The notes below the pieces were generated by a model, which was given only the letters and a program-made list of their open reading frames with translations, made no database searches and had not been told where the DNA came from. From assembly GCF_000017565.1 (NCBI RefSeq), contig NC_009719.1, positions 310,001 through 374,000 on the forward strand: a DNA stretch of 64,000 nucleotides, written 5' to 3'. This stretch comes from Parvibaculum lavamentivorans DS-1. Its GTDB lineage: Bacteria > Pseudomonadota > Alphaproteobacteria > Parvibaculales > Parvibaculaceae. This document shows, in pieces, positions 1 through 64,000 of this stretch. Within the stretch, counting starts at the first letter, position 1; the number at the start of each line of letters is the position of its first letter. The translations under genes and the position numbers were made by a program.

Positions 1-2
1 GC

Positions 3-101
3 GTCATTCTCATCATCCTTGAATCGGTATGGCCGGGCCTTGTGGGCGCCGGCAAAAAGAAAGACGGCCCGGACGGCGAGACGGGCGGCACGCCGGTCTG
101 A
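3..101 (+). CDS. lspA: lspA 3' end (lipoprotein signal peptidase), partial
   Basis: The first bases hold the end of a reading frame that enters from the left and stops at 99-101. It encodes about 32 residues beginning VILIILESVWP, followed by a charged, Gly-rich tail. LspA ends with a last membrane helix of this kind, and lspA commonly precedes a DUF3035 lipoprotein gene and M16 protease genes in alphaproteobacteria. The identification rests on that neighbourhood and a short hydrophobic stretch; no catalytic aspartate is visible in the fragment. Confidence 0.5.
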   Translation, partial: VILIILESVWPGLVGAGKKKDGPDGETGGTPV

Positions 102-148
102 ACGGCATATTCTCGCGATCAGCCGCCATCGTTAAGGAGACTGCGGAC

Positions 149-751
149 GTGAACATCGAAGCGAATATCTCCCGGGTCGCAGGCTGGGGCGCGAAAGCCG
201 GGCTTTTTGCGGCCCTCTCGGTCTCGCTCGCTGCCTGCGGCGGCGAAAGCCTCCGGGACACGCTCGGTTATGGCAAATCCGCACCGGACGAATTCGCCAT
301 CGTCACCAAGGCGCCGCTGGTCATTCCGCCCGATTATTCGCTGCGCCCGCCGCAGCCCGGCGCCCCCCGGCCGCAGGAAATGGAAATTCAGCCGAGCATC
401 GGCGCGCAGCGCGCCCTGATGGGCGATGCCTCCGTGGCCTCTTCCGGCAGCAGCACGCTTTCGGCCGGCGAACAGGCCCTGCTCAGCCAGAGCGGCGGCG
501 CCGAAGCCGATCCGCGCATCCGCCAGGTCGTGAACGCCGAAACGCGCTCGCTGGTGGAAGAGGACAAGACCTTCGTGGACAACGTCATCTTCTGGAAGCA
601 GCCGGGCACGCCGCCCGACGAGCGCCTCGTCAACCCGACGGAAGAGACCCAGCGCATCCAGCAGAACGAAGCCGAGGGAAAGCCCGTGACCGAGGGCGAG
701 ACCCCGACCGTGAAACAGAAGAAAGAAGGCTGGTTCTCCGGCATCTTCTGA
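149..751 (+). CDS. DUF3035 outer-membrane lipoprotein (BamF-like)
   Basis: The product is a 200-residue lipoprotein. Residues 18-29 are a hydrophobic signal segment ending in a lipobox, S-L-A-A-C, with the acylated cysteine at position 30. The mature part contains a Pro-rich stretch starting near PPDYSLRPPQPG, characteristic of the DUF3035 family, which has been linked to the BAM outer-membrane assembly complex in alphaproteobacteria. I chose the GTG at 149 because an AAGGAG ribosome-binding site lies ten bases upstream and the signal peptide starts there; the frame is open to 29 but that extension has no signal-peptide sense. The link to outer-membrane assembly is family knowledge. Confidence 0.85.
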   Translation: MNIEANISRVAGWGAKAGLFAALSVSLAACGGESLRDTLGYGKSAPDEFAIVTKAPLVIPPDYSLRPPQPGAPRPQEMEIQPSIGAQRALMGDASVASSGSSTLSAGEQALLSQSGGAEADPRIRQVVNAETRSLVEEDKTFVDNVIFWKQPGTPPDERLVNPTEETQRIQQNEAEGKPVTEGETPTVKQKKEGWFSGIF

Positions 752-861
752 GCCGGACCAAGCCGACATGAGGGCCGGCGGCGTAACAACCGCCGGCCTC
801 ATTTCGCGGGAAGCCTGACGGCGCTCTCGCCCCGCGCGCCTTTCTCCCCCGGAGGGAAGAT

Positions 862-2232
862 TTGTTCCGTTCCCGCGCTCTCGTCGCCCTGCCTTTCGCC
901 CTCTTGATCCTTGCCGTCGGCCTCGGCCTGCTGTTCGGCCGCGGCGGCGAGACGCTCACGCCCGCGCCCGTGCCGGAAAGTTTCACGCTTTCCAACGGCA
1001 TGAACGTCCTCGTGATCGAGGATCACCGCGCCCCCGTCGTCACCCATATGGTCTGGTACAAGATCGGCGCGGCCGACGAGACGCCGGGCAAGACCGGCAT
1101 CGCGCATTTTCTTGAACATCTGATGTTCAAGGGCACCGAAAAGATCGCGCCCGGCCAGTTCTCGCGCATCGTGGCGCGGAATGGCGGCCAGGATAATGCC
1201 TTCACCAGCTACGACTTCACCGCCTATTTCCAGGTGATCGCGAAAGACCGCCTGCCGCTCGTCATGAAGATGGAGGCGGACCGCATGATCAATCTGCAGC
1301 TCACCGACGCCGAAGTGCTGCCGGAGCGCGACGTGGTGCTGGAAGAGCAGCGGATGCGGATCGAAAACAACCCGGTAGCGATGCTGCAATCCGAAATGAA
1401 CGCGGCGCTTTATGGCGACCATCCTTTCGGCCGCGACATCATCGGTTACAAGGAAGAAATCGCCGCGCTCGGCACGGCGGACGCGCTTGAATTCTATGAA
1501 CGCTTCTATACGCCGGGAAACGCCACGCTGATCGTTGCGGGCGACATCACCGCGGAAGAGTTGCGGCCGCTGGCGGAAGAATATTACGGCCCCATCGCCG
1601 AGCGCGCGCCGGTGTTTCACCGCGAGCGCCCCGCTGTCGTCTGGCCGGAGGAGAGCAAGCGCATCGTCCGGCAGGATGAGCGCGTGCGCGAACCGACATG
1701 GCTGCGCTTCTATCCGGCGCCGAGCTATTCGGCCGCCGAAGGCCGCGATACGGCCGCCTTCGACGTGCTTGCGGAAATTCTCGGCGGCGGCACGACAAGC
1801 CGCCTCTACCGTTCCGTCGTTGTGCGGCAGGGCCTCGCGGCCGGTATCCAGAGCTGGTACGAGGGCAGCCGCCTCGACGCAGGCAAGTTCGGCCTCTATG
1901 CGTTGCCGCGCGTCGGCGGCGACCTGGCCGAAGTGGAGAGCGCCATCGAAGCGGAAGTCGCATTGCTGCTCGACAAGGGCGTGAGCGACGACGAGCTCGA
2001 ACGCGCCAAGACAGTGATCGTGGCGAGCACCGTCTATGCGCGCGACAGCCAGCGCAGCATGGCCTACAGCTATGGCGAAGGGCTGATGACGGGGCTGAGC
2101 GTCGAAGAGATTCACGAATGGCCGGAACTTGTGCGCAAGGTCACGAAAGACGATGTGATCGACGCGGCGAAGATCATCTTCACAGGCACTCCCTCCATTA
2201 CCGGGGAATTGCTGCCGGAGGACCGGCCATGA
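862..2232 (+). CDS. M16 family zinc metalloprotease, catalytic partner
   Basis: This 456-residue protein has an N-terminal hydrophobic anchor (residues 7-25), then the peptidase M16 fold. The inverted zinc motif HFLEH is at residues 82-86 (zinc ligands His82 and His86, catalytic Glu85), and the third ligand is most likely Glu162 in VVLEEQ. The start is TTG at 862, preceded by GGAGGG at 852-857. The stop overlaps the ATG of the next gene (ATGA), so the two are translationally coupled. M16 proteins of this size work as heterodimers of an active and an inactive subunit, processing peptides in the periplasm or envelope. The natural substrate is unknown. Confidence 0.93.
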   Translation: MFRSRALVALPFALLILAVGLGLLFGRGGETLTPAPVPESFTLSNGMNVLVIEDHRAPVVTHMVWYKIGAADETPGKTGIAHFLEHLMFKGTEKIAPGQFSRIVARNGGQDNAFTSYDFTAYFQVIAKDRLPLVMKMEADRMINLQLTDAEVLPERDVVLEEQRMRIENNPVAMLQSEMNAALYGDHPFGRDIIGYKEEIAALGTADALEFYERFYTPGNATLIVAGDITAEELRPLAEEYYGPIAERAPVFHRERPAVVWPEESKRIVRQDERVREPTWLRFYPAPSYSAAEGRDTAAFDVLAEILGGGTTSRLYRSVVVRQGLAAGIQSWYEGSRLDAGKFGLYALPRVGGDLAEVESAIEAEVALLLDKGVSDDELERAKTVIVASTVYARDSQRSMAYSYGEGLMTGLSVEEIHEWPELVRKVTKDDVIDAAKIIFTGTPSITGELLPEDRP

Positions 2233-3623
2233 CCCGGACTTCTTTTGCAAAGCCCGCCATGCTGGCGGTTTTCATCCTGCTGCTGCGGGCCCTGCCCGCC
2301 AGCGCGATGGACATCGAACGGGTGGTGAGCCCCGGCGGCATCGAGGCCTGGCTGGTGGAGGAAAATTCCGTACCCATCATAGTGATGAACGTCGCCTGGC
2401 GCGGCGGCGCCGCGACCGACCCCGCCGACAAGGCCGGTCTTGCCAACATGGTGTCCGGCCTTCTCGACGAAGGCGCGGCGGGGCTCTCCTCGGAAGAATT
2501 CCAGCGCCGCATGGACGAGACGGCGACGCAGATCTCCTTTTCGGCCGATGGCGACTATTTCAGCGGCACGCTGAAGGCGCTGACCGACAAGAGGGACGAG
2601 GCATTCAATCTGTTCTCGATGGCGGTTTCGGCGCCGCGCTTCGACGGCGAGGCGGTGGAGCGCATCCGCGCGCAGATAGACACCATCGTGGCGCGCAACC
2701 GGGAAACGCCGGGCTGGCTTGCGAGCGACGCCTGGTACAAGGCGGCGCTGGGCAGCCACCCCTATGCGCAGAACACGGAAGGCACGCCGGAAACGATTGC
2801 CGCCATCACGCGCGAAGACCTGCTGGCCTTCACAGGCAATGTGCTTGCGCGCGACAATCTGAAGATTGCCGTTGTCGGGCCCATCTCGCCCGGCGAACTC
2901 GGACGGCTGCTCGACAAGACCTTCGGCACGCTGCCCGCCGAGGCGTCACTTCCCGAGATTCCCGACGCGACGATCGACGCAAAGGGGGAGGTGATCGTTA
3001 CGGTGCGGAATTATCCGCAAAGCGTGGTGCTGTTCGGCCTTCAGGGCATGCCGCGGGACGACGAGGACTTCATTCCCGCCTTCGTGATGAACCACATTCT
3101 CGGCGGCGGCAGCTTCTCCTCCCGCTTGATGGAAGAGGTGCGCGAAAAGCGCGGCCTCGCCTATTCCGTCGGCACCTATCTCAATCCGATGGAGCATGCC
3201 TCCATGCTGATGGGCGAGGTGGGCACCAAGAACGAGCGCGTCGGCGAGACGCTCGCGATCATCCGCGATGAAATGAAACGGATGCGCGAGAAGGGCGTGA
3301 CGGAAGAAGAGCTGAATGACGCCAAGACCTATCTGACCGGCTCCTATCCGTTGCGCTTCACATCGAACGCCTCGATTGCGGGACAGCTTCTCGGCATCCA
3401 GCTGGAAGATCTCGGCATCGATTATGTGGACCGGCGCAACGCATTGATCGAAGCGGTGACGCGGGAAGACATCGAGCGGGTGGCGCAGCGCCTGCTCCAT
3501 CCGGGCAACCTGCTCGTTTCGGTGGTGGGGCAACCCAATCTCTCGCCCAAGCCGGAAGGCCTGCCGCCGACCGACGACATGGCGCCGAAGCCTTCGACGC
3601 ACCCCTCCGAGGGGCTTCACTGA
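2229..3623 (+). CDS. M16 family protein, non-catalytic partner
   Basis: The 464-residue product begins with a signal peptide (hydrophobic residues 11-26, cleavage likely after ALPASA). It aligns in layout with M16 peptidases but has no HxxEH motif where the active site should be; the sequence there reads ANMVSGLLDEG. The C-terminal half keeps the family's ILGGGSFSSRLMEEVREKRGLAYSV region (quoted in part: GGGSFSSRL). It therefore matches the inactive, substrate-binding subunit of two-gene M16 pairs, and the 4-base overlap with the catalytic gene fits a 1:1 complex. Function as a heterodimer is inferred from the family. Confidence 0.92.
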   Translation: MTRTSFAKPAMLAVFILLLRALPASAMDIERVVSPGGIEAWLVEENSVPIIVMNVAWRGGAATDPADKAGLANMVSGLLDEGAAGLSSEEFQRRMDETATQISFSADGDYFSGTLKALTDKRDEAFNLFSMAVSAPRFDGEAVERIRAQIDTIVARNRETPGWLASDAWYKAALGSHPYAQNTEGTPETIAAITREDLLAFTGNVLARDNLKIAVVGPISPGELGRLLDKTFGTLPAEASLPEIPDATIDAKGEVIVTVRNYPQSVVLFGLQGMPRDDEDFIPAFVMNHILGGGSFSSRLMEEVREKRGLAYSVGTYLNPMEHASMLMGEVGTKNERVGETLAIIRDEMKRMREKGVTEEELNDAKTYLTGSYPLRFTSNASIAGQLLGIQLEDLGIDYVDRRNALIEAVTREDIERVAQRLLHPGNLLVSVVGQPNLSPKPEGLPPTDDMAPKPSTHPSEGLH

Positions 3624-3731
3624 CCATAAGGCCGGAACCGCCAAGGCTGGCCGCGCGTTTTCGTTCTTGTTACGGTTTCTCGCTGCCCCGATTCCGGCGG
3701 GCAGGGGTTTTTCCTCAGGTGGATTTCGCAC

Positions 3732-5066
3732 ATGGCCGATATTGCGCTGCCCTATAGCCAATCGCTCGACAACTGCTTTTCCGACGCGATCGGCGAAGGC
3801 GGGCTGACGAAGAAAGCCTATGACGCCGCGCTTGGCGAGGCGGAGAAGGCACTCGACTGGCTGCGCGCCGCCTACAAGAGCGGCGACCTGCCGCTGCTGC
3901 GCGTGCCGGAAAGGACCGACGACATCGCCCGCATCGAAGAGGTGGGCGAGGGGCTGCTCGACAACACGACCGATATTTTCATTTTCGGCATTGGCGGCTC
4001 GGCACTCGGCGCGCAGGCGCTGGCGCAGCTTAAAGGCTGGGGCACACAGGCGAACATCCAGAAGGGTGTGCGCATTCACATTCCCGACAATCTCGACCCC
4101 GTGACGATGGATGCGGTGTTTTCCAATGCCGACCTGCGGACGACGCGCTTTCTGGTCGTCTCGAAATCGGGCGGCACCGTGGAGCCCGCGATCCAGACGC
4201 TCTCGGCCATGAGCGCGCTCGAAAAGGCGGGCGGCGGGAAATACATGAAGCAGCATTTCGCGGTGCTGACCGAACCGGCGAAGAACGGCAAGCCGAACCC
4301 GATGCGGGCGCTCGCCGAAGCCCATGGCTTTCCGACGCTGGAGCACGATCCGGGCGTCGGCGGGCGCTATGCGGTGCTGACCAATGTCGGCCTGCTGCCG
4401 GCTTATCTGCTCGGCCTCGATGTGGCGGCGGTGCGGGCGGGCGCGGCGGCGGCGCTGAAGCCGGTGCTGAAAGGCGCGCCGGCGAAGGACGTGGCGCCTG
4501 CGGCGGGCGCGGCGCTTTCGGTCGCCATGGCGCGCGAGAAGGGCGCGGCGATGTCCGTTTTCCTCGCCTATGCCGACCGGCTGGAACGCTTTCTCGCCTG
4601 GCATTGCCAGCTCTGGGCCGAAAGCCTCGGCAAGGACGGGCAGGGCACAACGCCGGTGAAGGCGCTCGGCCCTGTCGACCAGCACAGCCAGTTGCAGCTT
4701 TGGCTGGCGGGCCCGCGCGACAAGCTTTTCACGGTTTTCATGACGGAAGCGAAGGGCAAGGGCCCCGAGGCGCTGGAAAGCATTGCGGGTGCGAGCGAAT
4801 TCGCCTTTCTCGGCGGCCGCAAGGTGGGCGACCTCGTCGATGCGGAGCAGCGCGCGACCGCCGATACGCTGGTGAAAAACGGCAGGCCGGTGAGAATTTT
4901 CTCGCTGAAGGAGCTGAACGAGGAGACGCTGGGCGCGCTCTTCATGCATTTCATGCTCGAAACCATCATCGCGGGCCGCATTCTCGGCGTCGATCCTTTT
5001 GACCAGCCGGCGGTGGAAGAGGGTAAGATACTGGCGAAGAAGTATCTGGCGGAAACGAAAGCCTGA
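3732..5066 (+). CDS. pgi: Glucose-6-phosphate isomerase
   Basis: This 444-residue cytosolic enzyme interconverts glucose 6-phosphate and fructose 6-phosphate. Family signatures are visible: [12 protein letters not shown] in the N-terminal sugar-isomerase domain, [10 protein letters not shown] for phosphate binding, and [18 protein letters not shown] near the C-terminal active site with its catalytic histidine. It belongs to the shorter bacterial PGI form (about 450 residues). It ends seven bases before mutL, so the two genes are probably cotranscribed although they are functionally unrelated. Confidence 0.97.
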
Positions 5067-5073
5067 CCCTGAC

Positions 5074-6882
5074 ATGAGCCGTATCCGGCGCCTGAGCGAA
5101 GGGACGATCAACCGCATCGCCGCCGGCGAAGTGGTGGAACGTCCCGCAAGCGCGGTGAAAGAGCTCGTCGAGAACGCGCTCGATGCGGGCGCGCGCCATA
5201 TCGACATCGTGATCGATGGCGGCGGCCGCGACCTCATCCGTGTCACCGATGACGGTATCGGCATGAACGCGGAGGAACTTGCGCTCGCCGTCGAGCGCCA
5301 CGCGACCTCGAAACTCCGCATCGATGCGGGCGGACAGGAGGATCTTCACGACATCGCGACGCTCGGCTTTCGCGGCGAGGCGCTGCCCTCGATCGGCGCG
5401 GTGGCGAGGCTCTCGATCGTCAGCCGCACGCGCGACGCCGACAGCGCCGAACGGATCTCGGTGGAAGGCGGCCGCGTGACAGACGTCGAGCCTGCCTCCG
5501 GCCGGGCGGGTACGCAGATCGAAGTGCGGGATCTCTTCTATGCAACGCCCGCGCGCCTGAAATTCATGAAGAGCGAGCGCGCCGAAACGCTGGCGGTGTC
5601 GGATGTGGTGAAGCGGCTCGCCATGGCGCATCCAGAAGTCGGCTTCACGCTGACAAGCGCGGAGCGGAACCTGCTGCGGCTTGAACCGGAACTGCCGGGC
5701 GATGCCGGACGGCTGATGCGGCTCGGCGCCATCATGGGCCGCGACTTCGCGGAGAACGCCATCGCCATCGACGCCATGCGCGAGGAGATAGGGCTCGCCG
5801 GTTTTGCAGGACTGCCGACCTATAATCGCGGTACGGCGCAGATGCAGTATCTCTTCGTCAATGGCAGGCCCGTGCGCGACAAGCTGCTGGTCGGCGCGGT
5901 GCGCGGCGCCTATGCGGATTTCCTTGCCCGCGACCGGCACCCGGCGGTGGCGCTTTTTGTCACCATCGATCCGCGCGATGTCGATGTGAATGTGCACCCG
6001 GCCAAGGCGGAGGTCCGCTTTCGCGATGCGGGGCTCGTGCGCGGGCTGATCGTCGGCGCGTTGAAGCGGGCGCTTGCGGAGGCAGGACACCGCGCCTCGA
6101 CAACGGTGGCGGGCGCGACGCTCGATGCGCTGCGGCCGGAAATGGCGGCGGCATCGCCTGCCTATACGGGCACATGGCGGCCCGAGCCGCGGCCGGGCTT
6201 TGCCGAAGAACGCGGGGCCTGGCAGGGCGCCTTCGCGGGCCTCGCCGCGCAATCGGCCCGTGTCGAGCCGCTGCCGGAAAGCGGCGCGGAGACGGCGGCG
6301 GGCTTCGCGCTCGGCGTCGCGCGCGGGCAATTGCATGAAACCTATGTGATTGCCCAGACGGCGGACGGCATCGTCATTGTCGACCAGCACGCGGCGCATG
6401 AACGCCTCGTCTATGAGCGGATGAAAAAGGCGATGGCGGCGCAGGGCGTGTCGCGGCAGATGCTACTCATTCCCGAAGTGGTGGAGCTGGACGAGGCGGA
6501 GGCCGAGCGCCTGGCCGCACGCGTGGGCGAACTTGCCGAACTCGGCTTTGTGCTCGAAGCCTTCGGCACGGGCGCGGTGGTTGTGCGCGAGGTGCCGTCG
6601 ATCTTCGGCAAGCTCGACGTGCAGGCGCTGGTGCGCGACCTCGCAGACGACCTCACCGAACTCGACGAGGCCTTGTCGCTGAAGGAAAAGCTGGAGGAAG
6701 TCTGCGGCACCATCGCCTGCCACGGCTCGGTCCGCGCGGGGCGGCGGCTGACGGCGGAGGAGATGAACGCGCTCCTGCGCGAGATGGAGGCGACGCCCCA
6801 TTCCGGCCAGTGCAATCACGGCCGCCCGACCTATGTCGAACTGAAGCTCTCCGATATCGAGCGGCTATTCGGCCGGCGCTGA
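5074..6882 (+). CDS. mutL: DNA mismatch repair protein MutL with endonuclease site
   Basis: The 602-residue product has the GHKL ATPase domain at the N terminus ([10 protein letters not shown] with Glu30/Glu33, DDGIGM at 59-64, GFRGEAL near 95) and the dimerisation domain at the C terminus. The latter contains [12 protein letters not shown] from residue 437, which matches the metal-binding endonuclease motif DQHA(x)2E(x)4E, plus ACHGSV with Cys549 and CNHGRPT with Cys580, the other conserved elements. This is the nicking form of MutL found in bacteria that lack MutH. The ATG at 5074 is seven bases after the pgi stop. The 3' end overlaps the convergent HAD gene by 18 bases. Confidence 0.97.
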
Positions 6883-7611
6883 CGGCGCGATCCCTTTCAG
6901 GAAGTCGGCGAGATTGTCCGTCACGTGATGGACATGCGGCCCGTCCGCGCCCTCATGCGACAATTGCTGATGGCGCTCCGGCCCCGGCAGGCCGGGCCTC
7001 ACCCAGACCGTGGTCATGCCGAGCGCATGGGGCACTTCGAGATTGCGCGCGATATCCTCGAACATGGCGGCGCGCGCGGGCTCGATGCCCGTGGCCTCGA
7101 TCAGGCATTCATAGGCGCGAAGCCGCGGCTTCGGCTCATACTGCGCCGTCACGATGTCGAATATGCCGTCGAAGACATGACCGATGCCGAGCTGGCGCAC
7201 GACATTTTCCGCATGTGCGACCGAGCCGTTGGTGAAGACGATCTTCCGCCCCGGCAGCCGCGCGATCGCCTCGCCGAGACCGGCATCGGCCATCACCGCC
7301 GAGACGTCGATGTCATGCACGAAATCGAGAAACTCCTTCGGCTCCATGCCGTGAACCGCCATCAGGCCGGACAGCGTGGTGCCGTGCTCGATGTAGAAAT
7401 CCTTCTGGATGCGCCGTGCCTCGACCGGATCGACGCCCAGATAGCGCGCGATGAAGGCCGTCATCCGCTCGTCGACCTGGGCAAAGAGATCGCAGGCGGG
7501 CGGATAAAGCGTGTTGTCGAGGTCGAAGATCCAGCTGTCGATATGGGAAAACCCGCGTGGCGCGGCGGGTTTTGCTGAAGGTTCGGCGGGGAATGAAGTC
7601 TTTGTCGGCAT
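6865..7611 (-). CDS. HAD-superfamily phosphatase, pyrimidine 5'-nucleotidase type
   Basis: This 248-residue cytosolic protein has the HAD nucleophile motif DLDNTLYPP (nucleophile Asp30, acid/base Asp32), the VFTNGS threonine motif, and FEDIARN as the metal-binding motif IV. The DLDNTLY form and the helical cap just after it are typical of the pyrimidine 5'-nucleotidase / SDT1-like branch, which removes phosphate from nucleoside monophosphates. Substrate assignment is by family only. The gene converges on mutL and overlaps its end. Confidence 0.88.
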
Positions 7612-7699
7612 GTTTCATATGTGCCCTGCGGGCGCGCATCTGACAAGCCCGGGCGGTTGCATCAAAACCCTCTTCCGGGATTAAGCGAGTGTTAACGGC

Positions 7700-9034
7700 A
7701 TGGCTCCGAAACTGGTCTCCGCGTTCCTTTTACCGCCCTTCCACGGATCAGCCATGGCGCCCGGTCTGCTGTCGAGACTGTTCGGCCGGCGAAAGCTCCC
7801 TCCGGAGCTTCGCTATGAAGACGCGCGCCAGGTGCTCGAAAGCCATCAGAGCGCGATGAAGCGCGAACTGGCGGGCCGCGCCGACGCGCCCCCGGAGGCG
7901 CTCTACTATCTGGCCTGCGACGACGATTTGAAGGTGCGGAGCCTGGTGGCGGCGAACCCCGCGGCACCGGCCCAGGCAAACGAGTTGCTGCGCACCGATG
8001 GCGACGCCGAAGTGCGCGAGGAACTGGCGCGGAAAATCGCGCGGCTGATGCCCGACATGCCGGCGACGGAGCGGAGCGCCCTGCAGCAGCGCACGGTGGC
8101 ACTTCTCGACCGGCTTGCCGAGGATGAGTTGCCGCGCGTGCGCGCGATCATCTCGTATGAACTGGCGCATTGCCCGACGATTTCCCGCAGGCTCGCGCGG
8201 CGCCTCGCCGACGATGTTGAAATCGCGGTTTGCGGGCCGATGCTCAAATACTCACCCCTGCTCTCCGATGAGGACCTGATCGAAATCATCGCGACGAGCC
8301 GCGTCGAAGGCGCGGTCGAGGCAATCGCGCAGCGGGAAAACCTCAGCATGCGCGTTTCGGATGCGGTGGTGGCAACCCTCGATATACCCGCCGTCGCGCA
8401 ACTGCTCGCCAATCCGAGCGCCGAGATACGCGAGGAGACGCTGGAAAGCGTGATCGCGCGCGCCGCCGGCATCGAAGCCTGGCACCGCCCGCTGGTGATG
8501 CGCACGGAACTGTCGCTGCGTGCCGTGCGCCGCATCGCGACTTTCGTGTCCCGTTCGCTGATCGACGAATTGGCGAACCGCCATGCGCTTGACGAGGAAA
8601 TATCGCTCTGGCTGAAGCTGCGTGCCAAGGCCGCGATCGACAGGGACACCGAAGGCGCCGAACCGCAGGTCGCACGCGACACTATCCGCGAGGCATATGA
8701 TGCAGGCCGCCTCGGGGACGAGCAGGTGGTCGAGGCCGCCACCATGTCGCAAAAGCCATCGGTGGTGCTGGCGCTGTCGCTGCTCTCGGGCGTGCCGTCC
8801 GCCAGCATCGAGGCGGTCATCGCCGCCCAGAGCGGCGGCGGGATTACCGCCTTGTGCTGGACGGCAGGTCTGTCCATGCGCACCGCGCTTGCCATCCAGA
8901 CCTATATTGCACATGTGCCCCGGGAAACTGTCGTGCTGCCGCGAGACGGTATCGACTATCCGATGGACGAAGCCGAGATGCGCTGGCACCTGCAATATTT
9001 CGGCATCGAGATGGCGCGCCGCAGGCAACGCTAG
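7700..9034 (+). CDS. DUF2336 domain protein (HEAT-like helical)
   Basis: The frame encodes up to 444 residues, almost entirely helical, with repeated segments such as LLRTDGDAEVREELARKIARL and LANPSAEIREETLES spaced like HEAT repeats. This is the DUF2336 family, widespread in alphaproteobacteria and without a firm function. There is no signal peptide or membrane segment. Either the ATG at 7700 or that at 7754 could be the start; the later one removes an 18-residue hydrophobic extension and may be the true one. The 3' end overlaps the convergent DUF1036 gene by four bases. Confidence 0.8.
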   Translation: MAPKLVSAFLLPPFHGSAMAPGLLSRLFGRRKLPPELRYEDARQVLESHQSAMKRELAGRADAPPEALYYLACDDDLKVRSLVAANPAAPAQANELLRTDGDAEVREELARKIARLMPDMPATERSALQQRTVALLDRLAEDELPRVRAIISYELAHCPTISRRLARRLADDVEIAVCGPMLKYSPLLSDEDLIEIIATSRVEGAVEAIAQRENLSMRVSDAVVATLDIPAVAQLLANPSAEIREETLESVIARAAGIEAWHRPLVMRTELSLRAVRRIATFVSRSLIDELANRHALDEEISLWLKLRAKAAIDRDTEGAEPQVARDTIREAYDAGRLGDEQVVEAATMSQKPSVVLALSLLSGVPSASIEAVIAAQSGGGITALCWTAGLSMRTALAIQTYIAHVPRETVVLPRDGIDYPMDEAEMRWHLQYFGIEMARRRQR

Positions 9035-10032
9035 TCGAGATCGACGGAAAGCCGGGCCGCGCCGCCGGTGTCGATCCGCATGAAGCCGCGCTGATCGAAA
9101 CCGCGTGAGGCGCAGCGGTCTCGCCCCCTGATTTCAAACCGGGTCGCCTTGGTGCAGAAATTTTCCGTGCCGCCCCAGATCATGGGTTCGCCGTTCCGCC
9201 GCGCGACCGCGCCCGTCTCGTCGATGGCTTCGGCATAGGCGAAATAGGTGTCGCCCGAGAGCTTGCCCTTGATCGACTTGCGGCAGGTGCCGGGTTCGAT
9301 GCGTATCCAGCCGCTCGACATGTCGTCGCCGCTGTCGAGGTAGCCGACGGCGGCCCAGACCAGTTCCTCCGTCTTGTTGCAGAAGCTGAGGCCGACTTTT
9401 TCGTGCTCCGCCAGCGCCCTCTCGACCAGCCGCCCGATCAGCGCCTCGTCGATGCGGCCGGTGACGGGTGCATTCACCGAACGCTGGAAAGCCTCGACGG
9501 CGCGGAGCGTGTTGCGGGCGGCGATACCGTCGATCCTGGTGAGCGGGAAACCGATATCCTTCAATAGCCGCTGCGCGCCTGCGATGCGTGCCTGCTCACC
9601 GGTGTAGTCGCTCGCTTCGGAGAAAGTCGTCGTCCATTCCTTGCCGGGCTTGGTCGCTACCTGCAGGAAATCGGCGGAGTCGTAGCCTCGCATCGCGCAT
9701 TGCTCGCGGCCTTCAACGGCGAATTCGTCTTCGACGATGCAGAAGCGTTCATTGCCGGAAAAATATTTGACGCTGCCGAGATGCGCGTCGATCGTGCGCG
9801 CGTAGACGTAATATTTCTGCTCGACGATATCGCCCTCGAGCATGACGCCGCATTCGCCGGGCTGCACGCGGAGCCAGCCACTGCTTGTGGCTGCAGCGCC
9901 GGCTTCGACGGCAATGGCGCCGTCGAGCACATAGCTCGTCTTGTTGCAGAAGCGGTAATCGGCATGGGCCGGCGCGGAAAACGCGAGACATGCAAAAAGG
10001 ACGGCAGCGGCGATCTGCAGGCTCTTTCTCAT
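9031..10032 (-). CDS. Secreted DUF1036 protein with peptidoglycan-binding-like middle domain
   Basis: From the ATG at 10032 this is 333 residues with a signal peptide (hydrophobic residues 6-22, cleavage after AHA). Two DUF1036 domains flank a middle segment. Each contains an F-C-N-K-T motif, SSGW, and several cysteines likely to form disulfides. The middle part (GAQRLLKDIGFPLTRIDG onward) resembles a peptidoglycan-binding helical domain. An in-frame start 54 bases upstream would put a non-signal extension before the signal peptide, so I reject it. Periplasmic or cell-wall location is inferred; the biochemical role of DUF1036 is unknown. Confidence 0.85.
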   Translation of the reverse strand: MRKSLQIAAAVLFACLAFSAPAHADYRFCNKTSYVLDGAIAVEAGAAATSSGWLRVQPGECGVMLEGDIVEQKYYVYARTIDAHLGSVKYFSGNERFCIVEDEFAVEGREQCAMRGYDSADFLQVATKPGKEWTTTFSEASDYTGEQARIAGAQRLLKDIGFPLTRIDGIAARNTLRAVEAFQRSVNAPVTGRIDEALIGRLVERALAEHEKVGLSFCNKTEELVWAAVGYLDSGDDMSSGWIRIEPGTCRKSIKGKLSGDTYFAYAEAIDETGAVARRNGEPMIWGGTENFCTKATRFEIRGRDRCASRGFDQRGFMRIDTGGAARLSVDLD

Positions 10033-10113
10033 GCGTCTGGCCGCCCCCCGATCCGGCCAAGTGAACCATAGCCCGGGGGGACGCATGAAAAAACCTTTGA
10101 AATCGTTGTCCGT

Positions 10114-11028
10114 CTACTTCTGGATCAGCGTGCCCGCGCCCAGCTCCGTAAAGAGTTCGAGCAGGACAGCGTGACGCACACGGCCGTCGAGAATGACCAC
10201 CGCCTCGACGCCGCCCTCGACGGATTCGATGCAGGTTTCGAGCTTGGGGATCATGCCGCCCGAAATCGTGCCATCCTTCATCAGCGCCTTCGCTTCGGCG
10301 ACGGTGAGCGCCTCGATGAGCTTGCCATCCTTGCCGAGAACGCCCGTCACATCCGTGAGGAGGAGGAGGCGCGCGGCACCCATTGCGGCTGCGATGGCGC
10401 CTGCGACCGTATCTGCATTGATGTTGTAGGTATGTCCGTCGCGCGAGACGCCGACGGGAGCGATGACCGGGATGATGTCGGACTTCTGGATGACGTCGAG
10501 GATCTCCGGATTGATCTTTTCCGGCTCTCCGACGAAGCCGAGATCGAGGAGCTTCTCGATATTCGATTCCGGGTCGTGAACTTTCTGATGCACCTTGCGG
10601 GCGACGACGAGGTTGCCGTCCTTGCCGCAAAGGCCGACGGCCCGTCCGCCCGCCTGGTTGAGCTGCGCCACGATCTGCTTGTTGATGGAACCCGCAAGTA
10701 CCATCTCGACGATCTCGACCGTTGCCTTGTCGGTGATGCGGAGCCCGCCGGAAAATTCGCTCTTGATGCCGAGCCGGTTCAGCATCGCGCCGATCTGCGG
10801 CCCGCCGCCATGGACGACGATGGGATTGAGCCCGGCCTGTTTCAGCAACACGATGTCGCGCGCGAATTCGGCGCCGAGTTCCTCGTCGCCCATCGCGTGG
10901 CCGCCATACTTCACGACGACGGTGCGCTTGTCGTAACGCTGCATGAAGGGCAGCGCCTCGGAGAGTATCCGCGCCCGTTCGAGCCTCGAATCGTCCTGGG
11001 GCTTCGCGCCCTTATCGGTATCCGGCAT
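10114..11028 (-). CDS. argB: Acetylglutamate kinase
   Basis: This 304-residue enzyme phosphorylates N-acetylglutamate in arginine synthesis. The amino-acid kinase fold is clear: [12 protein letters not shown] at the N terminus, [10 protein letters not shown] for substrate binding, the GLCGKDGNL segment, [12 protein letters not shown], and [10 protein letters not shown] with [10 protein letters not shown] near the end. The ATG at 11028 is chosen because upstream codons are out of family context. It sits just downstream of engB on the same strand, 40 bases away, and probably shares its transcript. Confidence 0.97.
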
Positions 11029-11068
11029 GAGCTTTCGATCGCCTCCGCTTTCCGCCAGCCGCTGAATT

Positions 11069-11776
11069 CTATTCCGCCCGCTTATACCCCAGCGCCGCCG
11101 GATCGGCCAGCGAGGCGATCTCGGCGCGCAGCTCGGCAATGCCGGTGCCTTTCTCGCTCGAGGTGGCGACGATCCGGGGATGGGCGGCGACGTGGCGGCG
11201 GATGCCGGCACGGACTTCATCGAGCCGGGTTTCGAGCTCGCCCGCCTTCAGCTTGTCGATCTTGGTGAGGACGATCTGGTAGGAAACGGCCGCCTCGTCG
11301 AGCAGCGTCATGACCGAATGGTCGTTATCCTTCAGCCCGTGGCGCGCATCGATCAGCACGAGCACGCGCCTGAGCGGCACGCGGCCGCGCAGATAGGCCA
11401 TGATGAGATCTGTCCACTGATCGACCCGCGTCCTCGTTTCGCGCGCATAGCCATAGCCCGGTAGGTCGACCAGCATGATCGCGGGATTGCCGGAGGTGCC
11501 GAGCGCGAAGAAGTTGAGTTCCTTGGTGCGGCCGGGCGTGTTCGACGTGCGCGCCAGCGTCTTGCGGCCGGTAAGCGCATTGATGAGGCTCGACTTGCCG
11601 ACATTGGAGCGGCCCGCGAAGGCGACTTCCGTGATCGTCGTCGAGGGCAACCCGTCCATCGCCACGACGCCGCGAACGAAGTCGCAAGCCTGCGCGAAGA
11701 GCCAGCGGCCCGCCTCGACATTCAGCGTATCGCTGTCCGTATCGGGGGCCTTGCCGCCGGGCGCCTCATCCGCCAT
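11069..11776 (-). CDS. engB: Ribosome biogenesis GTP-binding protein EngB/YihA
   Basis: A 235-residue GTPase needed for 50S subunit assembly. The G1 motif GRSNVGKS is at residues 55-62; the switch region has [13 protein letters not shown]3 is DLPGYGYA and G4 is TKIDK. I start it at the ATG at 11776, four bases after the yidC stop; a GTG at 11812 is in frame and would add 12 residues overlapping yidC. The gene order rpmH, rnpA, yidC, engB, argB is a conserved translation and membrane-biogenesis cluster. Confidence 0.95.
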
Positions 11777-11780
11777 CGGA

Positions 11781-13610
11781 TCAGGATTTCGGCTTGTTGC
11801 CGGAGAAGACACCGGCGAGCTTTTCGAGACCGAGATTGGAGAAGATTTCGATCTTCACACCCTGCCGCTTCATGATGACGCCCTGCTGGATCACCGACAG
11901 CGTGTTGTTCCACGCCCAGTAGATCACGAGACCGGCTGGGAAGCTCGCCAGCATGAAAGTGAAGATGACCGGCATCCAGGTGAAAATCTGTGCCTGGATC
12001 GGATCGGCCGGCAGCGGGTTCATGCGCTGCTGCACGAACATGGTGAAGCCCATGATGAGCGGCCAGATGCCGATCATCAGCATCGAGGGCGGATCCCACG
12101 GGATCAGTCCGAACAGGTTGAAGATCGAGGTCGGGTCCGGCGCGGAAAGATCGTTGATCCAGCCGAAGAAAGGCGCGTGGCGCATTTCGATGGTGACGAA
12201 CAGAACCTTGTAGAGCGCGAAGAAGACGGGGATCTGGATCAGGACGGGAAGGCAGCCGGCAAGCGGGTTCACCTTCTCCTTCTTGTAGAGCTCCATGATC
12301 TCCTGCTGCTGCTTCAACTTGTCGTCCTTGTAGCGCTCGCGCAGCTTTTCCATTTCCGGCTGCAGCTTCTTCATCTTGCTCATGGCCACATAGGACTTGT
12401 TGGCGAGCGGATAGAAGACGAGCTTGATGAGCACGGTGATGACGAGAATGGCGATGCCGAAATTGCCGACATGCAGCGCAATGAAGTGCAGCGCGTCGAA
12501 CATCGGCTGCGTCAGGAACCAGAACCAGCCCCAGTCGATCAGCAGGCTGAACTTGTAGATACCGGCGTCGCGGTAGCTGTCGATGACGGTGCTGACCTTT
12601 GCGCCCGCGAAAAGCCGGTTGTTGAGCGTGATGCTTCCGCCGGCCGGCACGGTCTGTGCGCCATAACGGAAATCGGCCTGGTAGTTCACGATCGCGGGAT
12701 CGGGATGCTCGCTGAAATTCGCGACGAAGTTCAGGCCCGATTGCGGCACAAGGGCTGCGGCCCAGTATTTGTCGGTGATGCCGAGCCAGCCTTCGGTGTC
12801 CGTTACCTGTACGGGATCGTCTTCCTCGGCATCGTCATAGGTGATCGCCTTTTCGCCGACGCTCGGAAACTCGCCGATGAAGCCTTCATGCAGAATGAAG
12901 AAGGAGCTGCCCGCCGGGCGCCCGGTGCGCGAGATGAGGCCGTAGGGATAGAGCGTCACTTCGTTGGCCGAAAGATTCTCGATCCGGTCGGTGACGGTGA
13001 AGAGGAAATGCTCGTCGAGCGCGATCTCGCGGTGGAAGACGAGGCCCTGGCCATTGTCCCAGCGCAGCGTCACCGGCGTCTGCGGCGTCAGCCGGTCGCC
13101 CGCTTCGAGCTCCCATTCGGTGGCCGATGTCGGCAGGTTGATATTGGCGCCGGGGGCGGCGATGAAACCGAACTCGGAAAAATAGGGCCGCTCGGTCCGC
13201 ACCGGCGAGAAGAGTTCGACTTCCGGGCTCTCCGGGTCGACGGTCACATTGTATTTGAGAAGTTTCAGGTCGTCGAAACGCGCGCCGCGCAGCGAAACCG
13301 ATCCCTGAAGTTCTTCGGAAAGGATCGGAACGCGCGCGCTCTGGGCCAGGGCTTCGTCGCGGGCAACCGCGCCGGAAGCTGCAACGCCGGGCGCGCGTGT
13401 TGCCGGGGCATCGACGCTGGGGAGACGCGCATCGCCGGGAGCGGAAGGTGCGGCGCCGGGTGCCGGCTCCGCCGTTCCGTTATCGGCCGCAAGCTGCTCC
13501 TGCCTGGCGCGCTCCGCCTCCATCTGCGGTTCGATGAAGAAATACTGCCAGCCGATAAAGACGAGGACCGACAGGAAGATGGCGATGATGAAGTTGCGGT
13601 TGTCACCCAT
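11781..13610 (-). CDS. yidC: Membrane protein insertase YidC
   Basis: The 609-residue protein has an N-terminal transmembrane anchor ([19 protein letters not shown]), a large periplasmic beta-sandwich domain (about residues 60-350) and a C-terminal five-helix insertase core with the conserved [20 protein letters not shown] stretch (quoted as NPLAGCLP). It inserts proteins into the inner membrane with or without the Sec translocon. The ATG at 13610 immediately precedes the membrane anchor and overlaps the end of rnpA by eight bases. A small yidD gene, often found between rnpA and yidC, is absent here. Confidence 0.97.
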
Positions 13611-14007
13611 GTGGATCGTCTTTCGGAGATGCAGGCTTTGGGGCGGCGGAGGAAGCGCGCGTGCCGCCGCCGTTTTTGGCGTGAATGGTGCGCAGCGCAA
13701 GGCGCAAATCGTCGAGAAGATCGGACCAGCGCCGCGTGAGAGTGGCCTGCCGTCCGATCAGGACGTAGTCGTATCCGTCTTTTGCGGCGAGTGGAAGGAT
13801 TTCGGCTGCTGCTGCGCGCAAGCGCCGCTTCGCCCGGTTGCGGACAACCGACGAGCCGACCTTGCGGGTGACGGTGAAGCCGACACGGGGAGGGGCGATG
13901 TCGCCGCGCTCATTCGCTTGCAGCACGAGGCCGCGCTCGGCGCGCTTGGATGCGCGGGCGGCGGCGAGAAAGTCGCGGCGTTTGCGTAGGCGCTCGATCT
14001 GGCTCAT
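13603..14007 (-). CDS. rnpA: Ribonuclease P protein component
   Basis: A 134-residue basic protein that assists the RNase P RNA in tRNA 5' maturation. The family's RNR motif is visible in VVRNRAKRRLRAA, as is the early RLRKRRDF segment and the central GFTVTRKVG strand. It follows rpmH by 50 bases and overlaps yidC, the usual arrangement. The C-terminal tail after residue 108 is low-complexity and specific to this lineage. Confidence 0.95.
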   Translation of the reverse strand: MSQIERLRKRRDFLAAARASKRAERGLVLQANERGDIAPPRVGFTVTRKVGSSVVRNRAKRRLRAAAAEILPLAAKDGYDYVLIGRQATLTRRWSDLLDDLRLALRTIHAKNGGGTRASSAAPKPASPKDDPHG

Positions 14008-14057
14008 CGCGGCCAAGCTCCGATGCGCGTCCGCTGGTAATGCCACGACGTTTGATG

Positions 14058-14192
14058 TCAGGCGGAAAGCCGCTTGCGTCCCTTGGAACGGCGCGCGGCG
14101 AGAACCTTGCGGCCGCCCACGGTCTGGGTGCGCGCGCGGAAGCCATGGCGGCGCTTGCGGACGAGTTTGCTCGGTTGGTAAGTCCGTTTCAC
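14058..14192 (-). CDS. rpmH: 50S ribosomal protein L34
   Basis: A 44-residue, very basic protein beginning [18 protein letters not shown], the unmistakable L34 start. The initiation codon is GTG at 14190-14192. It opens the rpmH, rnpA, yidC, engB, argB transcription unit. Confidence 0.97.
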
Positions 14193-14522
14193 GTCTCTTC
14201 TCCGGCGGTCTGGGCCGAGCCCGCTACCTGCCAGTCCGCTGGCCGGTGGGGCTCCGGGCGGGTCTGGAACCGCCTCGTCTGTGCCAATAAAAACAAGAGC
14301 CGCAGGCGTTGCCACCCGACGGCTGTCTGGCGGGGTGTATAAGCGATAAGACCCGCGGAAGTCAACGGTGACGGGGCATTTCCCGCTTCCTTCACCGGGC
14401 CTGAATTTGTCTCACAAATGAGTGATACCCCCTGTCGCTGCCGCCGCTTATGCGTAATGTCACGGCCGGACGAGGAAGATGGGCTGAACCGCGTGAAACA
14501 GGGCCATAACAGGGTAAATTAC
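14193..14522. other. Non-coding gap between divergent rpmH and DUF547 genes
   Basis: No convincing gene lies in these 330 bases. They must hold the promoters for the rpmH operon (leftward) and the DUF547 gene (rightward). I see no clear -35/-10 pair or operator I would assign with confidence. Confidence 0.5.
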
Positions 14523-15347
14523 ATGAGGCGGAGTGGCCTGAAGGCGGGCCCGGCACTCATTGTATCCGCTTTGTTCCTGTTCTGCATAGCGGGGACGCCC
14601 TTGAAGGCGGAACAAGCGACTATGCCGAACCATGGCGAGTGGGGCCGATTGCTGGACCTCTATCTGACGGAAGGCGAGGGCGGTGCGCCCAACCGGGTCG
14701 ATTACGGCGCGCTGAAGGCCAATGCGGCGGATCATGCGGCGCTCAAGGCCTATATCGCCGCGCTGGAGCAGGTGGAGCCGGAGAGCCTGCCGCGCGACGA
14801 GCGCTTCGCCTATTGGGTCAATCTCTATAATGCGCTGACCGTCGACGTGGTGACGGATCATTATCCCGTCGCCTCGATCCGCGACATCTCGATTTCGCCC
14901 GGCCTCTTCTCCAAGGGCCCCTGGGGCAAGAAGCTCGTGACCGTGGCGGGCCGTGAACTGTCGCTCGACGATATCGAGCACGGCATCCTCCGGCAGGAAT
15001 TCGGAGACCGGCGCGTCCATTACGCCGTGAACTGCGCCTCATGGGGCTGCCCCGACCTCGCGCCCCGGCCCTATACGGGCGCCGGGCTCGAAGAGATGCT
15101 TGAGGGCGCGGCGCGGGGCTTCATCAACAGTCCGCGCGGCGCCCGGATCGAGGATGGCGGCCTCATCGCCTCCAGCATTTTCGATTGGTACCGCAAGGAT
15201 TTCGGCGGCTCGGAAGCGGGCGTCCTCGCCGAAATCCGCAAATATGCCGATGCGGCGCTGAGCGCCGGACTGGAAAACATCGGCGCCGTGTCGTCTTATC
15301 GCTACGACTGGTCGCTCAACGACGCGAACCGCGAGGAACCGCAATGA
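14523..15347 (+). CDS. Secreted DUF547 protein
   Basis: A 274-residue protein with a signal peptide (hydrophobic residues 10-24, cleavage near LKAEQA). The DUF547 domain follows, with the family signatures RFAYWVNLYNALTV, YAVNCASWGCPDL and FDWYRKDF. DUF547 proteins are common, secreted or periplasmic, and their function is unresolved; the conserved Cys and His residues have suggested a thiol peptidase-like fold. The ATG at 14523 is chosen for the signal peptide. The stop overlaps the next start by four bases, and the next two genes form an apparent operon with it. Confidence 0.88.
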   Translation: MRRSGLKAGPALIVSALFLFCIAGTPLKAEQATMPNHGEWGRLLDLYLTEGEGGAPNRVDYGALKANAADHAALKAYIAALEQVEPESLPRDERFAYWVNLYNALTVDVVTDHYPVASIRDISISPGLFSKGPWGKKLVTVAGRELSLDDIEHGILRQEFGDRRVHYAVNCASWGCPDLAPRPYTGAGLEEMLEGAARGFINSPRGARIEDGGLIASSIFDWYRKDFGGSEAGVLAEIRKYADAALSAGLENIGAVSSYRYDWSLNDANREEPQ

Positions 15348-16084
15348 CCGAAACCGATCCCTCCGCCGGCCGGTTTTCGGCACGCCGCCTCCTGCCGCTC
15401 ATCGTGCTGGCGGCGGGGCTTGGAGCGTTTTTCGCGCTCGGCCTCCACCGCTACCTGACGCTCGACACGCTGCGGGACAACCGCCAGGCGCTGTCCGATT
15501 GGGTGGCCGCCAACTGGCTGCTCGCGGCGCTGGCCTATGTGCTCGCCTATATCGCCATTGTTGCCTTCTCGCTTCCCGCCGCTCTTGTCGCCACGCTGAC
15601 AGGCGGCTTCCTGTTCGGCACGGTGTTCGGCGGTCTGCTGACGGTTGTCGGCGCCACCATCGGCGCGACTTTGCTCTTCCTCGCCGCCCGCACCGCCCTT
15701 GGCGACATGTTGCGCGCGAAAGCGGGGCCGAAGCTCCGCAAGCTGGAGGAGGGCTTCGGTGAGAACGCTTTCAGTTACATGCTGGTGCTGCGCCTCGTAC
15801 CGCTCTTTCCGTTTTTCCTCGTCAATCTCGCGCCCGCCTTTCTCGGCGTGCCGCTTCGCACCTATGTCGTGGCAACCTTTCTCGGCATCCTGCCCGGCAC
15901 CTTCGTCTATGCGAGCCTTGGCAATGGGCTCGGCGCAATCTTCGACGCGGGGCGCGACCCCGATCTCGGCCTGATTTTCCAGCCGCAGGTGATCGGGCCC
16001 ATTCTCGCCCTCGCGCTGCTGGCACTTGTGCCTGTTGTCTATCGCCGCTTCTCCGGGAAGGCCCGGACAGGCGCGGCGGAATAA
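15344..16084 (+). CDS. TVP38/TMEM64 (DedA-like, SNARE-associated) membrane protein
   Basis: A 246-residue integral membrane protein of the VTT/TVP38 type. A first helix (LLPLIVLAAGLGAFFALG) is followed by the re-entrant region carrying the family pattern GGFLFGTVFGG and a second half with RLVPLFPFFLVN. These proteins are thought to act as lipid scramblases or transporters. The gene overlaps the DUF547 stop and is followed 42 bases later by an FAD disulfide reductase gene; the pair of TVP38 and a mercuric-reductase-like enzyme is a frequent neighbourhood whose meaning is unclear. Confidence 0.9.
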   Translation: MTETDPSAGRFSARRLLPLIVLAAGLGAFFALGLHRYLTLDTLRDNRQALSDWVAANWLLAALAYVLAYIAIVAFSLPAALVATLTGGFLFGTVFGGLLTVVGATIGATLLFLAARTALGDMLRAKAGPKLRKLEEGFGENAFSYMLVLRLVPLFPFFLVNLAPAFLGVPLRTYVVATFLGILPGTFVYASLGNGLGAIFDAGRDPDLGLIFQPQVIGPILALALLALVPVVYRRFSGKARTGAAE

Positions 16085-16126
16085 ATCATCCCCGCCAGCG
16101 GCGGCGGGACATTCTCGAGAGGGCTC

Positions 16127-17551
16127 ATGGCCAAACGGATCAAGGCTGACATCTGTGTCATCGGCGCGGGCTCGGGCGGCCTCTCTGTCGCGGCGGGCGC
16201 CGCGCAGATGGGCGCACGCACGGTGCTGATCGAACGCGACGCGATGGGCGGCGACTGCCTCAATACCGGTTGCGTGCCATCGAAGGCGCTGCTCGCCGCC
16301 GCGAAACAGGCCTATGGCATGGGCGCGGGCGAACCCTTCGGCATCGCGCCGGCAAAGGCGCAGGTCGATTTCGGCAAGGTGCAGGATCACGTTCACAGCG
16401 TCATCGCCGCCATCGCGCCAAACGATTCCGTGGCCCGCTTCGAGGCGCTAGGCGTCACCGTGATCAAGGATCATGGCCGCTTCAGGGACGCGAGCACAGT
16501 GATCGCCGGCAATGCGGAAATCACCGCCCGGCGCTTCGTCGTCGCCACCGGCTCGCGCGCCGCCGTGCCGCCGATCCCCGGCCTCGACAAGGTGCCGTTC
16601 TATACAAACGAAAATCTCTTCGAGAACCGCGATTGTCCGAGCCATCTCATCATTGTCGGCGGCGGCCCCATCGGAATGGAAATGGCTCAGGCGCATTGCC
16701 GTCTCGGCGCACGCGTGACGGTGCTGGAGGGACAGCGCGCCTTCACCCGCGACGACCCGGAACTCTCCGCCATCGTCATCGACCGGCTTCGCCGCGACGG
16801 CGTCGAAATTCTTGAAGGCGTGAAGGTGTTGAGCGTGTCGGGCGAAGCGGGAAAGATTTCCGTCACCATCGAGGACAAGGACGAGACGCGAACCATCGAG
16901 GGTTCGCACATCCTTATTGCGACCGGCCGCCGCGCCAATGTCGAAGGGCTCGATCTTGAAAAGGCGGGCATCGAATATGACGCACGCGGGCTGAAGCTCG
17001 ACGACCGGTTGCGCACGACGAACAAGCGCGTCTTCGGCGTGGGCGATGTCGCCGGCGGATTGCAGTTCACCCATGTTGCGGGCTATCACGCCGGCATCGT
17101 CATCCGCAACGCGCTCTTCCGCGTGCCCGCGCGCGCCGACCACAGCGCGGTGCCATGGGTGACCTTCACCGATCCCGAGCTTGCCCATGTCGGCGAGACC
17201 GAAGCCTCGGCGCGCGACCGCAACATGAAGATCAACGTGCTGCGCTGGCATCTCGGCGAAAACGACCGCGCCCAGGCCGAGCGGCAGACCGAAGGCGTCA
17301 TCAAAGTCATCACCGATACCCATGCCCGCGTCCTTGGCGCGACGATTGTGGGGCCGCATGCGGGCGAACTGATCCTGCCCTGGGTGCTGGCGAAGTCGCA
17401 GGCCCTCAAACTGAGCGCCATGGCGAGCGTGATCGCGCCTTACCCGACGCTCTCCGAGATCAGCAAGCGCGTGGCGGGCAGCTACTACACGCCGACGCTG
17501 TTCAGCCCGAAGACGCGGATGCTTGTGCGCTTTCTCGGCCTCTTCGGTTAA
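16127..17551 (+). CDS. FAD-dependent pyridine nucleotide-disulfide oxidoreductase (mercuric reductase-like)
   Basis: The 474-residue protein has an N-terminal FAD site (VIGAGSGGLSVA), a redox-active disulfide GGDCLNTGCVPSK with Cys44 and Cys49, a second nucleotide-binding site (IIVGGGPIGMEMA) and the interface domain. It looks like dihydrolipoamide dehydrogenase or a mercuric reductase core, but it lacks the N-terminal heavy-metal domain and the C-terminal cysteine pair of MerA. The C terminus carries a hydrophobic extension (MLVRFLGLFG). Substrate is unknown. It follows the TVP38 gene on the same strand. Confidence 0.88.
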   Translation: MAKRIKADICVIGAGSGGLSVAAGAAQMGARTVLIERDAMGGDCLNTGCVPSKALLAAAKQAYGMGAGEPFGIAPAKAQVDFGKVQDHVHSVIAAIAPNDSVARFEALGVTVIKDHGRFRDASTVIAGNAEITARRFVVATGSRAAVPPIPGLDKVPFYTNENLFENRDCPSHLIIVGGGPIGMEMAQAHCRLGARVTVLEGQRAFTRDDPELSAIVIDRLRRDGVEILEGVKVLSVSGEAGKISVTIEDKDETRTIEGSHILIATGRRANVEGLDLEKAGIEYDARGLKLDDRLRTTNKRVFGVGDVAGGLQFTHVAGYHAGIVIRNALFRVPARADHSAVPWVTFTDPELAHVGETEASARDRNMKINVLRWHLGENDRAQAERQTEGVIKVITDTHARVLGATIVGPHAGELILPWVLAKSQALKLSAMASVIAPYPTLSEISKRVAGSYYTPTLFSPKTRMLVRFLGLFG

Positions 17552-17591
17552 GATCGCCCCGGAGCCCCATGTTTCGGAGAGCGGCCGGATA

Positions 17592-19106
17592 ATGAGAGCA
17601 ACGGCGGAAGGCGAATGCAGGATCGGGGAGGGCTGGTGGCGGCGCCTCTCGCGGCCGCTGCGCGGCTCGCTCTCGCGCCGTCTCCTCGTGCTCACGATCC
17701 TTTTCGTCATGCTGGCCGAAGTGCTGATCTTCGTACCGTCGGTTGCGAACTTCCGGTTGAACTGGCTCGATCAGCGGCTGGCGGCGGCGCAGATCGCCTC
17801 TCTCGCGCTCGAGGCGCGGCCCGACAACATGGTCTCGCCTGCGCTCCGCGAGGAACTGCTGAAGAATGCGCAAGTCTATGCCGTGGCGCTCCGCCGCGAC
17901 GACGCCCGCCGCCTGGTGCTGAGCGAGGATATGCCGCCCATGGTCGACACGAGCTTCGACCTTCGCGATGCCATGGCGATGCGGCTCGTTATGGATGCGT
18001 TCGAAACGCTGCTGGCCGGCGACGGGCGGATCGTCCTGGTGACCGGCAACCCGCATTTCGGCGCGGGCGAGTCCATAGAAATCGTTCTCGACGAGACGCC
18101 GCTTCGCCGCGCCATGCTCCGCTACAGCAAGAATATTTTTCTGCTTTCATTCGTCATCTCGATCATCACGGCGAGCCTCGTCTTCGTCGTCCTTCATTTC
18201 GTGCTTGTCCGGCCGATGCGTCGCATCACCGAAAACATGGTTGCCTTCCGCGACAATCCGGAAGATGCGCGGCGTGTCATGGCGCCGTCCTTGCGCGCCG
18301 ACGAGATCGGCGTTGCCGAACGCGAACTGTCGGTGATGCAAAAGGAAATCAGGGCGACATTGAGCCAGAAGGCGCATCTCGCCTCGCTCGGCGTTGCAGT
18401 CAGCAAGATCAACCATGATTTGCGGAACATTCTTGCCAGCGCCCAGCTCATTTCGGACCGCCTCGGCGCGGTGGACGATCCGACCGTGCAGCATCTGGCG
18501 CCACGCCTCTTTGCTTCCATAGACCGCGCAATCGATCTTTGCACCAATTCGCTGAAGTTCGGGCGGGCGGAGGAAACGGCGCCGCAGCGCCGCCGCATCC
18601 CGCTCGCTTCTTTCGCCGACGAAGTGGCGGAAGCCGCCTGGCCGGACCATGAGCTTGTGCGCTGGGTGAACGACGTGCCCGCCGATCTCGAAGTGGATGC
18701 GGATCCCGATCAATTGTTTCGCATCCTGCTCAATCTCACGCGCAACGCGGCACAGGCGCTGACCGATGGCCAGGCGGGGCATGCGCGCGGCGGCGAGATG
18801 CGCATCGCCGCCCACCGCGCTGCCGATCACATCCATATCGACTTGTCGGACACCGGCCCCGGCCTGCCCGCCAAGGCACGCGAACATCTTTTCGAGCCTT
18901 TCTCGGGCGGCACGCGCGCGGATGGCACCGGACTTGGCCTTGCTATCGCTGCGGAACTTGCGCGCATGCATGGCGGGCACATAGAACTCTTGAAAAGCGA
19001 TGCGTCGGGAACGACCTTTCGCATCTGCATTCCGGATGATGCCGGAACACCTCACGAATGCGCCGAGGCCGAAGGTCTTGCCGCCGCATTCCCGCAGCGA
19101 AATTGA
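17592..19106 (+). CDS. Membrane sensor histidine kinase
   Basis: A 504-residue inner-membrane kinase. Two membrane segments (about residues 32-50 and 180-203) bracket a periplasmic sensor region, followed by a HAMP-like linker, the phospho-acceptor H-box (KINHDLRN, His275) and the ATPase domain with N-box NLTRNAAQAL, G1 DTGPGLP and G2 GTGLGLAIA. No response regulator gene is adjacent in this window, so it is an orphan kinase here. It is 34 bases upstream of otsB on the same strand; co-transcription with the trehalose genes is possible but unproved. Confidence 0.92.
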   Translation: MRATAEGECRIGEGWWRRLSRPLRGSLSRRLLVLTILFVMLAEVLIFVPSVANFRLNWLDQRLAAAQIASLALEARPDNMVSPALREELLKNAQVYAVALRRDDARRLVLSEDMPPMVDTSFDLRDAMAMRLVMDAFETLLAGDGRIVLVTGNPHFGAGESIEIVLDETPLRRAMLRYSKNIFLLSFVISIITASLVFVVLHFVLVRPMRRITENMVAFRDNPEDARRVMAPSLRADEIGVAERELSVMQKEIRATLSQKAHLASLGVAVSKINHDLRNILASAQLISDRLGAVDDPTVQHLAPRLFASIDRAIDLCTNSLKFGRAEETAPQRRRIPLASFADEVAEAAWPDHELVRWVNDVPADLEVDADPDQLFRILLNLTRNAAQALTDGQAGHARGGEMRIAAHRAADHIHIDLSDTGPGLPAKAREHLFEPFSGGTRADGTGLGLAIAAELARMHGGHIELLKSDASGTTFRICIPDDAGTPHECAEAEGLAAAFPQRN

Positions 19107-19140
19107 TGCGCATCCGCGCAGCGGAATTAATGGAAGTGGA

Positions 19141-19902
19141 ATGGATTCGATGAAGGAAGACGGGCTGCCCTTGCCCGCCCCCCAACCCGGCTGGGCCCTG
19201 TTTCTCGATTTTGACGGTACGTTGACGGAGCTGGCTCCCTCGCCGGATGCCGTCGTTGTCGATCCGGCCATGCCGCAGGTTCTCGCCGGTCTTCTCGAAG
19301 GTCTTGGCGGTGCTGTCGCCGTCGTTTCCGGCCGCAGCCTTGCGGAGGTCGACCGGCTGCTGGGCGTTGTCCTTCCGGGCGCCGGTGTGCATGGGCTTGA
19401 ACTGCGGACGCATCGCGACGCCGAAATCCGGCCCCCCGCCGAGGCGGAGGGGATTGCCGTAATCGCAAGTGTGCTCACGCCACTCGTCGAGGCCGATCCG
19501 CGGCTTATCCTGGAAACAAAGCCGGGTGCCGTCGCGCTTCACTACCGCCGCGCGCCTGAACGCGAAAAGGAGTGCCGTGCCGCCATGAAAGCGGCAGTCG
19601 CAGGCACGACCGGTATCCATGTGATCGACGGCAAGATGGTACTGGAGGCCAAGCCCGACCATGTGAACAAGGGCTATGCTATCGAAAATCTGATGCAGGT
19701 CCCGCCTTTTGCAGGCCGGGTGCCGGTCTTCGCGGGCGATGATCGCACCGATGAGGACGGCTTCGGGGTCGTCAGGGCGCTGAAAGGCGTTACGATAAAG
19801 ATCGGGCCGGGACTTTCCCGTGCCGAATACCGGGTGGCTTCGGTCGAAGCCTTCATTGATTGGTTGAAAGAGGTGGCGTCGGTGTTGTCGGACACCGGCT
19901 GA
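19141..19902 (+). CDS. otsB: Trehalose-6-phosphate phosphatase
   Basis: This 253-residue HAD phosphatase removes phosphate from trehalose 6-phosphate. The nucleophile motif FLDFDGTLTEL starts at residue 21 (Asp23, Asp25), VVSGRSL is motif II, KPGAVALHYR follows in the cap, and GDDRTDEDGF near the C terminus is the metal-binding motif. The start at 19141 has GGAAG a few bases upstream; an ATG at 19150 is also possible. It heads a compact cluster with a GH15 hydrolase, otsA and glucokinase. Confidence 0.95.
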   Translation: MDSMKEDGLPLPAPQPGWALFLDFDGTLTELAPSPDAVVVDPAMPQVLAGLLEGLGGAVAVVSGRSLAEVDRLLGVVLPGAGVHGLELRTHRDAEIRPPAEAEGIAVIASVLTPLVEADPRLILETKPGAVALHYRRAPEREKECRAAMKAAVAGTTGIHVIDGKMVLEAKPDHVNKGYAIENLMQVPPFAGRVPVFAGDDRTDEDGFGVVRALKGVTIKIGPGLSRAEYRVASVEAFIDWLKEVASVLSDTG

Positions 19903-19930
19903 GTTTTTGAGACAGAAGACAGGAGTGGTT

Positions 19931-21742
19931 TTGTCGTCACTTGATCTCGGAATAATCGGAAACGGCACTTATGGTGCCCTCATCGACAAATGGGCCCGCA
20001 TCGTCTGGTGCTGCCTTCCGCGGCTGGACGGCGATCCGGTCTTCTACGATCTCCTGAACAAGGGCCCGGACGGCAGCGAACCTCCAGACGAGAACGCCCC
20101 GGACCAGGGCTTCTGGTCGATCGAAATCGAAAACGCCGCCTCCTCGCGCCAGTTCTATCGCCCGAACACGGCAATCCTCGTTACCGAACTGACAGACCGC
20201 GACGGCAATGCCATCGAGATATGCGATTTTTCGCCTCGCTTCACCCGGCGGGAACGTATCTTCCAGCCGATGACCCTTGTGCGCCGTGTCCGCCCGCTGG
20301 CCGGTTCGCCCCGCATCCGCATCAGGCTCCGGCCCGGCTTCAACTACGGTGCCCAGGCGCCAAGCATCACGCGCGGCAGCCATCATGTGCGCTTCTTTCA
20401 CAGCGGCTTCGCCCTGCGCCTGTCGACCAACGCGCCTCTCACTTATCTGCTCGACGAAACCATCTTCAATCTGACCAACCCCTTGAGCTTCATCATGGGC
20501 CCGGACGAGACGCTGACCGGCGGCGTGGAGGAAACCGCACGCGAATTCGAGGAGCGAACGGAGGACTATTGGAGGAGATGGGTACGCCGTCTTGCCCTGC
20601 CGCTCGAATGGCAACAGGCCGTCATCCGCGCCGCCATTACTCTCAAGCTCTGCTGCTACGAGGAAACCGGCGCCATAGTCGCGGCACTGACGACCAGCAT
20701 TCCCGAAATGGCGGATAGCGAACGAAACTGGGACTACCGCTTCTGCTGGCTGCGCGACGCCTTTTTCGTGATCCGGGCGCTCAACTCGCTGGCCGAGGTC
20801 GAGACGATGGAAAATTACCTTCGTTATCTCGGCAACATTGTTGGCTCGGCGGAGGAAGGCCATCTCCAGCCCGTCTATGGCATCGGCCTCGAAACCCGCC
20901 TCGACGAGCATATTGTCGAAACGCTTCCGGGCTACCGGGGCATGGGCCCTGTCCGGCGCGGCAACCAGGCCTATGAGCACTTCCAGCACGACGTCTATGG
21001 CAATGTGATCCTCGCGGCGTCGCAATCCTTTTTCGACGAGCGGCTGCTGCAACGCGCCACCATGGCCGACTTTGAACGCTACGAGAAAGTAGGCGAGCGG
21101 GCCTATGCGATGCATGCGGAGCCGGATGCCGGCATGTGGGAGCTGCGGACCCGCGCCCGCGTCCACACATCATCAAGTGTCATGTGCTGGGCGGCCTGCG
21201 ACCGGCTTGCCCGGATTGCCGAGCATCTCGGCCTGATGGAACGCGCCCGGCACTGGCGGAGGCTCGCCGACGAGATTCACGCAACCATCTGTAAACGCGC
21301 CTGGAACGAGGAACTGGGCGCGTTTACGGAAAGCTTTGAAGGCGACCAGTTCGATGCCGGGCTCTTGCTGATGGCGGAAGTCAACTTCATCCGGCCATCC
21401 GATCCACGCTTCCAGTCGACCCTGCTGGCCATCGAGAAGTCGCTCCGCCGGGGGCAGCACATGTTCCGTTATGCGACCGCTGACGATTTTGGGGTGCCCG
21501 GGAACGCATTCAATATTTGCACGTTTTGGTACATAGACGCCCTCGCCCGAGTCGGCAGGACGGATGAAGCAAGAGAGATTTTCGAGTCAATCCTGGCGTG
21601 CCGCAATAGTTTGGGTTTGCTCTCCGAAGATATCGATCCGGCCACCGGCGAGCTTTGGGGAAACTATCCGCAAACCTATTCCCTTGTCGGCATCATAAAC
21701 GCAGCGATGCGTTTGAGCCGTAAATGGGAAGATCAGGTATGA
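19931..21742 (+). CDS. Glycoside hydrolase family 15 protein (glucoamylase/trehalase-like)
   Basis: A cytosolic protein of about 603 residues of the GH15 (alpha/alpha)6-barrel family. The signature DSERNWDYRFCWLRDAFF (quoted within limits) and the later GNAFNICTFWYIDAL and LSEDIDPATGELWGNYPQ segments, with their active-site Glu residues, are present. GH15 enzymes release glucose from alpha-glucans or trehalose. Placed between otsB and otsA, it probably acts on trehalose or a related glucoside, but maltooligosaccharide hydrolysis cannot be excluded. The start is probably TTG at 19931, five bases after AGGAG at 19921-19925; the frame is open to 19907. Confidence 0.88.
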   Translation: MSSLDLGIIGNGTYGALIDKWARIVWCCLPRLDGDPVFYDLLNKGPDGSEPPDENAPDQGFWSIEIENAASSRQFYRPNTAILVTELTDRDGNAIEICDFSPRFTRRERIFQPMTLVRRVRPLAGSPRIRIRLRPGFNYGAQAPSITRGSHHVRFFHSGFALRLSTNAPLTYLLDETIFNLTNPLSFIMGPDETLTGGVEETAREFEERTEDYWRRWVRRLALPLEWQQAVIRAAITLKLCCYEETGAIVAALTTSIPEMADSERNWDYRFCWLRDAFFVIRALNSLAEVETMENYLRYLGNIVGSAEEGHLQPVYGIGLETRLDEHIVETLPGYRGMGPVRRGNQAYEHFQHDVYGNVILAASQSFFDERLLQRATMADFERYEKVGERAYAMHAEPDAGMWELRTRARVHTSSSVMCWAACDRLARIAEHLGLMERARHWRRLADEIHATICKRAWNEELGAFTESFEGDQFDAGLLLMAEVNFIRPSDPRFQSTLLAIEKSLRRGQHMFRYATADDFGVPGNAFNICTFWYIDALARVGRTDEAREIFESILACRNSLGLLSEDIDPATGELWGNYPQTYSLVGIINAAMRLSRKWEDQV

Positions 21743-23136
21743 GTCGGCTAGTCGTCGTTTCCAATCGTGTCGGGCCGGTCAAGGATGCAGCGCGCGCGGG
21801 CGGTCTCGCCGTGGCGCTGGTGGACGCACTTCGCGCCCGCGGTGGGCTCTGGTACGGATGGAGCGGCAAGACGGACAAGCGCGCCGTCGATTACGCCTCG
21901 ATAGAGGATGCCGAAAGCCTTTCCCTCGCCACCGTCGATCTGACCCCTGAGGAATACGAGGACTATTACAACGGCTTCGCCAACCGCTGCCTGTGGCCGC
22001 TTTTCCATTACCGGATCGACCTCACGGCCTTCGACCGCCGCTACTATGAAGGCTACCGCCGGGTGAACGCCAAATTTGCCCGCGTCCTTTATCCGCTGCT
22101 GCGGGCCGACGACACGATCTGGGTGCACGATTATCACTTCCTGGCCTTCGGCAACGAGCTCCGCCAGATGGGTGCCGAACAGCCGATCGGCTTTTTCCTT
22201 CACATTCCGTTTCCCGCGCGCGAAGTACTGGCGGCCCTGCCGCACCACGACGCCATGGTGCGGGGCCTTTTCGCCTATGATGTGCTGGGCTTCCAGACGG
22301 AACAGGATTGCGAACGCTTCCGCGACTATGTCGTGCGAGAGGCGCACGGTATTGCGAATGGCGACAAGCTCCACTGCTTCGGCCGCACCGTCACCATTAG
22401 AGCTTTCCCGATCGGTATCGATACGGAGGGCTTTGCCGATATCGCCGCCAACGACAAGGATGCGCGCCGGCAATTTGACAAGGTGACGAAGGGGCTTGGC
22501 GATCGCACCCAGATCGTTGGCGTGGACCGGCTCGATTACACGAAGGGTATTGCCGAACGCTTTCAGGCCTATGAGCGTCTGCTGCAGGAATATCCCGATA
22601 CACGGCGGGAGGTTTCCTATCTTCAGATCGCGGCGGCATCGCGCGGCGAGGTGCTGGAATACCGCCAGATGCGCGAGGAACTCGATGGTCTGTCGGGCCA
22701 TATCAACGGCACCTTCGGCGATTTCGACTGGACGCCGCTGCGCTATCTGAACAAGCCGCTGCCGCGCCGGGCGCTTGCCGGCCTTTACCGCGCCAGCAAG
22801 ATCGGCCTCGTGACACCGCTCCGCGACGGCATGAACCTTGTCGCGAAGGAATATGTCGCGGCGCAGGACCCGGAAGATCCGGGCGTTCTCATCCTTTCGC
22901 GCTTCGCCGGGGCTTCCTATCAGATGCCGGAAGCGGTTATCGTGAACCCTTACGACAGCAAGGGAGTGGCGGATGCCCTGCAGATCGCGCGCTATATGAG
23001 CCTGCAGGAACGCCGCGAACGCTTTGAGGCGCTGATGAAAAGACTGAGGGCCGAAGATGTCGCCCAATGGCGCGACGACTTCATGTCGACGCTCGCTACC
23101 GTGACGCGACGGCGGACGATCTCGGCCGTATCGTGA
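21739..23136 (+). CDS. otsA: Trehalose-6-phosphate synthase
   Basis: A 465-residue GT20 enzyme that joins UDP-glucose and glucose 6-phosphate into trehalose 6-phosphate. Visible hallmarks are the HDYHF motif, HIPFPAREV, RLDYTKGIAERF and the C-terminal DGMNLVAKEYVAAQ. The ATG overlaps the GH15 stop (ATGA), and its own stop overlaps the glucokinase start (GTGA), so the cluster is translationally coupled. With otsB it gives the full OtsAB trehalose pathway. Confidence 0.97.
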   Translation: MSRLVVVSNRVGPVKDAARAGGLAVALVDALRARGGLWYGWSGKTDKRAVDYASIEDAESLSLATVDLTPEEYEDYYNGFANRCLWPLFHYRIDLTAFDRRYYEGYRRVNAKFARVLYPLLRADDTIWVHDYHFLAFGNELRQMGAEQPIGFFLHIPFPAREVLAALPHHDAMVRGLFAYDVLGFQTEQDCERFRDYVVREAHGIANGDKLHCFGRTVTIRAFPIGIDTEGFADIAANDKDARRQFDKVTKGLGDRTQIVGVDRLDYTKGIAERFQAYERLLQEYPDTRREVSYLQIAAASRGEVLEYRQMREELDGLSGHINGTFGDFDWTPLRYLNKPLPRRALAGLYRASKIGLVTPLRDGMNLVAKEYVAAQDPEDPGVLILSRFAGASYQMPEAVIVNPYDSKGVADALQIARYMSLQERRERFEALMKRLRAEDVAQWRDDFMSTLATVTRRRTISAVS

Positions 23137-24137
23137 GCCTGGCGGGGGAGGCATCGCTGCTGGTCGCCGATATCGGCGGTACCAATGCACGCTTTGCGCT
23201 GGCGGCCTCGCGCAATGGCCGTATCGAGGTTTCTCCCCCCATCATCTTCCAGACCGCGGATTATGCGAGCCTCGAGCTGGCGCTCAGCCGCTTCCTCGAG
23301 GAGGCGGGCCGCCCGCTCATTGGCGGCGTTGCAGCCTGCGCCGCCGGGCCCGTGCAGGGGACGGGCGCAGCCGCGCATATCGCCATGACGAACTGCCCCT
23401 GGGACGTGACGGCCGCAACGCTGACGCGGGTGACGGACATTAAGCATCCGCGCCTGATGAACGACTTCGCGGCGCTGGCACTCTCGATCCCGGCCCTCAC
23501 GGGGCCTGATCTTCATGCGGTCGGTCCTGCACGCGATGCGGTGGCGGGAGCGCCTGTCGGCATTCTCGGCGCAGGTACCGGCCTCGGCGTCTCGACGCTT
23601 GTGTTCGACGGCGGCCGCGACATTGTCGTGGCAGGCGAGGGCGGACATGTCGACCTTGCGGCTTCGAATGTGCGGGAGGCGGCGGTGCTCGCGCATCTCC
23701 AGTCGATCTATGGGCATGTTTCGGTCGAGCGCGTTCTGTCCGGTCCCGGCCTTGTCGCGCTTTACACCGCTCTTGCCGCACTGTCGGGCGAGGAGGCGAC
23801 GCCCGCCCCATCGCCGGTGGAAGTGGCGGCGCGCGCGCGGGCTGGCACATGCGTCCTGGCGGAAGAAGCGGTTCGTCTGTTCTGCGGCTGGCTCGGCGCC
23901 GTGGCCGGCGATCTTGCGCTCACGGTCGGCGCCCGGGGCGGCATCTATATCGGCGGCGGCATCGTGCCCGGCTGGCTGGCGGCGGGACCCGGCCTTTTCG
24001 ACGAGGCGCTTTTCCGCGCCCGCTTCGAGGCGAAGGGCCGCTTCGACGCTTATCTTTCCGATATCCCTGTCTTCGTCATCCGCAGGGCAGACGCGGCGCT
24101 TCTCGGCCTCGCTCGCGCCGCGCGCGCGCCTCTCTAG
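23133..24137 (+). CDS. glk: Glucokinase (PF02685 type)
   Basis: A 334-residue kinase converting glucose to glucose 6-phosphate. The ATP-binding motif VADIGGTNARFAL is near the N terminus, with MNDFAALAL, GAGTGLGVSTL and the EGGHVDLA segment following. The GTG at 23133 overlaps the otsA stop and is the natural coupled start. In this operon it could recapture glucose released by the GH15 enzyme and feed OtsA. The stop overlaps the convergent ggt gene by four bases. Confidence 0.93.
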   Translation: MSLAGEASLLVADIGGTNARFALAASRNGRIEVSPPIIFQTADYASLELALSRFLEEAGRPLIGGVAACAAGPVQGTGAAAHIAMTNCPWDVTAATLTRVTDIKHPRLMNDFAALALSIPALTGPDLHAVGPARDAVAGAPVGILGAGTGLGVSTLVFDGGRDIVVAGEGGHVDLAASNVREAAVLAHLQSIYGHVSVERVLSGPGLVALYTALAALSGEEATPAPSPVEVAARARAGTCVLAEEAVRLFCGWLGAVAGDLALTVGARGGIYIGGGIVPGWLAAGPGLFDEALFRARFEAKGRFDAYLSDIPVFVIRRADAALLGLARAARAPL

Positions 24138-25867
24138 CGCAATTCCGAAACCACATTGCCATCGCGCCGTGGGTCGGCGCCACCGGCTAGCCCGTGCGGC
24201 GTGACCAGAATGCCGTGCAAGCCGCTCATCAACGGCTTTATTTCGACCTTGTGACCGAGTTGTTCAAGCTGCGGAGCGATCGTCACGAGAACGGTATCCG
24301 CCTCGATCTCCAGCGCACCGTTCCGGTCGAGAAAGCGCGGCTGGGAAATCGCTTCCTTCATGCCCATGTTCCAGTCGATCACCGCGATCAGCGTCTGCGT
24401 CACATAGCCGATGATGCGGCTGCCGCCCGGCGACCCGACAGCGGCGTGGAAGGCGCCGTCCTCGTCGAACACGATGACGGGCGTCATGGAGGAACGGGGC
24501 CGTTTGCCGGCGGCCACGGCATTCGCCACGGGGCGGCCGTCTTCTTCCGGCGAGAAGGAGAAATCGGTGAGTTGATTGTTCAGCATCATGCCTCCCGCCA
24601 TCAGATGTGAGCCGAAGGGCCCCTCGATGGTGGTGGTCATGGAAACGACATTTCCATCGCTGTCGATGATGCTGAAATGGCTGGTGGAGGGCTTGTCGAC
24701 CGGCTGGTTCAGTCCCCAATTGAAGGCGCGCTCATCCTTCAACTGCCCGGCCACCGCCTTGCCCATCGACAGGCTGGCGTCGATCTGGTCTGCCCGAGAT
24801 TTGAGATAACCGGTGTCGAGCATCGCCTCTACCGGCACGTCGACGAAATCGGGATCGCCGATATATTTGTCGCGGTCGGCATAGGCAAGCTTCTCCGCTT
24901 CGGCGATGAAGTGCACCGCGGTCAGCGACATCGGCTCCATGCCCCGCAGGTCGAAGTTCTCAAGTATGCCGAGGATCTGCAGCGCCGTGAGGCCGCCTGA
25001 TGTGGGCGGCGGCATCGAGCAGACGCGGTATGTTCGATAAGGCGCGCATATCGGCTCGCGTTTCTTCGCTTCATAGGCGGCAAGATCTTCAAGCGTCAGG
25101 GTGCCGGGCCTCGCGGGCGCATTCTGCACCGCCGCCACGATTTCCTCGGCCACCGGACCTTCATAGAAGCCCTGCCAGCCCTTCTCCGCGATGAGCTTCA
25201 GCGTCGCCGCATAGGCGGGGTTCGTCAGCGTTTCGCCTTCGCCATAGGGTACGCGTCCGCCGTCATTCTCCCGGCGGTAGAAATAGTCCTGCGCCACCGG
25301 CATCTGCATCAGCACCGGATCGCGCGCAATGGCTTCCGCAAGCTTCGGCGCGACCTGGAAGCCTTCTTCCGCAAGCTTGATCGCGGGCTGGAAGAGCCTC
25401 GCCCATTCAAGCTTGCCGTGCTCGCGATGTGCGAGCCACAGCATCTTTACGACGCCAGGCGTGCCGACGGAACGGCCGCTGATCATCGCATCGAGAAAGG
25501 GAAGGGGCTCGCCGTTTTCATCGAGGAAAAGATCGGGGCTCGCGCCTTTGGGCGCCGTCTCCCGTCCGTCATAGGCAGTCAGATCATCTTGTGCGGCGTT
25601 GAAATGGAGCATGAAGGCGCCGCCTGCGAGGCCGGAGGATTCAGGCTCCACCAATGACAGCACGGCCTGCACGGCAATGGCCGCATCGACGGCGCTGCCG
25701 CCCGCGCGCAGGATCTCGGCGCCCGCCTCACTGGCATAGGGGCTCGCGGCGGCGACGATGAAGGGGGAGGGCTCCTCGTCCTGCGCCCAATAGGTGAAAC
25801 CCGCGAAGAGAAGCAGCAAAACGACGGTCAACGCGCCCAATGCGGCCAGAATTCGCGTCAGCTTCAT
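24134..25867 (-). CDS. ggt: Gamma-glutamyltransferase
   Basis: A 577-residue periplasmic enzyme of the N-terminal-nucleophile family that cleaves or transfers the gamma-glutamyl group of glutathione. It has an N-terminal membrane segment (residues 5-27), then the family start SPFIVAAASPYASEAG. The autocatalytic nucleophile is Thr395 in KPSTSHFSIID, and the small-subunit motif PRSSMTPVIV and GSPGGSRII follow. The segment between anchor and domain suggests membrane attachment instead of a cleaved signal. Confidence 0.95.
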   Translation of the reverse strand: MKLTRILAALGALTVVLLLLFAGFTYWAQDEEPSPFIVAAASPYASEAGAEILRAGGSAVDAAIAVQAVLSLVEPESSGLAGGAFMLHFNAAQDDLTAYDGRETAPKGASPDLFLDENGEPLPFLDAMISGRSVGTPGVVKMLWLAHREHGKLEWARLFQPAIKLAEEGFQVAPKLAEAIARDPVLMQMPVAQDYFYRRENDGGRVPYGEGETLTNPAYAATLKLIAEKGWQGFYEGPVAEEIVAAVQNAPARPGTLTLEDLAAYEAKKREPICAPYRTYRVCSMPPPTSGGLTALQILGILENFDLRGMEPMSLTAVHFIAEAEKLAYADRDKYIGDPDFVDVPVEAMLDTGYLKSRADQIDASLSMGKAVAGQLKDERAFNWGLNQPVDKPSTSHFSIIDSDGNVVSMTTTIEGPFGSHLMAGGMMLNNQLTDFSFSPEEDGRPVANAVAAGKRPRSSMTPVIVFDEDGAFHAAVGSPGGSRIIGYVTQTLIAVIDWNMGMKEAISQPRFLDRNGALEIEADTVLVTIAPQLEQLGHKVEIKPLMSGLHGILVTPHGLAGGADPRRDGNVVSELR

Positions 25868-25921
25868 CCCTTCGTCTCCCTTTCACGCTGAGGTTCCGGC
25901 CGCAGGGCCGTCCGCCATCCT

Positions 25922-25969
25922 AGAGCATGCACCAGAAAGTTGCAGACTTTCCGGTGCAAATCATGTTCT
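25922..25969. repeat. Palindromic hairpin repeat (Rhizobiales-type intergenic element)
   Basis: An outer arm AGAGCATG pairs imperfectly with CATGTTCT, and an inner arm GCACCAGAAAGT (25929-25940) pairs with ACTTTCCGGTGC (25946-25957) at 11 of 12 positions around a 5-base loop. The form, with AGAGCATG at one edge, a GAAAGT/ACTTTC core and a reverse copy at the other edge, resembles the short palindromes dispersed in Rhizobiales genomes. It sits between the divergent ggt and P1-peptidase genes. Confidence 0.6.
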
Positions 25970-26035
25970 GGATTCTGCATCTTGCCGCAACGGGTCCGCT
26001 TCCCATGCGGCACAGCTAACGCGAGAGGTTACCCC

Positions 26036-27073
26036 ATGCTCTTTGGCGCCATCAGGAAGGGACCGCGCAACCACCTCTGCGATGTCGGCGGGCTGCTGGT
26101 GGGCAACGCGGAGGATGAGGATGCTCGCACCGGCGTCACGGTGGTCCTGCCGGAGACGCGCGCTGTGGCGGGCGTCGATATGCGCGGCGGCGGCCCCGGC
26201 ACACGCGAAACCGATGCGCTCGACCCGGCTTGCCTCGTCGATCAGGTGGACGCCGTGGTGCTCTCCGGCGGTTCTTCCTACGGCCTTGATGCTGCGTCCG
26301 GCGTGGCGGGGTGGCTCGGCGCGCGGGGCCGCGGCTTCCGCGTCGGCTCGAGCCCCCTCGTCTCGCCCATCGTCCCCGCTGCGATCCTGTTCGACCTTGC
26401 GAATGGCGGAAACAAGAAATGGGGCGAGGAGCCGCCTTATCGGGCGCTTGGCCGAGATGCCTGCGAGAAGGCCACCGAGGATTTGAAGCTCGGCAATGCA
26501 GGCGCCGGCCTCGGTGCGACGGCCGGGCAATATAAGGGCGGCCTCGGCTCATCTTCCGCTCTCACCGAAAGCGGCCTTGCCGTCGCCGCGCTGATGGCGG
26601 CCAACCCCTTCGGCGCGGCGGTCATGCCCGGCAGCGGCTGCTTCTGGGCCGCGCCGTTTGAAATGGATGGCGAGTTCGGCGGCCTCGGCTGGCCCTCGCC
26701 GATGCCGAATTTCGCGGCGCAGGACCCGATGACCGGCTCCAAGGCGGATGTGGCGCCCGGCTCCAACACCTCGATCGGGGTCGTGGCGACAAATGCCGAT
26801 CTGACACCGGCAGAGGCCCGCCGTGTCGCCATCATGGCGCAGGATGGGCTCGCCCGCGCGGTCCGGCCGATCCACACGCCCGTCGATGGCGACACGATTT
26901 TCGTCCTCGCCACAGGGGCTTACCCGCTGGGACCGGAATTGCGGCACCGGGCCGTGATCGGAATCGGCGCGCTTGCGGCGGATTGTGTGGCGCGGGCCAT
27001 GGCCCGGGGCGTCTACGAGGCAGAATGCCTCGGCGCCGCGGTCTCGTGGCGCGCCCGGCACGGCCGCTCATAA
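26036..27073 (+). CDS. P1/S58 family self-processing peptidase (DmpA/NylC fold)
   Basis: A 345-residue N-terminal-nucleophile hydrolase. The glycine-rich VVLSGGSSYGLDAASG and GSGCFWAAPFE regions are typical of the family. The likely autocleavage site is between Asn244 and Thr245 in PGSNTSIGVVATNAD, as in the nylon-oligomer hydrolase NylC, giving Thr245 as the new catalytic N terminus. Family members cleave N-terminal residues of peptides or amide oligomers. The ATG at 26036 is preceded by GAGAGG. It is the last core gene before the tRNA and the island. Confidence 0.88.
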   Translation: MLFGAIRKGPRNHLCDVGGLLVGNAEDEDARTGVTVVLPETRAVAGVDMRGGGPGTRETDALDPACLVDQVDAVVLSGGSSYGLDAASGVAGWLGARGRGFRVGSSPLVSPIVPAAILFDLANGGNKKWGEEPPYRALGRDACEKATEDLKLGNAGAGLGATAGQYKGGLGSSSALTESGLAVAALMAANPFGAAVMPGSGCFWAAPFEMDGEFGGLGWPSPMPNFAAQDPMTGSKADVAPGSNTSIGVVATNADLTPAEARRVAIMAQDGLARAVRPIHTPVDGDTIFVLATGAYPLGPELRHRAVIGIGALAADCVARAMARGVYEAECLGAAVSWRARHGRS

Positions 27074-27189
27074 GCGGCGGATAGGGCCATCTTTTCCGTT
27101 CCTCAGCCCTCTTGCCTTCGACGCCTCAACGCTTTAAGAGTGGCCCGCCTTCGCTGAGGCGCGGATTACAGCCGCCCCCGGAAGTGCAC

Positions 27190-27266
27190 GCGCCCGTAGC
27201 TCAGCTGGATAGAGCATCAGACTACGAATCTGAGGGTCGGACGTTCGAATCGTTCCGGGCGCACCA
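27190..27266 (+). tRNA. tRNA-Arg (anticodon ACG)
   Basis: This 77-base tRNA has an acceptor stem of GCGCCCG paired with CGGGCGC, a D-arm beginning TAGCTCAGCTGGATAGAGC, an anticodon stem TCAGA/TCTGA with loop CTACGAA (anticodon ACG, read as ICG) and a T-arm with GTTCGAAT. The CCA end is encoded. The genes immediately downstream are accessory in character, so the tRNA probably marks the left edge of the genomic island. Confidence 0.97.
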
Positions 27267-27400
27267 TTTCTTCCAAAGGCTTACGGTGTTTTTGAGAATT
27301 CCTCTAAAGACTTAGGCTCTCCCTAGGCTCTCTACTTCCCTATGCCTTTGAACATAAAGGGAAATTCCGCGAGTTCTCAAGACCTTGGGTGCAATTGGCT

Positions 27401-27976
27401 TTACGGAGCGATGAGTCTCTGGATTTGCCGGAGCAGCGGCTTCTCATCGCCATGAAAACTCGCGATCATCGCCTTCAGGAATCTTTCCGGCTCAAGCCTT
27501 TGCAGATCAATCGGATGACCGGCTTGATCGGCGATGAGCGCCAGAAAGGCTGTCTGCGTACGGCCGTTGCCCTCGCGAAAGGGATGGATGGCGTTCAGTG
27601 TTGCGAGGAACGTCGTCGCCGCTTTCGCAAAGTCGTCGGCTGTTAGATCGCGAAAATAGCGCTGCTTCTTCAGATCGTCGAAGAGCGCAGACATTTCCCG
27701 CTGAATATTTTCGGGATAGCAGAAAGCGCTGCCGTCTTTGGATATCCTGACGGTTCGGAACTTGCCGGCCCAGGCATAGATATCCTGAAACAGGTGGTGA
27801 TGAAGCGCGCGATAGTGCGTGGCGCTCAGCCGACCTGAAGGCAGAGGTTCATCTGCGCGTTGCGTCGTGCTTGCTGTCTCGAACGCATCGAGCGCGGCTT
27901 GCGTGCGCAGGCCGGGAATATTCATGAGGACGGTCGTGCCAGGATAGCAGTAAGGATCGGCGACCGCGTCGTACAT
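27401..27976 (-). CDS. Fic-domain AMP-transferase toxin
   Basis: The 191-residue protein carries the complete Fic motif HPFREGNGR at residues 131-139, with catalytic His131, and the flap region RTVRISKDGSAF. Fic enzymes transfer AMP from ATP to a target protein hydroxyl; in bacterial toxin pairs DNA gyrase and topoisomerase IV are known targets. The gene begins 11 bases after a 67-codon gene whose product is probably its antitoxin. The full-length, intact motif suggests an active enzyme. The target here is unknown. Confidence 0.92.
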   Translation of the reverse strand: MYDAVADPYCYPGTTVLMNIPGLRTQAALDAFETASTTQRADEPLPSGRLSATHYRALHHHLFQDIYAWAGKFRTVRISKDGSAFCYPENIQREMSALFDDLKKQRYFRDLTADDFAKAATTFLATLNAIHPFREGNGRTQTAFLALIADQAGHPIDLQRLEPERFLKAMIASFHGDEKPLLRQIQRLIAP

Positions 27977-27987
27977 GGAGGAGGCGG

Positions 27988-28191
27988 CTATCGCGTCTTG
28001 CCGTATTTGGCAGCGATGGCCTTTCGCCGCTGTTCCGGAGAGAGCCCTTTCCGGTCGAACTCCCGGAACTCGGCATCCATCGCCCGGGACATCTTGATAC
28101 CCTCAACGGCGCTGATTTTCGCAAAGCTCTGCCGGCCAAGGGTAAAGCCCTTGGAAGGACGCTTGCCGGATTTGGTGGTCGTTCCGCTCAT
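27988..28191 (-). CDS. Putative Fic antitoxin (VbhA-like small protein)
   Basis: A 67-residue basic protein directly upstream of and co-oriented with fic. Small antitoxins of class I Fic systems use a helix with the motif (S/T)xxxE(G/N), whose Glu blocks ATP binding. This protein has KISAVEGIKMS, which offers a Ser, a Glu and a Gly in that order, but the Ser-Glu spacing is one residue shorter than the canonical motif. The C-terminal part (EFDRKGLSPEQRRKAIAAKY) is conserved-looking and helical. Antitoxin function is inferred from position and this approximate motif. Confidence 0.65.
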   Translation of the reverse strand: MSGTTTKSGKRPSKGFTLGRQSFAKISAVEGIKMSRAMDAEFREFDRKGLSPEQRRKAIAAKYGKTR

Positions 28192-28233
28192 ATGATAATT
28201 ATAGCACGAACCATTTCCTCACAAAGCCTAACT

Positions 28234-29427
28234 TTATCCCTGAATTGCCTTCGTGCCGCCCGGCGAAAGTGTCGTCGCGCTGAAAGGCTGCGACGGCATG
28301 CCGTCGATCATCAGCTTCAGATAGATGCGGTGGTTGGGGAGATTCATCAGATCGAGCATGTCGAATCGCGGCGCGAACTCACGGGCGAGGAGTGCTGCGT
28401 CATGCGGCCCGATACGAAACGAGACCAGCGTCCCGGCATTGCCGAGAACTGAATGGGCGACATCCGGGTCGAGCTGGTGGAGATGCTGGTTCGCGAGCAC
28501 GAGCCCTACCCGGTATTTCCTCAGTTCCGAGATCATGCCGGCAATGCTCAAGGTCGTGAAAGTCTGAAACTCATCCATATAGAGGAAGAAGGGAAGGCGC
28601 TTCGCTTCCGATATATCGGCCCGACTGAAAGCTGCGAGCCCGATCGTGGTGACGAGCAGACTGCCGAGAAGTGCCGCGCTGTCGTCGCCGATCTTGCCGC
28701 GCGCGAGATTGACGACGACGATCTTGCCATCGTCCATCAGACGCCGGAAGCGGAGCATCTCCTTGGGCTCAGTCAGGATACGCCGAAGTGTGGGGTCGGC
28801 GAGAAAGGCGCCGATCTTGTTTTGGATAGGCGCGGTGGCGTCCGCCCTATAACGCCAGGAATATTGCTCGAATTCCTTCTTCCAGAAATTGCGCACCGGC
28901 TCATTGACGAGTGCGCCCGCAACCTGCTGCCGGTAGGTCTTGTCGTTCAACATGCGCAGGACATCGTCGAGCTTGGCGTGGCCATGTTCGAGAAGCGCAA
29001 AAAGGACGTTCCGGAGCACATGCTCCATGCGGACGCCCCAGGCATCCGACCAGTGCTTCTTCAGAGCTTCCATAAGGCCTGAGACCGCAAGCGGCACACG
29101 GTCGAGCGGCACACGCTTCAGCGGATTGTAGCCGAAGGGCTGCGCCGGATCGGGCACATTGAGGTAGACGAGGTCGCCGGGACGCACATCACAAGCATAG
29201 GCAGCAACCCGTTCGGCGAGGTCGCCATGCGGATCGATCAGGGCAAAGCCCCGGCCGGCATCGATATCGCCGCGTGCCAGCGTTTCCAGGAAGGTCGTCT
29301 TGCCAGTGCCGGTCTTGCCGATCGCATAGACATGCGAATGCCGGTCATCCTGTTTGATGCCGAAAGCCCGCCGGTCGTTCCGGAAGTTCGTTTGCGCGAA
29401 ATACGAGATGTCCGGCGAGCGCTTCAT
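28234..29427 (-). CDS. VirD4/TraD-like coupling ATPase (short form)
   Basis: This 397-residue ATPase has Walker A GKTGTGKT at residues 37-44, the ALIDPHGDL motif, and Walker B FFLYMDEFQTF. It looks like the type IV coupling-protein / helicase HerA group that moves DNA, but it lacks an N-terminal membrane domain and is shorter than true TraD. The ATG at 29427 begins MKRSPDISYFAQTNFR, the usual start for this group; the frame is open further upstream without family sense. It is divergent from the parB-like gene, and a second, longer TraD-like ATPase is at 52448-54676. Confidence 0.8.
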   Translation of the reverse strand: MKRSPDISYFAQTNFRNDRRAFGIKQDDRHSHVYAIGKTGTGKTTFLETLARGDIDAGRGFALIDPHGDLAERVAAYACDVRPGDLVYLNVPDPAQPFGYNPLKRVPLDRVPLAVSGLMEALKKHWSDAWGVRMEHVLRNVLFALLEHGHAKLDDVLRMLNDKTYRQQVAGALVNEPVRNFWKKEFEQYSWRYRADATAPIQNKIGAFLADPTLRRILTEPKEMLRFRRLMDDGKIVVVNLARGKIGDDSAALLGSLLVTTIGLAAFSRADISEAKRLPFFLYMDEFQTFTTLSIAGMISELRKYRVGLVLANQHLHQLDPDVAHSVLGNAGTLVSFRIGPHDAALLAREFAPRFDMLDLMNLPNHRIYLKLMIDGMPSQPFSATTLSPGGTKAIQG

Positions 29428-29465
29428 GAGCGCATTGTCCGGTACAGGCAGCGGCACCAGTAGGA

Positions 29466-29557
29466 GTGCAATCTTGCACGTGCCGCATGGCGCGGAAGCT
29501 CTCCCCGGCATGAACCTGCGTTATCCCCATGCCGTTGCCGGATCGGCAAGTTTGCAC
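29466..29557. promoter_or_regulatory. Two palindromic sites between traD-like and parB-like genes
   Basis: A perfect palindrome, GTGCAA-TC-TTGCAC, lies at 29466-29479. A related sequence, with GCAA and TTGCAC halves around GT and two mismatches in the left arm, lies at 29544-29557. Both sit in the 260-base gap between divergent genes. They could be operators or centromere-like sites for the ParB-like protein encoded just to the right. This is inference from position and symmetry. Confidence 0.4.
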
Positions 29558-29687
29558 GCCTAGGTGAGCATCACTTTCTCCGGGACGATAGAGCGAGACC
29601 TGTTCCTTTTGATCCAGGTCCGCATCGCGTCCGCGGCTGGTTCACGGCCGTCGGCGCAATTTTCACCATCATCATCGGAGAACTTCC

Positions 29688-31598
29688 ATGAGCGAGAACC
29701 TCATGACGATCCCGCTTTGCCAGTTGAAGCGGGCAACCCTCAATGTGCGCAAGACCGGCCGCAAGGCCGATATCGCGCAACTGGCCGCGAGCATCGAAGC
29801 GCACGGCCTCCTCGAAAATCTCGTGGTCCGGCTGGTCCGGGTCGGGAGCGAGGAAGCGGAACCACTTTACGAGGTCGTGGCGGGCGGCAGGCGCTATGAC
29901 GCGCTAAAGCTCCTCGCCAAGCAGCACAAGATCGCGATGGACTATCCGGTCCCGTGCCGGGTGCTCGGCGAGACGGAGATTGCGACCTATGTCGAAGTCT
30001 CACTTGCCGAGAACATCGTCCGCTCGCCCCTGCATCCGGCCGACCAGTTCGACGCCTTCGCGAAACTGCAGAAGGAGGGGCTTACGGCCGAGGAGATCGC
30101 CGCCCGTTTCGGACTGCCGGCGAAAGTCGTCATCCAACGGTTGAAACTCGGCGCCGTCTCGCCCCGCCTGATGGCGGCCTACCGGGCGGAAGAGCTGACG
30201 CTCGACCAGCTCATGGCCTTCGCGATCACCGACGACCATGCGGCCCAGGAAGCGTTCTGGTTCGACACGCCGCATGGCCATCGCTCGCCCCAGGCGATCC
30301 GGCGGCACCTCACCAGTGCCCTTGTCGAGGGTGGGGATCGTCGGGCGCTCTTCATCGGCATTGATGCCTATGAAGCGGCTGGCGGCACTGTGATCCGGGA
30401 CCTCTTCCAGCCGGAATCCGAAGGCTATTTCGCGGACAGCAAGCTTCTCGACCGTCTCGTGGCCGAGAAGCTCGACACCGAGGCCGCGAAGGTTCGGGCC
30501 GAAGGCTGGTCCTGGGTCGAGGTGATGTCCGAGACCGACTATGGCGCCCTTGCGAAGTTCGGCCGCGTCAAGGCCGGCGAGATCGCCCTGTCGGAGGAGG
30601 ATGAGGCCCGGCTTGTCGCCCTCTCCGAACGCTATGACGAACTCGTCGCGGCGCTCGAAGACCAGGAAGACGAAGCCAAGTCGGCCGAACTCGACAAGAT
30701 CGTCGAGGAGATGGAAGCCCTCGAAGAGCAGCATCTCCAATGGTCCGACGAGGACCGGAAGGCTGTCGGCGTCATCCTGAGCCTCACACCCGACGGCGAG
30801 CTTGAGGTGAATGCCGGTCTCGTCCGGCCGGAAGACCGGAAACGCGAGGAGACGGACGACGAAGACGGAGAACCGTCACGTCCCGCTGAGCGGAGAGAGA
30901 AAGGCAATGGACGCCCCGAAGGTTATTCCGACACGCTGCTGACCGATCTCTCGGCGCACCGCACCGCGGCGCTTCGGGAGATGCTGGCAGGGAACCCGAA
31001 GGTGGCATTAGCCGCTCTCGTCTACCGACTGGCGAAGCATCTCTTCTTCGAACGCTATGCCTCGCCTTGTCTCCACCTCCAGCCTTCCTTCATCGATCTC
31101 GGGAGCTTCTCGAAGACGGTGGGGGAGAGCCGGGCGGCGGCCACTCTGCTCGCGCGCCATACGCAGTGGTGCGAGAGGCTGCCGGAGGCAGAACACCTCT
31201 GGTCCTGGCTTCTCGAAACCGAGCAGGAGGTGTTGCTCGATCTTCTCGCCTATTGCGTCGCGCTCACGCTCGACGCCGTGCATCGGAAGAACGAGAGCCC
31301 CGGCCGGCGCATGATCGAAGCCCGAGACCTCGCGACGGCACTCGCCCTCGACATGACCGACTGGTGGCAACCGACACGGGCACAGTTCTTCGATCACCTG
31401 ACAAAAGGTCAGATTATCGAGGTGGTCGGTGAGGCGACTTCGGCTTCAACGGCGAAGTACCTCACGGAGCTCAAGAAACCCGACATGGCCCAACGTGCGG
31501 AAGAGCTTCTTCGGGACAAGCGCTGGCTGCCGGTGCCGCTTCGGCGCGAGGCCGAGGAAGTCAAAACAGAACCCGTCGCCGATGTGGCGGCGGAATAA
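29688..31598 (+). CDS. ParB/RepB/Spo0J-like plasmid partition protein
   Basis: The 636-residue protein starts with a ParB N-terminal domain: IPLCQLKRATLNVRK, then the arginine-patch region VVAGGRRYDAL and SLAENIVRSPLHPADQFDAF, matching the CTP-binding boxes of ParB family proteins. A helix-turn-helix follows (LTAEEIAARFGLPAKVVIQRL). The remaining 450 residues, with an acidic stretch near 400 (EETDDEDGEPS), are much longer than chromosomal ParB and match the large plasmid-borne relatives. No ParA is next to it, so a role in transcription or replication of the element is as likely as partition. It ends at a strong terminator. Confidence 0.85.
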   Translation: MSENLMTIPLCQLKRATLNVRKTGRKADIAQLAASIEAHGLLENLVVRLVRVGSEEAEPLYEVVAGGRRYDALKLLAKQHKIAMDYPVPCRVLGETEIATYVEVSLAENIVRSPLHPADQFDAFAKLQKEGLTAEEIAARFGLPAKVVIQRLKLGAVSPRLMAAYRAEELTLDQLMAFAITDDHAAQEAFWFDTPHGHRSPQAIRRHLTSALVEGGDRRALFIGIDAYEAAGGTVIRDLFQPESEGYFADSKLLDRLVAEKLDTEAAKVRAEGWSWVEVMSETDYGALAKFGRVKAGEIALSEEDEARLVALSERYDELVAALEDQEDEAKSAELDKIVEEMEALEEQHLQWSDEDRKAVGVILSLTPDGELEVNAGLVRPEDRKREETDDEDGEPSRPAERREKGNGRPEGYSDTLLTDLSAHRTAALREMLAGNPKVALAALVYRLAKHLFFERYASPCLHLQPSFIDLGSFSKTVGESRAAATLLARHTQWCERLPEAEHLWSWLLETEQEVLLDLLAYCVALTLDAVHRKNESPGRRMIEARDLATALALDMTDWWQPTRAQFFDHLTKGQIIEVVGEATSASTAKYLTELKKPDMAQRAEELLRDKRWLPVPLRREAEEVKTEPVADVAAE

Positions 31599-31606
31599 AA
31601 CTACTC

Positions 31607-31634
31607 AGGACCGGGAGGAATCCCGGTCCTTTTT
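31607..31634 (+). terminator. Rho-independent terminator after parB-like gene
   Basis: AGGACCGGGA (31607-31616) pairs fully with TCCCGGTCCT (31621-31630) around the loop GGAA and is followed by a T run. It closes the parB-like gene and marks the point where GC-rich backbone gives way to the AT-richer first cargo block. Confidence 0.85.
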
Positions 31635-31771
31635 CTATGTGCACGGAATCAGGAACGATAGCGCCACAACCAACTGTGAATCACTACAGCTTACGATGCG
31701 GCCGGACGACCTTGTTGGGCGGGTGCGGAGACCCATTACAAAGTTGAGAGAGTTGAGCGTATAATCTCACC

Positions 31772-32257
31772 ATGAACGAGCTGCTGACAAAAATATCGTC
31801 ATATAATTTATTCAACTACCTGCTTCCGGGCGTACTTTTTGTTGTTCTCGCAGAGGCGTGGACTGACTATTCCTTCGCGCAAGACAACATCCTGGTTGCC
31901 GCTTTCGTCTATTATTTCATCGGGATGGTGATAAGCCGGCTAGGCTCGCTGATTATCGAGCCCATCCTGAAGTCCGTCGGTTTTGTAAAGTTCGCCGAGT
32001 ATGCCGATTTCGTGAAGGCCTCATCGGCCGATCCCAAGATTGAGATTCTCTCTGAGGCCAACAACTCGTACAGAACACTCTGCGCCGTGTTCGCGGCACT
32101 CTGCCTCATCAAACTTTACGCTTGGATAGAAGGTCTATGCCCCATCTTGTCCGGGCACGGCGGATTTGTTCTGATACTGCTTCTTCTGTCGCTGTTTCTT
32201 TTCTCATATCGAAAGCAAACGGCGTACATCACGAAGAGGATTCGAACTAAGGATTAA
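31772..32257 (+). CDS. Hypothetical membrane protein
   Basis: The 161-residue product has four probable membrane segments: about residues 14-30 (FNYLLPGVLFVVLAE), 38-60, 104-118 and 128-147 (FVLILLLLSLFLFSY), with a soluble helix between the second and third. I do not recognise a family. It lies at the left edge of cargo 1, converging on the JAB protease gene, and could belong to the same module or be a leftover of another insertion. Confidence 0.65.
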   Translation: MNELLTKISSYNLFNYLLPGVLFVVLAEAWTDYSFAQDNILVAAFVYYFIGMVISRLGSLIIEPILKSVGFVKFAEYADFVKASSADPKIEILSEANNSYRTLCAVFAALCLIKLYAWIEGLCPILSGHGGFVLILLLLSLFLFSYRKQTAYITKRIRTKD

Positions 32258-32300
32258 TCTCTACCGAAAAATCTTCTCAACGTCGTGCGCGGACAAATAG

Positions 32301-32789
32301 CTACACAGGGGCATGCGGTGTCAGCTCGTAAAAGCCTGTCGCCGTCACGAAAGTCACATGAAGTCCAGATGGGAAGCGCTGCTTGCCAACAACAATCAGG
32401 ATGAACCCGGGAAGACTGTGCTCGCTTCTCGTGACCATATCCTGAAAGTTGGAAAGGTCAGTATCAGACGGCGATGGCATGCCTTGCGGATGCGTATGCC
32501 AATCGCCAACAAAATGTAGGCCGGCAGCATATCGATCTTCTATCTCTCTCTTCTCAGCAGTTCTGTCAGGATGGTAGTGGTAGCGACCTCGTTTGTCCGT
32601 TGGCCGTGGCCCCGTCGCTTCGACAATACAAACCGCGTCTGCGTCGATTGCAGCGAAGAGTTGACCACCAGCCTCTCTTTTGAGGAGATTTGTTTGCCGA
32701 TGACGCCACATATGCTTCAACGCCGTGGTCTCGATTTCCAAGCGTCCTAGATTGTTCGGCAGTTCGAAGGCGAGCGGAGTGTCAATCAT
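32301..32789 (-). CDS. JAB/JAMM-family deconjugating protease (Cap3-like)
   Basis: This 162-residue metalloprotease has all JAMM residues: Glu39 in REAGGQLF, and WHTHPQGMPSPSDTD supplying His98, His100, Ser108 and Asp111. JAMM proteins of this size cut isopeptide bonds next to ubiquitin-like tails, and Cap3 in type II CBASS reverses the conjugation made by the Cap2 E2-E1 enzyme. Its ATG at 32789 lies inside the last codons of the E2-E1 gene (8-base overlap), so they are coupled. The frame is open further upstream, but those codons overlap the E2-E1 gene heavily and are unlikely to be used. Confidence 0.92.
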   Translation of the reverse strand: MIDTPLAFELPNNLGRLEIETTALKHMWRHRQTNLLKREAGGQLFAAIDADAVCIVEATGPRPTDKRGRYHYHPDRTAEKREIEDRYAAGLHFVGDWHTHPQGMPSPSDTDLSNFQDMVTRSEHSLPGFILIVVGKQRFPSGLHVTFVTATGFYELTPHAPV

Positions 32790-34524
32790 GGACGGGATTG
32801 CATAATGGACATTCGCTTGAATTTTCAATTGGTCGTTGAAATTGCAAGCCTCCCTCGAAGTGACCGCGGAATTCCTTATGTGCCTCACTCCAGTCACCGC
32901 CTAGCTTCTTCAAGCGATGTGTCGAAGTTGCATGGACCCGATGTACGTTCTCGGCAACACGCCCGGTTAAGATGTCGACCGCTAGCTCGGCAGCAATTCC
33001 CTCAGCGTAAGCGATATCAACTGGACCAAAGGGCTGGAAGTAGGCACCACAAGCAGGCTCTGAAACCTCCTCCGCGCCGTCATTCCAAATTGTCTCCGGC
33101 GCAGCTGTATTCCCAGTTTCGTTGAGTAGACATGCGATGCAGGAACTTTGATTGACTATTCCTACGGCGTGGGCTGCCGTGGCATGCTCTTCCATCCAGC
33201 AATAAATAATGGGTGGGACACCACGCACTCGATGTTCCTCGTTCAAAAGCCCTTCGCTCGACCAGTCTCCAATTGCACAGATGATCAAGTCGGACGCCCA
33301 TATCTTCTCCCGAACTTCATCTGATGCGTGTTGCCACGCAGTGTGATGTCCCTCGACCGTCAGGTGGGGAAAGCGTCGTCGAATTTCGTTCGCGAGATCT
33401 AGACTCTTCGATCGTCCAACGGATCGCATTCCCAACACATGCCGACCTACATTTGCCGCCGCAAGTGTCTCCGGATCACAGAGCATCAGCGAACCAACAC
33501 CGGCTTGTGCAAGCCGCACCGCCACATGAGACCCTAGGGCGCCGCAGCCCAAGATCGTGACTTTCTTAGTCAAAGTCTCGGCCAATTCCTCATTCTTGTC
33601 ACGACCATGGATCCATGCCGCATCGGCTCGATTGACGATACTGTGGTTTACGGTCGCATTCTGATACCAATGGGGAATTTTAAAATTCCGGGGAATATGT
33701 TTGGGGCGGAAGCCGTTTAACTTCCGCAGAATACCACCTTCAATGATGATTCCAGTAAGGCCGGTGCCCGTTTCAACGCTTGCGGCCATTACGACGACGC
33801 AGCGCTCGTTGTCGATCGCATGCGTTTCAAGCTTACCCGGCACGTCAGGGTCTACTGCTCGGAGCTTGTCGACGACCAGCTGAAGCGATTCCGGATACGG
33901 AGGAACCCATGGCGCATCGAGACGAATGAAAATACCTTGCGTGAACTGAACCTCAGCGGTTGACCCGCTATTTCTAAGCCAGTGGGTCAGCTGTTCACCG
34001 TTCTCGGCAGCTACGATTTCGTCCTTTCCCCACCATACGGCGATTTCGCCGGCACTTCTTGTCGGCTCCAAGAGTGATTGGATTTTTCGGACAGAAGTAT
34101 CCACGGCCCGATTCCAATAGGAAATAAACTCCCGAGAAAGTTCGGTCGTGCTTGGATCCAGATGAAGGGTTCCGTCGACTAAAACACACGCATCAGCCAG
34201 CGCTACTCGCACTTTCTCGATTGGATCGGTCCAGGAAACAGAGTTCTTCGGCAGACAGAGGACGCCATTCTCCTCCACATGCGGCCACTTCAGATAGCAA
34301 TCTCCTGATCTGTAAGCCACGCGGGGTGGAGAGTATGGAAAATCTGAATCAAGCAGTAGGTGGACTATTCCTTCGCGCGTCTTAAAACCTATGGTGACTT
34401 CCCATCCCTTTCGAATATGAAGCGCCTTGTAGGCAGCACACTCTGTTGGCGACAAAGTTCGCGCCGCATTGCACGTAGCAAGCAACCATTGCTCAACATC
34501 TTTCGCGGATTCGTCAAAATTCAT
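32782..34524 (-). CDS. E2-E1 fusion ubiquitin-transfer-like enzyme (Cap2-like)
   Basis: A 580-residue fusion. Residues 1-140 form an E2-like domain with the likely catalytic Cys90 in NGVLCLPKNS. Residues 322-540 form a ThiF/E1 adenylation domain with the ATP-binding VTILGCGALGSHVA and the LMLCDPETLAAANVGRH segment; Cys492 in SEPACGAYF is the probable E1 thioester cysteine. Two CxxC pairs (Cys462/465 and Cys572/575) would bind zinc as in other E1-like enzymes. Domain order and length match Cap2 of type II CBASS, which joins the C terminus of a cyclase to other molecules. No cyclase is present here; the upstream partner is an MBL-fold protein. Confidence 0.9.
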   Translation of the reverse strand: MNFDESAKDVEQWLLATCNAARTLSPTECAAYKALHIRKGWEVTIGFKTREGIVHLLLDSDFPYSPPRVAYRSGDCYLKWPHVEENGVLCLPKNSVSWTDPIEKVRVALADACVLVDGTLHLDPSTTELSREFISYWNRAVDTSVRKIQSLLEPTRSAGEIAVWWGKDEIVAAENGEQLTHWLRNSGSTAEVQFTQGIFIRLDAPWVPPYPESLQLVVDKLRAVDPDVPGKLETHAIDNERCVVVMAASVETGTGLTGIIIEGGILRKLNGFRPKHIPRNFKIPHWYQNATVNHSIVNRADAAWIHGRDKNEELAETLTKKVTILGCGALGSHVAVRLAQAGVGSLMLCDPETLAAANVGRHVLGMRSVGRSKSLDLANEIRRRFPHLTVEGHHTAWQHASDEVREKIWASDLIICAIGDWSSEGLLNEEHRVRGVPPIIYCWMEEHATAAHAVGIVNQSSCIACLLNETGNTAAPETIWNDGAEEVSEPACGAYFQPFGPVDIAYAEGIAAELAVDILTGRVAENVHRVHATSTHRLKKLGGDWSEAHKEFRGHFEGGLQFQRPIENSSECPLCNPVHD

Positions 34525-34539
34525 CTGGCGACTAAGTAA

Positions 34540-35730
34540 CTATGCGTATCGTCCGCCCCCGCGTTTTTCCGTACGCGAAATACTGCCCGGGCCAAAGGCC
34601 GAGGGGTTTGTGGGCCCGTCCCCTCCGCCGTCACTCTTTTTTGCCGGTCCATCGCCGCAGATCTCGAAGAGAAGCACCGTGGAATCTTTGCCGTCATCCA
34701 TGGTGCAGTAAAAGTCTCCTCCGACAGAATCGACAATTTTCTTGTACTCTCGTTCAGCGCGCACGCACGGAGGATCGGAGTCATCATCGCTAATGGCTTT
34801 TGAGCTCGAAACGATCACCGCATTGTCGTGCGCTTGACTTAATGCGCTCAGAGCATCCTCAGAAAGTACTGCGTCTTCGCCGTTGTCGGACCAACTGTCG
34901 TACGACAGTGCGTGCCAAGAGCAGTGATGAGGGGCGAGAAGAATATCGAATTCGAGCGAAGAAGGGTCGCCTGACCGCAATTCCCACTGTCGTTCCCAAA
35001 TCGCGACTTCCGCGTCGCCGCACGTCAGAAGAAGACATGCATTGTCCACGCCGTCCGCACCAATCGACATTTGCATAATTACGCTAGAACGATTTTTCGC
35101 AAGAATTTCTTCTGTGTCTTCGTCATCAGATGGGGGGAGTGGTCCAAGGAGAAGAGACGAAAACGACGTATCCTCCTCCCCGCAGATGTACGAGAAATGC
35201 TCATCAATCGCGACGTGTATGTCGTCGATGCCCTCGGTTTTCCCGTCAATATCGTCACCAAGCACCAAGATACGATCACCATCTTGGATGCCGGCCGGGT
35301 CGGCTGCGTTCTTGAAGAGGTTTACACGACGACGCGCTTCATCCCGCCAGGCAGCCGCGTCCTCACACAGAGATTCAATCCTGTCTTTCCGACGAAAAAC
35401 GATAGGGGAAGACCACATCTCGCGGATGAAAATCTTGTCTTCGCTCTCGTCCCAGTCATCCGAAGGACCAATATGGAAATGCTTTCTCAGCCCCCGGCAA
35501 TGATCTTGGTCAGGATGGGTGAGCAGAAACACATCGATATACGAGCGCCCCTGACTGTCTGTTGGCAGCCTATCTCGGAGCATCGTCGCAACATCAGGTA
35601 CCTCGTCATCATTTTTGTCGTCGGCGGATGCCCTAATGTTGGCATCAATTAAAATGACGCGACCGCTTTCGAGCGTTACGAGGGCCATGTCTCCGTTATC
35701 TACAGGAAAAAACTCAATTTTTGCCGCCAT
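34540..35730 (-). CDS. MBL-fold metallohydrolase in the E2-E1/JAB operon
   Basis: The 396-residue protein opens with a ComEC-like metallo-beta-lactamase fold: IEFFPVDNGDMALV, then the metal motif LLTHPDQDHCRG with His72, Asp74, Asp76 and His77, and a later APHHCSWH histidine cluster. Long acidic inserts separate the motifs. The last 40 residues are Gly-, Ser- and Pro-rich and end in EKRGGGRYA, so the C terminus is probably a flexible tail. It is the first gene of a three-gene unit, 15 bases upstream of the E2-E1 gene. It may be the effector and the conjugation target of the pair. An AGGA site precedes the ATG. Confidence 0.85.
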   Translation of the reverse strand: MAAKIEFFPVDNGDMALVTLESGRVILIDANIRASADDKNDDEVPDVATMLRDRLPTDSQGRSYIDVFLLTHPDQDHCRGLRKHFHIGPSDDWDESEDKIFIREMWSSPIVFRRKDRIESLCEDAAAWRDEARRRVNLFKNAADPAGIQDGDRILVLGDDIDGKTEGIDDIHVAIDEHFSYICGEEDTSFSSLLLGPLPPSDDEDTEEILAKNRSSVIMQMSIGADGVDNACLLLTCGDAEVAIWERQWELRSGDPSSLEFDILLAPHHCSWHALSYDSWSDNGEDAVLSEDALSALSQAHDNAVIVSSSKAISDDDSDPPCVRAEREYKKIVDSVGGDFYCTMDDGKDSTVLLFEICGDGPAKKSDGGGDGPTNPSAFGPGSISRTEKRGGGRYA

Positions 35731-35879
35731 GGGGTTTCCTAATAAGTATGTTTTCTAATTGTGGCTCGCAGATATCTGCTTAAAAACGCGCACTAAATGA
35801 CAAACAGAACAAACTAACATCACTGAATTATATCACAGTTGAGGGCCTGCCAGACACCGTAAGTGAATAGTTTCTATGC

Positions 35880-36010
35880 GGACTGGAGGACTTGGTGGAC
35901 TTTGTTCCGAACCACATCACTCATCACATCCCAGTATTTGCAGCATATTTTTAGGAAGAGTTCGAGCTCGTCTTCGTGAAGATGGACGTGGGGGACTTAG
36001 TGGACTTTGT
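35880..36010. repeat. Two iteron-like GGACT repeat clusters
   Basis: GGACTTGGTGGACTTTGT at 35888-35905 and GGACTTAGTGGACTTTGT at 35993-36010 match at 17 of 18 positions. Each is extended on the left by a further GGAC copy (35880 and 35984), so each cluster has three GGAC units about 9 bases apart. They lie in the 378-base gap between the MBL gene and the small gene at 36109; the rest of that gap holds no gene that I can support. Possible roles are operators or recombinase accessory sites. Confidence 0.55.
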
Positions 36011-36108
36011 ATTGAGGCATACTGACGTATCGACAACCGAAGGCGTCTTCACATTCTTGATGCCAAGACGGCAAGGTTCCACTCCGAGCATTCTCTGAGG
36101 ATGGCGCT

Positions 36109-36336
36109 ATGATGCCTAGCATGCAATTTTCACCAGAGCGTCTACAGGAACTAATCCAGATTCATAAAGAAGAGCACGACGAAGATCTGACGATAGACGA
36201 AGCAAGTGAGATGGGTGCACGCCTCGTCGAACTTTTCACGCTTCTCGCACAACCACTGCCGAGCGAACGTGCCGCACGAGAGGGGAAAGCTACGCAGCCT
36301 CCTTCTCCTGACTCTTCCGCTCCATCATCTCAATAA
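36109..36336 (+). CDS. Small protein typical of recombinase loci
   Basis: A 75-residue acidic protein with the pattern QIHKEEHDEDLTIDEASEMGARLVELFTLL. Proteins with this EEHxEDxTxxEAxEMxxRLVxLF layout are often found beside site-specific recombinases and restriction genes; none has a known function. The last 47 bases overlap the convergent serine recombinase gene. Starts at 36109 or 36121 are both possible. Confidence 0.6.
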   Translation: MMPSMQFSPERLQELIQIHKEEHDEDLTIDEASEMGARLVELFTLLAQPLPSERAAREGKATQPPSPDSSAPSSQ

Positions 36337-37885
36337 CTTCTTTGACGAGCTCTATTGTTTCGATCATTTCCGGGTCGCGTGCATCGTATAAAGTTCGAAC
36401 CTCATACAACCGCGCGCACAGGCTTGAACGACAGACGATATTCGACAGGATGAGGAACGGTTTTCTGGCTTGAAAGCTCAGTTTTTTGTCTGTTAGCACA
36501 AGGTTCAAACCGACCGCCCGGACAATTCTCTGTTTTATTTCGTCGTCACCTTCTTGAAGCCAGAAAATGGCTCTATTGCTAAACGAAATGAGCAAGCGGT
36601 CGGGTTCAAACCGATCTTTTCCATTGTCAGCTTGATGCAGGCGTTCCTTAAGAATCAGCTTTCGCACCTGAAGCCGTTGACGCTCCGTAATGAACTCCGT
36701 GTCATCGATTGTCTCGCGCGTGCGCAGCATAAGCAACGTTGAGAGCATTCTTTCAACTTCTTCCAATTCTCCTTCCGTTGCCTTTGTCTGCAGTGATCTC
36801 TCTTGGTCGCGCCTAGCCGCCGCAGATTGGCGCTCTGCATCTGCCCATCGCTCATACTTTTCGGGCAGCGCGAGGCGGCCGACCTCATTTTCGATCATCG
36901 TCTGGAGATGGTCCGCAGGCACGAAGGGTTGCCGGCACCGGTAGTTCGGCCGACGCTTGGTGCAGTGATAGTAGGAATACGCGCTTCCATATCTGTTGGT
37001 CCGTTCCTCGGCGGTGACCATGAAGCCGCACTCACCACACCGAATAAGGCCGGTAAAGGGGAAGCTGCGCTTTTGGATCACGGGTTTTGCTCTGCCACTC
37101 AGGATATCCTGCACCCGTTGGAATTCCTCCACGGTGACGAGCGGCGCGTGCGCGCCCGGATGAGTTTGTCCCTCCCAGACAACGAGGGCCGCGTAAAAGG
37201 GATTTCGCAGTATGTGATGAACGGCGCTGACCGTCAGGTATCGGCCACCGATACGCTTCTTTTGTACCGTTCGCAGACCCCATTTCTGAGTTTCGCGGCT
37301 CAGCGCCCGCAACGAGTAGTTTCCTGTGAGCGCCAGCTCGAAGAGACGGCGTATCAACGGGAAGCGATCGGGATCCGGGATCGTCGTCTTTGTTGATCGG
37401 TCATTCAGATAACCGATCGGCGCCATGCTCGGCCGCCCACCCCGTTGAACCTTGGCGCGATTTCCGCGCTTCACGTTCTCGCTTAGATTGTCGACATAGT
37501 ATTTCGAGTATCCAAAGATGATCGACAGCATGAACTTCCCTTGCGAGTTGTTCTCGAAGGTGAAGGTGGCGAATTTGAGGTCCTTGAGCGCTTGCCGGTC
37601 GAGCAAATAGATGATGCGGCCGCCATCGATTGAGTTGCGCGCCAGTCGATCCGGATGCCAGGTGATGATGCCTTCCGCCTCGCCGCGCTCGATGCGCCGG
37701 AGCATGTCGTCGAAAACCGGCCGGCCGGGCGCCTTTGCACTGAATGCCTCCAGAAGGACATCGATAATTTCGACACCTTCGTGCCTCTGAAATTTCCCGA
37801 GCAATTCATCGCGCTGGGAGTCGATGGACAGCACCTGGCGATCCTCGGCTTCCGAGGATTTGCGGCAATAGACGAAATATTTCAT
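36290..37885 (-). CDS. Large serine recombinase
   Basis: A 531-residue recombinase. The N-terminal resolvase domain begins MKYFVYCRKSSEAEDRQ with the likely nucleophile Ser10, and includes WHPDRLARNSIDGG. The recombinase domain (RGNRAKVQRGGRPSMAPIGY) and the zinc ribbon starting GLIRCGECGFMV follow, then a coiled coil and a C-terminal region. Large serine recombinases integrate and excise elements, usually with a separate directionality factor. The ATG at 37885 starts the resolvase domain exactly; the longer open frame upstream is not family-like. It is the best candidate for the enzyme that mobilised cargo 1. Confidence 0.93.
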   Translation of the reverse strand: MKYFVYCRKSSEAEDRQVLSIDSQRDELLGKFQRHEGVEIIDVLLEAFSAKAPGRPVFDDMLRRIERGEAEGIITWHPDRLARNSIDGGRIIYLLDRQALKDLKFATFTFENNSQGKFMLSIIFGYSKYYVDNLSENVKRGNRAKVQRGGRPSMAPIGYLNDRSTKTTIPDPDRFPLIRRLFELALTGNYSLRALSRETQKWGLRTVQKKRIGGRYLTVSAVHHILRNPFYAALVVWEGQTHPGAHAPLVTVEEFQRVQDILSGRAKPVIQKRSFPFTGLIRCGECGFMVTAEERTNRYGSAYSYYHCTKRRPNYRCRQPFVPADHLQTMIENEVGRLALPEKYERWADAERQSAAARRDQERSLQTKATEGELEEVERMLSTLLMLRTRETIDDTEFITERQRLQVRKLILKERLHQADNGKDRFEPDRLLISFSNRAIFWLQEGDDEIKQRIVRAVGLNLVLTDKKLSFQARKPFLILSNIVCRSSLCARLYEVRTLYDARDPEMIETIELVKEVIEMMERKSQEKEAA

Positions 37886-38186
37886 ATGCGGAAAAATGTG
37901 GCGCCCTTGAGCGTCTCGCCGATACGTCCCCCAAGTCCACGGTTCAGCTGAATACGAGGCAGGTACTGACACCTTTTCGAGGTGCAACTCAAAAAATGGA
38001 AGACATCGTTCGGTCGACTCGAATCTACCCCATGAGGACGAAACGCGCGAATCGGCGATGTGGATTTCTCGATAGTCACGCTGTCATTCTGAGACCGTCG
38101 ATACTCTTTCGGAAGGTGTGCGGTCTTGCCGGGAAAGCACGAACTCACGCCGTTTCAAACCGCTCATCGACGCTTACAATCGTCCG
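37886..38186. other. Gap between serine recombinase and AAA ATPase genes
   Basis: No gene is supported in these 300 bases. They contain the start regions of the two divergent genes, and composition shifts here from the AT-richer cargo back to backbone. The right end of cargo 1 is probably within it. One reversed copy of the GTGGACTT core seen at 35895 and 36000 occurs near 37928. Confidence 0.4.
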
Positions 38187-39521
38187 ATGAACGAGCATCG
38201 AACATCGGCTACCAAGTCTAAGGAACGATCAAAAAGTGGCGTCCCGACGATTTCCCGTGCCTGCAAGGACGGGACAATCGTCGAACTTGTCTATGACGCC
38301 GGCGAGCGCAAGACAGCCCTCGTCGTCTCGCGCCATAACGGTCTCTGGAACATCGAGCAGGAAGTTCGTATCGAGACCGGCGAGCGGCTAGTGCCGTATT
38401 CGCCGTTGAACAACCTGATCGCGAACGAATGCGTCCTACTGCCCTCGACCGTAACCGACTATGGGAGCAAGGAACGGCTGCTGGAGGAGATCGCCGCCTT
38501 CATCCACCGCTATACCGACCTCTCTCCGCAGTTCGAGAAATTCGCGACCTATTACGTGCTCCTGACCTGGGTCCATGATGCTTTCAACGAACTGCCCTAC
38601 CTCAGATTCCGTGGCGATTACGGGACCGGCAAGACCCGGGGTCTCATGACCATCGGCTCGATCTGCTACAAGCCCTTCTTCGCGAGCGGCGCCTCCACGG
38701 TCTCGCCGATATTCCATACCCTCGATACCTTCGGCGGCACGCTCGTCTTCGACGAGGCGGATTTGCGGTTCTCGGACGCGAAGGCCGATATCGTGAAGAT
38801 CCTCAATAACGGCAATGTCCGGGGCCTGCCCGTCTTGCGCACGGTCGTGACCCGTGCCAAGGAGTTCAACCCGCATGCCTTCCATGTCTACGGGCCGAAG
38901 ATCATCGGCATGCGCGAATCTTTCGAGGACCGGGCGCTTGAGAGCCGGTTCCTGACCGAGGAGACGGGGCAGCGACCTCTCCGCGCCGGCATTCCGATCC
39001 ATCTTCCGGACAGTCTGAAGAGGGAAGCGCTGGAGCTCCGCAATAAGCTGCTGCATTTCCGGCTGGTGAACCGGTTTTCGGTCGCGACCGACCCGAGCGT
39101 CGTCACACCCGAAATCGAACCGCGCCTCAACCAGATGGCACTCTCGCTCCTCAGCCTGGTCGACAGCCCTGCCCTCCGGGCGGAAATGACCGATGCCCTT
39201 ATCCGGCAGCAAGCAGACCTCATCAATGAACGGAGTCAGACCATCGCCGCCCAGGTGCTGCAAGTGACGATCGAGGCCTTTGAGAAGAGCGATGGCGCAT
39301 CGATCCCGCTGCGCGAGATCGCGGATGGCTTCAATGCGCGTCATGCGAGCGACTACAACCGTTTCCTCTCGAACAAGGCGATCGGCACGGTACTCAGGAA
39401 GCGGCTGCGGCTCCAGACACAGAAGAGCCGGGGCGTCTATGTCATCCCGGTATCGGAGCTACCGAAGATCGATGTGCTCGCGAAACGCTTCGGTGTGGAT
39501 AGACTGGGGACAACATCGTAA
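38187..39521 (+). CDS. Plasmid/phage-type AAA ATPase
   Basis: The 444-residue protein has Walker A GDYGTGKT at residues 143-150, Walker B TLVFDEADLRF, and a sensor-like region with conserved arginines (FEDRALESRF). It resembles the DNA-primase/helicase-associated ATPases of plasmids and integrative elements. The C terminus looks like a winged helix (PLREIADGFNARH onward). The exact partner is unknown. It is the first gene after cargo 1 and reads rightward with the next three backbone genes. Confidence 0.75.
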   Translation: MNEHRTSATKSKERSKSGVPTISRACKDGTIVELVYDAGERKTALVVSRHNGLWNIEQEVRIETGERLVPYSPLNNLIANECVLLPSTVTDYGSKERLLEEIAAFIHRYTDLSPQFEKFATYYVLLTWVHDAFNELPYLRFRGDYGTGKTRGLMTIGSICYKPFFASGASTVSPIFHTLDTFGGTLVFDEADLRFSDAKADIVKILNNGNVRGLPVLRTVVTRAKEFNPHAFHVYGPKIIGMRESFEDRALESRFLTEETGQRPLRAGIPIHLPDSLKREALELRNKLLHFRLVNRFSVATDPSVVTPEIEPRLNQMALSLLSLVDSPALRAEMTDALIRQQADLINERSQTIAAQVLQVTIEAFEKSDGASIPLREIADGFNARHASDYNRFLSNKAIGTVLRKRLRLQTQKSRGVYVIPVSELPKIDVLAKRFGVDRLGTTS

Positions 39522-39674
39522 TACACAGCGGTTTTCTTCATGTTTCCGTTACAATGCGGGGGCATCGGCGCTGCAAGTTGTGACCGAATGACAAATTTTC
39601 ACGTCTACTGACGACCGACCCTCCGGGTGAAGATGCAAAGCGACTGTCCTGGCCGCTGAGATGCATCTTTATCC

Positions 39675-40025
39675 ATGTCGCCTTTTCTTCATTGCTATCT
39701 CGCAACGCATCGCCGGCGCTGGGGACTGTCCCAGCCGGAGCTTGCCTCGCTGCTCGACCAGGCTTCGCCAAGCGCGGTCTCACGCTGGGAGGCGCTGCAA
39801 CGTGCTCCGAACCTTTCGACCGCGCTTCAGCTCGAGCTGATCTTCGGCGTGACGCCGCAAGACCTTTTCCCGGCCCTCTACCGGGAAGCCGAGGATGTTG
39901 TCATGCGGCAGGCGAAAGCGCTCTACGAGACGCTTGAGGGAAAGACCGACGCCAAGTCACGAGAAAAACTCGTCCTGCTCTCGCTCATCATCGAGCGGGC
40001 GAAGGGCGACACCGATTATGTATGA
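39675..40025 (+). CDS. XRE-family transcriptional regulator
   Basis: A 116-residue protein with an N-terminal helix-turn-helix (GLSQPELASLLDQASPSAVSRWE) and a helical C-terminal part. XRE regulators of mobile elements bind operators near their own promoter. The last codons overlap the start of the RuvC-like gene (ATGA). Confidence 0.85.
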   Translation: MSPFLHCYLATHRRRWGLSQPELASLLDQASPSAVSRWEALQRAPNLSTALQLELIFGVTPQDLFPALYREAEDVVMRQAKALYETLEGKTDAKSREKLVLLSLIIERAKGDTDYV

Positions 40026-40552
40026 GAACCACCATCAGCCCGCGCCGCGGGCTCGTCATCGCTATTCATCCTACCTCACGAGGGTTCGGCTGGGTGCTCT
40101 TCGAAGCGCCCGGCGCTATCGCCACCTGGGGCGTCGTCGACGTCTCGAACTACAAGGAAGACAAGAACCGGCGTGCGCTCGCCCGCATCGGAAAGCTTCT
40201 CGAACGCTACAGCCCCTCCGTCCTCATCCTCGAAGACTTCGAGCACAAGCCCGCGCGGCGCGGCGCCCGGATAAAGCGGCTCTGCCGCGCCATGCTCCGT
40301 CTCGCCGCGCATCGCGGGATAGAGGTTCGCGTCTACCCGCGCGCGGCCGTCAACGCCTGTTTCCGGTCCGTCGGCGCAAAGACGCGCCATGAGATCGCTC
40401 AGGCGGTCGCGCTCCATGTCGACGCGCTCCGGCACATGCTGCCGGCACGGCGGAGGCTCTGGGACCCCGAGCATCCCCGCATGGGGCTCTTCCAGGCGGC
40501 GGCGCTCGCGATCACCTATTACACGCTCGCCGGTGCGGAGGAGCCACCATGA
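40022..40552 (+). CDS. RuvC-like (RNase H fold) protein with altered first acidic residue
   Basis: A 176-residue protein whose start, LVIAIHPTSRGFGWVLFE, matches the first strand pair of RuvC-type resolvases, and whose VLILEDFEH (Glu71) matches the second acidic position. In RuvC the first strand carries an Asp; here that position is His16. The C-terminal EHPRMGLFQAAALA helix also fits the fold. It may be a diverged nuclease with changed metal use, or an inactive relative. It is coupled to the XRE gene. Confidence 0.65.
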   Translation: MRTTISPRRGLVIAIHPTSRGFGWVLFEAPGAIATWGVVDVSNYKEDKNRRALARIGKLLERYSPSVLILEDFEHKPARRGARIKRLCRAMLRLAAHRGIEVRVYPRAAVNACFRSVGAKTRHEIAQAVALHVDALRHMLPARRRLWDPEHPRMGLFQAAALAITYYTLAGAEEPP

Positions 40553-40631
40553 GCGATCCGGCCAACAGGCGGTCCGCCTTTGGCGGCTGGGCCTCAATCC
40601 TGGGACCCAGCCGACAGAGAAGGAACATCCC

Positions 40632-40967
40632 ATGACTTCACGGGAAGATGTGCTGGTCATTCGCCGGCTGAATGACGAGTTGAGACAGAAGTGCCGGGAC
40701 GGCAGGGTCCTGATCACGCAGGGGGTCCTCTCCTTGCCCCAGGACCTTATCCGGAAGGTGCTCACGGCGATCGAGGCGTTCGATACGTTCACGCCGGACA
40801 ACGACCCCTATGGCGAGCACGATTTTGGATCGGTGAAGGTCGACGGCACGCTCGTCTTCTGGAAGATCGACTACTACGACCGGACGATGGAAGCAGGCTC
40901 CCCCGACCCGAGCGACCCCGACGTCACGACCCGTGTCCTCACCATCATGCTTGCCGAGGAATATTGA
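40632..40967 (+). CDS. DUF3768 protein
   Basis: A 111-residue protein with the family core HDFGSVKVDGTLVFWKIDYYD and VTTRVLTIMLAEEY. DUF3768 is common on alphaproteobacterial plasmids and islands, and its role is unknown. The ATG at 40632 has AAGGA upstream. A strong terminator follows 17 bases after the stop. Confidence 0.8.
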   Translation: MTSREDVLVIRRLNDELRQKCRDGRVLITQGVLSLPQDLIRKVLTAIEAFDTFTPDNDPYGEHDFGSVKVDGTLVFWKIDYYDRTMEAGSPDPSDPDVTTRVLTIMLAEEY

Positions 40968-40984
40968 TCCTCCGCACAAAGCCA

Positions 40985-41014
40985 AACACCCCGCCAACCG
41001 GCGGGGTGTTTTTT
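40985..41014. terminator. Bidirectional-type terminator
   Basis: AACACCCCGCC (40985-40995) pairs with GGCGGGGTGTT (41000-41010) around loop AACC and is followed by four more T residues. It lies between convergent genes (DUF3768 rightward and a lipoprotein gene leftward, whose stop is at 41016) and can serve both, as the other strand also ends in a short T run. Confidence 0.85.
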
Positions 41015-41015
41015 G

Positions 41016-41453
41016 CTAGTTGGCCTCTTTGCGCGGCGAATAGACCGTGTCCTTGCCTGCGGGTGCTGTCGGGAGCGGCCGATTGGCGCTCGATTGCGTT
41101 TCCACATGGGCGAGTGATGAGCCGCCCATGCCATAGGTGATGAATACGCCCCAGCGGCCGTCGTCGAATGCAAGAAGATGCGCAGGCGTCTGCAGGTGTT
41201 TGGCGTCGCCATAGAGGACCATGTATTTGGAGCAGGTCTCCCTCGTCACGCCCCAGATGACTTTAGCGGGTGTCTTGGAGCTTGTTGCCGCCCGTGCCTC
41301 GCTGAGGGCCTGTAAGACATTCTCGTCCGATGGGCGCTTCGGGCAGTTCTCCGCTGCCGAGGCGGACGGGTTGTCGCAAGCGCTCGCGATGCCGCTGAGC
41401 GCCACGAGCAGGACAATTCTGAGAGCTTTGGCGACCTGTGGGTGTTCGCGCAT
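41016..41453 (-). CDS. Small putative lipoprotein
   Basis: A 145-residue protein with a hydrophobic signal (ALRIVLLVALSGIASAC) ending in a lipobox-like A-S-A-C. The mature part has two further cysteines likely to pair, and GVFITYGMGG. I recognise no family. It is the last of three small envelope-protein genes on this strand (42542 to 41016). Confidence 0.65.
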   Translation of the reverse strand: MREHPQVAKALRIVLLVALSGIASACDNPSASAAENCPKRPSDENVLQALSEARAATSSKTPAKVIWGVTRETCSKYMVLYGDAKHLQTPAHLLAFDDGRWGVFITYGMGGSSLAHVETQSSANRPLPTAPAGKDTVYSPRKEAN

Positions 41454-41499
41454 GACGCTTCCTATTACTCCATGGCGTTTGGGGTAAATCTGTCCCGGC

Positions 41500-41760
41500 T
41501 CATTGGGCAGAGCTGTCACCTGGCGGTGGGGAAGTGCGGCTAGCCTGAACCAGACCCGCGACCAGAAATGCGATACCGACCAGAAAGGCGAGTGCCCCGA
41601 GACCGGCGACCCATCCGGCAAGGAGATAGGTCTGGTCGACCTTCCCGAAGAAGGCGTTCATCGTCGCCATGGGCCGTTCCGTCCGGTACTGCACGCCCCA
41701 GACGACGGAGCCGGCTGAAACCAGGAGAAGCGGCAGCGCCACTTTCAGCATCGTATTCAT
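41500..41760 (-). CDS. Small membrane protein
   Basis: The 86-residue product has two membrane helices, about residues 5-22 (LKVALPLLLVSAGSVVWG) and 44-66, and a Pro-rich cytoplasmic tail. No family is recognised. A longer open frame extends upstream to 42012 but overlaps the next lipoprotein gene and is rejected. Confidence 0.6.
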   Translation of the reverse strand: MNTMLKVALPLLLVSAGSVVWGVQYRTERPMATMNAFFGKVDQTYLLAGWVAGLGALAFLVGIAFLVAGLVQASRTSPPPGDSSAQ

Positions 41761-41804
41761 GCGGGAACCCGTTTGTTGCCGACGATCCGTTGGTCTGCCA
41801 GTCC

Positions 41805-42542
41805 TCAGGCCTTGCTTGCGGCAGGCACGCTCCCGAGTAGCCGGTCCGCCCAGGCATCGCCCGCGATGCGCGCGATCTCGCCTTCGGGCGGCGCGCTGCC
41901 GGCGACCTCTACCTTGACGTTCATGCGATCCGTCCAAGTGATGCTGTTCGTCTTGCAGGAGAAGGCCGAGAGGTCGACCACCCGCGTGTTGTTGGCGCGC
42001 TCGAGCGACCACATGTTTTTGTTGAAGTTGATCCCCTGATCGGCGGCAAAGAGGACGAGATCCGCTTTGGTCGCCTTGCAGATCGAGCCGTAGAACGCCG
42101 ACTGTTCCTGGGCGGTCATGAGACCGCCAACGGGCTGTCTCCCGGTCTTGCTGAGCGCCTCGGCGGTGGCGTTCGGCGACAACACATCGAAGCGGCCCGT
42201 CGAGTGCAGCCGTTCGGTCAGTTGTATCTCGCGAACGCCATTTTGCCAGACGGCAATCCGACGAACCTCCGGCGTGAGGGGCGTTGTGGAGCCGCCCGTC
42301 TCGAATGCCACTTCGGCGGTGCCACCGGTCGTTGTCTGGAAGGTTTTGTATCCCTGGAAGCCGCTAACGGCAGCCATGCCGACGGTCATCGGGATCAAAG
42401 CCGCGGCGCATCCGCTGAGAAGGAGGGAAGCCGCCGTCGCGATCACAAGAGAGGGAAGCGGCCTTCCCCTTGTCCGGTATCCTTCAGCCCCACCGGCCCG
42501 AACTGTGTCGGAATCCTCACAGGTGCCCACCCATCCACGCAT
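41805..42542 (-). CDS. Putative lipoprotein
   Basis: From the ATG at 42542 this is 245 residues. A hydrophobic stretch (SLVIATAASLLLSGC) ends in a clear lipobox with Cys45; the 30 residues before it are unusual, so the true start may be internal. The mature protein has TPEVRRIAVWQNGVREIQLTERL-like segments that resemble lipoproteins of envelope assemblies, but I cannot name a family. It is the last backbone gene before cargo 2, and the left palindrome of that cargo lies 15 bases upstream of its ATG. Confidence 0.6.
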   Translation of the reverse strand: MRGWVGTCEDSDTVRAGGAEGYRTRGRPLPSLVIATAASLLLSGCAAALIPMTVGMAAVSGFQGYKTFQTTTGGTAEVAFETGGSTTPLTPEVRRIAVWQNGVREIQLTERLHSTGRFDVLSPNATAEALSKTGRQPVGGLMTAQEQSAFYGSICKATKADLVLFAADQGINFNKNMWSLERANNTRVVDLSAFSCKTNSITWTDRMNVKVEVAGSAPPEGEIARIAGDAWADRLLGSVPAASKA

Positions 42543-42556
42543 CGAAACCCCCCGAT

Positions 42557-42581
42557 TGAACAGAATGAGCAATTCTGTTCA
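42557..42581 (+). repeat. Left 25-bp palindrome of the tyrosine-recombinase segment
   Basis: Ten-base arms TGAACAGAAT and ATTCTGTTCA surround the centre GAGCA. The same 25 bases occur at 45318-45342 in the opposite orientation, so the centre there reads TGCTC. The form (inverted arms and a short asymmetric centre) is that of a tyrosine-recombinase core site. Confidence 0.7.
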
Positions 42582-42627
42582 GCCAGCCGTCGGGACCTAT
42601 AGAAGCCGATCCACTGCTACGCCCGTG

Positions 42628-43287
42628 ATGTTGAATCTGGATCTTCTGTGTTATGATTACTTATACGTGTTGAATGAAAAAGTAATACTTCTGGCGCGGC
42701 ACGGGACAACACACTGGACACAAGAAGGGCTTTACAATTCGCATACAGATGTACCTCTTATTCCAGCCGGAAGAGACGAAATATTGCGGGCTGCCCATAC
42801 GGTCATAGGCCGCAATGTGAAAAACATTCTCTGCTCACCGTTGCGAAGAACACGAGAAAGCGCCGCGATATTTTCCGATACATTGGGGGTGGCGGTGGAA
42901 ACTGACGAGCGACTCCGAGAGCTCAACTTCGGGCTATTTGAAGGCCAAACGCGTCGTGACCTGTCCGCTCCTCCATTTGCAGACGAATTTTTCCGCTGGA
43001 CCGACGAAACAGTTCCGTACTCTCCCCCAGGAGTAGAAAGCTTCTCCACGGCCAAAGAGCGTATCGTTGATTTTATTCGGGATACCATCGAAATTCCGGG
43101 CCCGACCCTTGTTGTGTCGCATGGTGTGATTCTGAGAATTCTACTCTGCGTGTGCGTTCTTGGGATAGAGCCGCATCATTTCCGTAGGCTGCAGATAGAC
43201 GTCGGTAGCATTTCTGAAATCCGTCTAGATCGGTCCCGGTTACAACTCTGGACTCTAAACACTACGACGCCTCGCGACCTTACATGA
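42628..43287 (+). CDS. Histidine phosphatase (phosphoglycerate mutase-like)
   Basis: A protein of up to 219 residues with the catalytic LLARHGTTHW motif, LCSPLRRTRESA, ELNFGLFEGQT and LVVSHGVILRILL, covering all the active-site segments of the branch-1 histidine phosphatases. These remove phosphate from small molecules such as sugar phosphates or nucleotide intermediates. Starts at ATG 42628 and at GTG 42667 or TTG 42670 are all possible; the later ones give the usual short N terminus. None has a clear ribosome-binding site. The gene opens the three-gene cargo of the recombinase segment. Confidence 0.85.
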   Translation: MLNLDLLCYDYLYVLNEKVILLARHGTTHWTQEGLYNSHTDVPLIPAGRDEILRAAHTVIGRNVKNILCSPLRRTRESAAIFSDTLGVAVETDERLRELNFGLFEGQTRRDLSAPPFADEFFRWTDETVPYSPPGVESFSTAKERIVDFIRDTIEIPGPTLVVSHGVILRILLCVCVLGIEPHHFRRLQIDVGSISEIRLDRSRLQLWTLNTTTPRDLT

Positions 43288-43320
43288 CGACAAGGACGGA
43301 ACTAATGGAGAGATACCAAC

Positions 43321-44028
43321 ATGGAGCTGCCCGAGAAGATAGCGGCGATGCATGCCGATCTTGATTCGATTTGGCCCACCGGTCGCAATCCTGAGTGCCT
43401 GCCAAATGATGGCGGACACTTTACGCTTAAGGGATACACTCGACCCGTTTCAATTGGGCGCATTGAAGCGTTTCTTCTGTTCAATCTGGTTCGAGTGCTG
43501 AACATTCGCACAGCTTTCGAGATCGGGACCGGCTTCGGCTATTCCAGCTTCTGGATTGCTGCTGGCGTGATCGAGAACGACAAAGGGGGATGGGTCGGAA
43601 GCATTGACAGTCAGCAAGAAGGTGGACTTGGGGTACATGGTCTCGATTTCGCCAGACGATGGTCAAACATCATCGGGTTGGATTCGGTTCTGCATTTCTT
43701 TACTGGCAAGTCCCCCGATGACCTTTCTCACGTTATTCGAGAGCCACTGGGCCTTGCGTTCATTGATGGCAATCACTACGGAGAGCAACCTGTACTAGAC
43801 TACACGGGATTGCAGCCTCATCTTTTGCAAGATGGAATTTTAGTTTGGCACGACATTGAAAAGAAATACGGGGTTAATGCCGCGATAGCCGCGTCCATCA
43901 AAGATGGTTGGTCTCTAGTGACATTTCCAACCAGCTGCAGGATAGGCGTCTCCTATCGCACCCTGGCCGGATGGCAGGCGGCAACCGAAGCGTTTTCGGC
44001 GGCAAGAAACCTCCAAATTATCCACTAG
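43321..44028 (+). CDS. Class I SAM-dependent methyltransferase
   Basis: The 235-residue protein has the SAM-binding motif FEIGTGFGYSSFW, the acidic FIDGNHYGEQPVLDY region and LVWHDI, as in Methyltransf_24-type enzymes that methylate small molecules or sugars. It follows the histidine phosphatase gene by 33 bases and precedes the phosphoribosyltransferase-like gene by 15, so the three are probably one operon. Substrate unknown. Confidence 0.82.
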   Translation: MELPEKIAAMHADLDSIWPTGRNPECLPNDGGHFTLKGYTRPVSIGRIEAFLLFNLVRVLNIRTAFEIGTGFGYSSFWIAAGVIENDKGGWVGSIDSQQEGGLGVHGLDFARRWSNIIGLDSVLHFFTGKSPDDLSHVIREPLGLAFIDGNHYGEQPVLDYTGLQPHLLQDGILVWHDIEKKYGVNAAIAASIKDGWSLVTFPTSCRIGVSYRTLAGWQAATEAFSAARNLQIIH

Positions 44029-44043
44029 GGTGCGGAGGGACCT

Positions 44044-44661
44044 ATGCCTGAGGCGATCGCACAAACCGCAGCTTTCCTCGTGGGTATTGCTTCTAGCGTT
44101 GTAGCTGCACTCCTCTTTACCGCAATCTCGACGAAGTACAATGCACGCTTCAGTTTCCGGCGCATCGTGGCTTTGGTACTCGAACTAGCGGAACAACTCC
44201 AGAATGACGGCTTCACTCCCGACTTCATCGTTGCGATTGACCGAAATTCGACAATAACCGGCGGAATATTGGCTGGAAATCTCGGTCTTAAAACAGTGAT
44301 AAGTGTGGCAACAATCAGCTGTAGGCGGAATGACGGTTCGCGAGAAACCATTGTTGCTCAAGGCTATACCTTGGACGCTGACGCCCTTTCGGGAAAGAAA
44401 GTGCTAGTTTATATATGCTTTAACGACTCCGGGACATCGCTCGATACGGTTGCACGTCAGGTAATGTCGACGGAGAAAAGTCCCTCCGATGTCAGAACAG
44501 CTGCTCTCTTTACGACTTCGTCACCTCGCTTTATGCCGAAGTATTTTGCGAGAAAAGTAGGGACGGACCTTCGAATCCCAATTCATCTCATCATGCAGAG
44601 AATGCCTTGGGTCACTCCAACGTGGAAACACGTGCTGGGGAGCGAACGACTACGCCGGTAG
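44044..44661 (+). CDS. Membrane-anchored phosphoribosyltransferase-like protein
   Basis: A 205-residue protein with an N-terminal membrane helix (about residues 6-28) and a type I phosphoribosyltransferase fold. The fold is suggested by FIVAIDRNSTITGGILAGNLG and by VLVYICFNDSGTSLDTV, which occupies the PRPP-loop position. The usual acidic pair of that loop (V-D-D or E-D) is replaced by F-N-D, so activity may be altered. Such proteins occur next to nucleotide-processing defence genes, but its role here is unknown. Confidence 0.65.
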   Translation: MPEAIAQTAAFLVGIASSVVAALLFTAISTKYNARFSFRRIVALVLELAEQLQNDGFTPDFIVAIDRNSTITGGILAGNLGLKTVISVATISCRRNDGSRETIVAQGYTLDADALSGKKVLVYICFNDSGTSLDTVARQVMSTEKSPSDVRTAALFTTSSPRFMPKYFARKVGTDLRIPIHLIMQRMPWVTPTWKHVLGSERLRR

Positions 44662-44670
44662 GCATTTTTG

Positions 44671-45252
44671 TCAGGTTAAATTGTGCCACAGTCTGCTTGC
44701 GAATTCCCTCTCTTCGTCGCCAACAGCGTCAACGTAGATAGCAGTAGTCGACAGACGGGAGTGCCCCAACCATTTCTGAACAACACTCAGAGGCACATTC
44801 CGCTGGGTTGCTTCGATACCGAATGCGTGGCGCAGCGCTTTTGGCATTGCATGACTACCCACGATGCCGGCGCTTTCCATAGCCTGCTTTACCCAGCTCC
44901 AAGCGGTGGTTCGTCCGATGCGCCAGACGCGATTTTCGCCTCTAGTGGTACGCGGGCGCGCCCGCGAAAGCTCATGGATCTCGTTCAAATCCCGCAGAAG
45001 TGCTCTTGGCACCGGAATCGATCTGAACACGCCGCCCCTCCTCTTCTTGAGACTTTCGATGATCACAACGCCAGCATCGACATCTACCCGCTCAGGTGTG
45101 AGGGCCAGAATCTCCGAGATCCTTGCGCCGGTGTATGTCAGAACTAGGCAGAAAGTGCGTGCGCTAGGATCCAACCCAGCAGCTGCGGCCACAAACGCCT
45201 CTCTCTCGGCAAGCGTCAGGTACTTTCGACGCCCTTTCTGATCATAAATCAT
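44671..45252 (-). CDS. Short tyrosine recombinase (catalytic domain only)
   Basis: A 193-residue recombinase lacking the N-terminal arm-binding and core-binding domains of the usual 300-residue integrase. Catalytic residues are Arg44 (TGARISE), a Lys in ESLKKRR, Arg141 in KALRHAF (the preceding His of HxxR is Lys138), His164 in WLGHSRLSTT and the nucleophile Tyr173. Its start lies 66 bases from the right 25-bp palindrome. The reduced size and the inverted sites resemble small invertases or element-end recombinases. Confidence 0.9.
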   Translation of the reverse strand: MIYDQKGRRKYLTLAEREAFVAAAAGLDPSARTFCLVLTYTGARISEILALTPERVDVDAGVVIIESLKKRRGGVFRSIPVPRALLRDLNEIHELSRARPRTTRGENRVWRIGRTTAWSWVKQAMESAGIVGSHAMPKALRHAFGIEATQRNVPLSVVQKWLGHSRLSTTAIYVDAVGDEEREFASRLWHNLT

Positions 45253-45317
45253 AACCTAAATTGACTTTCGACACTCAAAGCTGAGAGAAGAAAGAGGTTG
45301 ACCTGATTACTATTAAG

Positions 45318-45342
45318 TGAACAGAATTGCTCATTCTGTTCA
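45318..45342 (-). repeat. Right 25-bp palindrome, inverted copy
   Basis: Arms TGAACAGAAT and ATTCTGTTCA around TGCTC. It is the exact reverse complement of 42557-42581. It lies upstream of the tyrosine recombinase gene and downstream of the small acidic gene that ends the QueC-like operon. Confidence 0.7.
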
Positions 45343-45433
45343 AACTATATTGAATTATACTTGATCAAGCACGCAAACGCTAAACGCGTTGGCGTCAACG
45401 TATGATTTGAAGAACATCAGCGAATGTTGGGAT

Positions 45434-45784
45434 TCATTTGTAGAACGAAGACGTATCTGCGGTGACCTGAGAGACCGTGATAGTTCCGCCATCGTCGCTT
45501 AGTTCGCCTTCAAATTTTCCTGGGAAACTCTCTGATATCGTAATTCCACCATCGTCGTCATCGTAATTTAGCGTGACGTGCCACAAGATAGGGCCGAAGA
45601 AGTGTTTGTCCGTGACGAATATCTCATCCTCAAACGTCTCCAATGAGTCTACGACCGTATTGAATGACAAGACGGATAGGTCTTGCCAAGCATCAGTGGT
45701 GGAGACATCTGTCGCGCGTAATATACGGACGATACGCTCCTTCAAGTCTTGCGCTTTTTCCTCGTCAATCTCCGACATCGCCAC
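45434..45784 (-). CDS. Small acidic hypothetical protein, last gene of the QueC-like operon
   Basis: A 114-116-residue protein with acidic stretches (NYDDDDGGITISE, GELSDDGGTITVS) and predicted beta strands. No family recognised. The GTG at 45784 overlaps the stop of the FRG gene (TAGTG), and an ATG two codons later is equally possible. As the partner of an FRG-domain protein it could be an immunity or antitoxin protein, but that is conjecture. Confidence 0.6.
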   Translation of the reverse strand: MAMSEIDEEKAQDLKERIVRILRATDVSTTDAWQDLSVLSFNTVVDSLETFEDEIFVTDKHFFGPILWHVTLNYDDDDGGITISESFPGKFEGELSDDGGTITVSQVTADTSSFYK

Positions 45785-46584
45785 TATCCAATGATTGTAG
45801 ACCCAATGCCAATCCGTGCCTCATAACGCCACTTCAGCGTTGCACAGAGACCGTCGAGATCTGCCCAAATGTGACTGTCATCGATTCCAAGGCGAAAAAG
45901 GCGCCTCCGAAAGCGTGCACGTAGATGATCTGGAATGGTGAAGCTGTTCTTTTCGAACGCTTCCGGCTCCCAAGGAACATTCGGTTCGGGGTGGACGGAA
46001 AAAAGGCCTCTTTGACTGATGATACGAGGCACACTCTTGGCAGGTAGAAGAAACTGCAACCTAGTCAGATCAAATGGATCCGTTTGCACCTTTGTGTCGA
46101 CAAGCTCTTCGTCGCTCAAACTGTGCGCGTAGATGACGGAGCCATCCTTGGCGCTTTTGGCATCGACAGTTGATACCGCGAAGAATGCGGCAACTAGAGG
46201 ATTGGTCGTCCAGTCGAGCAGTCGGGTAGGGAGACCATGATGCTGGGCCAAGGCGAGCCATTCCCAGTCGTCTGTAGGTCTCACGGTTAGAAAAAATCCT
46301 GCAGATTTCTGAAAGGCGCGAAACACCCTAATTTCGTCTGTTAGGTCGTAATTTGGCAGGCGCCCTAAACTGGGAATGCACTTGTGCAGCCGCGAGGCAC
46401 ATCCGCGAAATATCCACCTCGTATGACTCCGTTCATCTATGAATTTCAGGAAGTTCATCCAGACGTCCCTAGCTTCCTTGGCGGTGCTAGCGAGCTCCGC
46501 GGTAGATTTGGGGGCGTGTTGACGTGGTCGCCGGTCGGCGCCACGCCGTCGTCTTGAGGCAGATAAATGGGGCAACGTCTTCAT
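45784..46584 (-). CDS. FRG-domain protein
   Basis: The 266-residue protein contains the FRG domain: WIFRGCAS near residue 57 and LALAQHHGLPTRLLDW with NPLVAAFFA after it. FRG domains are found in toxins, phage-defence and abortive-infection proteins, and are thought to modify or cleave nucleotide-type substrates. The N-terminal 35 residues are basic and low-complexity. The ATG overlaps the stop of the second PfkB-like gene (ATGA), so it belongs to the QueC-like operon; it is a plausible effector. Confidence 0.85.
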   Translation of the reverse strand: MKTLPHLSASRRRRGADRRPRQHAPKSTAELASTAKEARDVWMNFLKFIDERSHTRWIFRGCASRLHKCIPSLGRLPNYDLTDEIRVFRAFQKSAGFFLTVRPTDDWEWLALAQHHGLPTRLLDWTTNPLVAAFFAVSTVDAKSAKDGSVIYAHSLSDEELVDTKVQTDPFDLTRLQFLLPAKSVPRIISQRGLFSVHPEPNVPWEPEAFEKNSFTIPDHLRARFRRRLFRLGIDDSHIWADLDGLCATLKWRYEARIGIGSTIIG

Positions 46585-47750
46585 TGGTCGAAACCCCGAA
46601 GCGTAAGGTAAAGTGCTGTTGTGTAGTCGGTAGTTATATGTGCGTTTGGAAGGATGTTCTGAACACCGCCCGGAGCGTCGGGCCAGTATACAACCGTTGG
46701 TAATCCCGACGTGATCTCGGAATATCTGCCAATCATATCCTGATCCCAGCGAGGGCCGACCAAAATCAGGAATGACGTTGTATCTTCGGTTCCTCCGGTG
46801 AAGTCTCCAAATAGGTCCACCGTAGCCTTGCCGCCCAGCTCGACGATCCAGTCGGCCGTGTGCAGTAGGAGCGTCTCGAACTCCAGCATGCCCTGCCCCA
46901 ACAAACGTACGACACCTGCCTGCGGCATCCCTGGCGTTGCCTTCGGAAGTCGATCTTTCGGAGGTAGGGGAAGTCGAGGACCGTCAACGAAGTACGCTAC
47001 GCACTGTGCTGCATATTCTGCCGCGTTCATTGGCGAACTCTTCTCTTCGGCCCATGCATGCGCAAAGGCCGCGGCAAAAACATCCCCGGAGCCGATCCTG
47101 AAATAACTCTCTGCTGCGACTGGTGGTATTCTTAGAGGATTGTCGTCGCTGGTATAAAGTCGAGCTCCACCCAGCCTATCCTTGAGGAGAAGAAGAAATT
47201 CACCTCGTGGTTTCGTGTCAAATAACTCGGTGATTGCCTCTCTCAATGAGCTAGAACGGTCATCTTCATCGCACTGCAGCCCGGCTAGCGAGAATAGCTC
47301 CCGCTCTGTTAAAATGAGAGCGAGGTTCTCTGCCTCTGACCCGTTGGCCGCAAAGGGTGCTGGCTTGGGTGACTGTGGATCATAGACCACGCGATTACCG
47401 CTTACTCGGGCATCTCCCTCAATTAATCCGAATCTGAGAACGGACTGTCCTTCAACTTCGAGTCGCTGCGCGGCCTCAGTTGGCTCAGTGCAGGCTGCAA
47501 GCTCGAATGGGTGGAGATAGTCAAACGTCACGCCCTTTTCAATTTGTGTTAACTGTCGCGCGATACCAAAGGAGTCCAAAGTTGCGACAATATCGTTGTG
47601 CCAAGGCTCTGCAGCATAAGCATGCAATTCCACATTGATTGTCACCGAACTAAGCGCAACTGCAGAGCGCAGTCCGGACCCGTAAAGTTGATTCCACCGA
47701 GGAAAGCGGCACCTTTCCGCGTATATGCCACCGGCAATCAGCATAGTCAT
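46581..47750 (-). CDS. PfkB-like carbohydrate/nucleoside kinase protein A
   Basis: A 389-residue protein. Residues 1-265 follow the PfkB fold: it starts MTMLIAGGIYAERCRFP, and RIGSGDVFAAAFAHAW at 218-233 holds the family's GxGD catalytic motif (GSGD 220-223). Residues 280-389 form a further Rossmann-like domain (FLILVGPRWDQDMIGRY) at the place where the paralogue at 48726-49910 has a nucleoside-deoxyribosyltransferase. The ATG overlaps the stop of the upstream small gene (ATGA), as in the paralogous pair. Phosphorylation of a nucleoside or modified base ribonucleoside is inferred. Confidence 0.8.
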   Translation of the reverse strand: MTMLIAGGIYAERCRFPRWNQLYGSGLRSAVALSSVTINVELHAYAAEPWHNDIVATLDSFGIARQLTQIEKGVTFDYLHPFELAACTEPTEAAQRLEVEGQSVLRFGLIEGDARVSGNRVVYDPQSPKPAPFAANGSEAENLALILTERELFSLAGLQCDEDDRSSSLREAITELFDTKPRGEFLLLLKDRLGGARLYTSDDNPLRIPPVAAESYFRIGSGDVFAAAFAHAWAEEKSSPMNAAEYAAQCVAYFVDGPRLPLPPKDRLPKATPGMPQAGVVRLLGQGMLEFETLLLHTADWIVELGGKATVDLFGDFTGGTEDTTSFLILVGPRWDQDMIGRYSEITSGLPTVVYWPDAPGGVQNILPNAHITTDYTTALYLTLRGFDQ

Positions 47751-48091
47751 CTTCTCCGTACAAAGACCATGCATCGGGTTGGGGACGCCGCTTGTACGAC
47801 CGCGACGTATGATTCCCCTTGACGAAGGCAGCCTATTAGTCGAGCCAAGCCACGAAAGGCAGCTAGTGTTCCGGCGACTTCTCCTCTTTCGTCCGCGCAA
47901 ACAACGCTAGTCACCGCGCCATTCGTCTTCAGGGTGACTAGCAACTCGTCTCCAAAAGAAAGGGAGGAGGTGATCTCGGGTTGGACACCAACCAAATCCA
48001 CGGTGAAAGAGAGGTCACAATCGTCCGCTCCTTGGGGATCTTCTGGTTGGTAGGGGTTCCTGTTGCCCTTGTTAACAGCGTACCCGCCCAT
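47747..48091 (-). CDS. Small beta-rich protein A (paralogue of 49907-50248)
   Basis: A 114-residue protein beginning MGGYAVNKGN, a flexible 20-residue tail, then a compact domain. It is clearly homologous to the protein at 49907-50248: both share D-x-C-D, LSFGDELLVT versus LHIGDSLNVT, SVVC versus SAVC, and GLARLIGCLRQGESYVAVV versus GLVALINCLERGESYTVVV (each within 20 residues). It starts 44 bases after queC and overlaps the next PfkB-like gene. No known family recognised. Confidence 0.75.
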   Translation of the reverse strand: MGGYAVNKGNRNPYQPEDPQGADDCDLSFTVDLVGVQPEITSSLSFGDELLVTLKTNGAVTSVVCADERGEVAGTLAAFRGLARLIGCLRQGESYVAVVQAASPTRCMVFVRRR

Positions 48092-48135
48092 GAGTTACCT
48101 CCGCCGATATTGCGCTAGTTCTGGCTTCGCACCAG

Positions 48136-48729
48136 CTAAGATGTGCCTTGCGGGAATGCCTCGTCGACTACCTCTCTGTGCTTGATACAACCACTGCATT
48201 GGCCACAAGCATATCTGTGCAAGTGACATGAGAACGTCACTCCAATTAGTTCTCGTGGAAAACTCGATAGCTTGAGAAGCTCGGTGCTGGTGAGGTTCTG
48301 GGCCGGAGCGGTTACTGTGACACAGCCCTCCTGAAGCCGCATTAGGGCATTCAATGTTTGAATAAAGCGAACGCTTCCGTCCGCGTGGAGATCGGTGGCA
48401 ACCGTCCCTATCATGAGTTCTCTGAGGCCTATCGGCTGCAAGAGCATCGCAGCTAGTGTGACAAGCATCTGGTTCCTATAAGGCCAAAACTCCGGCGCTG
48501 CGCCCCCAAGGGCTGTTTCCCGTCCTGCCATCGATCCGGAGCCCAAGGAGGATAAATCCACGCTTATAAGTTTATGTTCGAGGTGAAGTTCGCTACAGAT
48601 AGCCCGAGACGCTGCGGCTTCGCCAAGTGCCGCTTGTTGACCATAGTCCAGGGTCACGCAGATGTCTGGGCGCGTCCAGTGCGCCAGCGCAGACGAGTCG
48701 ATTCCGCCCGAAAGTAACAAAGCTTTCAT
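48136..48729 (-). CDS. QueC-like 7-deazaguanine synthase homologue
   Basis: The 197-residue protein has the PP-loop ATP-binding motif SGGIDS at residues 7-12, WPYRNQ at the QueC substrate-binding position (P-x-R-N), and the zinc site Cys168, Cys175, Cys178, Cys181 in SCHLHRYACGQCSGC. QueC converts carboxy-deazaguanine to the nitrile via an adenylate. Homologues in type IV CBASS (Cap9) and in QatABCD (QatC) act in phage defence. The ATG overlaps the stop of the PfkB/NDT fusion gene. The context, with no queuosine genes, argues for the defence type instead of tRNA modification. Confidence 0.88.
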   Translation of the reverse strand: MKALLLSGGIDSSALAHWTRPDICVTLDYGQQAALGEAAASRAICSELHLEHKLISVDLSSLGSGSMAGRETALGGAAPEFWPYRNQMLVTLAAMLLQPIGLRELMIGTVATDLHADGSVRFIQTLNALMRLQEGCVTVTAPAQNLTSTELLKLSSFPRELIGVTFSCHLHRYACGQCSGCIKHREVVDEAFPQGTS

Positions 48730-49910
48730 CGCATGGCCGCCCACATGGCGTGATAGACCGCCGTGCATATGTCGCCGACAATATGACAATCTGTTCCTTC
48801 GAGCATAGTGAGGCTCTCCGGTCTGGGCAGTTCAGATAAGATAACAACCGGGATTTTGCAGCGGCGCGCGTATCCAATCTCAAAGAGTGTGCCGGCATCT
48901 TCGCCATCCAAGACTGCTAAAATCGAACCAGCCTCCTCAAGACCCTTCAGATCGCGGGTGGCGATATCTTTGGACGTTCCTGACGAACCAACATTGTGGA
49001 GGGGAGAAAAGACGCGACCGCCTACCGAACGCAGCCCGTTGCGTATTTCTTCTACCGCCCACCGCTGACCGAGGTTGAAAAATGGTGCGGCTACATAAAT
49101 ATGCCGTCCCTTATATTCACCGAATACAGGGGTTTGGGGCTGGCAGTCCGCAAGGGAAATTTGGGCGGCACGGCTGCCCACATAGTGAGACACTGCGGAG
49201 GAAGCCCGATGGGCTGCCTCAACCGGAGAGGTGCGTTGTTCGGCCCAGAGTGCTGCAAATATCGCAGAGAAGATGTCACCGGAGCCGATTTTGAATACGT
49301 CACTGGACCGATAGGAGGGAATGGGTGTTGTTGTCCCTGCATCCCAAACGGTGGCCCCATGTGGTCCACGTTTTACTACTATGACTTCTGCGCCAGATAT
49401 ATCACAGAGTTTCTCGGCTGCAGCGTCACCATTAGTCCCGGTGCTCAACTCCAATTCAGTTTCGTTGAGGACGATGGCAAGCTTGTTCGCTTTTGAACCA
49501 TTCTTGCTGAAGTTGAGCGCCTCACTCCAGTGCTGAGGATCGTAGACAGCTCTATCAGCCTTGACGATTGCATCACCCTCAACAAAACCGAAGCGTAAAA
49601 CTGCTGCTCCTTCGACTCGATGGGGAGTTGCTACGTGGGCGATTGGGTGCGGTGTGAGGACCGGTACCGAGAGTGGATGGAAATAGGAGAAGGTGATGTC
49701 TGCCTCGATCTCAACGAGATGAGGATCTACTCCGAAGTTGGTCATTGAGATGCGTACATCTTCGGCCCATTCTCGTGAAGCGTATGCATATAAGGCGCTG
49801 CCGGGTGAGATTCTTGATATCGCTGCCGCTGCGCGACCCCCAGAACCAAAGATGCGAGACCAATTCGGCCAAACGCATTCTTCGCGATATACGCCCCCCG
49901 CCACTATCAT
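48726..49910 (-). CDS. PfkB-like/nucleoside 2-deoxyribosyltransferase fusion (protein B)
   Basis: A 394-residue fusion. Residues 1-255 are PfkB-like, starting MIVAGGVYREECVWP and carrying KIGSGDIFSAIFAALW with GSGD at 209-212. Residues 270-390 match the nucleoside deoxyribosyltransferase fold: HIYVAAPFFN, AVLDGEDAG with Asp335 and TLFEIGYA with the likely nucleophile Glu344. NDT-like domains cut or exchange the base of a deoxynucleoside. The fusion could hydrolyse or sense nucleotides. The ATG overlaps the stop of the upstream small gene. Confidence 0.85.
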   Translation of the reverse strand: MIVAGGVYREECVWPNWSRIFGSGGRAAAAISRISPGSALYAYASREWAEDVRISMTNFGVDPHLVEIEADITFSYFHPLSVPVLTPHPIAHVATPHRVEGAAVLRFGFVEGDAIVKADRAVYDPQHWSEALNFSKNGSKANKLAIVLNETELELSTGTNGDAAAEKLCDISGAEVIVVKRGPHGATVWDAGTTTPIPSYRSSDVFKIGSGDIFSAIFAALWAEQRTSPVEAAHRASSAVSHYVGSRAAQISLADCQPQTPVFGEYKGRHIYVAAPFFNLGQRWAVEEIRNGLRSVGGRVFSPLHNVGSSGTSKDIATRDLKGLEEAGSILAVLDGEDAGTLFEIGYARRCKIPVVILSELPRPESLTMLEGTDCHIVGDICTAVYHAMWAAMR

Positions 49911-50248
49911 CGAGAATTCCTGCCGCCTGCCACGTGGCAGTAGGTAGGCCCCAGCCTGGTCACTACGACAGTGTATGACTCCCCCCGTTCCAAGCAATTG
50001 ATTAGTGCGACTAAGCCTGGGAACGCGGTTAGCGAGCCGACAATCTCGTCGTCACGCGAAACACATACCGCAGAGCGTATTTGCCCGCGTCGATGGATTG
50101 TCACGTTGAGGGAATCGCCGATATGAAGGTTCCGAAGGACATCCACATTCACCCCCTCAAGATCAATGTCGATCTCGATGTCGCACGGGTCTACGTCTTC
50201 GGGAGGGGGACGACGAGGTGTCGAATCGGGTGGAAGTTTGCCTGACAA
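49907..50248 (-). CDS. Small beta-rich protein B (paralogue of 47747-48091)
   Basis: A 113-residue protein that begins MSGKLPPDSTPRRPPPEDV, a disordered Pro-rich tail, followed by the same domain as its paralogue (D-P-C-D, GDSLNVT, SAVC, GSLTAFPGL, CLERGESYTVVV). Each copy directly precedes and overlaps a PfkB-like gene. A conserved M-x-G start on an otherwise divergent tail is notable. Function unknown. Confidence 0.75.
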   Translation of the reverse strand: MSGKLPPDSTPRRPPPEDVDPCDIEIDIDLEGVNVDVLRNLHIGDSLNVTIHRRGQIRSAVCVSRDDEIVGSLTAFPGLVALINCLERGESYTVVVTRLGPTYCHVAGGRNSR

Positions 50249-50318
50249 CGAATCTATCTCCCCAAGTAAAGGAGATCTGATTATGGCTACAAACTGCGGC
50301 TGCGAACAGTAGAGAGTG

Positions 50319-51041
50319 TTACCGTGTTAGTGTGCGCATTTCACGCCACATCAACGCATCCAGCAGCGAAGCGGGGACTTGGAGAGCGCTCGCAAACTCA
50401 AGGAAGCGCATCTCAAGGCTTTGGTAATCACGAGGAAGTGTCACTTGTGTTGGGAACAGACCGATGATCTGCCCTGCTCGAAGGACGTGTATGTCCAAAA
50501 TTGCCACCTCGTTCGAACCTGTCCAATTGCGAACAATCCAAGACGCTGTCTTGGGGCCCACCCCGGGGAGTGACATCAGCTCTGATCGTAGTTCTAGGGG
50601 CGCCTCAGTTGAAAACGTCCGCGAGCCCAGAAATGCAATAGCCGCCGCAACTCTAGCCGCGCGCTGACGAGGAAATCTGTACCTAACTTGGCGGCCCGCA
50701 ACTGAGAGAGGCTTCCTTAGAAGGAGCTCAATTTCCTCTGCCGAAGGAGAGCTCTGGGGGGCCAGTACATCGGCCCGTTTCAGGCGATTCCATGCGGCGC
50801 GGTTGATTTCCATCTTCACGCCGTAACCCCCAAGTAGGCAGAAAACAACATCTTCAACTAGCGGCGTGCCAGTCGGGCTGACGTAGTTCTCTGCAAAGGG
50901 ACCTTCCTGCAGCGCTCGTTCAGCCCAAAATGCAGGGCTTGGCACCCATTCGGGGCGACCGAATTTAACACCCGGGACAACCTCATCATCAGGAGCAAAT
51001 TCGGAGCGGTAGAAAATGGTGGCATGCTTCATGTTATGCAT
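50319..51041 (-). CDS. OGG1-type HhH-GPD DNA glycosylase/lyase
   Basis: The 240-residue protein has the helix-hairpin-helix SLPGVGPKTASW with the presumed lyase Lys164 and the catalytic Asp183 in AILDIHVLR, both at the positions used by 8-oxoguanine glycosylases. It is diverged from housekeeping MutM or OGG. OGG-like proteins are accessory genes (Cap8) of type IV CBASS. It is the first gene of the QueC-like operon, 70 bases upstream of small protein B. Starts at 51041 or 51032 are possible. Confidence 0.85.
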   Translation of the reverse strand: MHNMKHATIFYRSEFAPDDEVVPGVKFGRPEWVPSPAFWAERALQEGPFAENYVSPTGTPLVEDVVFCLLGGYGVKMEINRAAWNRLKRADVLAPQSSPSAEEIELLLRKPLSVAGRQVRYRFPRQRAARVAAAIAFLGSRTFSTEAPLELRSELMSLPGVGPKTASWIVRNWTGSNEVAILDIHVLRAGQIIGLFPTQVTLPRDYQSLEMRFLEFASALQVPASLLDALMWREMRTLTR

Positions 51042-51060
51042 TTATATGCATTTATATGCA
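51034..51060. promoter_or_regulatory. Three-unit repeat overlapping both divergent start codons
   Basis: TATGCA occurs three times with starts exactly 10 bases apart, at 51035, 51045 and 51055, joined by TTTA spacers. The repeats cover the ATG of the glycosylase gene (51041, leftward) and of the XRE regulator gene (51056, rightward), which are only 14 bases apart. One-turn spacing suggests an operator bound by the regulator, and binding would block both starts. Confidence 0.55.
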
Positions 51061-51364
51061 AGAAGGCAACGGGAAATCCTTGATTGAAGCGGTGCGGGCA
51101 CGCAAGCGTGAGTTGGGTATCTCCCAGCTCTCGCTTGCCAAACGTCTTGGTGTAAGCCAAGGGCATCTCTCGAAGGTGTTGTCAAAAAAAGCCCTAGTTT
51201 CCGACAAAATTAATGGAAGAATGCTCAAGTTTCTCGAGAGGATTGAAGAGGGAGAGCATGTGACCACGGATCAATTGGAGCAGGAAATCCTTTCCGCGCT
51301 TAGGGAGTCTCCAACCTTCCGGACGCTGGTAATAAGTGCATTAGAAATGCATAAAAAAGCATAG
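51056..51364 (+). CDS. XRE-family regulator of the QueC-like operon
   Basis: A 102-residue protein with helix-turn-helix ISQLSLAKRLGVSQGHLSKVLS and a helical C-terminal half. It is transcribed away from the eight-gene operon and is the obvious candidate for its repressor. The start at 51056 lies within the repeated operator-like sequence. Confidence 0.85.
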   Translation: MQEGNGKSLIEAVRARKRELGISQLSLAKRLGVSQGHLSKVLSKKALVSDKINGRMLKFLERIEEGEHVTTDQLEQEILSALRESPTFRTLVISALEMHKKA

Positions 51365-51501
51365 TTGGCTCTGTGCCGACAACACCGTCAGTACTCGGAT
51401 ATCTCGCTCTGGAAGGTGGAGTTCGTTTATCATGAGCCGCCCACTGGTGCGGCTTCGCCAACCTGGGGCGTCGACGCTCCCTTTCCAAAGGGAGTTGTTC
51501 G

Positions 51502-51729
51502 ATGGCTCAGTACCAAAAGCAGGTCGTATCCAAAAAGGAGCTGAAGACTGTCTGTGGCATCCCGTATTCCGGCCAGCATATTGCGCGGCTCGAAGCGGCC
51601 GGGGCGTTCCCCAAACGGATCAGACTCGGCCAGAATCGTGTTGTGTGGTTGCTGTCGGAAGTCGAGGCATGGCTGGACGCGCGGATCGCATTGCGAGACG
51701 CGCAAACTACCGCTGACACTTCCTTCTGA
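51502..51729 (+). CDS. AlpA-like excisionase/regulator
   Basis: A 75-residue winged-helix protein of the AlpA/phage regulatory family: YSGQHIARLEAAGAFPKRIRLGQNRVVW is the DNA-binding helix and wing (quoted in part: HIARLEAAGAFPKRI). AlpA proteins activate integrase or excision genes of islands. The ATG has GGGAG upstream. It is the first backbone gene right of cargo 2 and is followed by a strong terminator. Confidence 0.85.
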   Translation: MAQYQKQVVSKKELKTVCGIPYSGQHIARLEAAGAFPKRIRLGQNRVVWLLSEVEAWLDARIALRDAQTTADTSF

Positions 51730-51738
51730 AGGGTCCTT

Positions 51739-51772
51739 GGGGACCGGGTCGCTCCCGGTCCCCATCTTTTTT
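51739..51772 (+). terminator. Rho-independent terminator after alpA-like gene
   Basis: GGGGACCGGG (51739-51748) pairs with CCCGGTCCCC (51754-51763) and is followed by a run of T (51767-51772). Confidence 0.85.
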
Positions 51773-52063
51773 AGGGCACCAGCAGTCGTCTGCCCGGGCG
51801 ATAGGCTGGGGGATACAGAGGGCGATACCGTATCGCCCTTCCGCCCACGGAATTCTTCCAAATATCCAAACAGAATCAATCCGTTGCGCCTGCTGCTGTC
51901 ATTTATCCGCAGTCCGACTTATTACTCCGTATCCTGCCTAATAACCCACCCCTGCCACCCAATCTCCTTGACTCTGCGGCCTTCCTTCCGCTTCGATCTT
52001 TTCCGTATCCGTGACAGTGCGACGTCGAGTGATCTCTTCAGACAAACAGGGGGGGGAGCGCCC
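51773..52063. other. Gap upstream of the 127-codon gene
   Basis: No gene is supported here. There is a G-run (GGGGGGGAG) just before the next ATG, which may act as its ribosome-binding site. Otherwise I see nothing to assign. Confidence 0.4.
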
Positions 52064-52444
52064 ATGCGCGTGGCGATCGAGCATAGGGAAGCGGTATCGG
52101 GTCTCATCAAAAAAGTGCCGCAGGTCGAGGTGACGGCGGTGGTCCAGTTCTCGGAAGAGGAGCGGGCGATCATCAACAGCTGGAATCTCGGCGACGTGAT
52201 CGTCGTCGAGCGGCAGATGGATGCGCAGCGGGCGGCCAAGCATAAGGGCGATCAGTATGGCGCCCAGGCGCCTTACGAGCATCTGCGGATCGGGCAACTG
52301 ACCCAAGGCCCGGACCGGTATCTCTTCGACACCCCGCATGACGCCAAACTCTACCAGGAACAACTGGTGGAGGGCCTCAAGACTATCAAAGCCTATCTCG
52401 CGAGTTGCGCGAGCCTTGCCGAGCCGCAAGTCTTCGAGATCTGA
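52064..52444 (+). CDS. Conserved hypothetical backbone protein
   Basis: A 126-residue soluble protein (VTAVVQFSEEERAIINSW, IGQLTQGPDRYLF). It is only three bases upstream of the TraD-like gene and has the same composition, so the two are one operon. No family recognised. It may be an accessory of the coupling ATPase. Confidence 0.65.
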   Translation: MRVAIEHREAVSGLIKKVPQVEVTAVVQFSEEERAIINSWNLGDVIVVERQMDAQRAAKHKGDQYGAQAPYEHLRIGQLTQGPDRYLFDTPHDAKLYQEQLVEGLKTIKAYLASCASLAEPQVFEI

Positions 52445-52447
52445 GGG

Positions 52448-54676
52448 GTGAGCGGCCTCGATTTCACGAAGCCGGAGAATGTCGTTCTCGGCGCCATCGT
52501 TGCGGCGTTCTGGCTTTTCGCGCTGATCTTCCTCGCGCCCTTCGCGATCCTGATTGCGGTCGCAGGCCTTGGCTACTGGCTCGTGACCGCGATCTATAAC
52601 CGGCCGGCGGCCCGGATGGCGCGGGGCCGCGCGGACGCCGAGCGGCTTTACGAGGCGGCGCTCGCGCTCCAGAAGGCGAAAGGTTTCCCGGAGACGGAAG
52701 CCTTCCGCTCGCGGGTCTGGGGTCGGCTCTACGAGCTTCTCGACGAGCGCTATCCCTCGCTTGGTATCGCCGCGGAAATGGTGACGCTCATCGAGGTGCT
52801 GTATCGGGCGGAGGGCTTCACCGGCGAGATTCCGAAGCCGCCTGAGGAGGTGGGAGAGATCGAGCTTGCGCGTTACCGCGACCGGATCGGGTATTTGACC
52901 GCGAAGTTCGGCCGGCCGGAGGTGATCGAGCGGGCCTATGAGACGCTGCTGCTTGCGCTTTGGGATTTCTGTCGGCTCCTGCCACCGAACGCGCTCCAGA
53001 CCCATGACGAGCTTCTGGAAGCCGCCGAAGCCGGCCGCATGACCGGCCCCTTCGCGATCCGGCTGATGGAGGCACTACCCAAAACAGGCGAGGCGGTCGA
53101 AGCGCTCGCGTTCTCGTTCTACCGGCGGGACGCAATCGAGGCCGGGCTCTTTGCCGGGCTCCGGGAGCGGCTGTCGCGGAACCAGCATGGTGCTTCGGGC
53201 CTGCCTTATGAGCCCCGCTTCTACGATTCCCCGAAGCTCGTGAACCCCTCGGACCATGAAGGCAGCCCTCACGAGATCGTCCATGCCTATTTGAAGGAGA
53301 CGCCTTTCGAGGGGCTCTTCTCGGCGGGCATCCCCCTGGAGATCCCGGACAGCGCCCGGTTCGAGCATCACTGGATCGTGGCGGGGTCGGGCCATGGCAA
53401 GAGCCAGACGCTCCAATACCTCATCGCCCATGACCTCGACCGGGTCGCGCGAGGGGAGGGGAGCGTCGTCGTCATCGATTCCCAAGGCGACCTCATCCGC
53501 AACATTGCGGGTCTGAAGATATTCGCGCCCGGCGAGCCGCTTGCCGGCAAGTTCTGCCTGATCGATCCGACCGATATCGAATATCCGCTCGCGCTCAATC
53601 TCTTCGACGCCGGTATGGAGCGGATCGGCTCCTATCCACCGCTTGAGCGCGAGCGCCTCGTGAACGGGATTCTCGAACTCTATGATTTCGTGCTGGGGTC
53701 GCTCCTTTCGGCGGAGCTCACGCAGAAGCAGAGTGTTATCTTCCGCTATATCACGCGGCTGATGCTCCATATCCCGGATGCGACCATTCATACGTTCCGG
53801 GAGTTGATGGAGCCCAAAGGCTACGAGAAGTATCAGGGCCATATCGAAAAGCTCGACGGCACGGCCCGGGCCTTTTTCGAGACGGAATTCAACAGCAAGC
53901 AGTTCGAGGACACCAAGCGGCAGGTGGTGCGCCGCCTCTGGGGCATTCTCGAGAACCGGACCTTCGAGCGCATGTTCTCGCATCCAAGAAACAGGCTCGA
54001 TCTCTTCAGCGAGATGAATGAAGGCAAGGTGATCCTGATCAATACGGCGAAGGACCTCCTGAAGCAGAACGGCACCGAAATCTTCGGCCGCTTTTTCATC
54101 GCGCTCATCGCGCAAGCCGCGCAGGAGCGCGCGACGCTCGCCCGGGGCGACCGGCTGCCCACCTTCGTCTATGTCGACGAATGCGCCGACTATCTCGACC
54201 AGAATGTCTCGGTGATCCTCGAACAGGCGCGGAAGTTCAATGTGGGCATGGTGCTCGCGCATCAATATATCGGTCAGTTGTCCCCGAAACTGCAGGAGAG
54301 CTTCGCCGCGAATACCAGCATCAAGTTTGCGGGCGGCGTTTCGGAGAAGGATGCCCGCGCCTTGGCTCACATGCTCCGGACAACGCCAGAGTTCATCACC
54401 GCGCAGGGCAAGGGGCAGTTCGCCGTCTCGATCCGCAATATGACCCAGGGCGCGATCTCGCTCGGCTTTCCCTTCGGCCATCTCGAAGCCCTTCCACGCA
54501 TGACTGCGGCAGAGGCCGAAGCCGTCCGCGGCGAGATGCGGGCGCGCTACGCCGTTCACTGGGAGGAGGTCGAGCGGGAGAGGGAAGAGAAGGAAACATC
54601 GAAGAAGGATGCCGAACCGGTGACACCCGCAATCCGATCCGCTCCGATCGACACGGCGCCGTCGAGCGACTGGTAG
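52448..54676 (+). CDS. TraD/VirD4-like coupling ATPase (long form)
   Basis: The 742-residue protein has two N-terminal membrane helices (about residues 12-48), then a soluble region and a P-loop ATPase domain with Walker A GSGHGKSQ (residues 313-320, Lys318), a VIDSQGDLIRNI segment, and Walker B FVYVDECADYL with Asp577 and Glu578. This is the architecture of type IV coupling proteins that feed DNA to a secretion channel. No relaxase or channel genes are visible nearby. The start is GTG at 52448. Confidence 0.85.
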   Translation: MSGLDFTKPENVVLGAIVAAFWLFALIFLAPFAILIAVAGLGYWLVTAIYNRPAARMARGRADAERLYEAALALQKAKGFPETEAFRSRVWGRLYELLDERYPSLGIAAEMVTLIEVLYRAEGFTGEIPKPPEEVGEIELARYRDRIGYLTAKFGRPEVIERAYETLLLALWDFCRLLPPNALQTHDELLEAAEAGRMTGPFAIRLMEALPKTGEAVEALAFSFYRRDAIEAGLFAGLRERLSRNQHGASGLPYEPRFYDSPKLVNPSDHEGSPHEIVHAYLKETPFEGLFSAGIPLEIPDSARFEHHWIVAGSGHGKSQTLQYLIAHDLDRVARGEGSVVVIDSQGDLIRNIAGLKIFAPGEPLAGKFCLIDPTDIEYPLALNLFDAGMERIGSYPPLERERLVNGILELYDFVLGSLLSAELTQKQSVIFRYITRLMLHIPDATIHTFRELMEPKGYEKYQGHIEKLDGTARAFFETEFNSKQFEDTKRQVVRRLWGILENRTFERMFSHPRNRLDLFSEMNEGKVILINTAKDLLKQNGTEIFGRFFIALIAQAAQERATLARGDRLPTFVYVDECADYLDQNVSVILEQARKFNVGMVLAHQYIGQLSPKLQESFAANTSIKFAGGVSEKDARALAHMLRTTPEFITAQGKGQFAVSIRNMTQGAISLGFPFGHLEALPRMTAAEAEAVRGEMRARYAVHWEEVEREREEKETSKKDAEPVTPAIRSAPIDTAPSSDW

Positions 54677-54815
54677 GGAGGCAGTTTACGGCTATGCGTT
54701 TTCGGTAGCCCGAAAATTTTCACCCTCACCTCGGGAAACGTTCTCGAACATAGTGGTTCGCTCCTGAACATGGTGCACGTTTCCGGAGAAGACAAAGAGT
54801 GCTACCGCTTCGGCC

Positions 54816-55796
54816 ATGGACCGGTCGAAACGCAGATCTCGCATGAAGCGGCAGAAGAGAGGAAAGCGCCTTGCTTTGACTCCCCGCGATCTCAATATTT
54901 TCATTTTACTCGAACGCTATCGCTATCTCCGCTCCACGTTCATCCATGCCTTTGTCGGTGGACGATCGGTCACACGGTTCAAGGAACGGCTCGGCAATCT
55001 CTATCACGAGGGCGGATATCTGAATCGACCCGAGCGGCAGTGGGAGACAGCGCATTCCCGCTACCTGCCGGTTGTCTATGAGAATGCCGACCTCGCCGGA
55101 AATATCCTGGCCGAAGATGGTCTGCTGGAACCGGCCGTCCCGCACATGCCCTATGGAGCAAGCGGGGAGGGCCGGCAATTCTCACATTCCCTGATGATCT
55201 GCGAGACGCTCGCCTCTATCGAGTTGCAAACGATTGGACGCCCGGATGTGCGTTTCGTTGCCTGGCCGGAAATTCTCGCCAAGGCGCCGGAAGCGACGAG
55301 ACACTCGATCTTTCCGCTTCGCTTTCCGATTCCCTGTTCATCCCCGGATCAACACAACAAAGGAATTCCGTATAGAGGCTATATCGTTCCGGACGCCGTT
55401 TTCGGGTTGGAATATCTCATTGGAGCGTCGAAATATTATCGGTTTTTCGCTCTCGAAGCCGATCGAGGGACAATGCCCATTGTCCGGGCGAAGGCTGGGC
55501 AATCTACCTATCTCGCCAAGCTTTCACTCTATGAAGAACTTCTTGCTACCGGCGCGCTTCGGTCCCATTTGGGTATCCCGAATCTCCTCGTTCTGACGGT
55601 CACCGCGTCTGAGGGTCGGAAGAGACATATTATGTCGGCATTGTCGAAGCGCACCGGCGAACATGCGCCGTTTCTGTTCAGCGTCGCGACGAGGAAGCTG
55701 CCTTACGAAGATGGCTGTCCGCCGGAATCTCTCTCTCGCGAACCGTGGCAACGCATCGATCATGCTCCGTTGGATATTCTGGACGCCGGAGTGTGA
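54816..55796 (+). CDS. Replication-relaxation family protein
   Basis: The 326-residue protein begins with a basic tail and RLALTPRDLNIFILLERYRYL, the winged-helix start typical of the replication-relaxation (RepRelax) family of plasmids and integrative elements. The later IVPDAVFGLEY and KYYRFFALEADRGTMPI segments match the restriction-endonuclease-like core of that family. It acts in plasmid replication or mobilisation by family description. ATGs at 54816 and 54843 are both possible. It is the last island gene. Confidence 0.8.
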   Translation: MDRSKRRSRMKRQKRGKRLALTPRDLNIFILLERYRYLRSTFIHAFVGGRSVTRFKERLGNLYHEGGYLNRPERQWETAHSRYLPVVYENADLAGNILAEDGLLEPAVPHMPYGASGEGRQFSHSLMICETLASIELQTIGRPDVRFVAWPEILAKAPEATRHSIFPLRFPIPCSSPDQHNKGIPYRGYIVPDAVFGLEYLIGASKYYRFFALEADRGTMPIVRAKAGQSTYLAKLSLYEELLATGALRSHLGIPNLLVLTVTASEGRKRHIMSALSKRTGEHAPFLFSVATRKLPYEDGCPPESLSREPWQRIDHAPLDILDAGV

Positions 55797-55984
55797 TACG
55801 GCTCCCGTATTGAGCTCTGGTCGATCAACCGGCGCACTCAAGTCTCGACCCGCCGACGTTACCGATGTCCATCGCCAGGACCGCGAAGGCAGACCACGAC
55901 GTTGCTCGCAACAAAAACCCGATCAAATGAGCGCGAATAGAGACAACGCAACGAATATGATGCCCGCAAAGCCTTCGAGAACCT

Positions 55985-56428
55985 TCAGACGAAACTCGTC
56001 GACACCTCTCCGAGCCCCTGATCGAATCGGCATACGAACTCGTCGTCGGCCTCGATGGGAAGCACGCGCACGAAGGAGCCGGTGAGGATCGTGTCGCCCG
56101 GTTCGAACGAGGTGCCGAACTCGCCGAGCTTGTTCGCAAGCCAGGCGACCGCGGTGACCGGATTGCCGAGCACGGCGGAAGTCTCGTCCTCCAGTTCCTT
56201 CGTACCGTTGCGGCTGATCTCGCCCTTGACGCGCCGGATGTCGATCTGGTCGAGACGGCGCGGGTTGGCACCGAGCACGACCGCGCCGCAAAAAGCGAGG
56301 TCTGCGATGTTGTCGATGACGCTAAGACCGGGCGCGCGCTCGACGCGGAAGTCGACAATCTCGATTGCCGGCAGGACGACGTCGGTCGCGCGGATGACGG
56401 TTTCGGCCCGGCGCATTGAACTTTTCAT
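55985..56428 (-). pseudogene. 2-keto-4-pentenoate hydratase, 3' remnant
   Basis: The frame encodes about 147 residues matching only the C-terminal half of the hydratase/4-oxalocrotonate decarboxylase family: VLPAIEIVDFRVE, NIADLAFCGAVVLGA, AVLGNPVTAVAWLANKLGEFG and DTILTGSFVRVLPIEA. The N-terminal half, including the first metal ligand, is missing and nothing upstream resembles it. It is therefore a truncated gene, consistent with damage at the right edge of the island. Confidence 0.75.
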
Positions 56429-56687
56429 GTGTCAGTAAGCGCATCGGGCGGTACAACAGCGTAAACTAGGCCTCTTGAAGGTTCGCCAAAGCCCGGTAAA
56501 CTATTGACTACGCTGACAAATAAAATCTCTATCGCGCCCATGATCGATTTGAGCGAGTGGCTTTTTATCTCAATGACTTAGACTGCGTCGTGTGTTCAGC
56601 GTGTGCAGTGACAGACGTGATCTTGGTTAGTATGACCTGTCTCTTGTCCGTGGTGCTGCGGCAAACTACCCGTGTGCGATTTGCTAC

Positions 56688-56718
56688 TTGACCTTCCCAT
56701 GGTGGAAGGTCGCATTAT
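56688..56718 (+). promoter_or_regulatory. CueR/MerR-type copper promoter
   Basis: A -35 element TTGACC (56688-56693) and a -10 element CATTAT (56713-56718) are separated by 19 bases, the overlong spacing of MerR-family promoters. The spacer region carries ACCTTCC and GGAAGGT (56691-56697 and 56704-56710) as an inverted repeat, which is the CueR operator pattern. No cueR gene is in the window, so the regulator would act in trans. It drives the copper genes to the right. Confidence 0.75.
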
Positions 56719-56724
56719 AAAAAG

Positions 56725-57147
56725 ATGAAACGGTTCCGGGCCCCTGTATCGGCTTTGTATGTCTTGAGCGTGATCTTCGTCGCGCTCGGCCATTGCTGGC
56801 CCGCATCCCCGGCGAACGCCGCCCCGGCGCCGGCGGCCTCCGTCTCTCACGAGCACGATGAAGCTGTTGCACACGGGAGCCACGGGCAGCCGGACGGCAT
56901 CTCCGCCGAAGGATGCCTTGGCGACGAAACCGCCTGCGCCATCGCCATCTCGTCGCCGGCGCTGCTGCCCGCCCCCACGAGCCTGCCTGATCCTCTGTCG
57001 AAGATCGTCGTATTGACGTCGGCGGCGACGCCAGCGTTCGCCGCGCCGGCGGGCGCCTTCACCCCGCGCGGGCCGCCGGACCGACGAACGCATTCCCTCC
57101 ACAGCTATGCCGAAGCCTTCGCCCGCACCGGGCGCCTGCTGATCTAG
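56725..57147 (+). CDS. Small secreted protein heading the copper operon
   Basis: A 140-residue protein with a signal peptide (residues 1-32, cleavage near ANA) and a His-rich region (VSHEHDEAVAHGSHG) suited to metal binding, two cysteines, and a conserved-looking tail ending FARTGRLLI. Similar short proteins precede copA in other copper clusters; no function is established. The ATG is about seven bases after the -10 box, so the mRNA may be leaderless. Confidence 0.7.
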   Translation: MKRFRAPVSALYVLSVIFVALGHCWPASPANAAPAPAASVSHEHDEAVAHGSHGQPDGISAEGCLGDETACAIAISSPALLPAPTSLPDPLSKIVVLTSAATPAFAAPAGAFTPRGPPDRRTHSLHSYAEAFARTGRLLI

Positions 57148-57211
57148 AGTCGCTATTCTCTGGAACGGGACGCCTTTGCGTCCTTTTTGCCATTGAATGG
57201 AGTGCTTCACG

Positions 57212-59011
57212 ATGTTTCCGAAAATTTTCTCCGGCCCTGCGCCTCTCATGCGTGGACGGACAATTGCAATCCTCGGCGCCGCGCTGCTCTGGGCGCTGCC
57301 CGACGCCGCGCCGGCTGTCGCCGGTGAATATCGCCTGACCGTCGAGACGGCGGAGCTCGAGGTCGGCGGCCGGATGGTCGAGAAGATGGTGATCAATGGC
57401 GGCGTTCCGGGGCCGACATTGCGGCTTCGCGAGGGCGAGGACGCGACCATCACGGTCGCCAACAAAACCGATGAAGCGACATCGGTACACTGGCACGGCA
57501 TTCTTCTGCCCGGCATCATGGACGGGTCCCCGGGTTTCAACGGCTTCATGGGGATCGCGCCGGGCGCTTCCTATACCTACACCTTCCCGATCCGCCAGAG
57601 CGGCACCTACTGGTATCACAGCCATTCCGGCACGCAGGATCAGACGGTGCTCGGCGCGATCGTCATCGAACCGGCAAAGCCGTCGCCCTTCAGCGCGGAC
57701 CGCGACTATGTCGTGCTTCTCGGCGATGCCACGCCCGAGGATTCCGATCGGGTCCTGCGCAATCTCAAGGCCGATCCGGGCTACTACAATTACAACAAGC
57801 GCACGCTGCTCGACTTCTTCGCGGATGTCGGCGAGGAGGGCGTCGGCGCCGCCGTCCAGGATCGCCTCGACTGGGGCGCCATGCGGATGGATCCGACCGA
57901 TCTCGCGGATGTGACCGGTTACTCTTTCCTCGTCAACGGCAAGACGCCCGAACGGAACGAGACTTTTCTCTTTCGCAAAGGCGAGCGTATCCGCCTGCGC
58001 CTGATCAACGGCGCGGCGATGACGCTTTTCGATGTGCGGATTCCGGGCTTGAAAATGACCGTCGTCGCCGCGGACGGCAATGATGTGAACCCTGTGCCCG
58101 TCGACGAACTCCGGATGGGTGTCGCCGAGCGCTACGACGTCATCGTCGAGCCGAAGGAAGACATGCCTTACACGCTCTTTGCCGAGTCGATCGACCGCGC
58201 GGGCTATGCGCGCGCGACGCTGGCGACGTCGGAAGGCAAGGTGGGGCCGATCCCCGAGCGGCGTCCGCGCGCGCTGCTCAGCATGGCCGATATGGGTATG
58301 GCACATGAGGGGCACGACATGGGAGCGATGGATTCCAGCGCCGCCGACTCCGGAACCACGGACGCAGGCGCGGTGGATCACAGCACCATGGATCACAGCA
58401 CCATGGGACATGCCACCGCAGGCAACGCCGCGGAAGCGGACGCGCCCGAAACCCGACCGGTCGGCTGGGCTTCGGGCTTTCCGCCGGACGCGAAAGTGCT
58501 GGCCTATAGCGACCTGCGCGCGCTTCGCCCCAACGCCGACAACAGCGAGCCGACCCGCACCATCGAAATGCGCCTCACCGGCAACATGGAACGTTATGTC
58601 TGGACGCTCGACGATGCGCGCTTCGTCGAGGCCTGGCCGGTCCGCGTGCGCTATGGCGAGCGCGTTCGTCTCACCTTCGTCAACGAAACGATGATGGCGC
58701 ATCCGATGCACCTGCACGGCATGTTCTTCGAGCTCGAAACTGGCAGCAAGGATCGCCGGCCCCTGAAGGATACCGTCATCGTGCCGCCGGGGCAGTCCGT
58801 CTCCGTCGTTCTGGCGGCGCGCGAGGTCGGCGGCTGGCCGCTTCACTGCCATCTGCTCTACCACATGGTCTCGGGCATGATGACGACCTTCATCGTCGAA
58901 CCGCCCGGGACGGCCGATAGCGCGATCACGCCGGATGGCGCGGTGGTGCCGATTGGCGTCACGAAAGACGGGCCGGCGCACGGGGCGCATGCCGGACATG
59001 GAGGCACGTGA
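57212..59011 (+). CDS. copA: CopA-type multicopper oxidase
   Basis: A periplasmic oxidase of 599 residues. Copper ligands are visible in all four expected motifs: HWHG, YHSHSG, HPMHLHG and HCHLLYHMVSGMM. A Met/His-rich insert (MGMAHEGHDMGAMD, DHSTMDHSTMGH) fits copper binding. It oxidises Cu(I) and lowers copper toxicity. The N-terminal signal contains RGR, not a twin-arginine pair, so export by Tat is uncertain. The start at 57212 has GGAG nine bases upstream; an in-frame ATG at 57197 lacks such a site. Confidence 0.93.
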   Translation: MFPKIFSGPAPLMRGRTIAILGAALLWALPDAAPAVAGEYRLTVETAELEVGGRMVEKMVINGGVPGPTLRLREGEDATITVANKTDEATSVHWHGILLPGIMDGSPGFNGFMGIAPGASYTYTFPIRQSGTYWYHSHSGTQDQTVLGAIVIEPAKPSPFSADRDYVVLLGDATPEDSDRVLRNLKADPGYYNYNKRTLLDFFADVGEEGVGAAVQDRLDWGAMRMDPTDLADVTGYSFLVNGKTPERNETFLFRKGERIRLRLINGAAMTLFDVRIPGLKMTVVAADGNDVNPVPVDELRMGVAERYDVIVEPKEDMPYTLFAESIDRAGYARATLATSEGKVGPIPERRPRALLSMADMGMAHEGHDMGAMDSSAADSGTTDAGAVDHSTMDHSTMGHATAGNAAEADAPETRPVGWASGFPPDAKVLAYSDLRALRPNADNSEPTRTIEMRLTGNMERYVWTLDDARFVEAWPVRVRYGERVRLTFVNETMMAHPMHLHGMFFELETGSKDRRPLKDTVIVPPGQSVSVVLAAREVGGWPLHCHLLYHMVSGMMTTFIVEPPGTADSAITPDGAVVPIGVTKDGPAHGAHAGHGGT

Positions 59012-59721
59012 TGAAAAACACTCTTGCGCTCGCTCTCGTCCTCGCTGTCGGCGCCGCCTCGGCGTCGCACGCGCGGGAAGCCATGCCAGACGACCACGGC
59101 CCCGATCTCTTCAACATGATCAAGCTGGAAGCCGATTATGCCGATGCGCATGACGGCTTGTGGAACTGGAACCTCGATGGCTGGGTCGGCGGCGATGTCG
59201 ATCGCCTCTGGATAAGGTCGGAGGGCGAGATTGCCGACGGCGATGTCGAGAAGGCGGAAGCCCAGATCTTCTACGGCCGGAATGTCCACCCCTTCTGGGA
59301 CCTGCTGCTCGGCATCCGGCAGGATTTCGAGCCGGACAGTGAAACATATCTCGCCGCCGGCGCCGTCGGCCTCGCGCCTTACTTCTTCGAAACGGAAGCG
59401 ACCGCTTTTCTCTCGACGGAAGGCGATCTCTCGGCGCGCTTCGAACAGGGTTTCGATCTTCCGATCACGCAAAAGCTGATCGCCGAACCGCATGTCGAGC
59501 TGAATGTCTTCGCGCAGGATGTCCCCGAGCGGGGGATCGGCGCCGGCTTCAGCAGCATCGAGGCGGGCCTTCAGCTCCGCTACGAAGTGGTGCGGAAATT
59601 CGCGCCTTACGTCGATCTCGTCTGGGAGCGCGAACTTGGCGAGACGGCATCGCGCGCGCGCGCAAGCGGCGAGGATGTCGAGGACACGACCCTGCGCGTC
59701 GGCGTGAGAGCCTGGTTCTGA
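59011..59721 (+). CDS. copB: CopB-family outer-membrane copper resistance protein
   Basis: A 236-residue protein with a signal peptide (cleavage after SHA) and a beta-rich domain (GRNVHPFWDLLLGIRQDF, AEPHVELNVFAQDV, GLQLRYEVVRKFAPYV) typical of CopB barrels. The Met/His-rich N-terminal part seen in some CopB proteins is missing. The ATG shares its A with the copA stop (TGATG). CopB partners CopA in copper resistance at the outer membrane. Confidence 0.92.
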   Translation: MKNTLALALVLAVGAASASHAREAMPDDHGPDLFNMIKLEADYADAHDGLWNWNLDGWVGGDVDRLWIRSEGEIADGDVEKAEAQIFYGRNVHPFWDLLLGIRQDFEPDSETYLAAGAVGLAPYFFETEATAFLSTEGDLSARFEQGFDLPITQKLIAEPHVELNVFAQDVPERGIGAGFSSIEAGLQLRYEVVRKFAPYVDLVWERELGETASRARASGEDVEDTTLRVGVRAWF

Positions 59722-59756
59722 CGGCGCATCATTCAAACATCAAGGAGCTTTGAAAA

Positions 59757-60326
59757 ATGAAACACGCAATCCGGAAGTCACTGTTGATGGCGGCGGCCTT
59801 CGGCCTGTTGACGGGCCCGGTCATCGCCGCCGGGACCGGTCACGACCACGGATCGATGCCGGGCATGACGGGCGACATGACGGACATGATGGGCGAGATG
59901 GACCGGCAGATGGCCGACACCTCGGCCTTCGGTCACAAGGACAGCGCGGCGAAAGCCACAAGGACCGTCGAGATCGAAGCATCCGACATCAAATTCGACA
60001 CGGCCGGATTGACCTTCGAGGCTGGCGAAACGGTACGTTTTGTGGTCGTCAACAATGGTGAACAGCCGCATGAATTCACCATCGGCGACGCGGACTATCA
60101 GGAAACGGCGCGCAGGATGATGACGCACATGACCGAAATGGGAATGGATCCGGTCGCGCCGGAGCATGCGGCGATGCACGCCCCGGCCGGCAACACCGTC
60201 ACGCTCGATATCGGCGAGACGAAGGAGATCGTCTGGACGTTCACCAAAGCGGGGACGTTCGAGTTTTCATGCAACATACCCGGCCATTCGGAAGTGGGCA
60301 TGAAGGGAACGATCGCAGTGAACTGA
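59757..60326 (+). CDS. Periplasmic cupredoxin copper-binding protein
   Basis: The 189-residue protein has a signal peptide (residues 1-24), a Met/His-rich segment (HDHGSMPGMTGDMTDMMGEM), then a plastocyanin-like domain. The type 1 copper ligands are His in GEQPHEFTIGD and Cys, His and Met in FEFSCNIPGHSEVGM. Such proteins carry copper for resistance or electron transfer. An AAGGAG site precedes the ATG. It belongs with copA and copB. Confidence 0.9.
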   Translation: MKHAIRKSLLMAAAFGLLTGPVIAAGTGHDHGSMPGMTGDMTDMMGEMDRQMADTSAFGHKDSAAKATRTVEIEASDIKFDTAGLTFEAGETVRFVVVNNGEQPHEFTIGDADYQETARRMMTHMTEMGMDPVAPEHAAMHAPAGNTVTLDIGETKEIVWTFTKAGTFEFSCNIPGHSEVGMKGTIAVN

Positions 60327-60358
60327 CGGGAGAGGTAGCAAAGATGAAGATGGCCGGT

Positions 60359-60372
60359 TTGATCTGAATCAA
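60359..60372. promoter_or_regulatory. FNR/FixK-type operator
   Basis: TTGAT-CTGA-ATCAA is a perfect match to the TTGAT-N4-ATCAA consensus of FNR/Anr/FixK regulators. It lies 116 bases upstream of the DUF5676 gene, in the 161-base gap after the cupredoxin gene. It suggests that the ATPase pair downstream is controlled by oxygen as well as by copper. Confidence 0.65.
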
Positions 60373-60487
60373 AGCTCTCCATCTCCGCCTGGCGCAAGTG
60401 AGGCGGGGTTGGAGAGGTTCGAAAATCGAAAGATGCCCACGCGGAACCGGTGCCATATCGATGGTGTCGAGACAAAGGAGAATGGCT

Positions 60488-60769
60488 ATGGACAGGACAG
60501 GACGTACTGCAATCGTTCCGCTGGGGATGACCCTCGGCACATTCCTCGTCGTTACCTACATTCTGTGCGTGCTTTACGGTCTTCTGGTGTCGGATGCGGG
60601 CATGCACCGGCTCCTGTCCGACCTGCTGCCCGGTTTCACATGGATCACATGGCCGAGCTTCTTCATCGGCCTTGTCTGGTCCTTCGTTTTCGGCTGGTAC
60701 ATCGCGGTCGTCTTCGCGCCGATCCATAATTTCTTCATCGCGCGCGCCGGGAAATCCGGGACCGTCTGA
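60488..60769 (+). CDS. DUF5676-type small membrane protein
   Basis: A 93-residue protein with two membrane helices (about residues 10-32 and 48-72). It fits the DUF5676 family, common next to heavy-metal P-type ATPases. The ATG at 60488 is seven bases after AAAGGAG; a second ATG two codons earlier has poor spacing. The stop is two bases before the ATPase start. Confidence 0.8.
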   Translation: MDRTGRTAIVPLGMTLGTFLVVTYILCVLYGLLVSDAGMHRLLSDLLPGFTWITWPSFFIGLVWSFVFGWYIAVVFAPIHNFFIARAGKSGTV

Positions 60770-60771
60770 AG

Positions 60772-62868
60772 ATGGCGAAAGATGGCAATGCGCCGCCCGA
60801 TCACGACCACAGGGAACCCGCCGGCGCCCGAAGACACCGTCACGCTCCAGGTGGGGTTGTGATAGTGGCGGCGGCTGGATCTTCTGATGCGGAACACGCT
60901 GGCCATGATCATACGGCCATGGTCGCGGATTTCCGGCGCCGGTTCTGGGTTGCGTTGACCCTGACGCCGCCCGTCCTGTTGCTCTCGCCGATGATCCAGC
61001 GCTGGTTCGGCCTTGCCGAAACGCTCGCGTTTCCCGGCGATGGGCTCGTGCTCTTCGGGCTTTCCACTATCGTCTATCTCCATGGCGGCTGGCCCTTCCT
61101 CATCGGTTTCGTGTCCGAGCTGCGCAAGAGGCAGCCCGGAATGATGACGTTGATCGCGTTGGCGATCTCGGCGGCGTACTTCTTCTCCGTCGCGACGACG
61201 TTCGGCTTTCCCGGCGAACCCTTCTATTGGGAGCTGGTAACGCTGGTCGCCATCATGCTCCTCGGCCATTGGGTCGAAATGCGCTCCGTCATGGGCGCGT
61301 CGCGTGCTCTCGAAGAACTCGTGCGGCTGTTGCCGGATAGCGCGACGAAGGTCGACGCCGATGGCGGGATGCGCGAGGTGCCGATCTCTGCTCTGCGGCC
61401 GGGCGACAGGGTCCTTGTTCGGCCGGGTGCCAGGGTCCCTGTGGATGGCGCGATCGTTGAGGGATCTTCGGGTTTCAATGAAGCGATGCTGACGGGCGAA
61501 TCCCGCCCGGTCGCCAAATCGACGGGTGACCGTGCGATCGGCGGCGCGATCAACGGCGCGAACGCGGTCACGATCGAGGTAACGGCCACTGGCGATAAAA
61601 CCTACCTCGCCCAGGTCATAGATCTTGTCAGGAAGGCCCAGGCGACACGTTCGCACACCCAGGATATCGCGAACCGCGCGGCATCCTGGCTGACATATAT
61701 CGCCTTGATTGTCGGTTTCGGCACGCTTGTTGTCTGGCTCGCGCTCGGACAGTCGCCCGAATTTGCTCTCGAGCGCATGGTGACGGTGATGGTCGTCGCT
61801 TGCCCGCATGCCCTCGGCCTGGCCGTTCCGCTGGTGGTCGCCGTCAGCACGTCACTCGGTGCCAGCAACGGCCTTCTCATCCGCGACCGGGCCGCGTTTG
61901 AGCGCGCGCGCAATCTGAACGTCGTGGTTTTCGACAAGACGGGCACTCTGACCGAAGGTCGGTTCGGCGTGAGTGACATCGTCATGCTGGACGATGGCGA
62001 CGAAGCGAAGGAGCTAGCCTTCGCGGCAGCCGCCGAAAGCCAGTCCGAGCATCCGATAGCCCGTGGGATCACGGCGGAGGCCGAACGGCGGAAGCTGATT
62101 GTCCCCCGGGCGAGCGACGTCCGCAATATCACCGGTGAAGGCATCGCGGCAAATGTCGAGGGAGAGGATGTGCGCATTGTCAGCCCCGGGCATCTTGCGC
62201 GGCAGGGCAAAGCCGCGGGCGGCGAACGGCTGAAGCAACTCGAGGCGCAAGGCAAGACCGTCGTGGTGCTGACGCGCGGGGGACAACCGCGCGCACTGAT
62301 TGCGTTGGCCGATATCGTCAGGCCGGAGTCGAGGGAAGCCATCGCCGAACTGGCGAGTCTCGGCCTCAGGTCCGTCATGCTGACCGGGGATGCCAGGGGC
62401 GTGGCACAATCGGTATCGGACGAACTTGGCATCGCCGAGTATTTTGCGGAAGTGCTGCCCGACCGGAAGTCGGACAAGATCAGGGAACTCCAGGACCGCG
62501 GGCTTCAGGTCGCCATGGCCGGCGACGGCGTGAACGATGCCCCAGCGCTGGTGCAGGCCGACCTCGGCATCGCCATCGGAGCCGGCACGGACGTGGCGGT
62601 GGAATCGGCCGACGTCGTGCTGGTCAGGAGCGATCCGCGCGACGTGGCCGCGATCCTCGGCCTGTCGCGCGCGACCTATCGCAAAATGGTCCAGAACCTG
62701 ATCTGGGCGACGGGATACAACGCCATAGCCATCCCGATGGCGGCCGGTATCACTTTCGGAACCGGTTTCATGATGACGCCGGCCGTTGCCGCCGTCTTCA
62801 TGTCGGCGAGCACCGTCATCGTCGCCATCAACGCACAATTTCTGCGCTTCTACAGGCGGCGCGGATGA
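60772..62868 (+). CDS. Copper-translocating P-type ATPase, CPH type (CopB/P1B-3)
   Basis: The 698-residue inner-membrane ATPase has a His-rich N terminus (DHDHREP, AEHAGHDHTAM) instead of a CxxC metal domain. The membrane metal site is CPH (Cys344-Pro-His346 in VACPHALG), diagnostic of the P1B-3 group. Other motifs are TGES, DKTGT (Asp388), SEHPIA and GDGVNDAPAL. These pumps export Cu(I)/Cu(II), or serve cytochrome oxidase assembly when FixK-controlled. It continues the copper cluster. Confidence 0.95.
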   Translation: MAKDGNAPPDHDHREPAGARRHRHAPGGVVIVAAAGSSDAEHAGHDHTAMVADFRRRFWVALTLTPPVLLLSPMIQRWFGLAETLAFPGDGLVLFGLSTIVYLHGGWPFLIGFVSELRKRQPGMMTLIALAISAAYFFSVATTFGFPGEPFYWELVTLVAIMLLGHWVEMRSVMGASRALEELVRLLPDSATKVDADGGMREVPISALRPGDRVLVRPGARVPVDGAIVEGSSGFNEAMLTGESRPVAKSTGDRAIGGAINGANAVTIEVTATGDKTYLAQVIDLVRKAQATRSHTQDIANRAASWLTYIALIVGFGTLVVWLALGQSPEFALERMVTVMVVACPHALGLAVPLVVAVSTSLGASNGLLIRDRAAFERARNLNVVVFDKTGTLTEGRFGVSDIVMLDDGDEAKELAFAAAAESQSEHPIARGITAEAERRKLIVPRASDVRNITGEGIAANVEGEDVRIVSPGHLARQGKAAGGERLKQLEAQGKTVVVLTRGGQPRALIALADIVRPESREAIAELASLGLRSVMLTGDARGVAQSVSDELGIAEYFAEVLPDRKSDKIRELQDRGLQVAMAGDGVNDAPALVQADLGIAIGAGTDVAVESADVVLVRSDPRDVAAILGLSRATYRKMVQNLIWATGYNAIAIPMAAGITFGTGFMMTPAVAAVFMSASTVIVAINAQFLRFYRRRG

Positions 62869-62924
62869 CGCCGGTCGAAACACGGCCGGCAAGCGAGCCT
62901 GCCGCTAACAAAAGAAGGCGTCAC

Positions 62925-64000
62925 ATGTTTGCTCTGACTTCGCTGGGCGGCGCGGGCACCGTTACGGGCTCCAAACATCTGCTGACGCTGGACGGTCACC
63001 GCATCCTCATCGATTGCGGCCTGTTCCAGGGGTTGAAGAACCTGCGCGAGCTCAACTGGGCGCCGTTCCCGGTCGATCCCCGCTCGATCGATGCGATTGT
63101 GCTCACCCACGCCCATCTCGATCATTCGGGCTATCTGCCGAAGATCGTCCGCGAGGGCTTTCGCGGCCGCGTCTTCGCAACGGACACAACGTGCAATGTG
63201 GCAGCGCTCATTCTGAAGGACAGCGGCTACATCCAGGAGAAGGACGCCGATTACGCCAACCGGAAGTCCTATTCGAAGCACAAGCCGGCATTGCCTCTTT
63301 ACGGCGTTCGCGACGCCGAGCGCGCGGTCGAGGCCTTTACCGCCGTTCCGTATCACAAAACCGTTTCGCTTCCCGGCGGCGCCACGCTGACCTTCCGCCA
63401 TGCCGGCCACATCCTCGGTGCCGCTACGGCAGAAATCGGTTGGGGCGGGAAGAAAATCCTTTTTTCGGGCGATCTCGGCCGCTATGGCGATCCGGTGATG
63501 GTCGACCCCGAAACTGTCTCGAAGGCCGATTATGTGGTGGTTGAATCGACTTACGGAAACCGCAGCCACGACACGGCCGACCCGGTCGAACAACTCGGAG
63601 CCGTGATCGAGAAGACGGTGGCGCGAGGCGGCACGGTGGTGATCCCTGCCTTTGCGGTCGGCCGGGCCCAGTCGCTTCTGTATTACATTTGGGCCCTCAA
63701 ACAGGCTGGCCGCATCCGGGATGTGCCGGTCTATCTCGACAGCCCGATGGCGATCAATGCGAGCGAACTCCTTTGCGCCCATCTCGACGACCACCGCCTG
63801 TCGCCGCCTCTGTGCAAACAGGTCTGCGACATTGCGACCTATGTGCGCGAGGTTGAAGACTCGAAGGAAATCACCGCCAATGCCCATCCAAAGATTATCA
63901 TCTCGGCGAGCGGCATGGCGACCGGCGGCCGTGTCCTGCATCACATGAAATCCTTTGCGCCGGACCGCAAACACACAATCCTCTTTTCCGGTTTTCAGGC
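62925..64000 (+). CDS. Beta-CASP metallo-beta-lactamase RNA nuclease-like protein, partial
   Basis: The frame is open to the window end (358 codons). It has the metal motif THAHLDHSG, FRHAGHILGAA, FSGDLGRYGDP and the beta-CASP hallmarks VVESTYGNRSH, PAFAVGRAQ and SASGMATGGR. These are RNA-processing nucleases (CPSF-73/RNase J-like). I place the start at 62925, which follows AAAGAAGG and begins MFALTSLGGAG; an ATG at 62865 overlapping the ATPase stop is in the same frame. Genes of this kind frequently follow metal ATPases, for reasons unknown. Confidence 0.9.
   Translation, partial: MFALTSLGGAGTVTGSKHLLTLDGHRILIDCGLFQGLKNLRELNWAPFPVDPRSIDAIVLTHAHLDHSGYLPKIVREGFRGRVFATDTTCNVAALILKDSGYIQEKDADYANRKSYSKHKPALPLYGVRDAERAVEAFTAVPYHKTVSLPGGATLTFRHAGHILGAATAEIGWGGKKILFSGDLGRYGDPVMVDPETVSKADYVVVESTYGNRSHDTADPVEQLGAVIEKTVARGGTVVIPAFAVGRAQSLLYYIWALKQAGRIRDVPVYLDSPMAINASELLCAHLDDHRLSPPLCKQVCDIATYVREVEDSKEITANAHPKIIISASGMATGGRVLHHMKSFAPDRKHTILFSGFQ

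Follow-up and report, generated by a model that had tools for sequence, protein, structure and literature searches.

FimB and FimE, the invertases that act on the short inverted sites of fimS in Escherichia coli, are about 200 amino acids long and have no separate N-terminal core-binding domain. XerA and XerH are examples of a single recombinase working on a near-palindromic core at dif. Tyrosine recombinases in general combine a core-binding domain with a catalytic domain (PMC8138268). The closest parallel to the locus described here is offered by the plasmid dif (pdif) modules of Acinetobacter, in which genes lie between inversely oriented core sites with distinct XerC and XerD arms and recombination depends on host XerCD. 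Single modules with accessory cargo are replaced between near-identical backbones, identical or nearly identical 6-bp spacers are needed, the orientation of the sites precludes single-module excision, and further experimental work is needed on the movement of single modules (PMC13141974). A tyrosine recombinase and terminal inverted repeats also occur together in strand-biased circularizing integrative elements, which are described as gammaproteobacterial and integrative, with circular forms (PMC10214605).

Here, we analysed a 64-kb window of the Parvibaculum lavamentivorans DS-1 genome (the whole stretch of 64,000 nucleotides), focusing on a 2.8-kb segment at 42557-45342 that contains, between two inverted sites, three plus-strand accessory (cargo) genes and its own minus-strand tyrosine recombinase gene. 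With a probability of about 0.72, we consider this segment to be a self-mobilising gene module that undergoes spacer-matched site-specific recombination and acts like the Acinetobacter dif modules.

Both bounding sites are palindromes of a 10-5-10 layout. The left site, distal to the recombinase gene (42557..42581), reads TGAACAGAAT-GAGCA-ATTCTGTTCA, and the right, recombinase-proximal site (45318..45342) is its inverted copy, TGAACAGAAT-TGCTC-ATTCTGTTCA, with 2736 nt separating the arms of the two. The identical inverted 25-bp sites reported in the preliminary description were confirmed as exact reverse complements, and the match reaches 26 bp with one flanking base (42556-42581 / 45318-45343). 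Searching for TGAACAGAAT-N5-ATTCTGTTCA with at most three mismatches returned two matches in the window, namely the pair itself, and none in 100 shuffles. The whole 3.9-Mb genome holds the same two exact copies and one unrelated match with three mismatches, at position 460,790. A TATA-like motif (TATATT/TATACT) lies 3-9 bp beyond the recombinase-end site in the window (45344-45352) and in L027, L028, L030, L031, L095 and L097, that is, in Parvibaculum and in two unrelated elements, and is absent beyond the distal end; it may belong to the element or reflect a preferred target.

The first cargo gene (42667..43287, plus strand, GTG or TTG start) encodes a member of the histidine phosphatase superfamily (PF00300, 3e-44) that is CobC-like, although its match to the NCBIfam cobC model (2.1e-33) falls under the cut-off of that model. 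It is followed on the same strand by genes for a SAM-dependent methyltransferase (43321..44028; PF13578, 2.5e-19) and for a phosphoribosyltransferase-like protein with an N-terminal hydrophobic stretch (44044..44661; PF00156, 6.8e-08). Outside the module, the left flank is occupied by a lipoprotein-type gene on the minus strand (41805..42542), whose Shine-Dalgarno-like GGGGGG at 42548-42553 lies a few bases from the left site. The neighbours named previously were thus right on the left side only: the genes directly to the right encode a pPIWI-associated-nuclease-domain protein and an FRG-domain protein, and the QueC-like gene stands 2.8 kb further on. More broadly, the stretch at 45434-51041 comprises these two genes, two PfkB-type genes (one fused to a nucleoside deoxyribosyltransferase), the QueC-like gene and an Ogg-HhH-type glycosylase gene, a possible nucleotide-modification or defence cluster. 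A fall in G+C content, from 0.63 to 0.51, coincides with the 500-bp bin holding the left site; since low values persist past the right site up to about 52 kb, the module lies at the edge of a larger variable region. Given the genes for a large serine recombinase and for ParB-like, TrwB/TraG-like and Replic_Relax proteins in the neighbourhood, this region probably sits inside an integrated element.

The recombinase gene (44671..45252, minus strand), whose start lies 65 nt inward of the right site, encodes 193 amino acids. A catalytic-domain-only protein had been proposed, and the sole Pfam match is indeed PF00589 (Phage_integrase catalytic domain, 5.5e-21), which spans residues 11-175, with about 13 residues preceding the first helix. 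This size is unusual for tyrosine recombinases, though common to FimB/FimE. Across 15 relatives, the motif residues R44, K69, K138-x-x-R141, H164 and Y173 show complete or nearly complete conservation. The AlphaFold2 model (pLDDT 84) has as its closest solved folds XerA (5hxy, TM 0.72) and XerH on its palindromic difH (5jjv, TM 0.75). Among NCBIfam models, the protein falls near XerA and the FimB/FimE invertases, under every cut-off; the FimB/FimE family model NF007371 matches residues 8-175 (4.7e-14) with 52 bits against a cut-off of 222. An integron gene cassette, which would have folded attC sites and an IntI integrase at a single integration platform, was rejected as a description of the module since no integron integrase is involved (48 bits against a cut-off of 435 and 44 against 265 for NCBIfam integron models) and a recombinase lies inside each module. 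No close copy was found in phage and plasmid collections, and a peptide-pattern search for the recombinase in genome contigs gave no match. Relatives on plasmids share 48-51% identity and are located close to genes for partition and replication; a TGAACAG site was not observed upstream of these relatives. In Sphingomonas (L101), the recombinase gene of a relative stands between unrelated 24-bp inverted repeats (3892-3915 and 4714-4737); this arrangement, which has a pilus operon that includes an EAL-domain gene on one side and a response regulator on the other, may be the same design built on a different site.

Four other Parvibaculum genomes (G014, G022, G023 and G035) carry an inverted pair with the centre GAGCA and, just inside one site, a homologous recombinase gene whose product is 57-64% identical to that of the window. 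From site to site, the five Parvibaculum modules measure 2.8, 4.0, 4.9 (with an assembly gap), 5.5 and 9.7 kb, and their cargo is unrelated: an HAD phosphatase and a protein kinase in G014; radical-SAM/SPASM genes, a seryl-tRNA synthetase homologue and a PP-loop ATPase in G022; a PurA homologue and a nucleotide-kinase-like protein in G023; and a SIR2-STAND-TPR protein in G035. Because the cargo differs among all the Parvibaculum modules, we dropped the idea that it constitutes one metabolic or defence system. The G022 module (L028 8027-16700) holds two radical-SAM/SPASM-like genes and an aldo-keto-reductase-like gene beside the ATPase and synthetase genes, a content that suggests a small-molecule or peptide biosynthetic cluster.

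G014 and G022 offer a natural before/after comparison. Outside the sites, they are identical at 2250/2250 bases next to the recombinase end and at 5499/5500 beyond the distal end (99.98-100%), and the similarity ends at the sites. Inside, the recombinase ends alone can be aligned (about 60-80% per 100 bp), the cargo is unrelated, and the G014 recombinase groups with that of G023 in the recombinase tree, not with that of G022. The host mutL genes are 80.5% identical; with near-identical flanks and different interiors, this indicates a cassette exchanged precisely at the sites. Both modules occupy the same host element and lie on long contigs at comparable distances from mutL (about 55 and 46 kb), which argues against contamination; the G014 assembly has a gap at the distal site. 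The comparison provides direct evidence for the 25-bp sites as recombination junctions and for replacement of the module content, recombinase included, as a unit. A module exchanged earlier could have passed between these two genomes through homologous recombination in its flanks. Just outside the recombinase-end site, both genomes carry a gene for a 5-hmdU DNA kinase helical-domain protein (PF18723, 1.2e-102; L028 17832-18899).

Beyond Parvibaculum, a scan of 84,980 genomes found the exact site in 23 stretches, an approximately 100-fold excess over the roughly 0.2 that we estimate to arise by chance in 257 Gb. The stretches come mostly from alphaproteobacterial MAGs, together with Magnetococcales, Formivibrio and one Filimonas (likely a chance match), and mostly adjoin this recombinase; some exact sites, e.g. 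L087 10053, L090 and L080, have no detectable recombinase nearby. Whole-genome searches and flank retrieval yielded 19 elements with both ends, from Alphaproteobacteria, Magnetococcales and one Formivibrio MAG. Read from outside to inside, the 5-bp centre is the same at both ends in 19/19 elements, or in 17/17 when L094 and L097, whose pairs were identified on the condition that the centres match, are set aside. Eleven centres occur, each beginning with G. The two ends differ at 0/95 centre positions against 44/377 arm positions, and 10,000 shuffles gave at least 16 mismatches every time. Single-base changes between related elements (GCTGT/GCCGT and GGGAT/GGGGT) are present at both ends. Strand exchange between the ends, or spacer-dependent compatibility, would produce such matching, and concerted evolution of the two ends is clear. 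Five elements (L086, L088, L095, L096 and L152) consist of little but site, recombinase and site, over about 0.7 kb, and L083 has sites with no detected recombinase. Across the other members of the family, Parvibaculum modules included, the cargo comprises HNH, TIR with nucleoside phosphorylase, HTH, SIR2-STAND and radical-SAM genes. The two-gene cargo at L084 8123-10001, a CAP12/Pycsar-type TIR protein and a nucleoside phosphorylase-like protein, is a possible compact defence system.

In the preliminary description, the locus was taken for a phase-variable or self-inverting element. According to such a reading, the 2.8-kb block would flip in place, an outward promoter would toggle the lipoprotein gene (and the cargo), and the variety of cargo would be incidental. 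The inverted, spacer-matched sites are a proper substrate, inversion is to be expected on chemical grounds and may account for the matched spacers, and the FimB/FimE model covers nearly the full length of the recombinase. A GTCAA/TTGAC box starts 16 bp inside the recombinase-end site (5 bp, one helical turn less, in one subgroup) in nearly all elements; in the window, it belongs to a putative outward promoter (45298..45327, plus strand; TTGACC, 18 nt, then CAGAAT in the inner arm), the sole promoter-like match in the region. If the block were inverted, the box would point at the lipoprotein gene, the Shine-Dalgarno-like stretch of which is next to the left site. In three more distant relatives (L032, L035 and L107), the DNA directly upstream of the recombinase gene contains a fimS-like inverted pair with a spacing of about 105-125 bp; in L035 and L107, these 18-19-bp repeats, 107-123 bp apart, look like small invertible promoter segments. 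Several observations weigh on the other side. Promoter-like matches are not above chance (1 found against 2.9 expected from shuffles), the outward promoter of the window faces a convergent gene, and the gene at the distal site is not the same between genomes. The five Parvibaculum copies all lie the same way round, their recombinase end pointing away from the lipoprotein-type gene; were inversion free and the copies independent, such agreement would have a chance of 1/16, mild evidence against frequent flipping or for a selected orientation. The inversion substrate proposed earlier is supported, but evidence of both orientations was not found among these copies and the transferable module had been overlooked. 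We regard a phase-variable switch as rather unlikely; the exchangeable module that we favour may also be able to flip, although flipping was not seen among the five copies.

The existence of recombinase-only elements and the several copies per genome at unrelated positions with differing flanks, together with the recombinase-less L083, would suit an IS-like transposon with 25-26-bp terminal inverted repeats, whose 0.7-kb form is autonomous and whose cargo-bearing forms are compound. We find this improbable. Same-genome copies are not near-identical, and one-step movement of an inverted-site segment by a tyrosine recombinase has no known pathway. No target-site duplication was seen by eye in the aligned flanks of the elements, and relatives showed no empty site: the lipoprotein gene was found in G000 and G023 alone and the HMUDK-domain flank gene in G014 and G022 alone, and the joined flanks of the L084 element matched distant single-sided homologues. 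A tyrosine recombinase at one end, variable cargo and low G+C are likewise what a conventional integrative element would show, with attL and attR formed by integration of the attP of a circle into attB. Such attL and attR sites share their overlap in direct orientation, whereas the centres are inverted in 19/19 elements, and the divergent outer half-sites are common to copies at unrelated positions in the GCTGT group, hence not target-derived. On account of the spacer orientation, we rejected this tyrosine-integrase genomic island as highly improbable. Least credible is that the palindromes are operators of a regulator with nothing to do with recombination. It would accommodate the exact sites lying apart from any detectable recombinase, but the sites pair around recombinases with matched centres and the exchange boundaries in G014 and G022 fall at the palindromes, for which reason it was discarded.

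For the spacer-matched module, we propose that the Fim/Xer-like, catalytic-domain-only recombinase, which we infer to be the catalyst, acts on the two inverted 25-bp core sites. Strand exchange would take place in the 5-bp centre, GAGCA in Parvibaculum, and therefore only sites with the same centre would recombine together. If modules with GAGCA sites came together in one cell on two replicons or conjugative elements, their contents would be swapped whole once the first and then the second site pair had recombined, by cointegrate formation and resolution or by double exchange. Recombination between the sites of a single module would invert it and keep its two centres identical. Free exchange combined with inversion would give both orientations, and the uniform 5/5 count speaks against that combination.

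Like dif modules, the elements place genes between inversely oriented core sites (19/19 elements), are replaced singly between near-identical backbones, carry accessory cargo and show matched spacers (0/95 end differences), and their inverted sites preclude simple excision. Unlike dif modules, they encode the recombinase inside each module, down to 0.7-kb recombinase-only forms; both arms are TGAACAGAAT instead of distinct XerC and XerD arms served by host XerCD; the centre is 5 bp long; and they occur in chromosomes and integrated elements, mainly of Alphaproteobacteria, rather than on plasmids. By analogy, they appear to work like dif modules but are not members of that class. With Fim enzymes, they share a recombinase of similar size that would act on short inverted sites; they are set apart by the low score to the Fim family model and, from fimS itself, by a unit of 0.7-9.7 kb with the recombinase inside, variable cargo, exchange between genomes and no observed flip. 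XerA and XerH, similar in fold and in the use of a single recombinase on a near-palindromic core, differ in having an N-terminal core-binding domain, in acting at dif and in lying outside cargo-bearing modules. From the strand-biased elements, the present ones differ in that they have one recombinase gene and palindromic sites with matched spacers.

Searches of an open-access literature library turned up no account of such elements, and their novelty is provisional to the extent of that coverage. Tentatively, and with slightly less than even confidence, we suggest that they form a previously undescribed family of self-contained mobile modules, minimally a 0.7-kb site-recombinase-site unit, in which the 5-bp spacer would serve as a compatibility code, self-inversion would keep the spacers identical, and defence-like or metabolic cargo would be swapped at fixed loci in Alphaproteobacteria and relatives. 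For dif modules, the way in which a single module between inverted recombinase sites moves has yet to be settled; here, the in-module recombinase, the homotypic 25-bp sites and the natural before/after pairs make exchange and inversion testable with one protein and two short sites. The family also provides a compact recombinase whose choice of partner seems to be set by a 5-bp centre, and 10-5-10 palindromes with matched centres provide a search key for accessory and defence-like cargo outside known islands.

What the first reader, a model, noticed from the sequence alone, without database searches (positions are those of the whole stretch)
45434..51364. QueC-like / OGG-like / PfkB / NDT / FRG operon without a cyclase: candidate new defence system
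Eight leftward genes are packed with overlapping start and stop codons: OGG-type glycosylase, small protein B, PfkB/NDT fusion, QueC-like, small protein A, PfkB-like, FRG domain, small acidic protein. A divergent XRE gene sits at the head. QueC-like and OGG-like proteins together are the accessory set (Cap9, Cap8) of type IV CBASS. Here the CD-NTase and TGT-like genes are missing, and nucleoside-handling enzymes (PfkB, NDT) take their place. I know of no named system with this gene set. The block is visibly AT-richer than its neighbours and next to a recombinase segment, as expected for a cargo defence module. A reading to test is that it makes, moves or removes a modified guanine-like base on nucleotides or proteins, with FRG as effector.
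Basis: partly seen in the sequence, partly recalled or inferred. Interest (0 to 1): 0.92.

Follow-up and report, generated by a model that had tools for sequence, protein, structure and literature searches.

The report
Predicted base-tagged sensor defence operon
This operon belongs to a widespread, so far unnamed bacterial defence-like system in which a QueC-type enzyme probably attaches a nucleic-acid-type base to the front end of a small DNA-binding-like protein, a chemistry so far shown only in one anti-virus system (type IV CBASS) and suspected in one other (Qat).

Summary
The operon is real and conserved. In 94 loci from several bacterial phyla and from haloarchaea, the PfkB-NDT gene comes with a QueC-like gene (93), a ~110 aa protein (92) and an OGG-type glycosylase (86). 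The QueC/PfkB-NDT pairing was published in July 2026 as 'Cluster 4' and guessed to be purine salvage. I found no paper with the full gene set. New here: the small protein folds like a HIRAN (DNA-end-binding) domain and starts M-[S/G/T/A]-G in 58 of 61 divergent members, against 3.4% of ORF starts. Type IV CBASS CD-NTases (MGGS) and QatB (MGTS) carry the same kind of start, where QueC-like Cap9 attaches 7-deazaguanine. In sister loci the tail sits on a TIR protein instead (MGGGGGG). Best reading: QueC-like tags the N-terminus of HIRAN-like sensor proteins, PfkB-NDT and OGG bind or process the tag, and swappable effectors follow (FRG plus a pPIWI-type nuclease here; SagB-like, Mrr-like or TIR elsewhere). 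Flanks are rich in defence genes. Caveat: two carrier genomes lack detectable queC/D/E, so the base may not be the usual CDG. No step has been tested experimentally.

The parts
51056..51364 (+). XRE-type HTH regulator, divergent; homologue in 50 related loci (window included)
   Evidence: HTH_3 8.3e-7; loci
51035..51060 (.). Operator-like repeat TGCATATAAA-TGCATATAAA-TGCATA in the divergent promoter region; possible XRE site (inference)
   Evidence: sequence read directly
50319..51041 (-). OGG-type HhH DNA glycosylase/lyase-like protein; catalytic Lys164 and Asp183 invariant in the family
   Evidence: Ogg-HhH 7.6e-12; 86 of 94 loci; Lys and Asp in 100% of 87 homologues
49907..50248 (-). Small protein B: HIRAN-like protein 1 with N-terminal tail M-S-G-K (TTG start, GGGGAG 9 nt upstream); candidate tag acceptor
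   Evidence: same family as A (E 8e-28); start
48726..49910 (-). PfkB kinase-like + nucleoside 2-deoxyribosyltransferase (NDT) fusion; both active-site signatures kept (Asp212, Glu344)
   Evidence: PfkB 5.3e-8, NDT 7.1e-13; Asp and Glu in 91 of 91 alignable first copies
48136..48729 (-). QueC-like ATP-dependent enzyme (PF06508 Cluster 4); predicted tail ligase
   Evidence: QueC 1.3e-22; SGGxDS, YGQ, RN, pocket Asp, CH(x)5CxxCxGCxK
47747..48091 (-). Small protein A: HIRAN-like protein 2, N-terminal M-G-G-Y; disordered residues 1-22 then a beta fold; candidate tag acceptor
   Evidence: AlphaFold pLDDT 88.8; Foldseek HIRAN prob 1.00, TM about 0.6
46581..47750 (-). Second PfkB with degenerate NDT (catalytic Glu lost, PfkB Asp kept); co-occurs exactly with small protein A and FRG
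   Evidence: A1 profile 1.2e-66; residue counts; identical locus sets
45784..46584 (-). FRG-domain protein (PADLOC PDC-S15), predicted effector
   Evidence: FRG 4.5e-25; PDC-S15 3.7e-71
45434..45778 (-). Predicted pPIWI-associating nuclease-like protein (PF18166), second predicted effector; present in 10 of the 17 FRG-type loci
   Evidence: 4.4e-21; loci

Best explanation
The operon is one branch of a widespread defence-type system built on nucleobase tagging of a protein N-terminus. Proposed mechanism: (1) the initiator Met of the HIRAN-like small proteins is removed, exposing Ser2 or Gly2 of a flexible tail; (2) the QueC-like enzyme adenylates a carboxylated guanine-like base and joins it to that amine, as Cap9 does to the type IV CBASS CD-NTase; (3) the tagged tail is held or processed by base-binding enzymes (PfkB-NDT in place of the TGT-like Cap10, and the OGG-type protein), while the HIRAN-like body senses DNA, for example free or damaged phage DNA ends; (4) infection changes this complex and frees an effector, here FRG (classed by others in the ADP-ribosyltransferase superfamily, possibly a NADase) with a pPIWI-type nuclease, both tied to the second HIRAN-like/pseudo-NDT pair. 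Shown by computation: gene set, tail, fold resemblance, active sites, association with defence genes. Inferred: the reaction, the base, sensing, activation, and phage as the target.
For: Conserved set in 94 loci: QueC 93, small protein 92, OGG 86. M-[SGTA]-G start in 91/95 non-redundant and 58/61 small proteins below 60% identity, against 3.4% of ORF starts; 25 of 26 ORFs with only one possible start have it; Gly3 58/61 against 32% Gly in the rest of the tail, p about 2e-25. Known QueC-substrate starts are MGGS (CD-NTase) and MGTS (QatB) (PMC13279940). The same tail is on unrelated proteins beside QueC-like genes: CD-NTase MGGSGGGFFSN (L177), TIR MGGGGGG (L175, L176) and MGG[GS]S (L006, L094), HIRAN-like MGGSGGGFSPS (L093). 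The QueC-like pocket Asp that reads the guanine edge is invariant. HIRAN resemblance. SagB-type peptide dehydrogenase in the commonest branch suggests peptide chemistry. FRG, PfkB2 and second small protein occur in exactly the same 17 loci, never with SagB. Small protein found only beside PfkB-NDT in 289 genomes. Flanking genes match far more defence families than controls, 94 against 4. Host queC-queE-queD-queF cluster present.
Against: Two genomes with the system (G040 and G289, the latter holding L010, one of the closest window-type loci) have no detectable canonical QueC, QueD or QueE, so CDG cannot be assumed. The stacking Tyr of the QueC pocket is His in 97%. Residue 2 is usually Ser, whereas the characterised acceptor residue is Gly. 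The published reading of this QueC cluster is purine salvage. The flexible tail could be a plain linker. HIRAN resemblance is by fold only; no Pfam HIRAN hit. No phage or biochemical data exist.
Confidence: 0.55

Rival explanations
1. Nucleoside salvage or modified-nucleotide metabolism: QueC-like, PfkB and NDT act on small molecules and the small protein is an accessory subunit. This is the published guess for Cluster 4.
For: PfkB and NDT folds are nucleoside enzymes with active-site residues invariant in 91/91; authors of PMC13329287 suggest purine salvage.
Against: Present in 4 of 289 genomes of the class; flanks rich in defence genes; swappable effector-like genes (FRG, Mrr, TIR); salvage does not explain invariant N-termini on HIRAN-like and TIR proteins or a SagB peptide dehydrogenase.
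Confidence: 0.12
2. The M-S/G-G tail is only a flexible linker or Met-removal and stability signal; QueC-like makes a free modified base that OGG and NDT move into or out of phage DNA or the dNTP pool. Defence by base modification without protein tagging.
For: Tail is Gly/Ser-rich throughout (32% Gly); OGG, Dam-type MTase (22 loci) and NDT act on DNA or deoxynucleosides; DNA preQ0-type modification is known elsewhere.
Against: Conservation peaks at residues 2-3, not along the tail; the start matches known QueC substrates and recurs on TIR and CD-NTase proteins; no DpdA-type DNA transglycosylase was identified in the operon.
Confidence: 0.2
3. The tag becomes a covalent bridge to nucleic acid: NDT or OGG swaps the protein-bound base onto deoxyribose, so the HIRAN-like protein becomes attached to DNA ends or to nucleotides.
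For: The system combines base-to-protein ligase, base-exchange enzyme (NDT), base-excision enzyme with Schiff-base Lys and a DNA-end-binding-like fold; TGT, another base-exchange fold, takes the NDT place in CBASS and in L006.
Against: No precedent; Cap10 is reported to bind the tagged N-terminus, not to transfer it; OGG and NDT could be tag-binding folds only.
Confidence: 0.08

Closest known systems
Type IV CBASS (Cap8 OGG, Cap9 QueC, Cap10 TGT, CD-NTase)
   Same: QueC-like and OGG-like enzymes beside a protein whose exposed N-terminus is M-G/S-G; small QueC of about 185-200 aa; base-exchange enzyme partner
   Different: No CD-NTase or TGT in the operon; the tail is on a HIRAN-like small protein; PfkB-NDT replaces TGT; other effectors
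PF06508 Cluster 4 (Libby et al. 2026, PMC13329287)
   Same: Same QueC subfamily: CH(x)5CxxCxGCxK, SGGxDS, PfkB-NDT neighbour in about 89%, HTH nearby
   Different: Published as likely purine salvage; the passages read name no small protein, tail, OGG or effectors. Spacing here is YGQ(x)5E, reported there as (x)6
qatABCD
   Same: QueC-family enzyme with a partner carrying a conserved MG(T)S start and a disordered tail
   Different: No QatA ATPase or QatD TatD; QatC is about 400 aa with extensions and a remodelled pocket; QatB is all-helical
Rhizobial TIR loci L006/L175/L176 and viral-collection locus L094 (found here)
   Same: PfkB with degenerate NDT, OGG, QueC-like and an MGG-tailed protein
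   Different: Tail is on a ThsB-like TIR domain; L006 has a TIR protein with a weak TGT match
HIRAN domain (HLTF, Rad5)
   Same: Predicted fold (TM about 0.6, prob 1.00)
   Different: Stand-alone ~110 aa protein with an N-terminal tail; about 14% identity; DNA binding untested

Membership tests
Type IV CBASS | CD-NTase in the operon | tested here: not met
   No CD-NTase among the ten proteins scanned; one of 94 loci has an adjacent SMODS gene without MG start (L046)
Type IV CBASS | QueC-like Cap9 | tested here: met
   QueC 1.3e-22; profile matches Cap9 9nto at 9e-19, but canonical QueC 2pg3 at 4e-23
Type IV CBASS | OGG-like Cap8 | tested here: met
   Ogg-HhH 7.6e-12; no direct comparison with Cap8 was made
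Type IV CBASS | TGT-like Cap10 | tested here: not met
   None in the operon; weak TGT match (0.0014) only in the TIR-type locus L006
Type IV CBASS | N-terminal deazaguanine on the partner protein | not testable with these tools
   Motif present; modification needs MS
qatABCD | QatA ATPase and QatD TatD nuclease | tested here: not met
   Absent among operon proteins
qatABCD | QatC extensions (~400 aa) | tested here: not met
   197 aa
PF06508 Cluster 4 | SGGxDS and CH(x)5CxxCxGCxK | tested here: met
PF06508 Cluster 4 | PfkB-NDT neighbour | tested here: met
PF06508 Cluster 4 | YGQ(x)6E | tested here: inconclusive
   Motif present with spacing 5 by my count
HIRAN domain | HIRAN fold | tested here: met
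   AlphaFold model against HLTF HIRAN, prob 1.00, TM 0.5-0.61
HIRAN domain | Pfam sequence profile match | tested here: not met
   None of 54 members matched HIRAN
HIRAN domain | Binding of 3' ssDNA ends | not testable with these tools
   needs a binding assay
FRG domain family | PF08867 match | tested here: met
   4.5e-25
FRG domain family | ADP-ribosyltransferase-type fold | tested here: inconclusive
   Model pLDDT 73; no significant PDB match

The most novel reading that the evidence does not exclude
A third and large class of QueC-based immune systems, in which a base (in some hosts not CDG, since the queD/queE route was not found) is attached to the N-terminus of a DNA-end-sensing HIRAN-like protein and is then used as a handle by base-exchange and base-excision enzymes (NDT, OGG). 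The tag would be interchangeable between CD-NTase, TIR and HIRAN-like partners, a general nucleobase-tail code in prokaryotic immunity.
Probability: 0.3. Interest if true: 0.93.

Novelty: new variant of a known kind. Interest (0 to 1): 0.82.

Why it matters
N-terminal deazaguanine tagging is a newly found protein modification shown only in type IV CBASS and inferred for Qat. This work predicts a much wider family with unrelated tagged partners (HIRAN-like, TIR, CD-NTase), names the exact residues to test, and gives a specific alternative to the published purine-salvage guess for a whole QueC cluster. It also makes testable what the base is, because some carriers appear to lack the usual CDG pathway, and what OGG, PfkB, NDT and TGT folds do in immunity.

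Tried and rejected
Read as type IV CBASS: rejected as membership (no CD-NTase, no TGT). Read as Qat: rejected. Purine salvage: kept as a rival, disfavoured by patchy distribution, effector swapping and the tails. Small-protein homology by sequence: Pfam and a PDB profile search gave nothing useful, so the assignment rests on fold. PUA_4 partial match of L005 rejected: 22 residues of one protein. FRG structure prediction gave moderate confidence and no significant PDB fold match, so the ADP-ribosyltransferase assignment rests on the literature (PMC9503650). Phage records held only one partial NDT hit. PurA-variant (L037) homologues: none in 344 other genomes of its class and none in viral contigs. 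The first N-terminus count chose starts by the motif, which is biased; redone on ORFs with a single possible start (25 of 26). A strict regular expression for the NDT Glu undercounted; replaced by alignment columns.
Full report
WHAT IS THERE. The eight leftward genes and the divergent XRE gene are real. With corrected starts the order is OGG-type glycosylase, small protein B, PfkB-NDT, QueC-like, small protein A, second PfkB, FRG, pPIWI-type nuclease (PF18166). Four junctions are ATGA overlaps. A TGCATATAAA repeat lies between the XRE and OGG starts. The region is 49-55% GC.

THE SET IS CONSERVED. A profile of the PfkB-NDT protein retrieved 227 relatives in species genomes (80 kept) and five near-full-length ones among 78 viral-contig hits; nine more loci came from plasmids. 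In 94 analysed loci (window and L001-L094 except L086, whose PfkB gene runs off its contig) a QueC-like gene is found in 93, the small protein in 92 and an OGG-type protein in 86; some lack of OGG could reflect short contigs, which I did not check case by case. QueC almost always begins at the stop of PfkB-NDT. Carriers include alpha-, beta- and gammaproteobacteria, Geobacter, Myxococcota, Acidobacteriota, Cyanobacteria including a Melainabacteria MAG, an Eremiobacterota MAG, a Bacteroidota MAG and haloarchaea (titles). Distances between proteins correlate (small protein-QueC rho 0.64, QueC-PfkB 0.71; 0 of 500 permutations reach it); this is expected for linked genes and does not by itself show interaction.

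BRANCHES. The commonest has a 'nitroreductase' that NCBIfam matches to SagB-family peptide dehydrogenases, below the curated cutoff (56 loci); a Dam-type methylase accompanies OGG in 22 loci. The window branch (17 loci, many of them close Methylobacterium relatives) replaces SagB with second small protein + second PfkB + FRG. These three occur in exactly the same 17 loci and never with SagB. The nuclease is in 10 of them. Rhizobium/Agrobacterium loci L001 and L002 have an Mrr-like endonuclease instead.

THE SMALL PROTEIN. AlphaFold gives a disordered tail (residues 1-22) and a confident beta fold (pLDDT above 94 in most of the core). Foldseek finds HIRAN domains of HLTF with and without DNA (prob 1.00, TM about 0.6) and lp_0118. 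Apart from Met1, the invariant or near-invariant positions are Gly3 in the tail and two cysteines, a glycine and a leucine in the core. The N-terminus is M-[SGTA]-G in 58 of 61 members below 60% identity, against 3.4% of ORF starts. Start choice could bias this, so I counted ORFs with only one possible start: 25 of 26. Gly at position 3 (58/61) exceeds the 32% Gly of the rest of the tail (p about 2e-25; related sequences make this p-value optimistic).

WHY A TAG SITE. Cap9 joins CDG to Gly2 of the type IV CBASS CD-NTase (start MGGS), and QatB needs its MGTS start (PMC13279940). Next to other QueC-like genes I found the same kind of start on unrelated proteins: CD-NTase MGGSGGGFFSN (L177), TIR MGGGGGG (L175, L176), MGGGSSG (L006) and MGGSSTG (L094), and HIRAN-like MGGSGGGFSPS (L093). 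In the one locus without QueC (L037, Dyadobacter MAG) the small protein also lacks the motif, and the gene after PfkB-NDT is an adenylosuccinate-synthetase homologue, another enzyme that joins an amine to a purine. That is a single case.

ENZYMES LOOK ACTIVE. QueC-like keeps SGGxDS, YGQ, RN, the pocket Asp and zinc cysteines; the stacking Tyr is His. OGG keeps the Lys/Asp pair in all 87 homologues. PfkB Asp and NDT Glu are kept in 91 of 91 alignable first copies; second copies keep the PfkB Asp (16 of 17) and lose the NDT Glu.

WHICH BASE. The window's genome has a canonical queC-queE-queD-queF cluster (queE and queD confirmed; queF by reading). Most of 18 tested carriers have a canonical QueC, but G040 and G289 lack detectable QueC, QueD and QueE, and G291 lacks canonical QueC and a clear QueE. 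So either the base is not CDG, or it is imported, or the system is silent there. A divergent QueE could escape the models used.

DEFENCE. The system is patchy (4 of 289 class genomes) and on plasmids. Among 83 flanking ORFs, PADLOC matched 94 families at 1e-10 (dGTPase, Wadjet JetD, Druantia methylase, DUF4297 and others), against 4 families for 83 control ORFs. Family counts are not protein counts and the controls come from four genomes, so this is a strong trend, not a calibrated test. The window itself has an E1-E2/JAB cassette about 10 kb away.

COMPARED WITH THE KNOWN. Libby et al. 2026 define the same QueC subfamily as Cluster 4 beside PfkB-NDT and suggest purine salvage. I read the results sections but not the supplements. 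No paper in the library holds the full gene set, and 'deazaguanylation' occurs in only four; subscription papers and most preprints are not held. It works like type IV CBASS tagging but is not type IV CBASS: the CD-NTase and TGT are absent.

VERDICT. A real, widespread defence-type system and a new variant of QueC-based protein tagging, with a precise biochemical prediction. No step has been tested experimentally.

Noticed in passing
window 32301-34524 (- strand), next to serine recombinase 36290-37987: JAB peptidase plus E1-E2 fusion (PADLOC E1-E2 1e-162): a ubiquitin-like conjugation defence-type cassette.
   Followed up: partly
window 51502-55796 (+) and 44671-45252 (-): AlpA-like regulator, coupling-protein-like ATPase and replication-relaxation protein on one side, short tyrosine integrase on the other: probable mobile element carrying the operon.
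   Followed up: partly
L037:7609-10365: Dyadobacter MAG locus with small protein and PfkB-NDT but an adenylosuccinate-synthetase homologue in the QueC position, and no M-[SGTA]-G start. None found in 344 other genomes of its class.
   Followed up: partly
L006, L175, L176 (rhizobial plasmids), L094 (IMG/VR): Related TIR-type system: PfkB with degenerate NDT, OGG, QueC-like and a ThsB-like TIR protein with MGG tail; in L006 and L175 a TIR protein precedes OGG, with a weak TGT match in L006.
   Followed up: partly
G040 and G289 (genome of L010): Genomes carrying the system without detectable canonical QueC, QueD or QueE.
   Followed up: partly
L005:5369-6004: Haloarcula version of the small protein appears to have two tandem HIRAN-like units behind one MGGGGSS tail.
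   Followed up: no
L046:9804-11674: Patatin and CD-NTase-like (SMODS) genes directly downstream of QueC; the CD-NTase lacks an MG start, so probably a neighbouring CBASS.
   Followed up: partly
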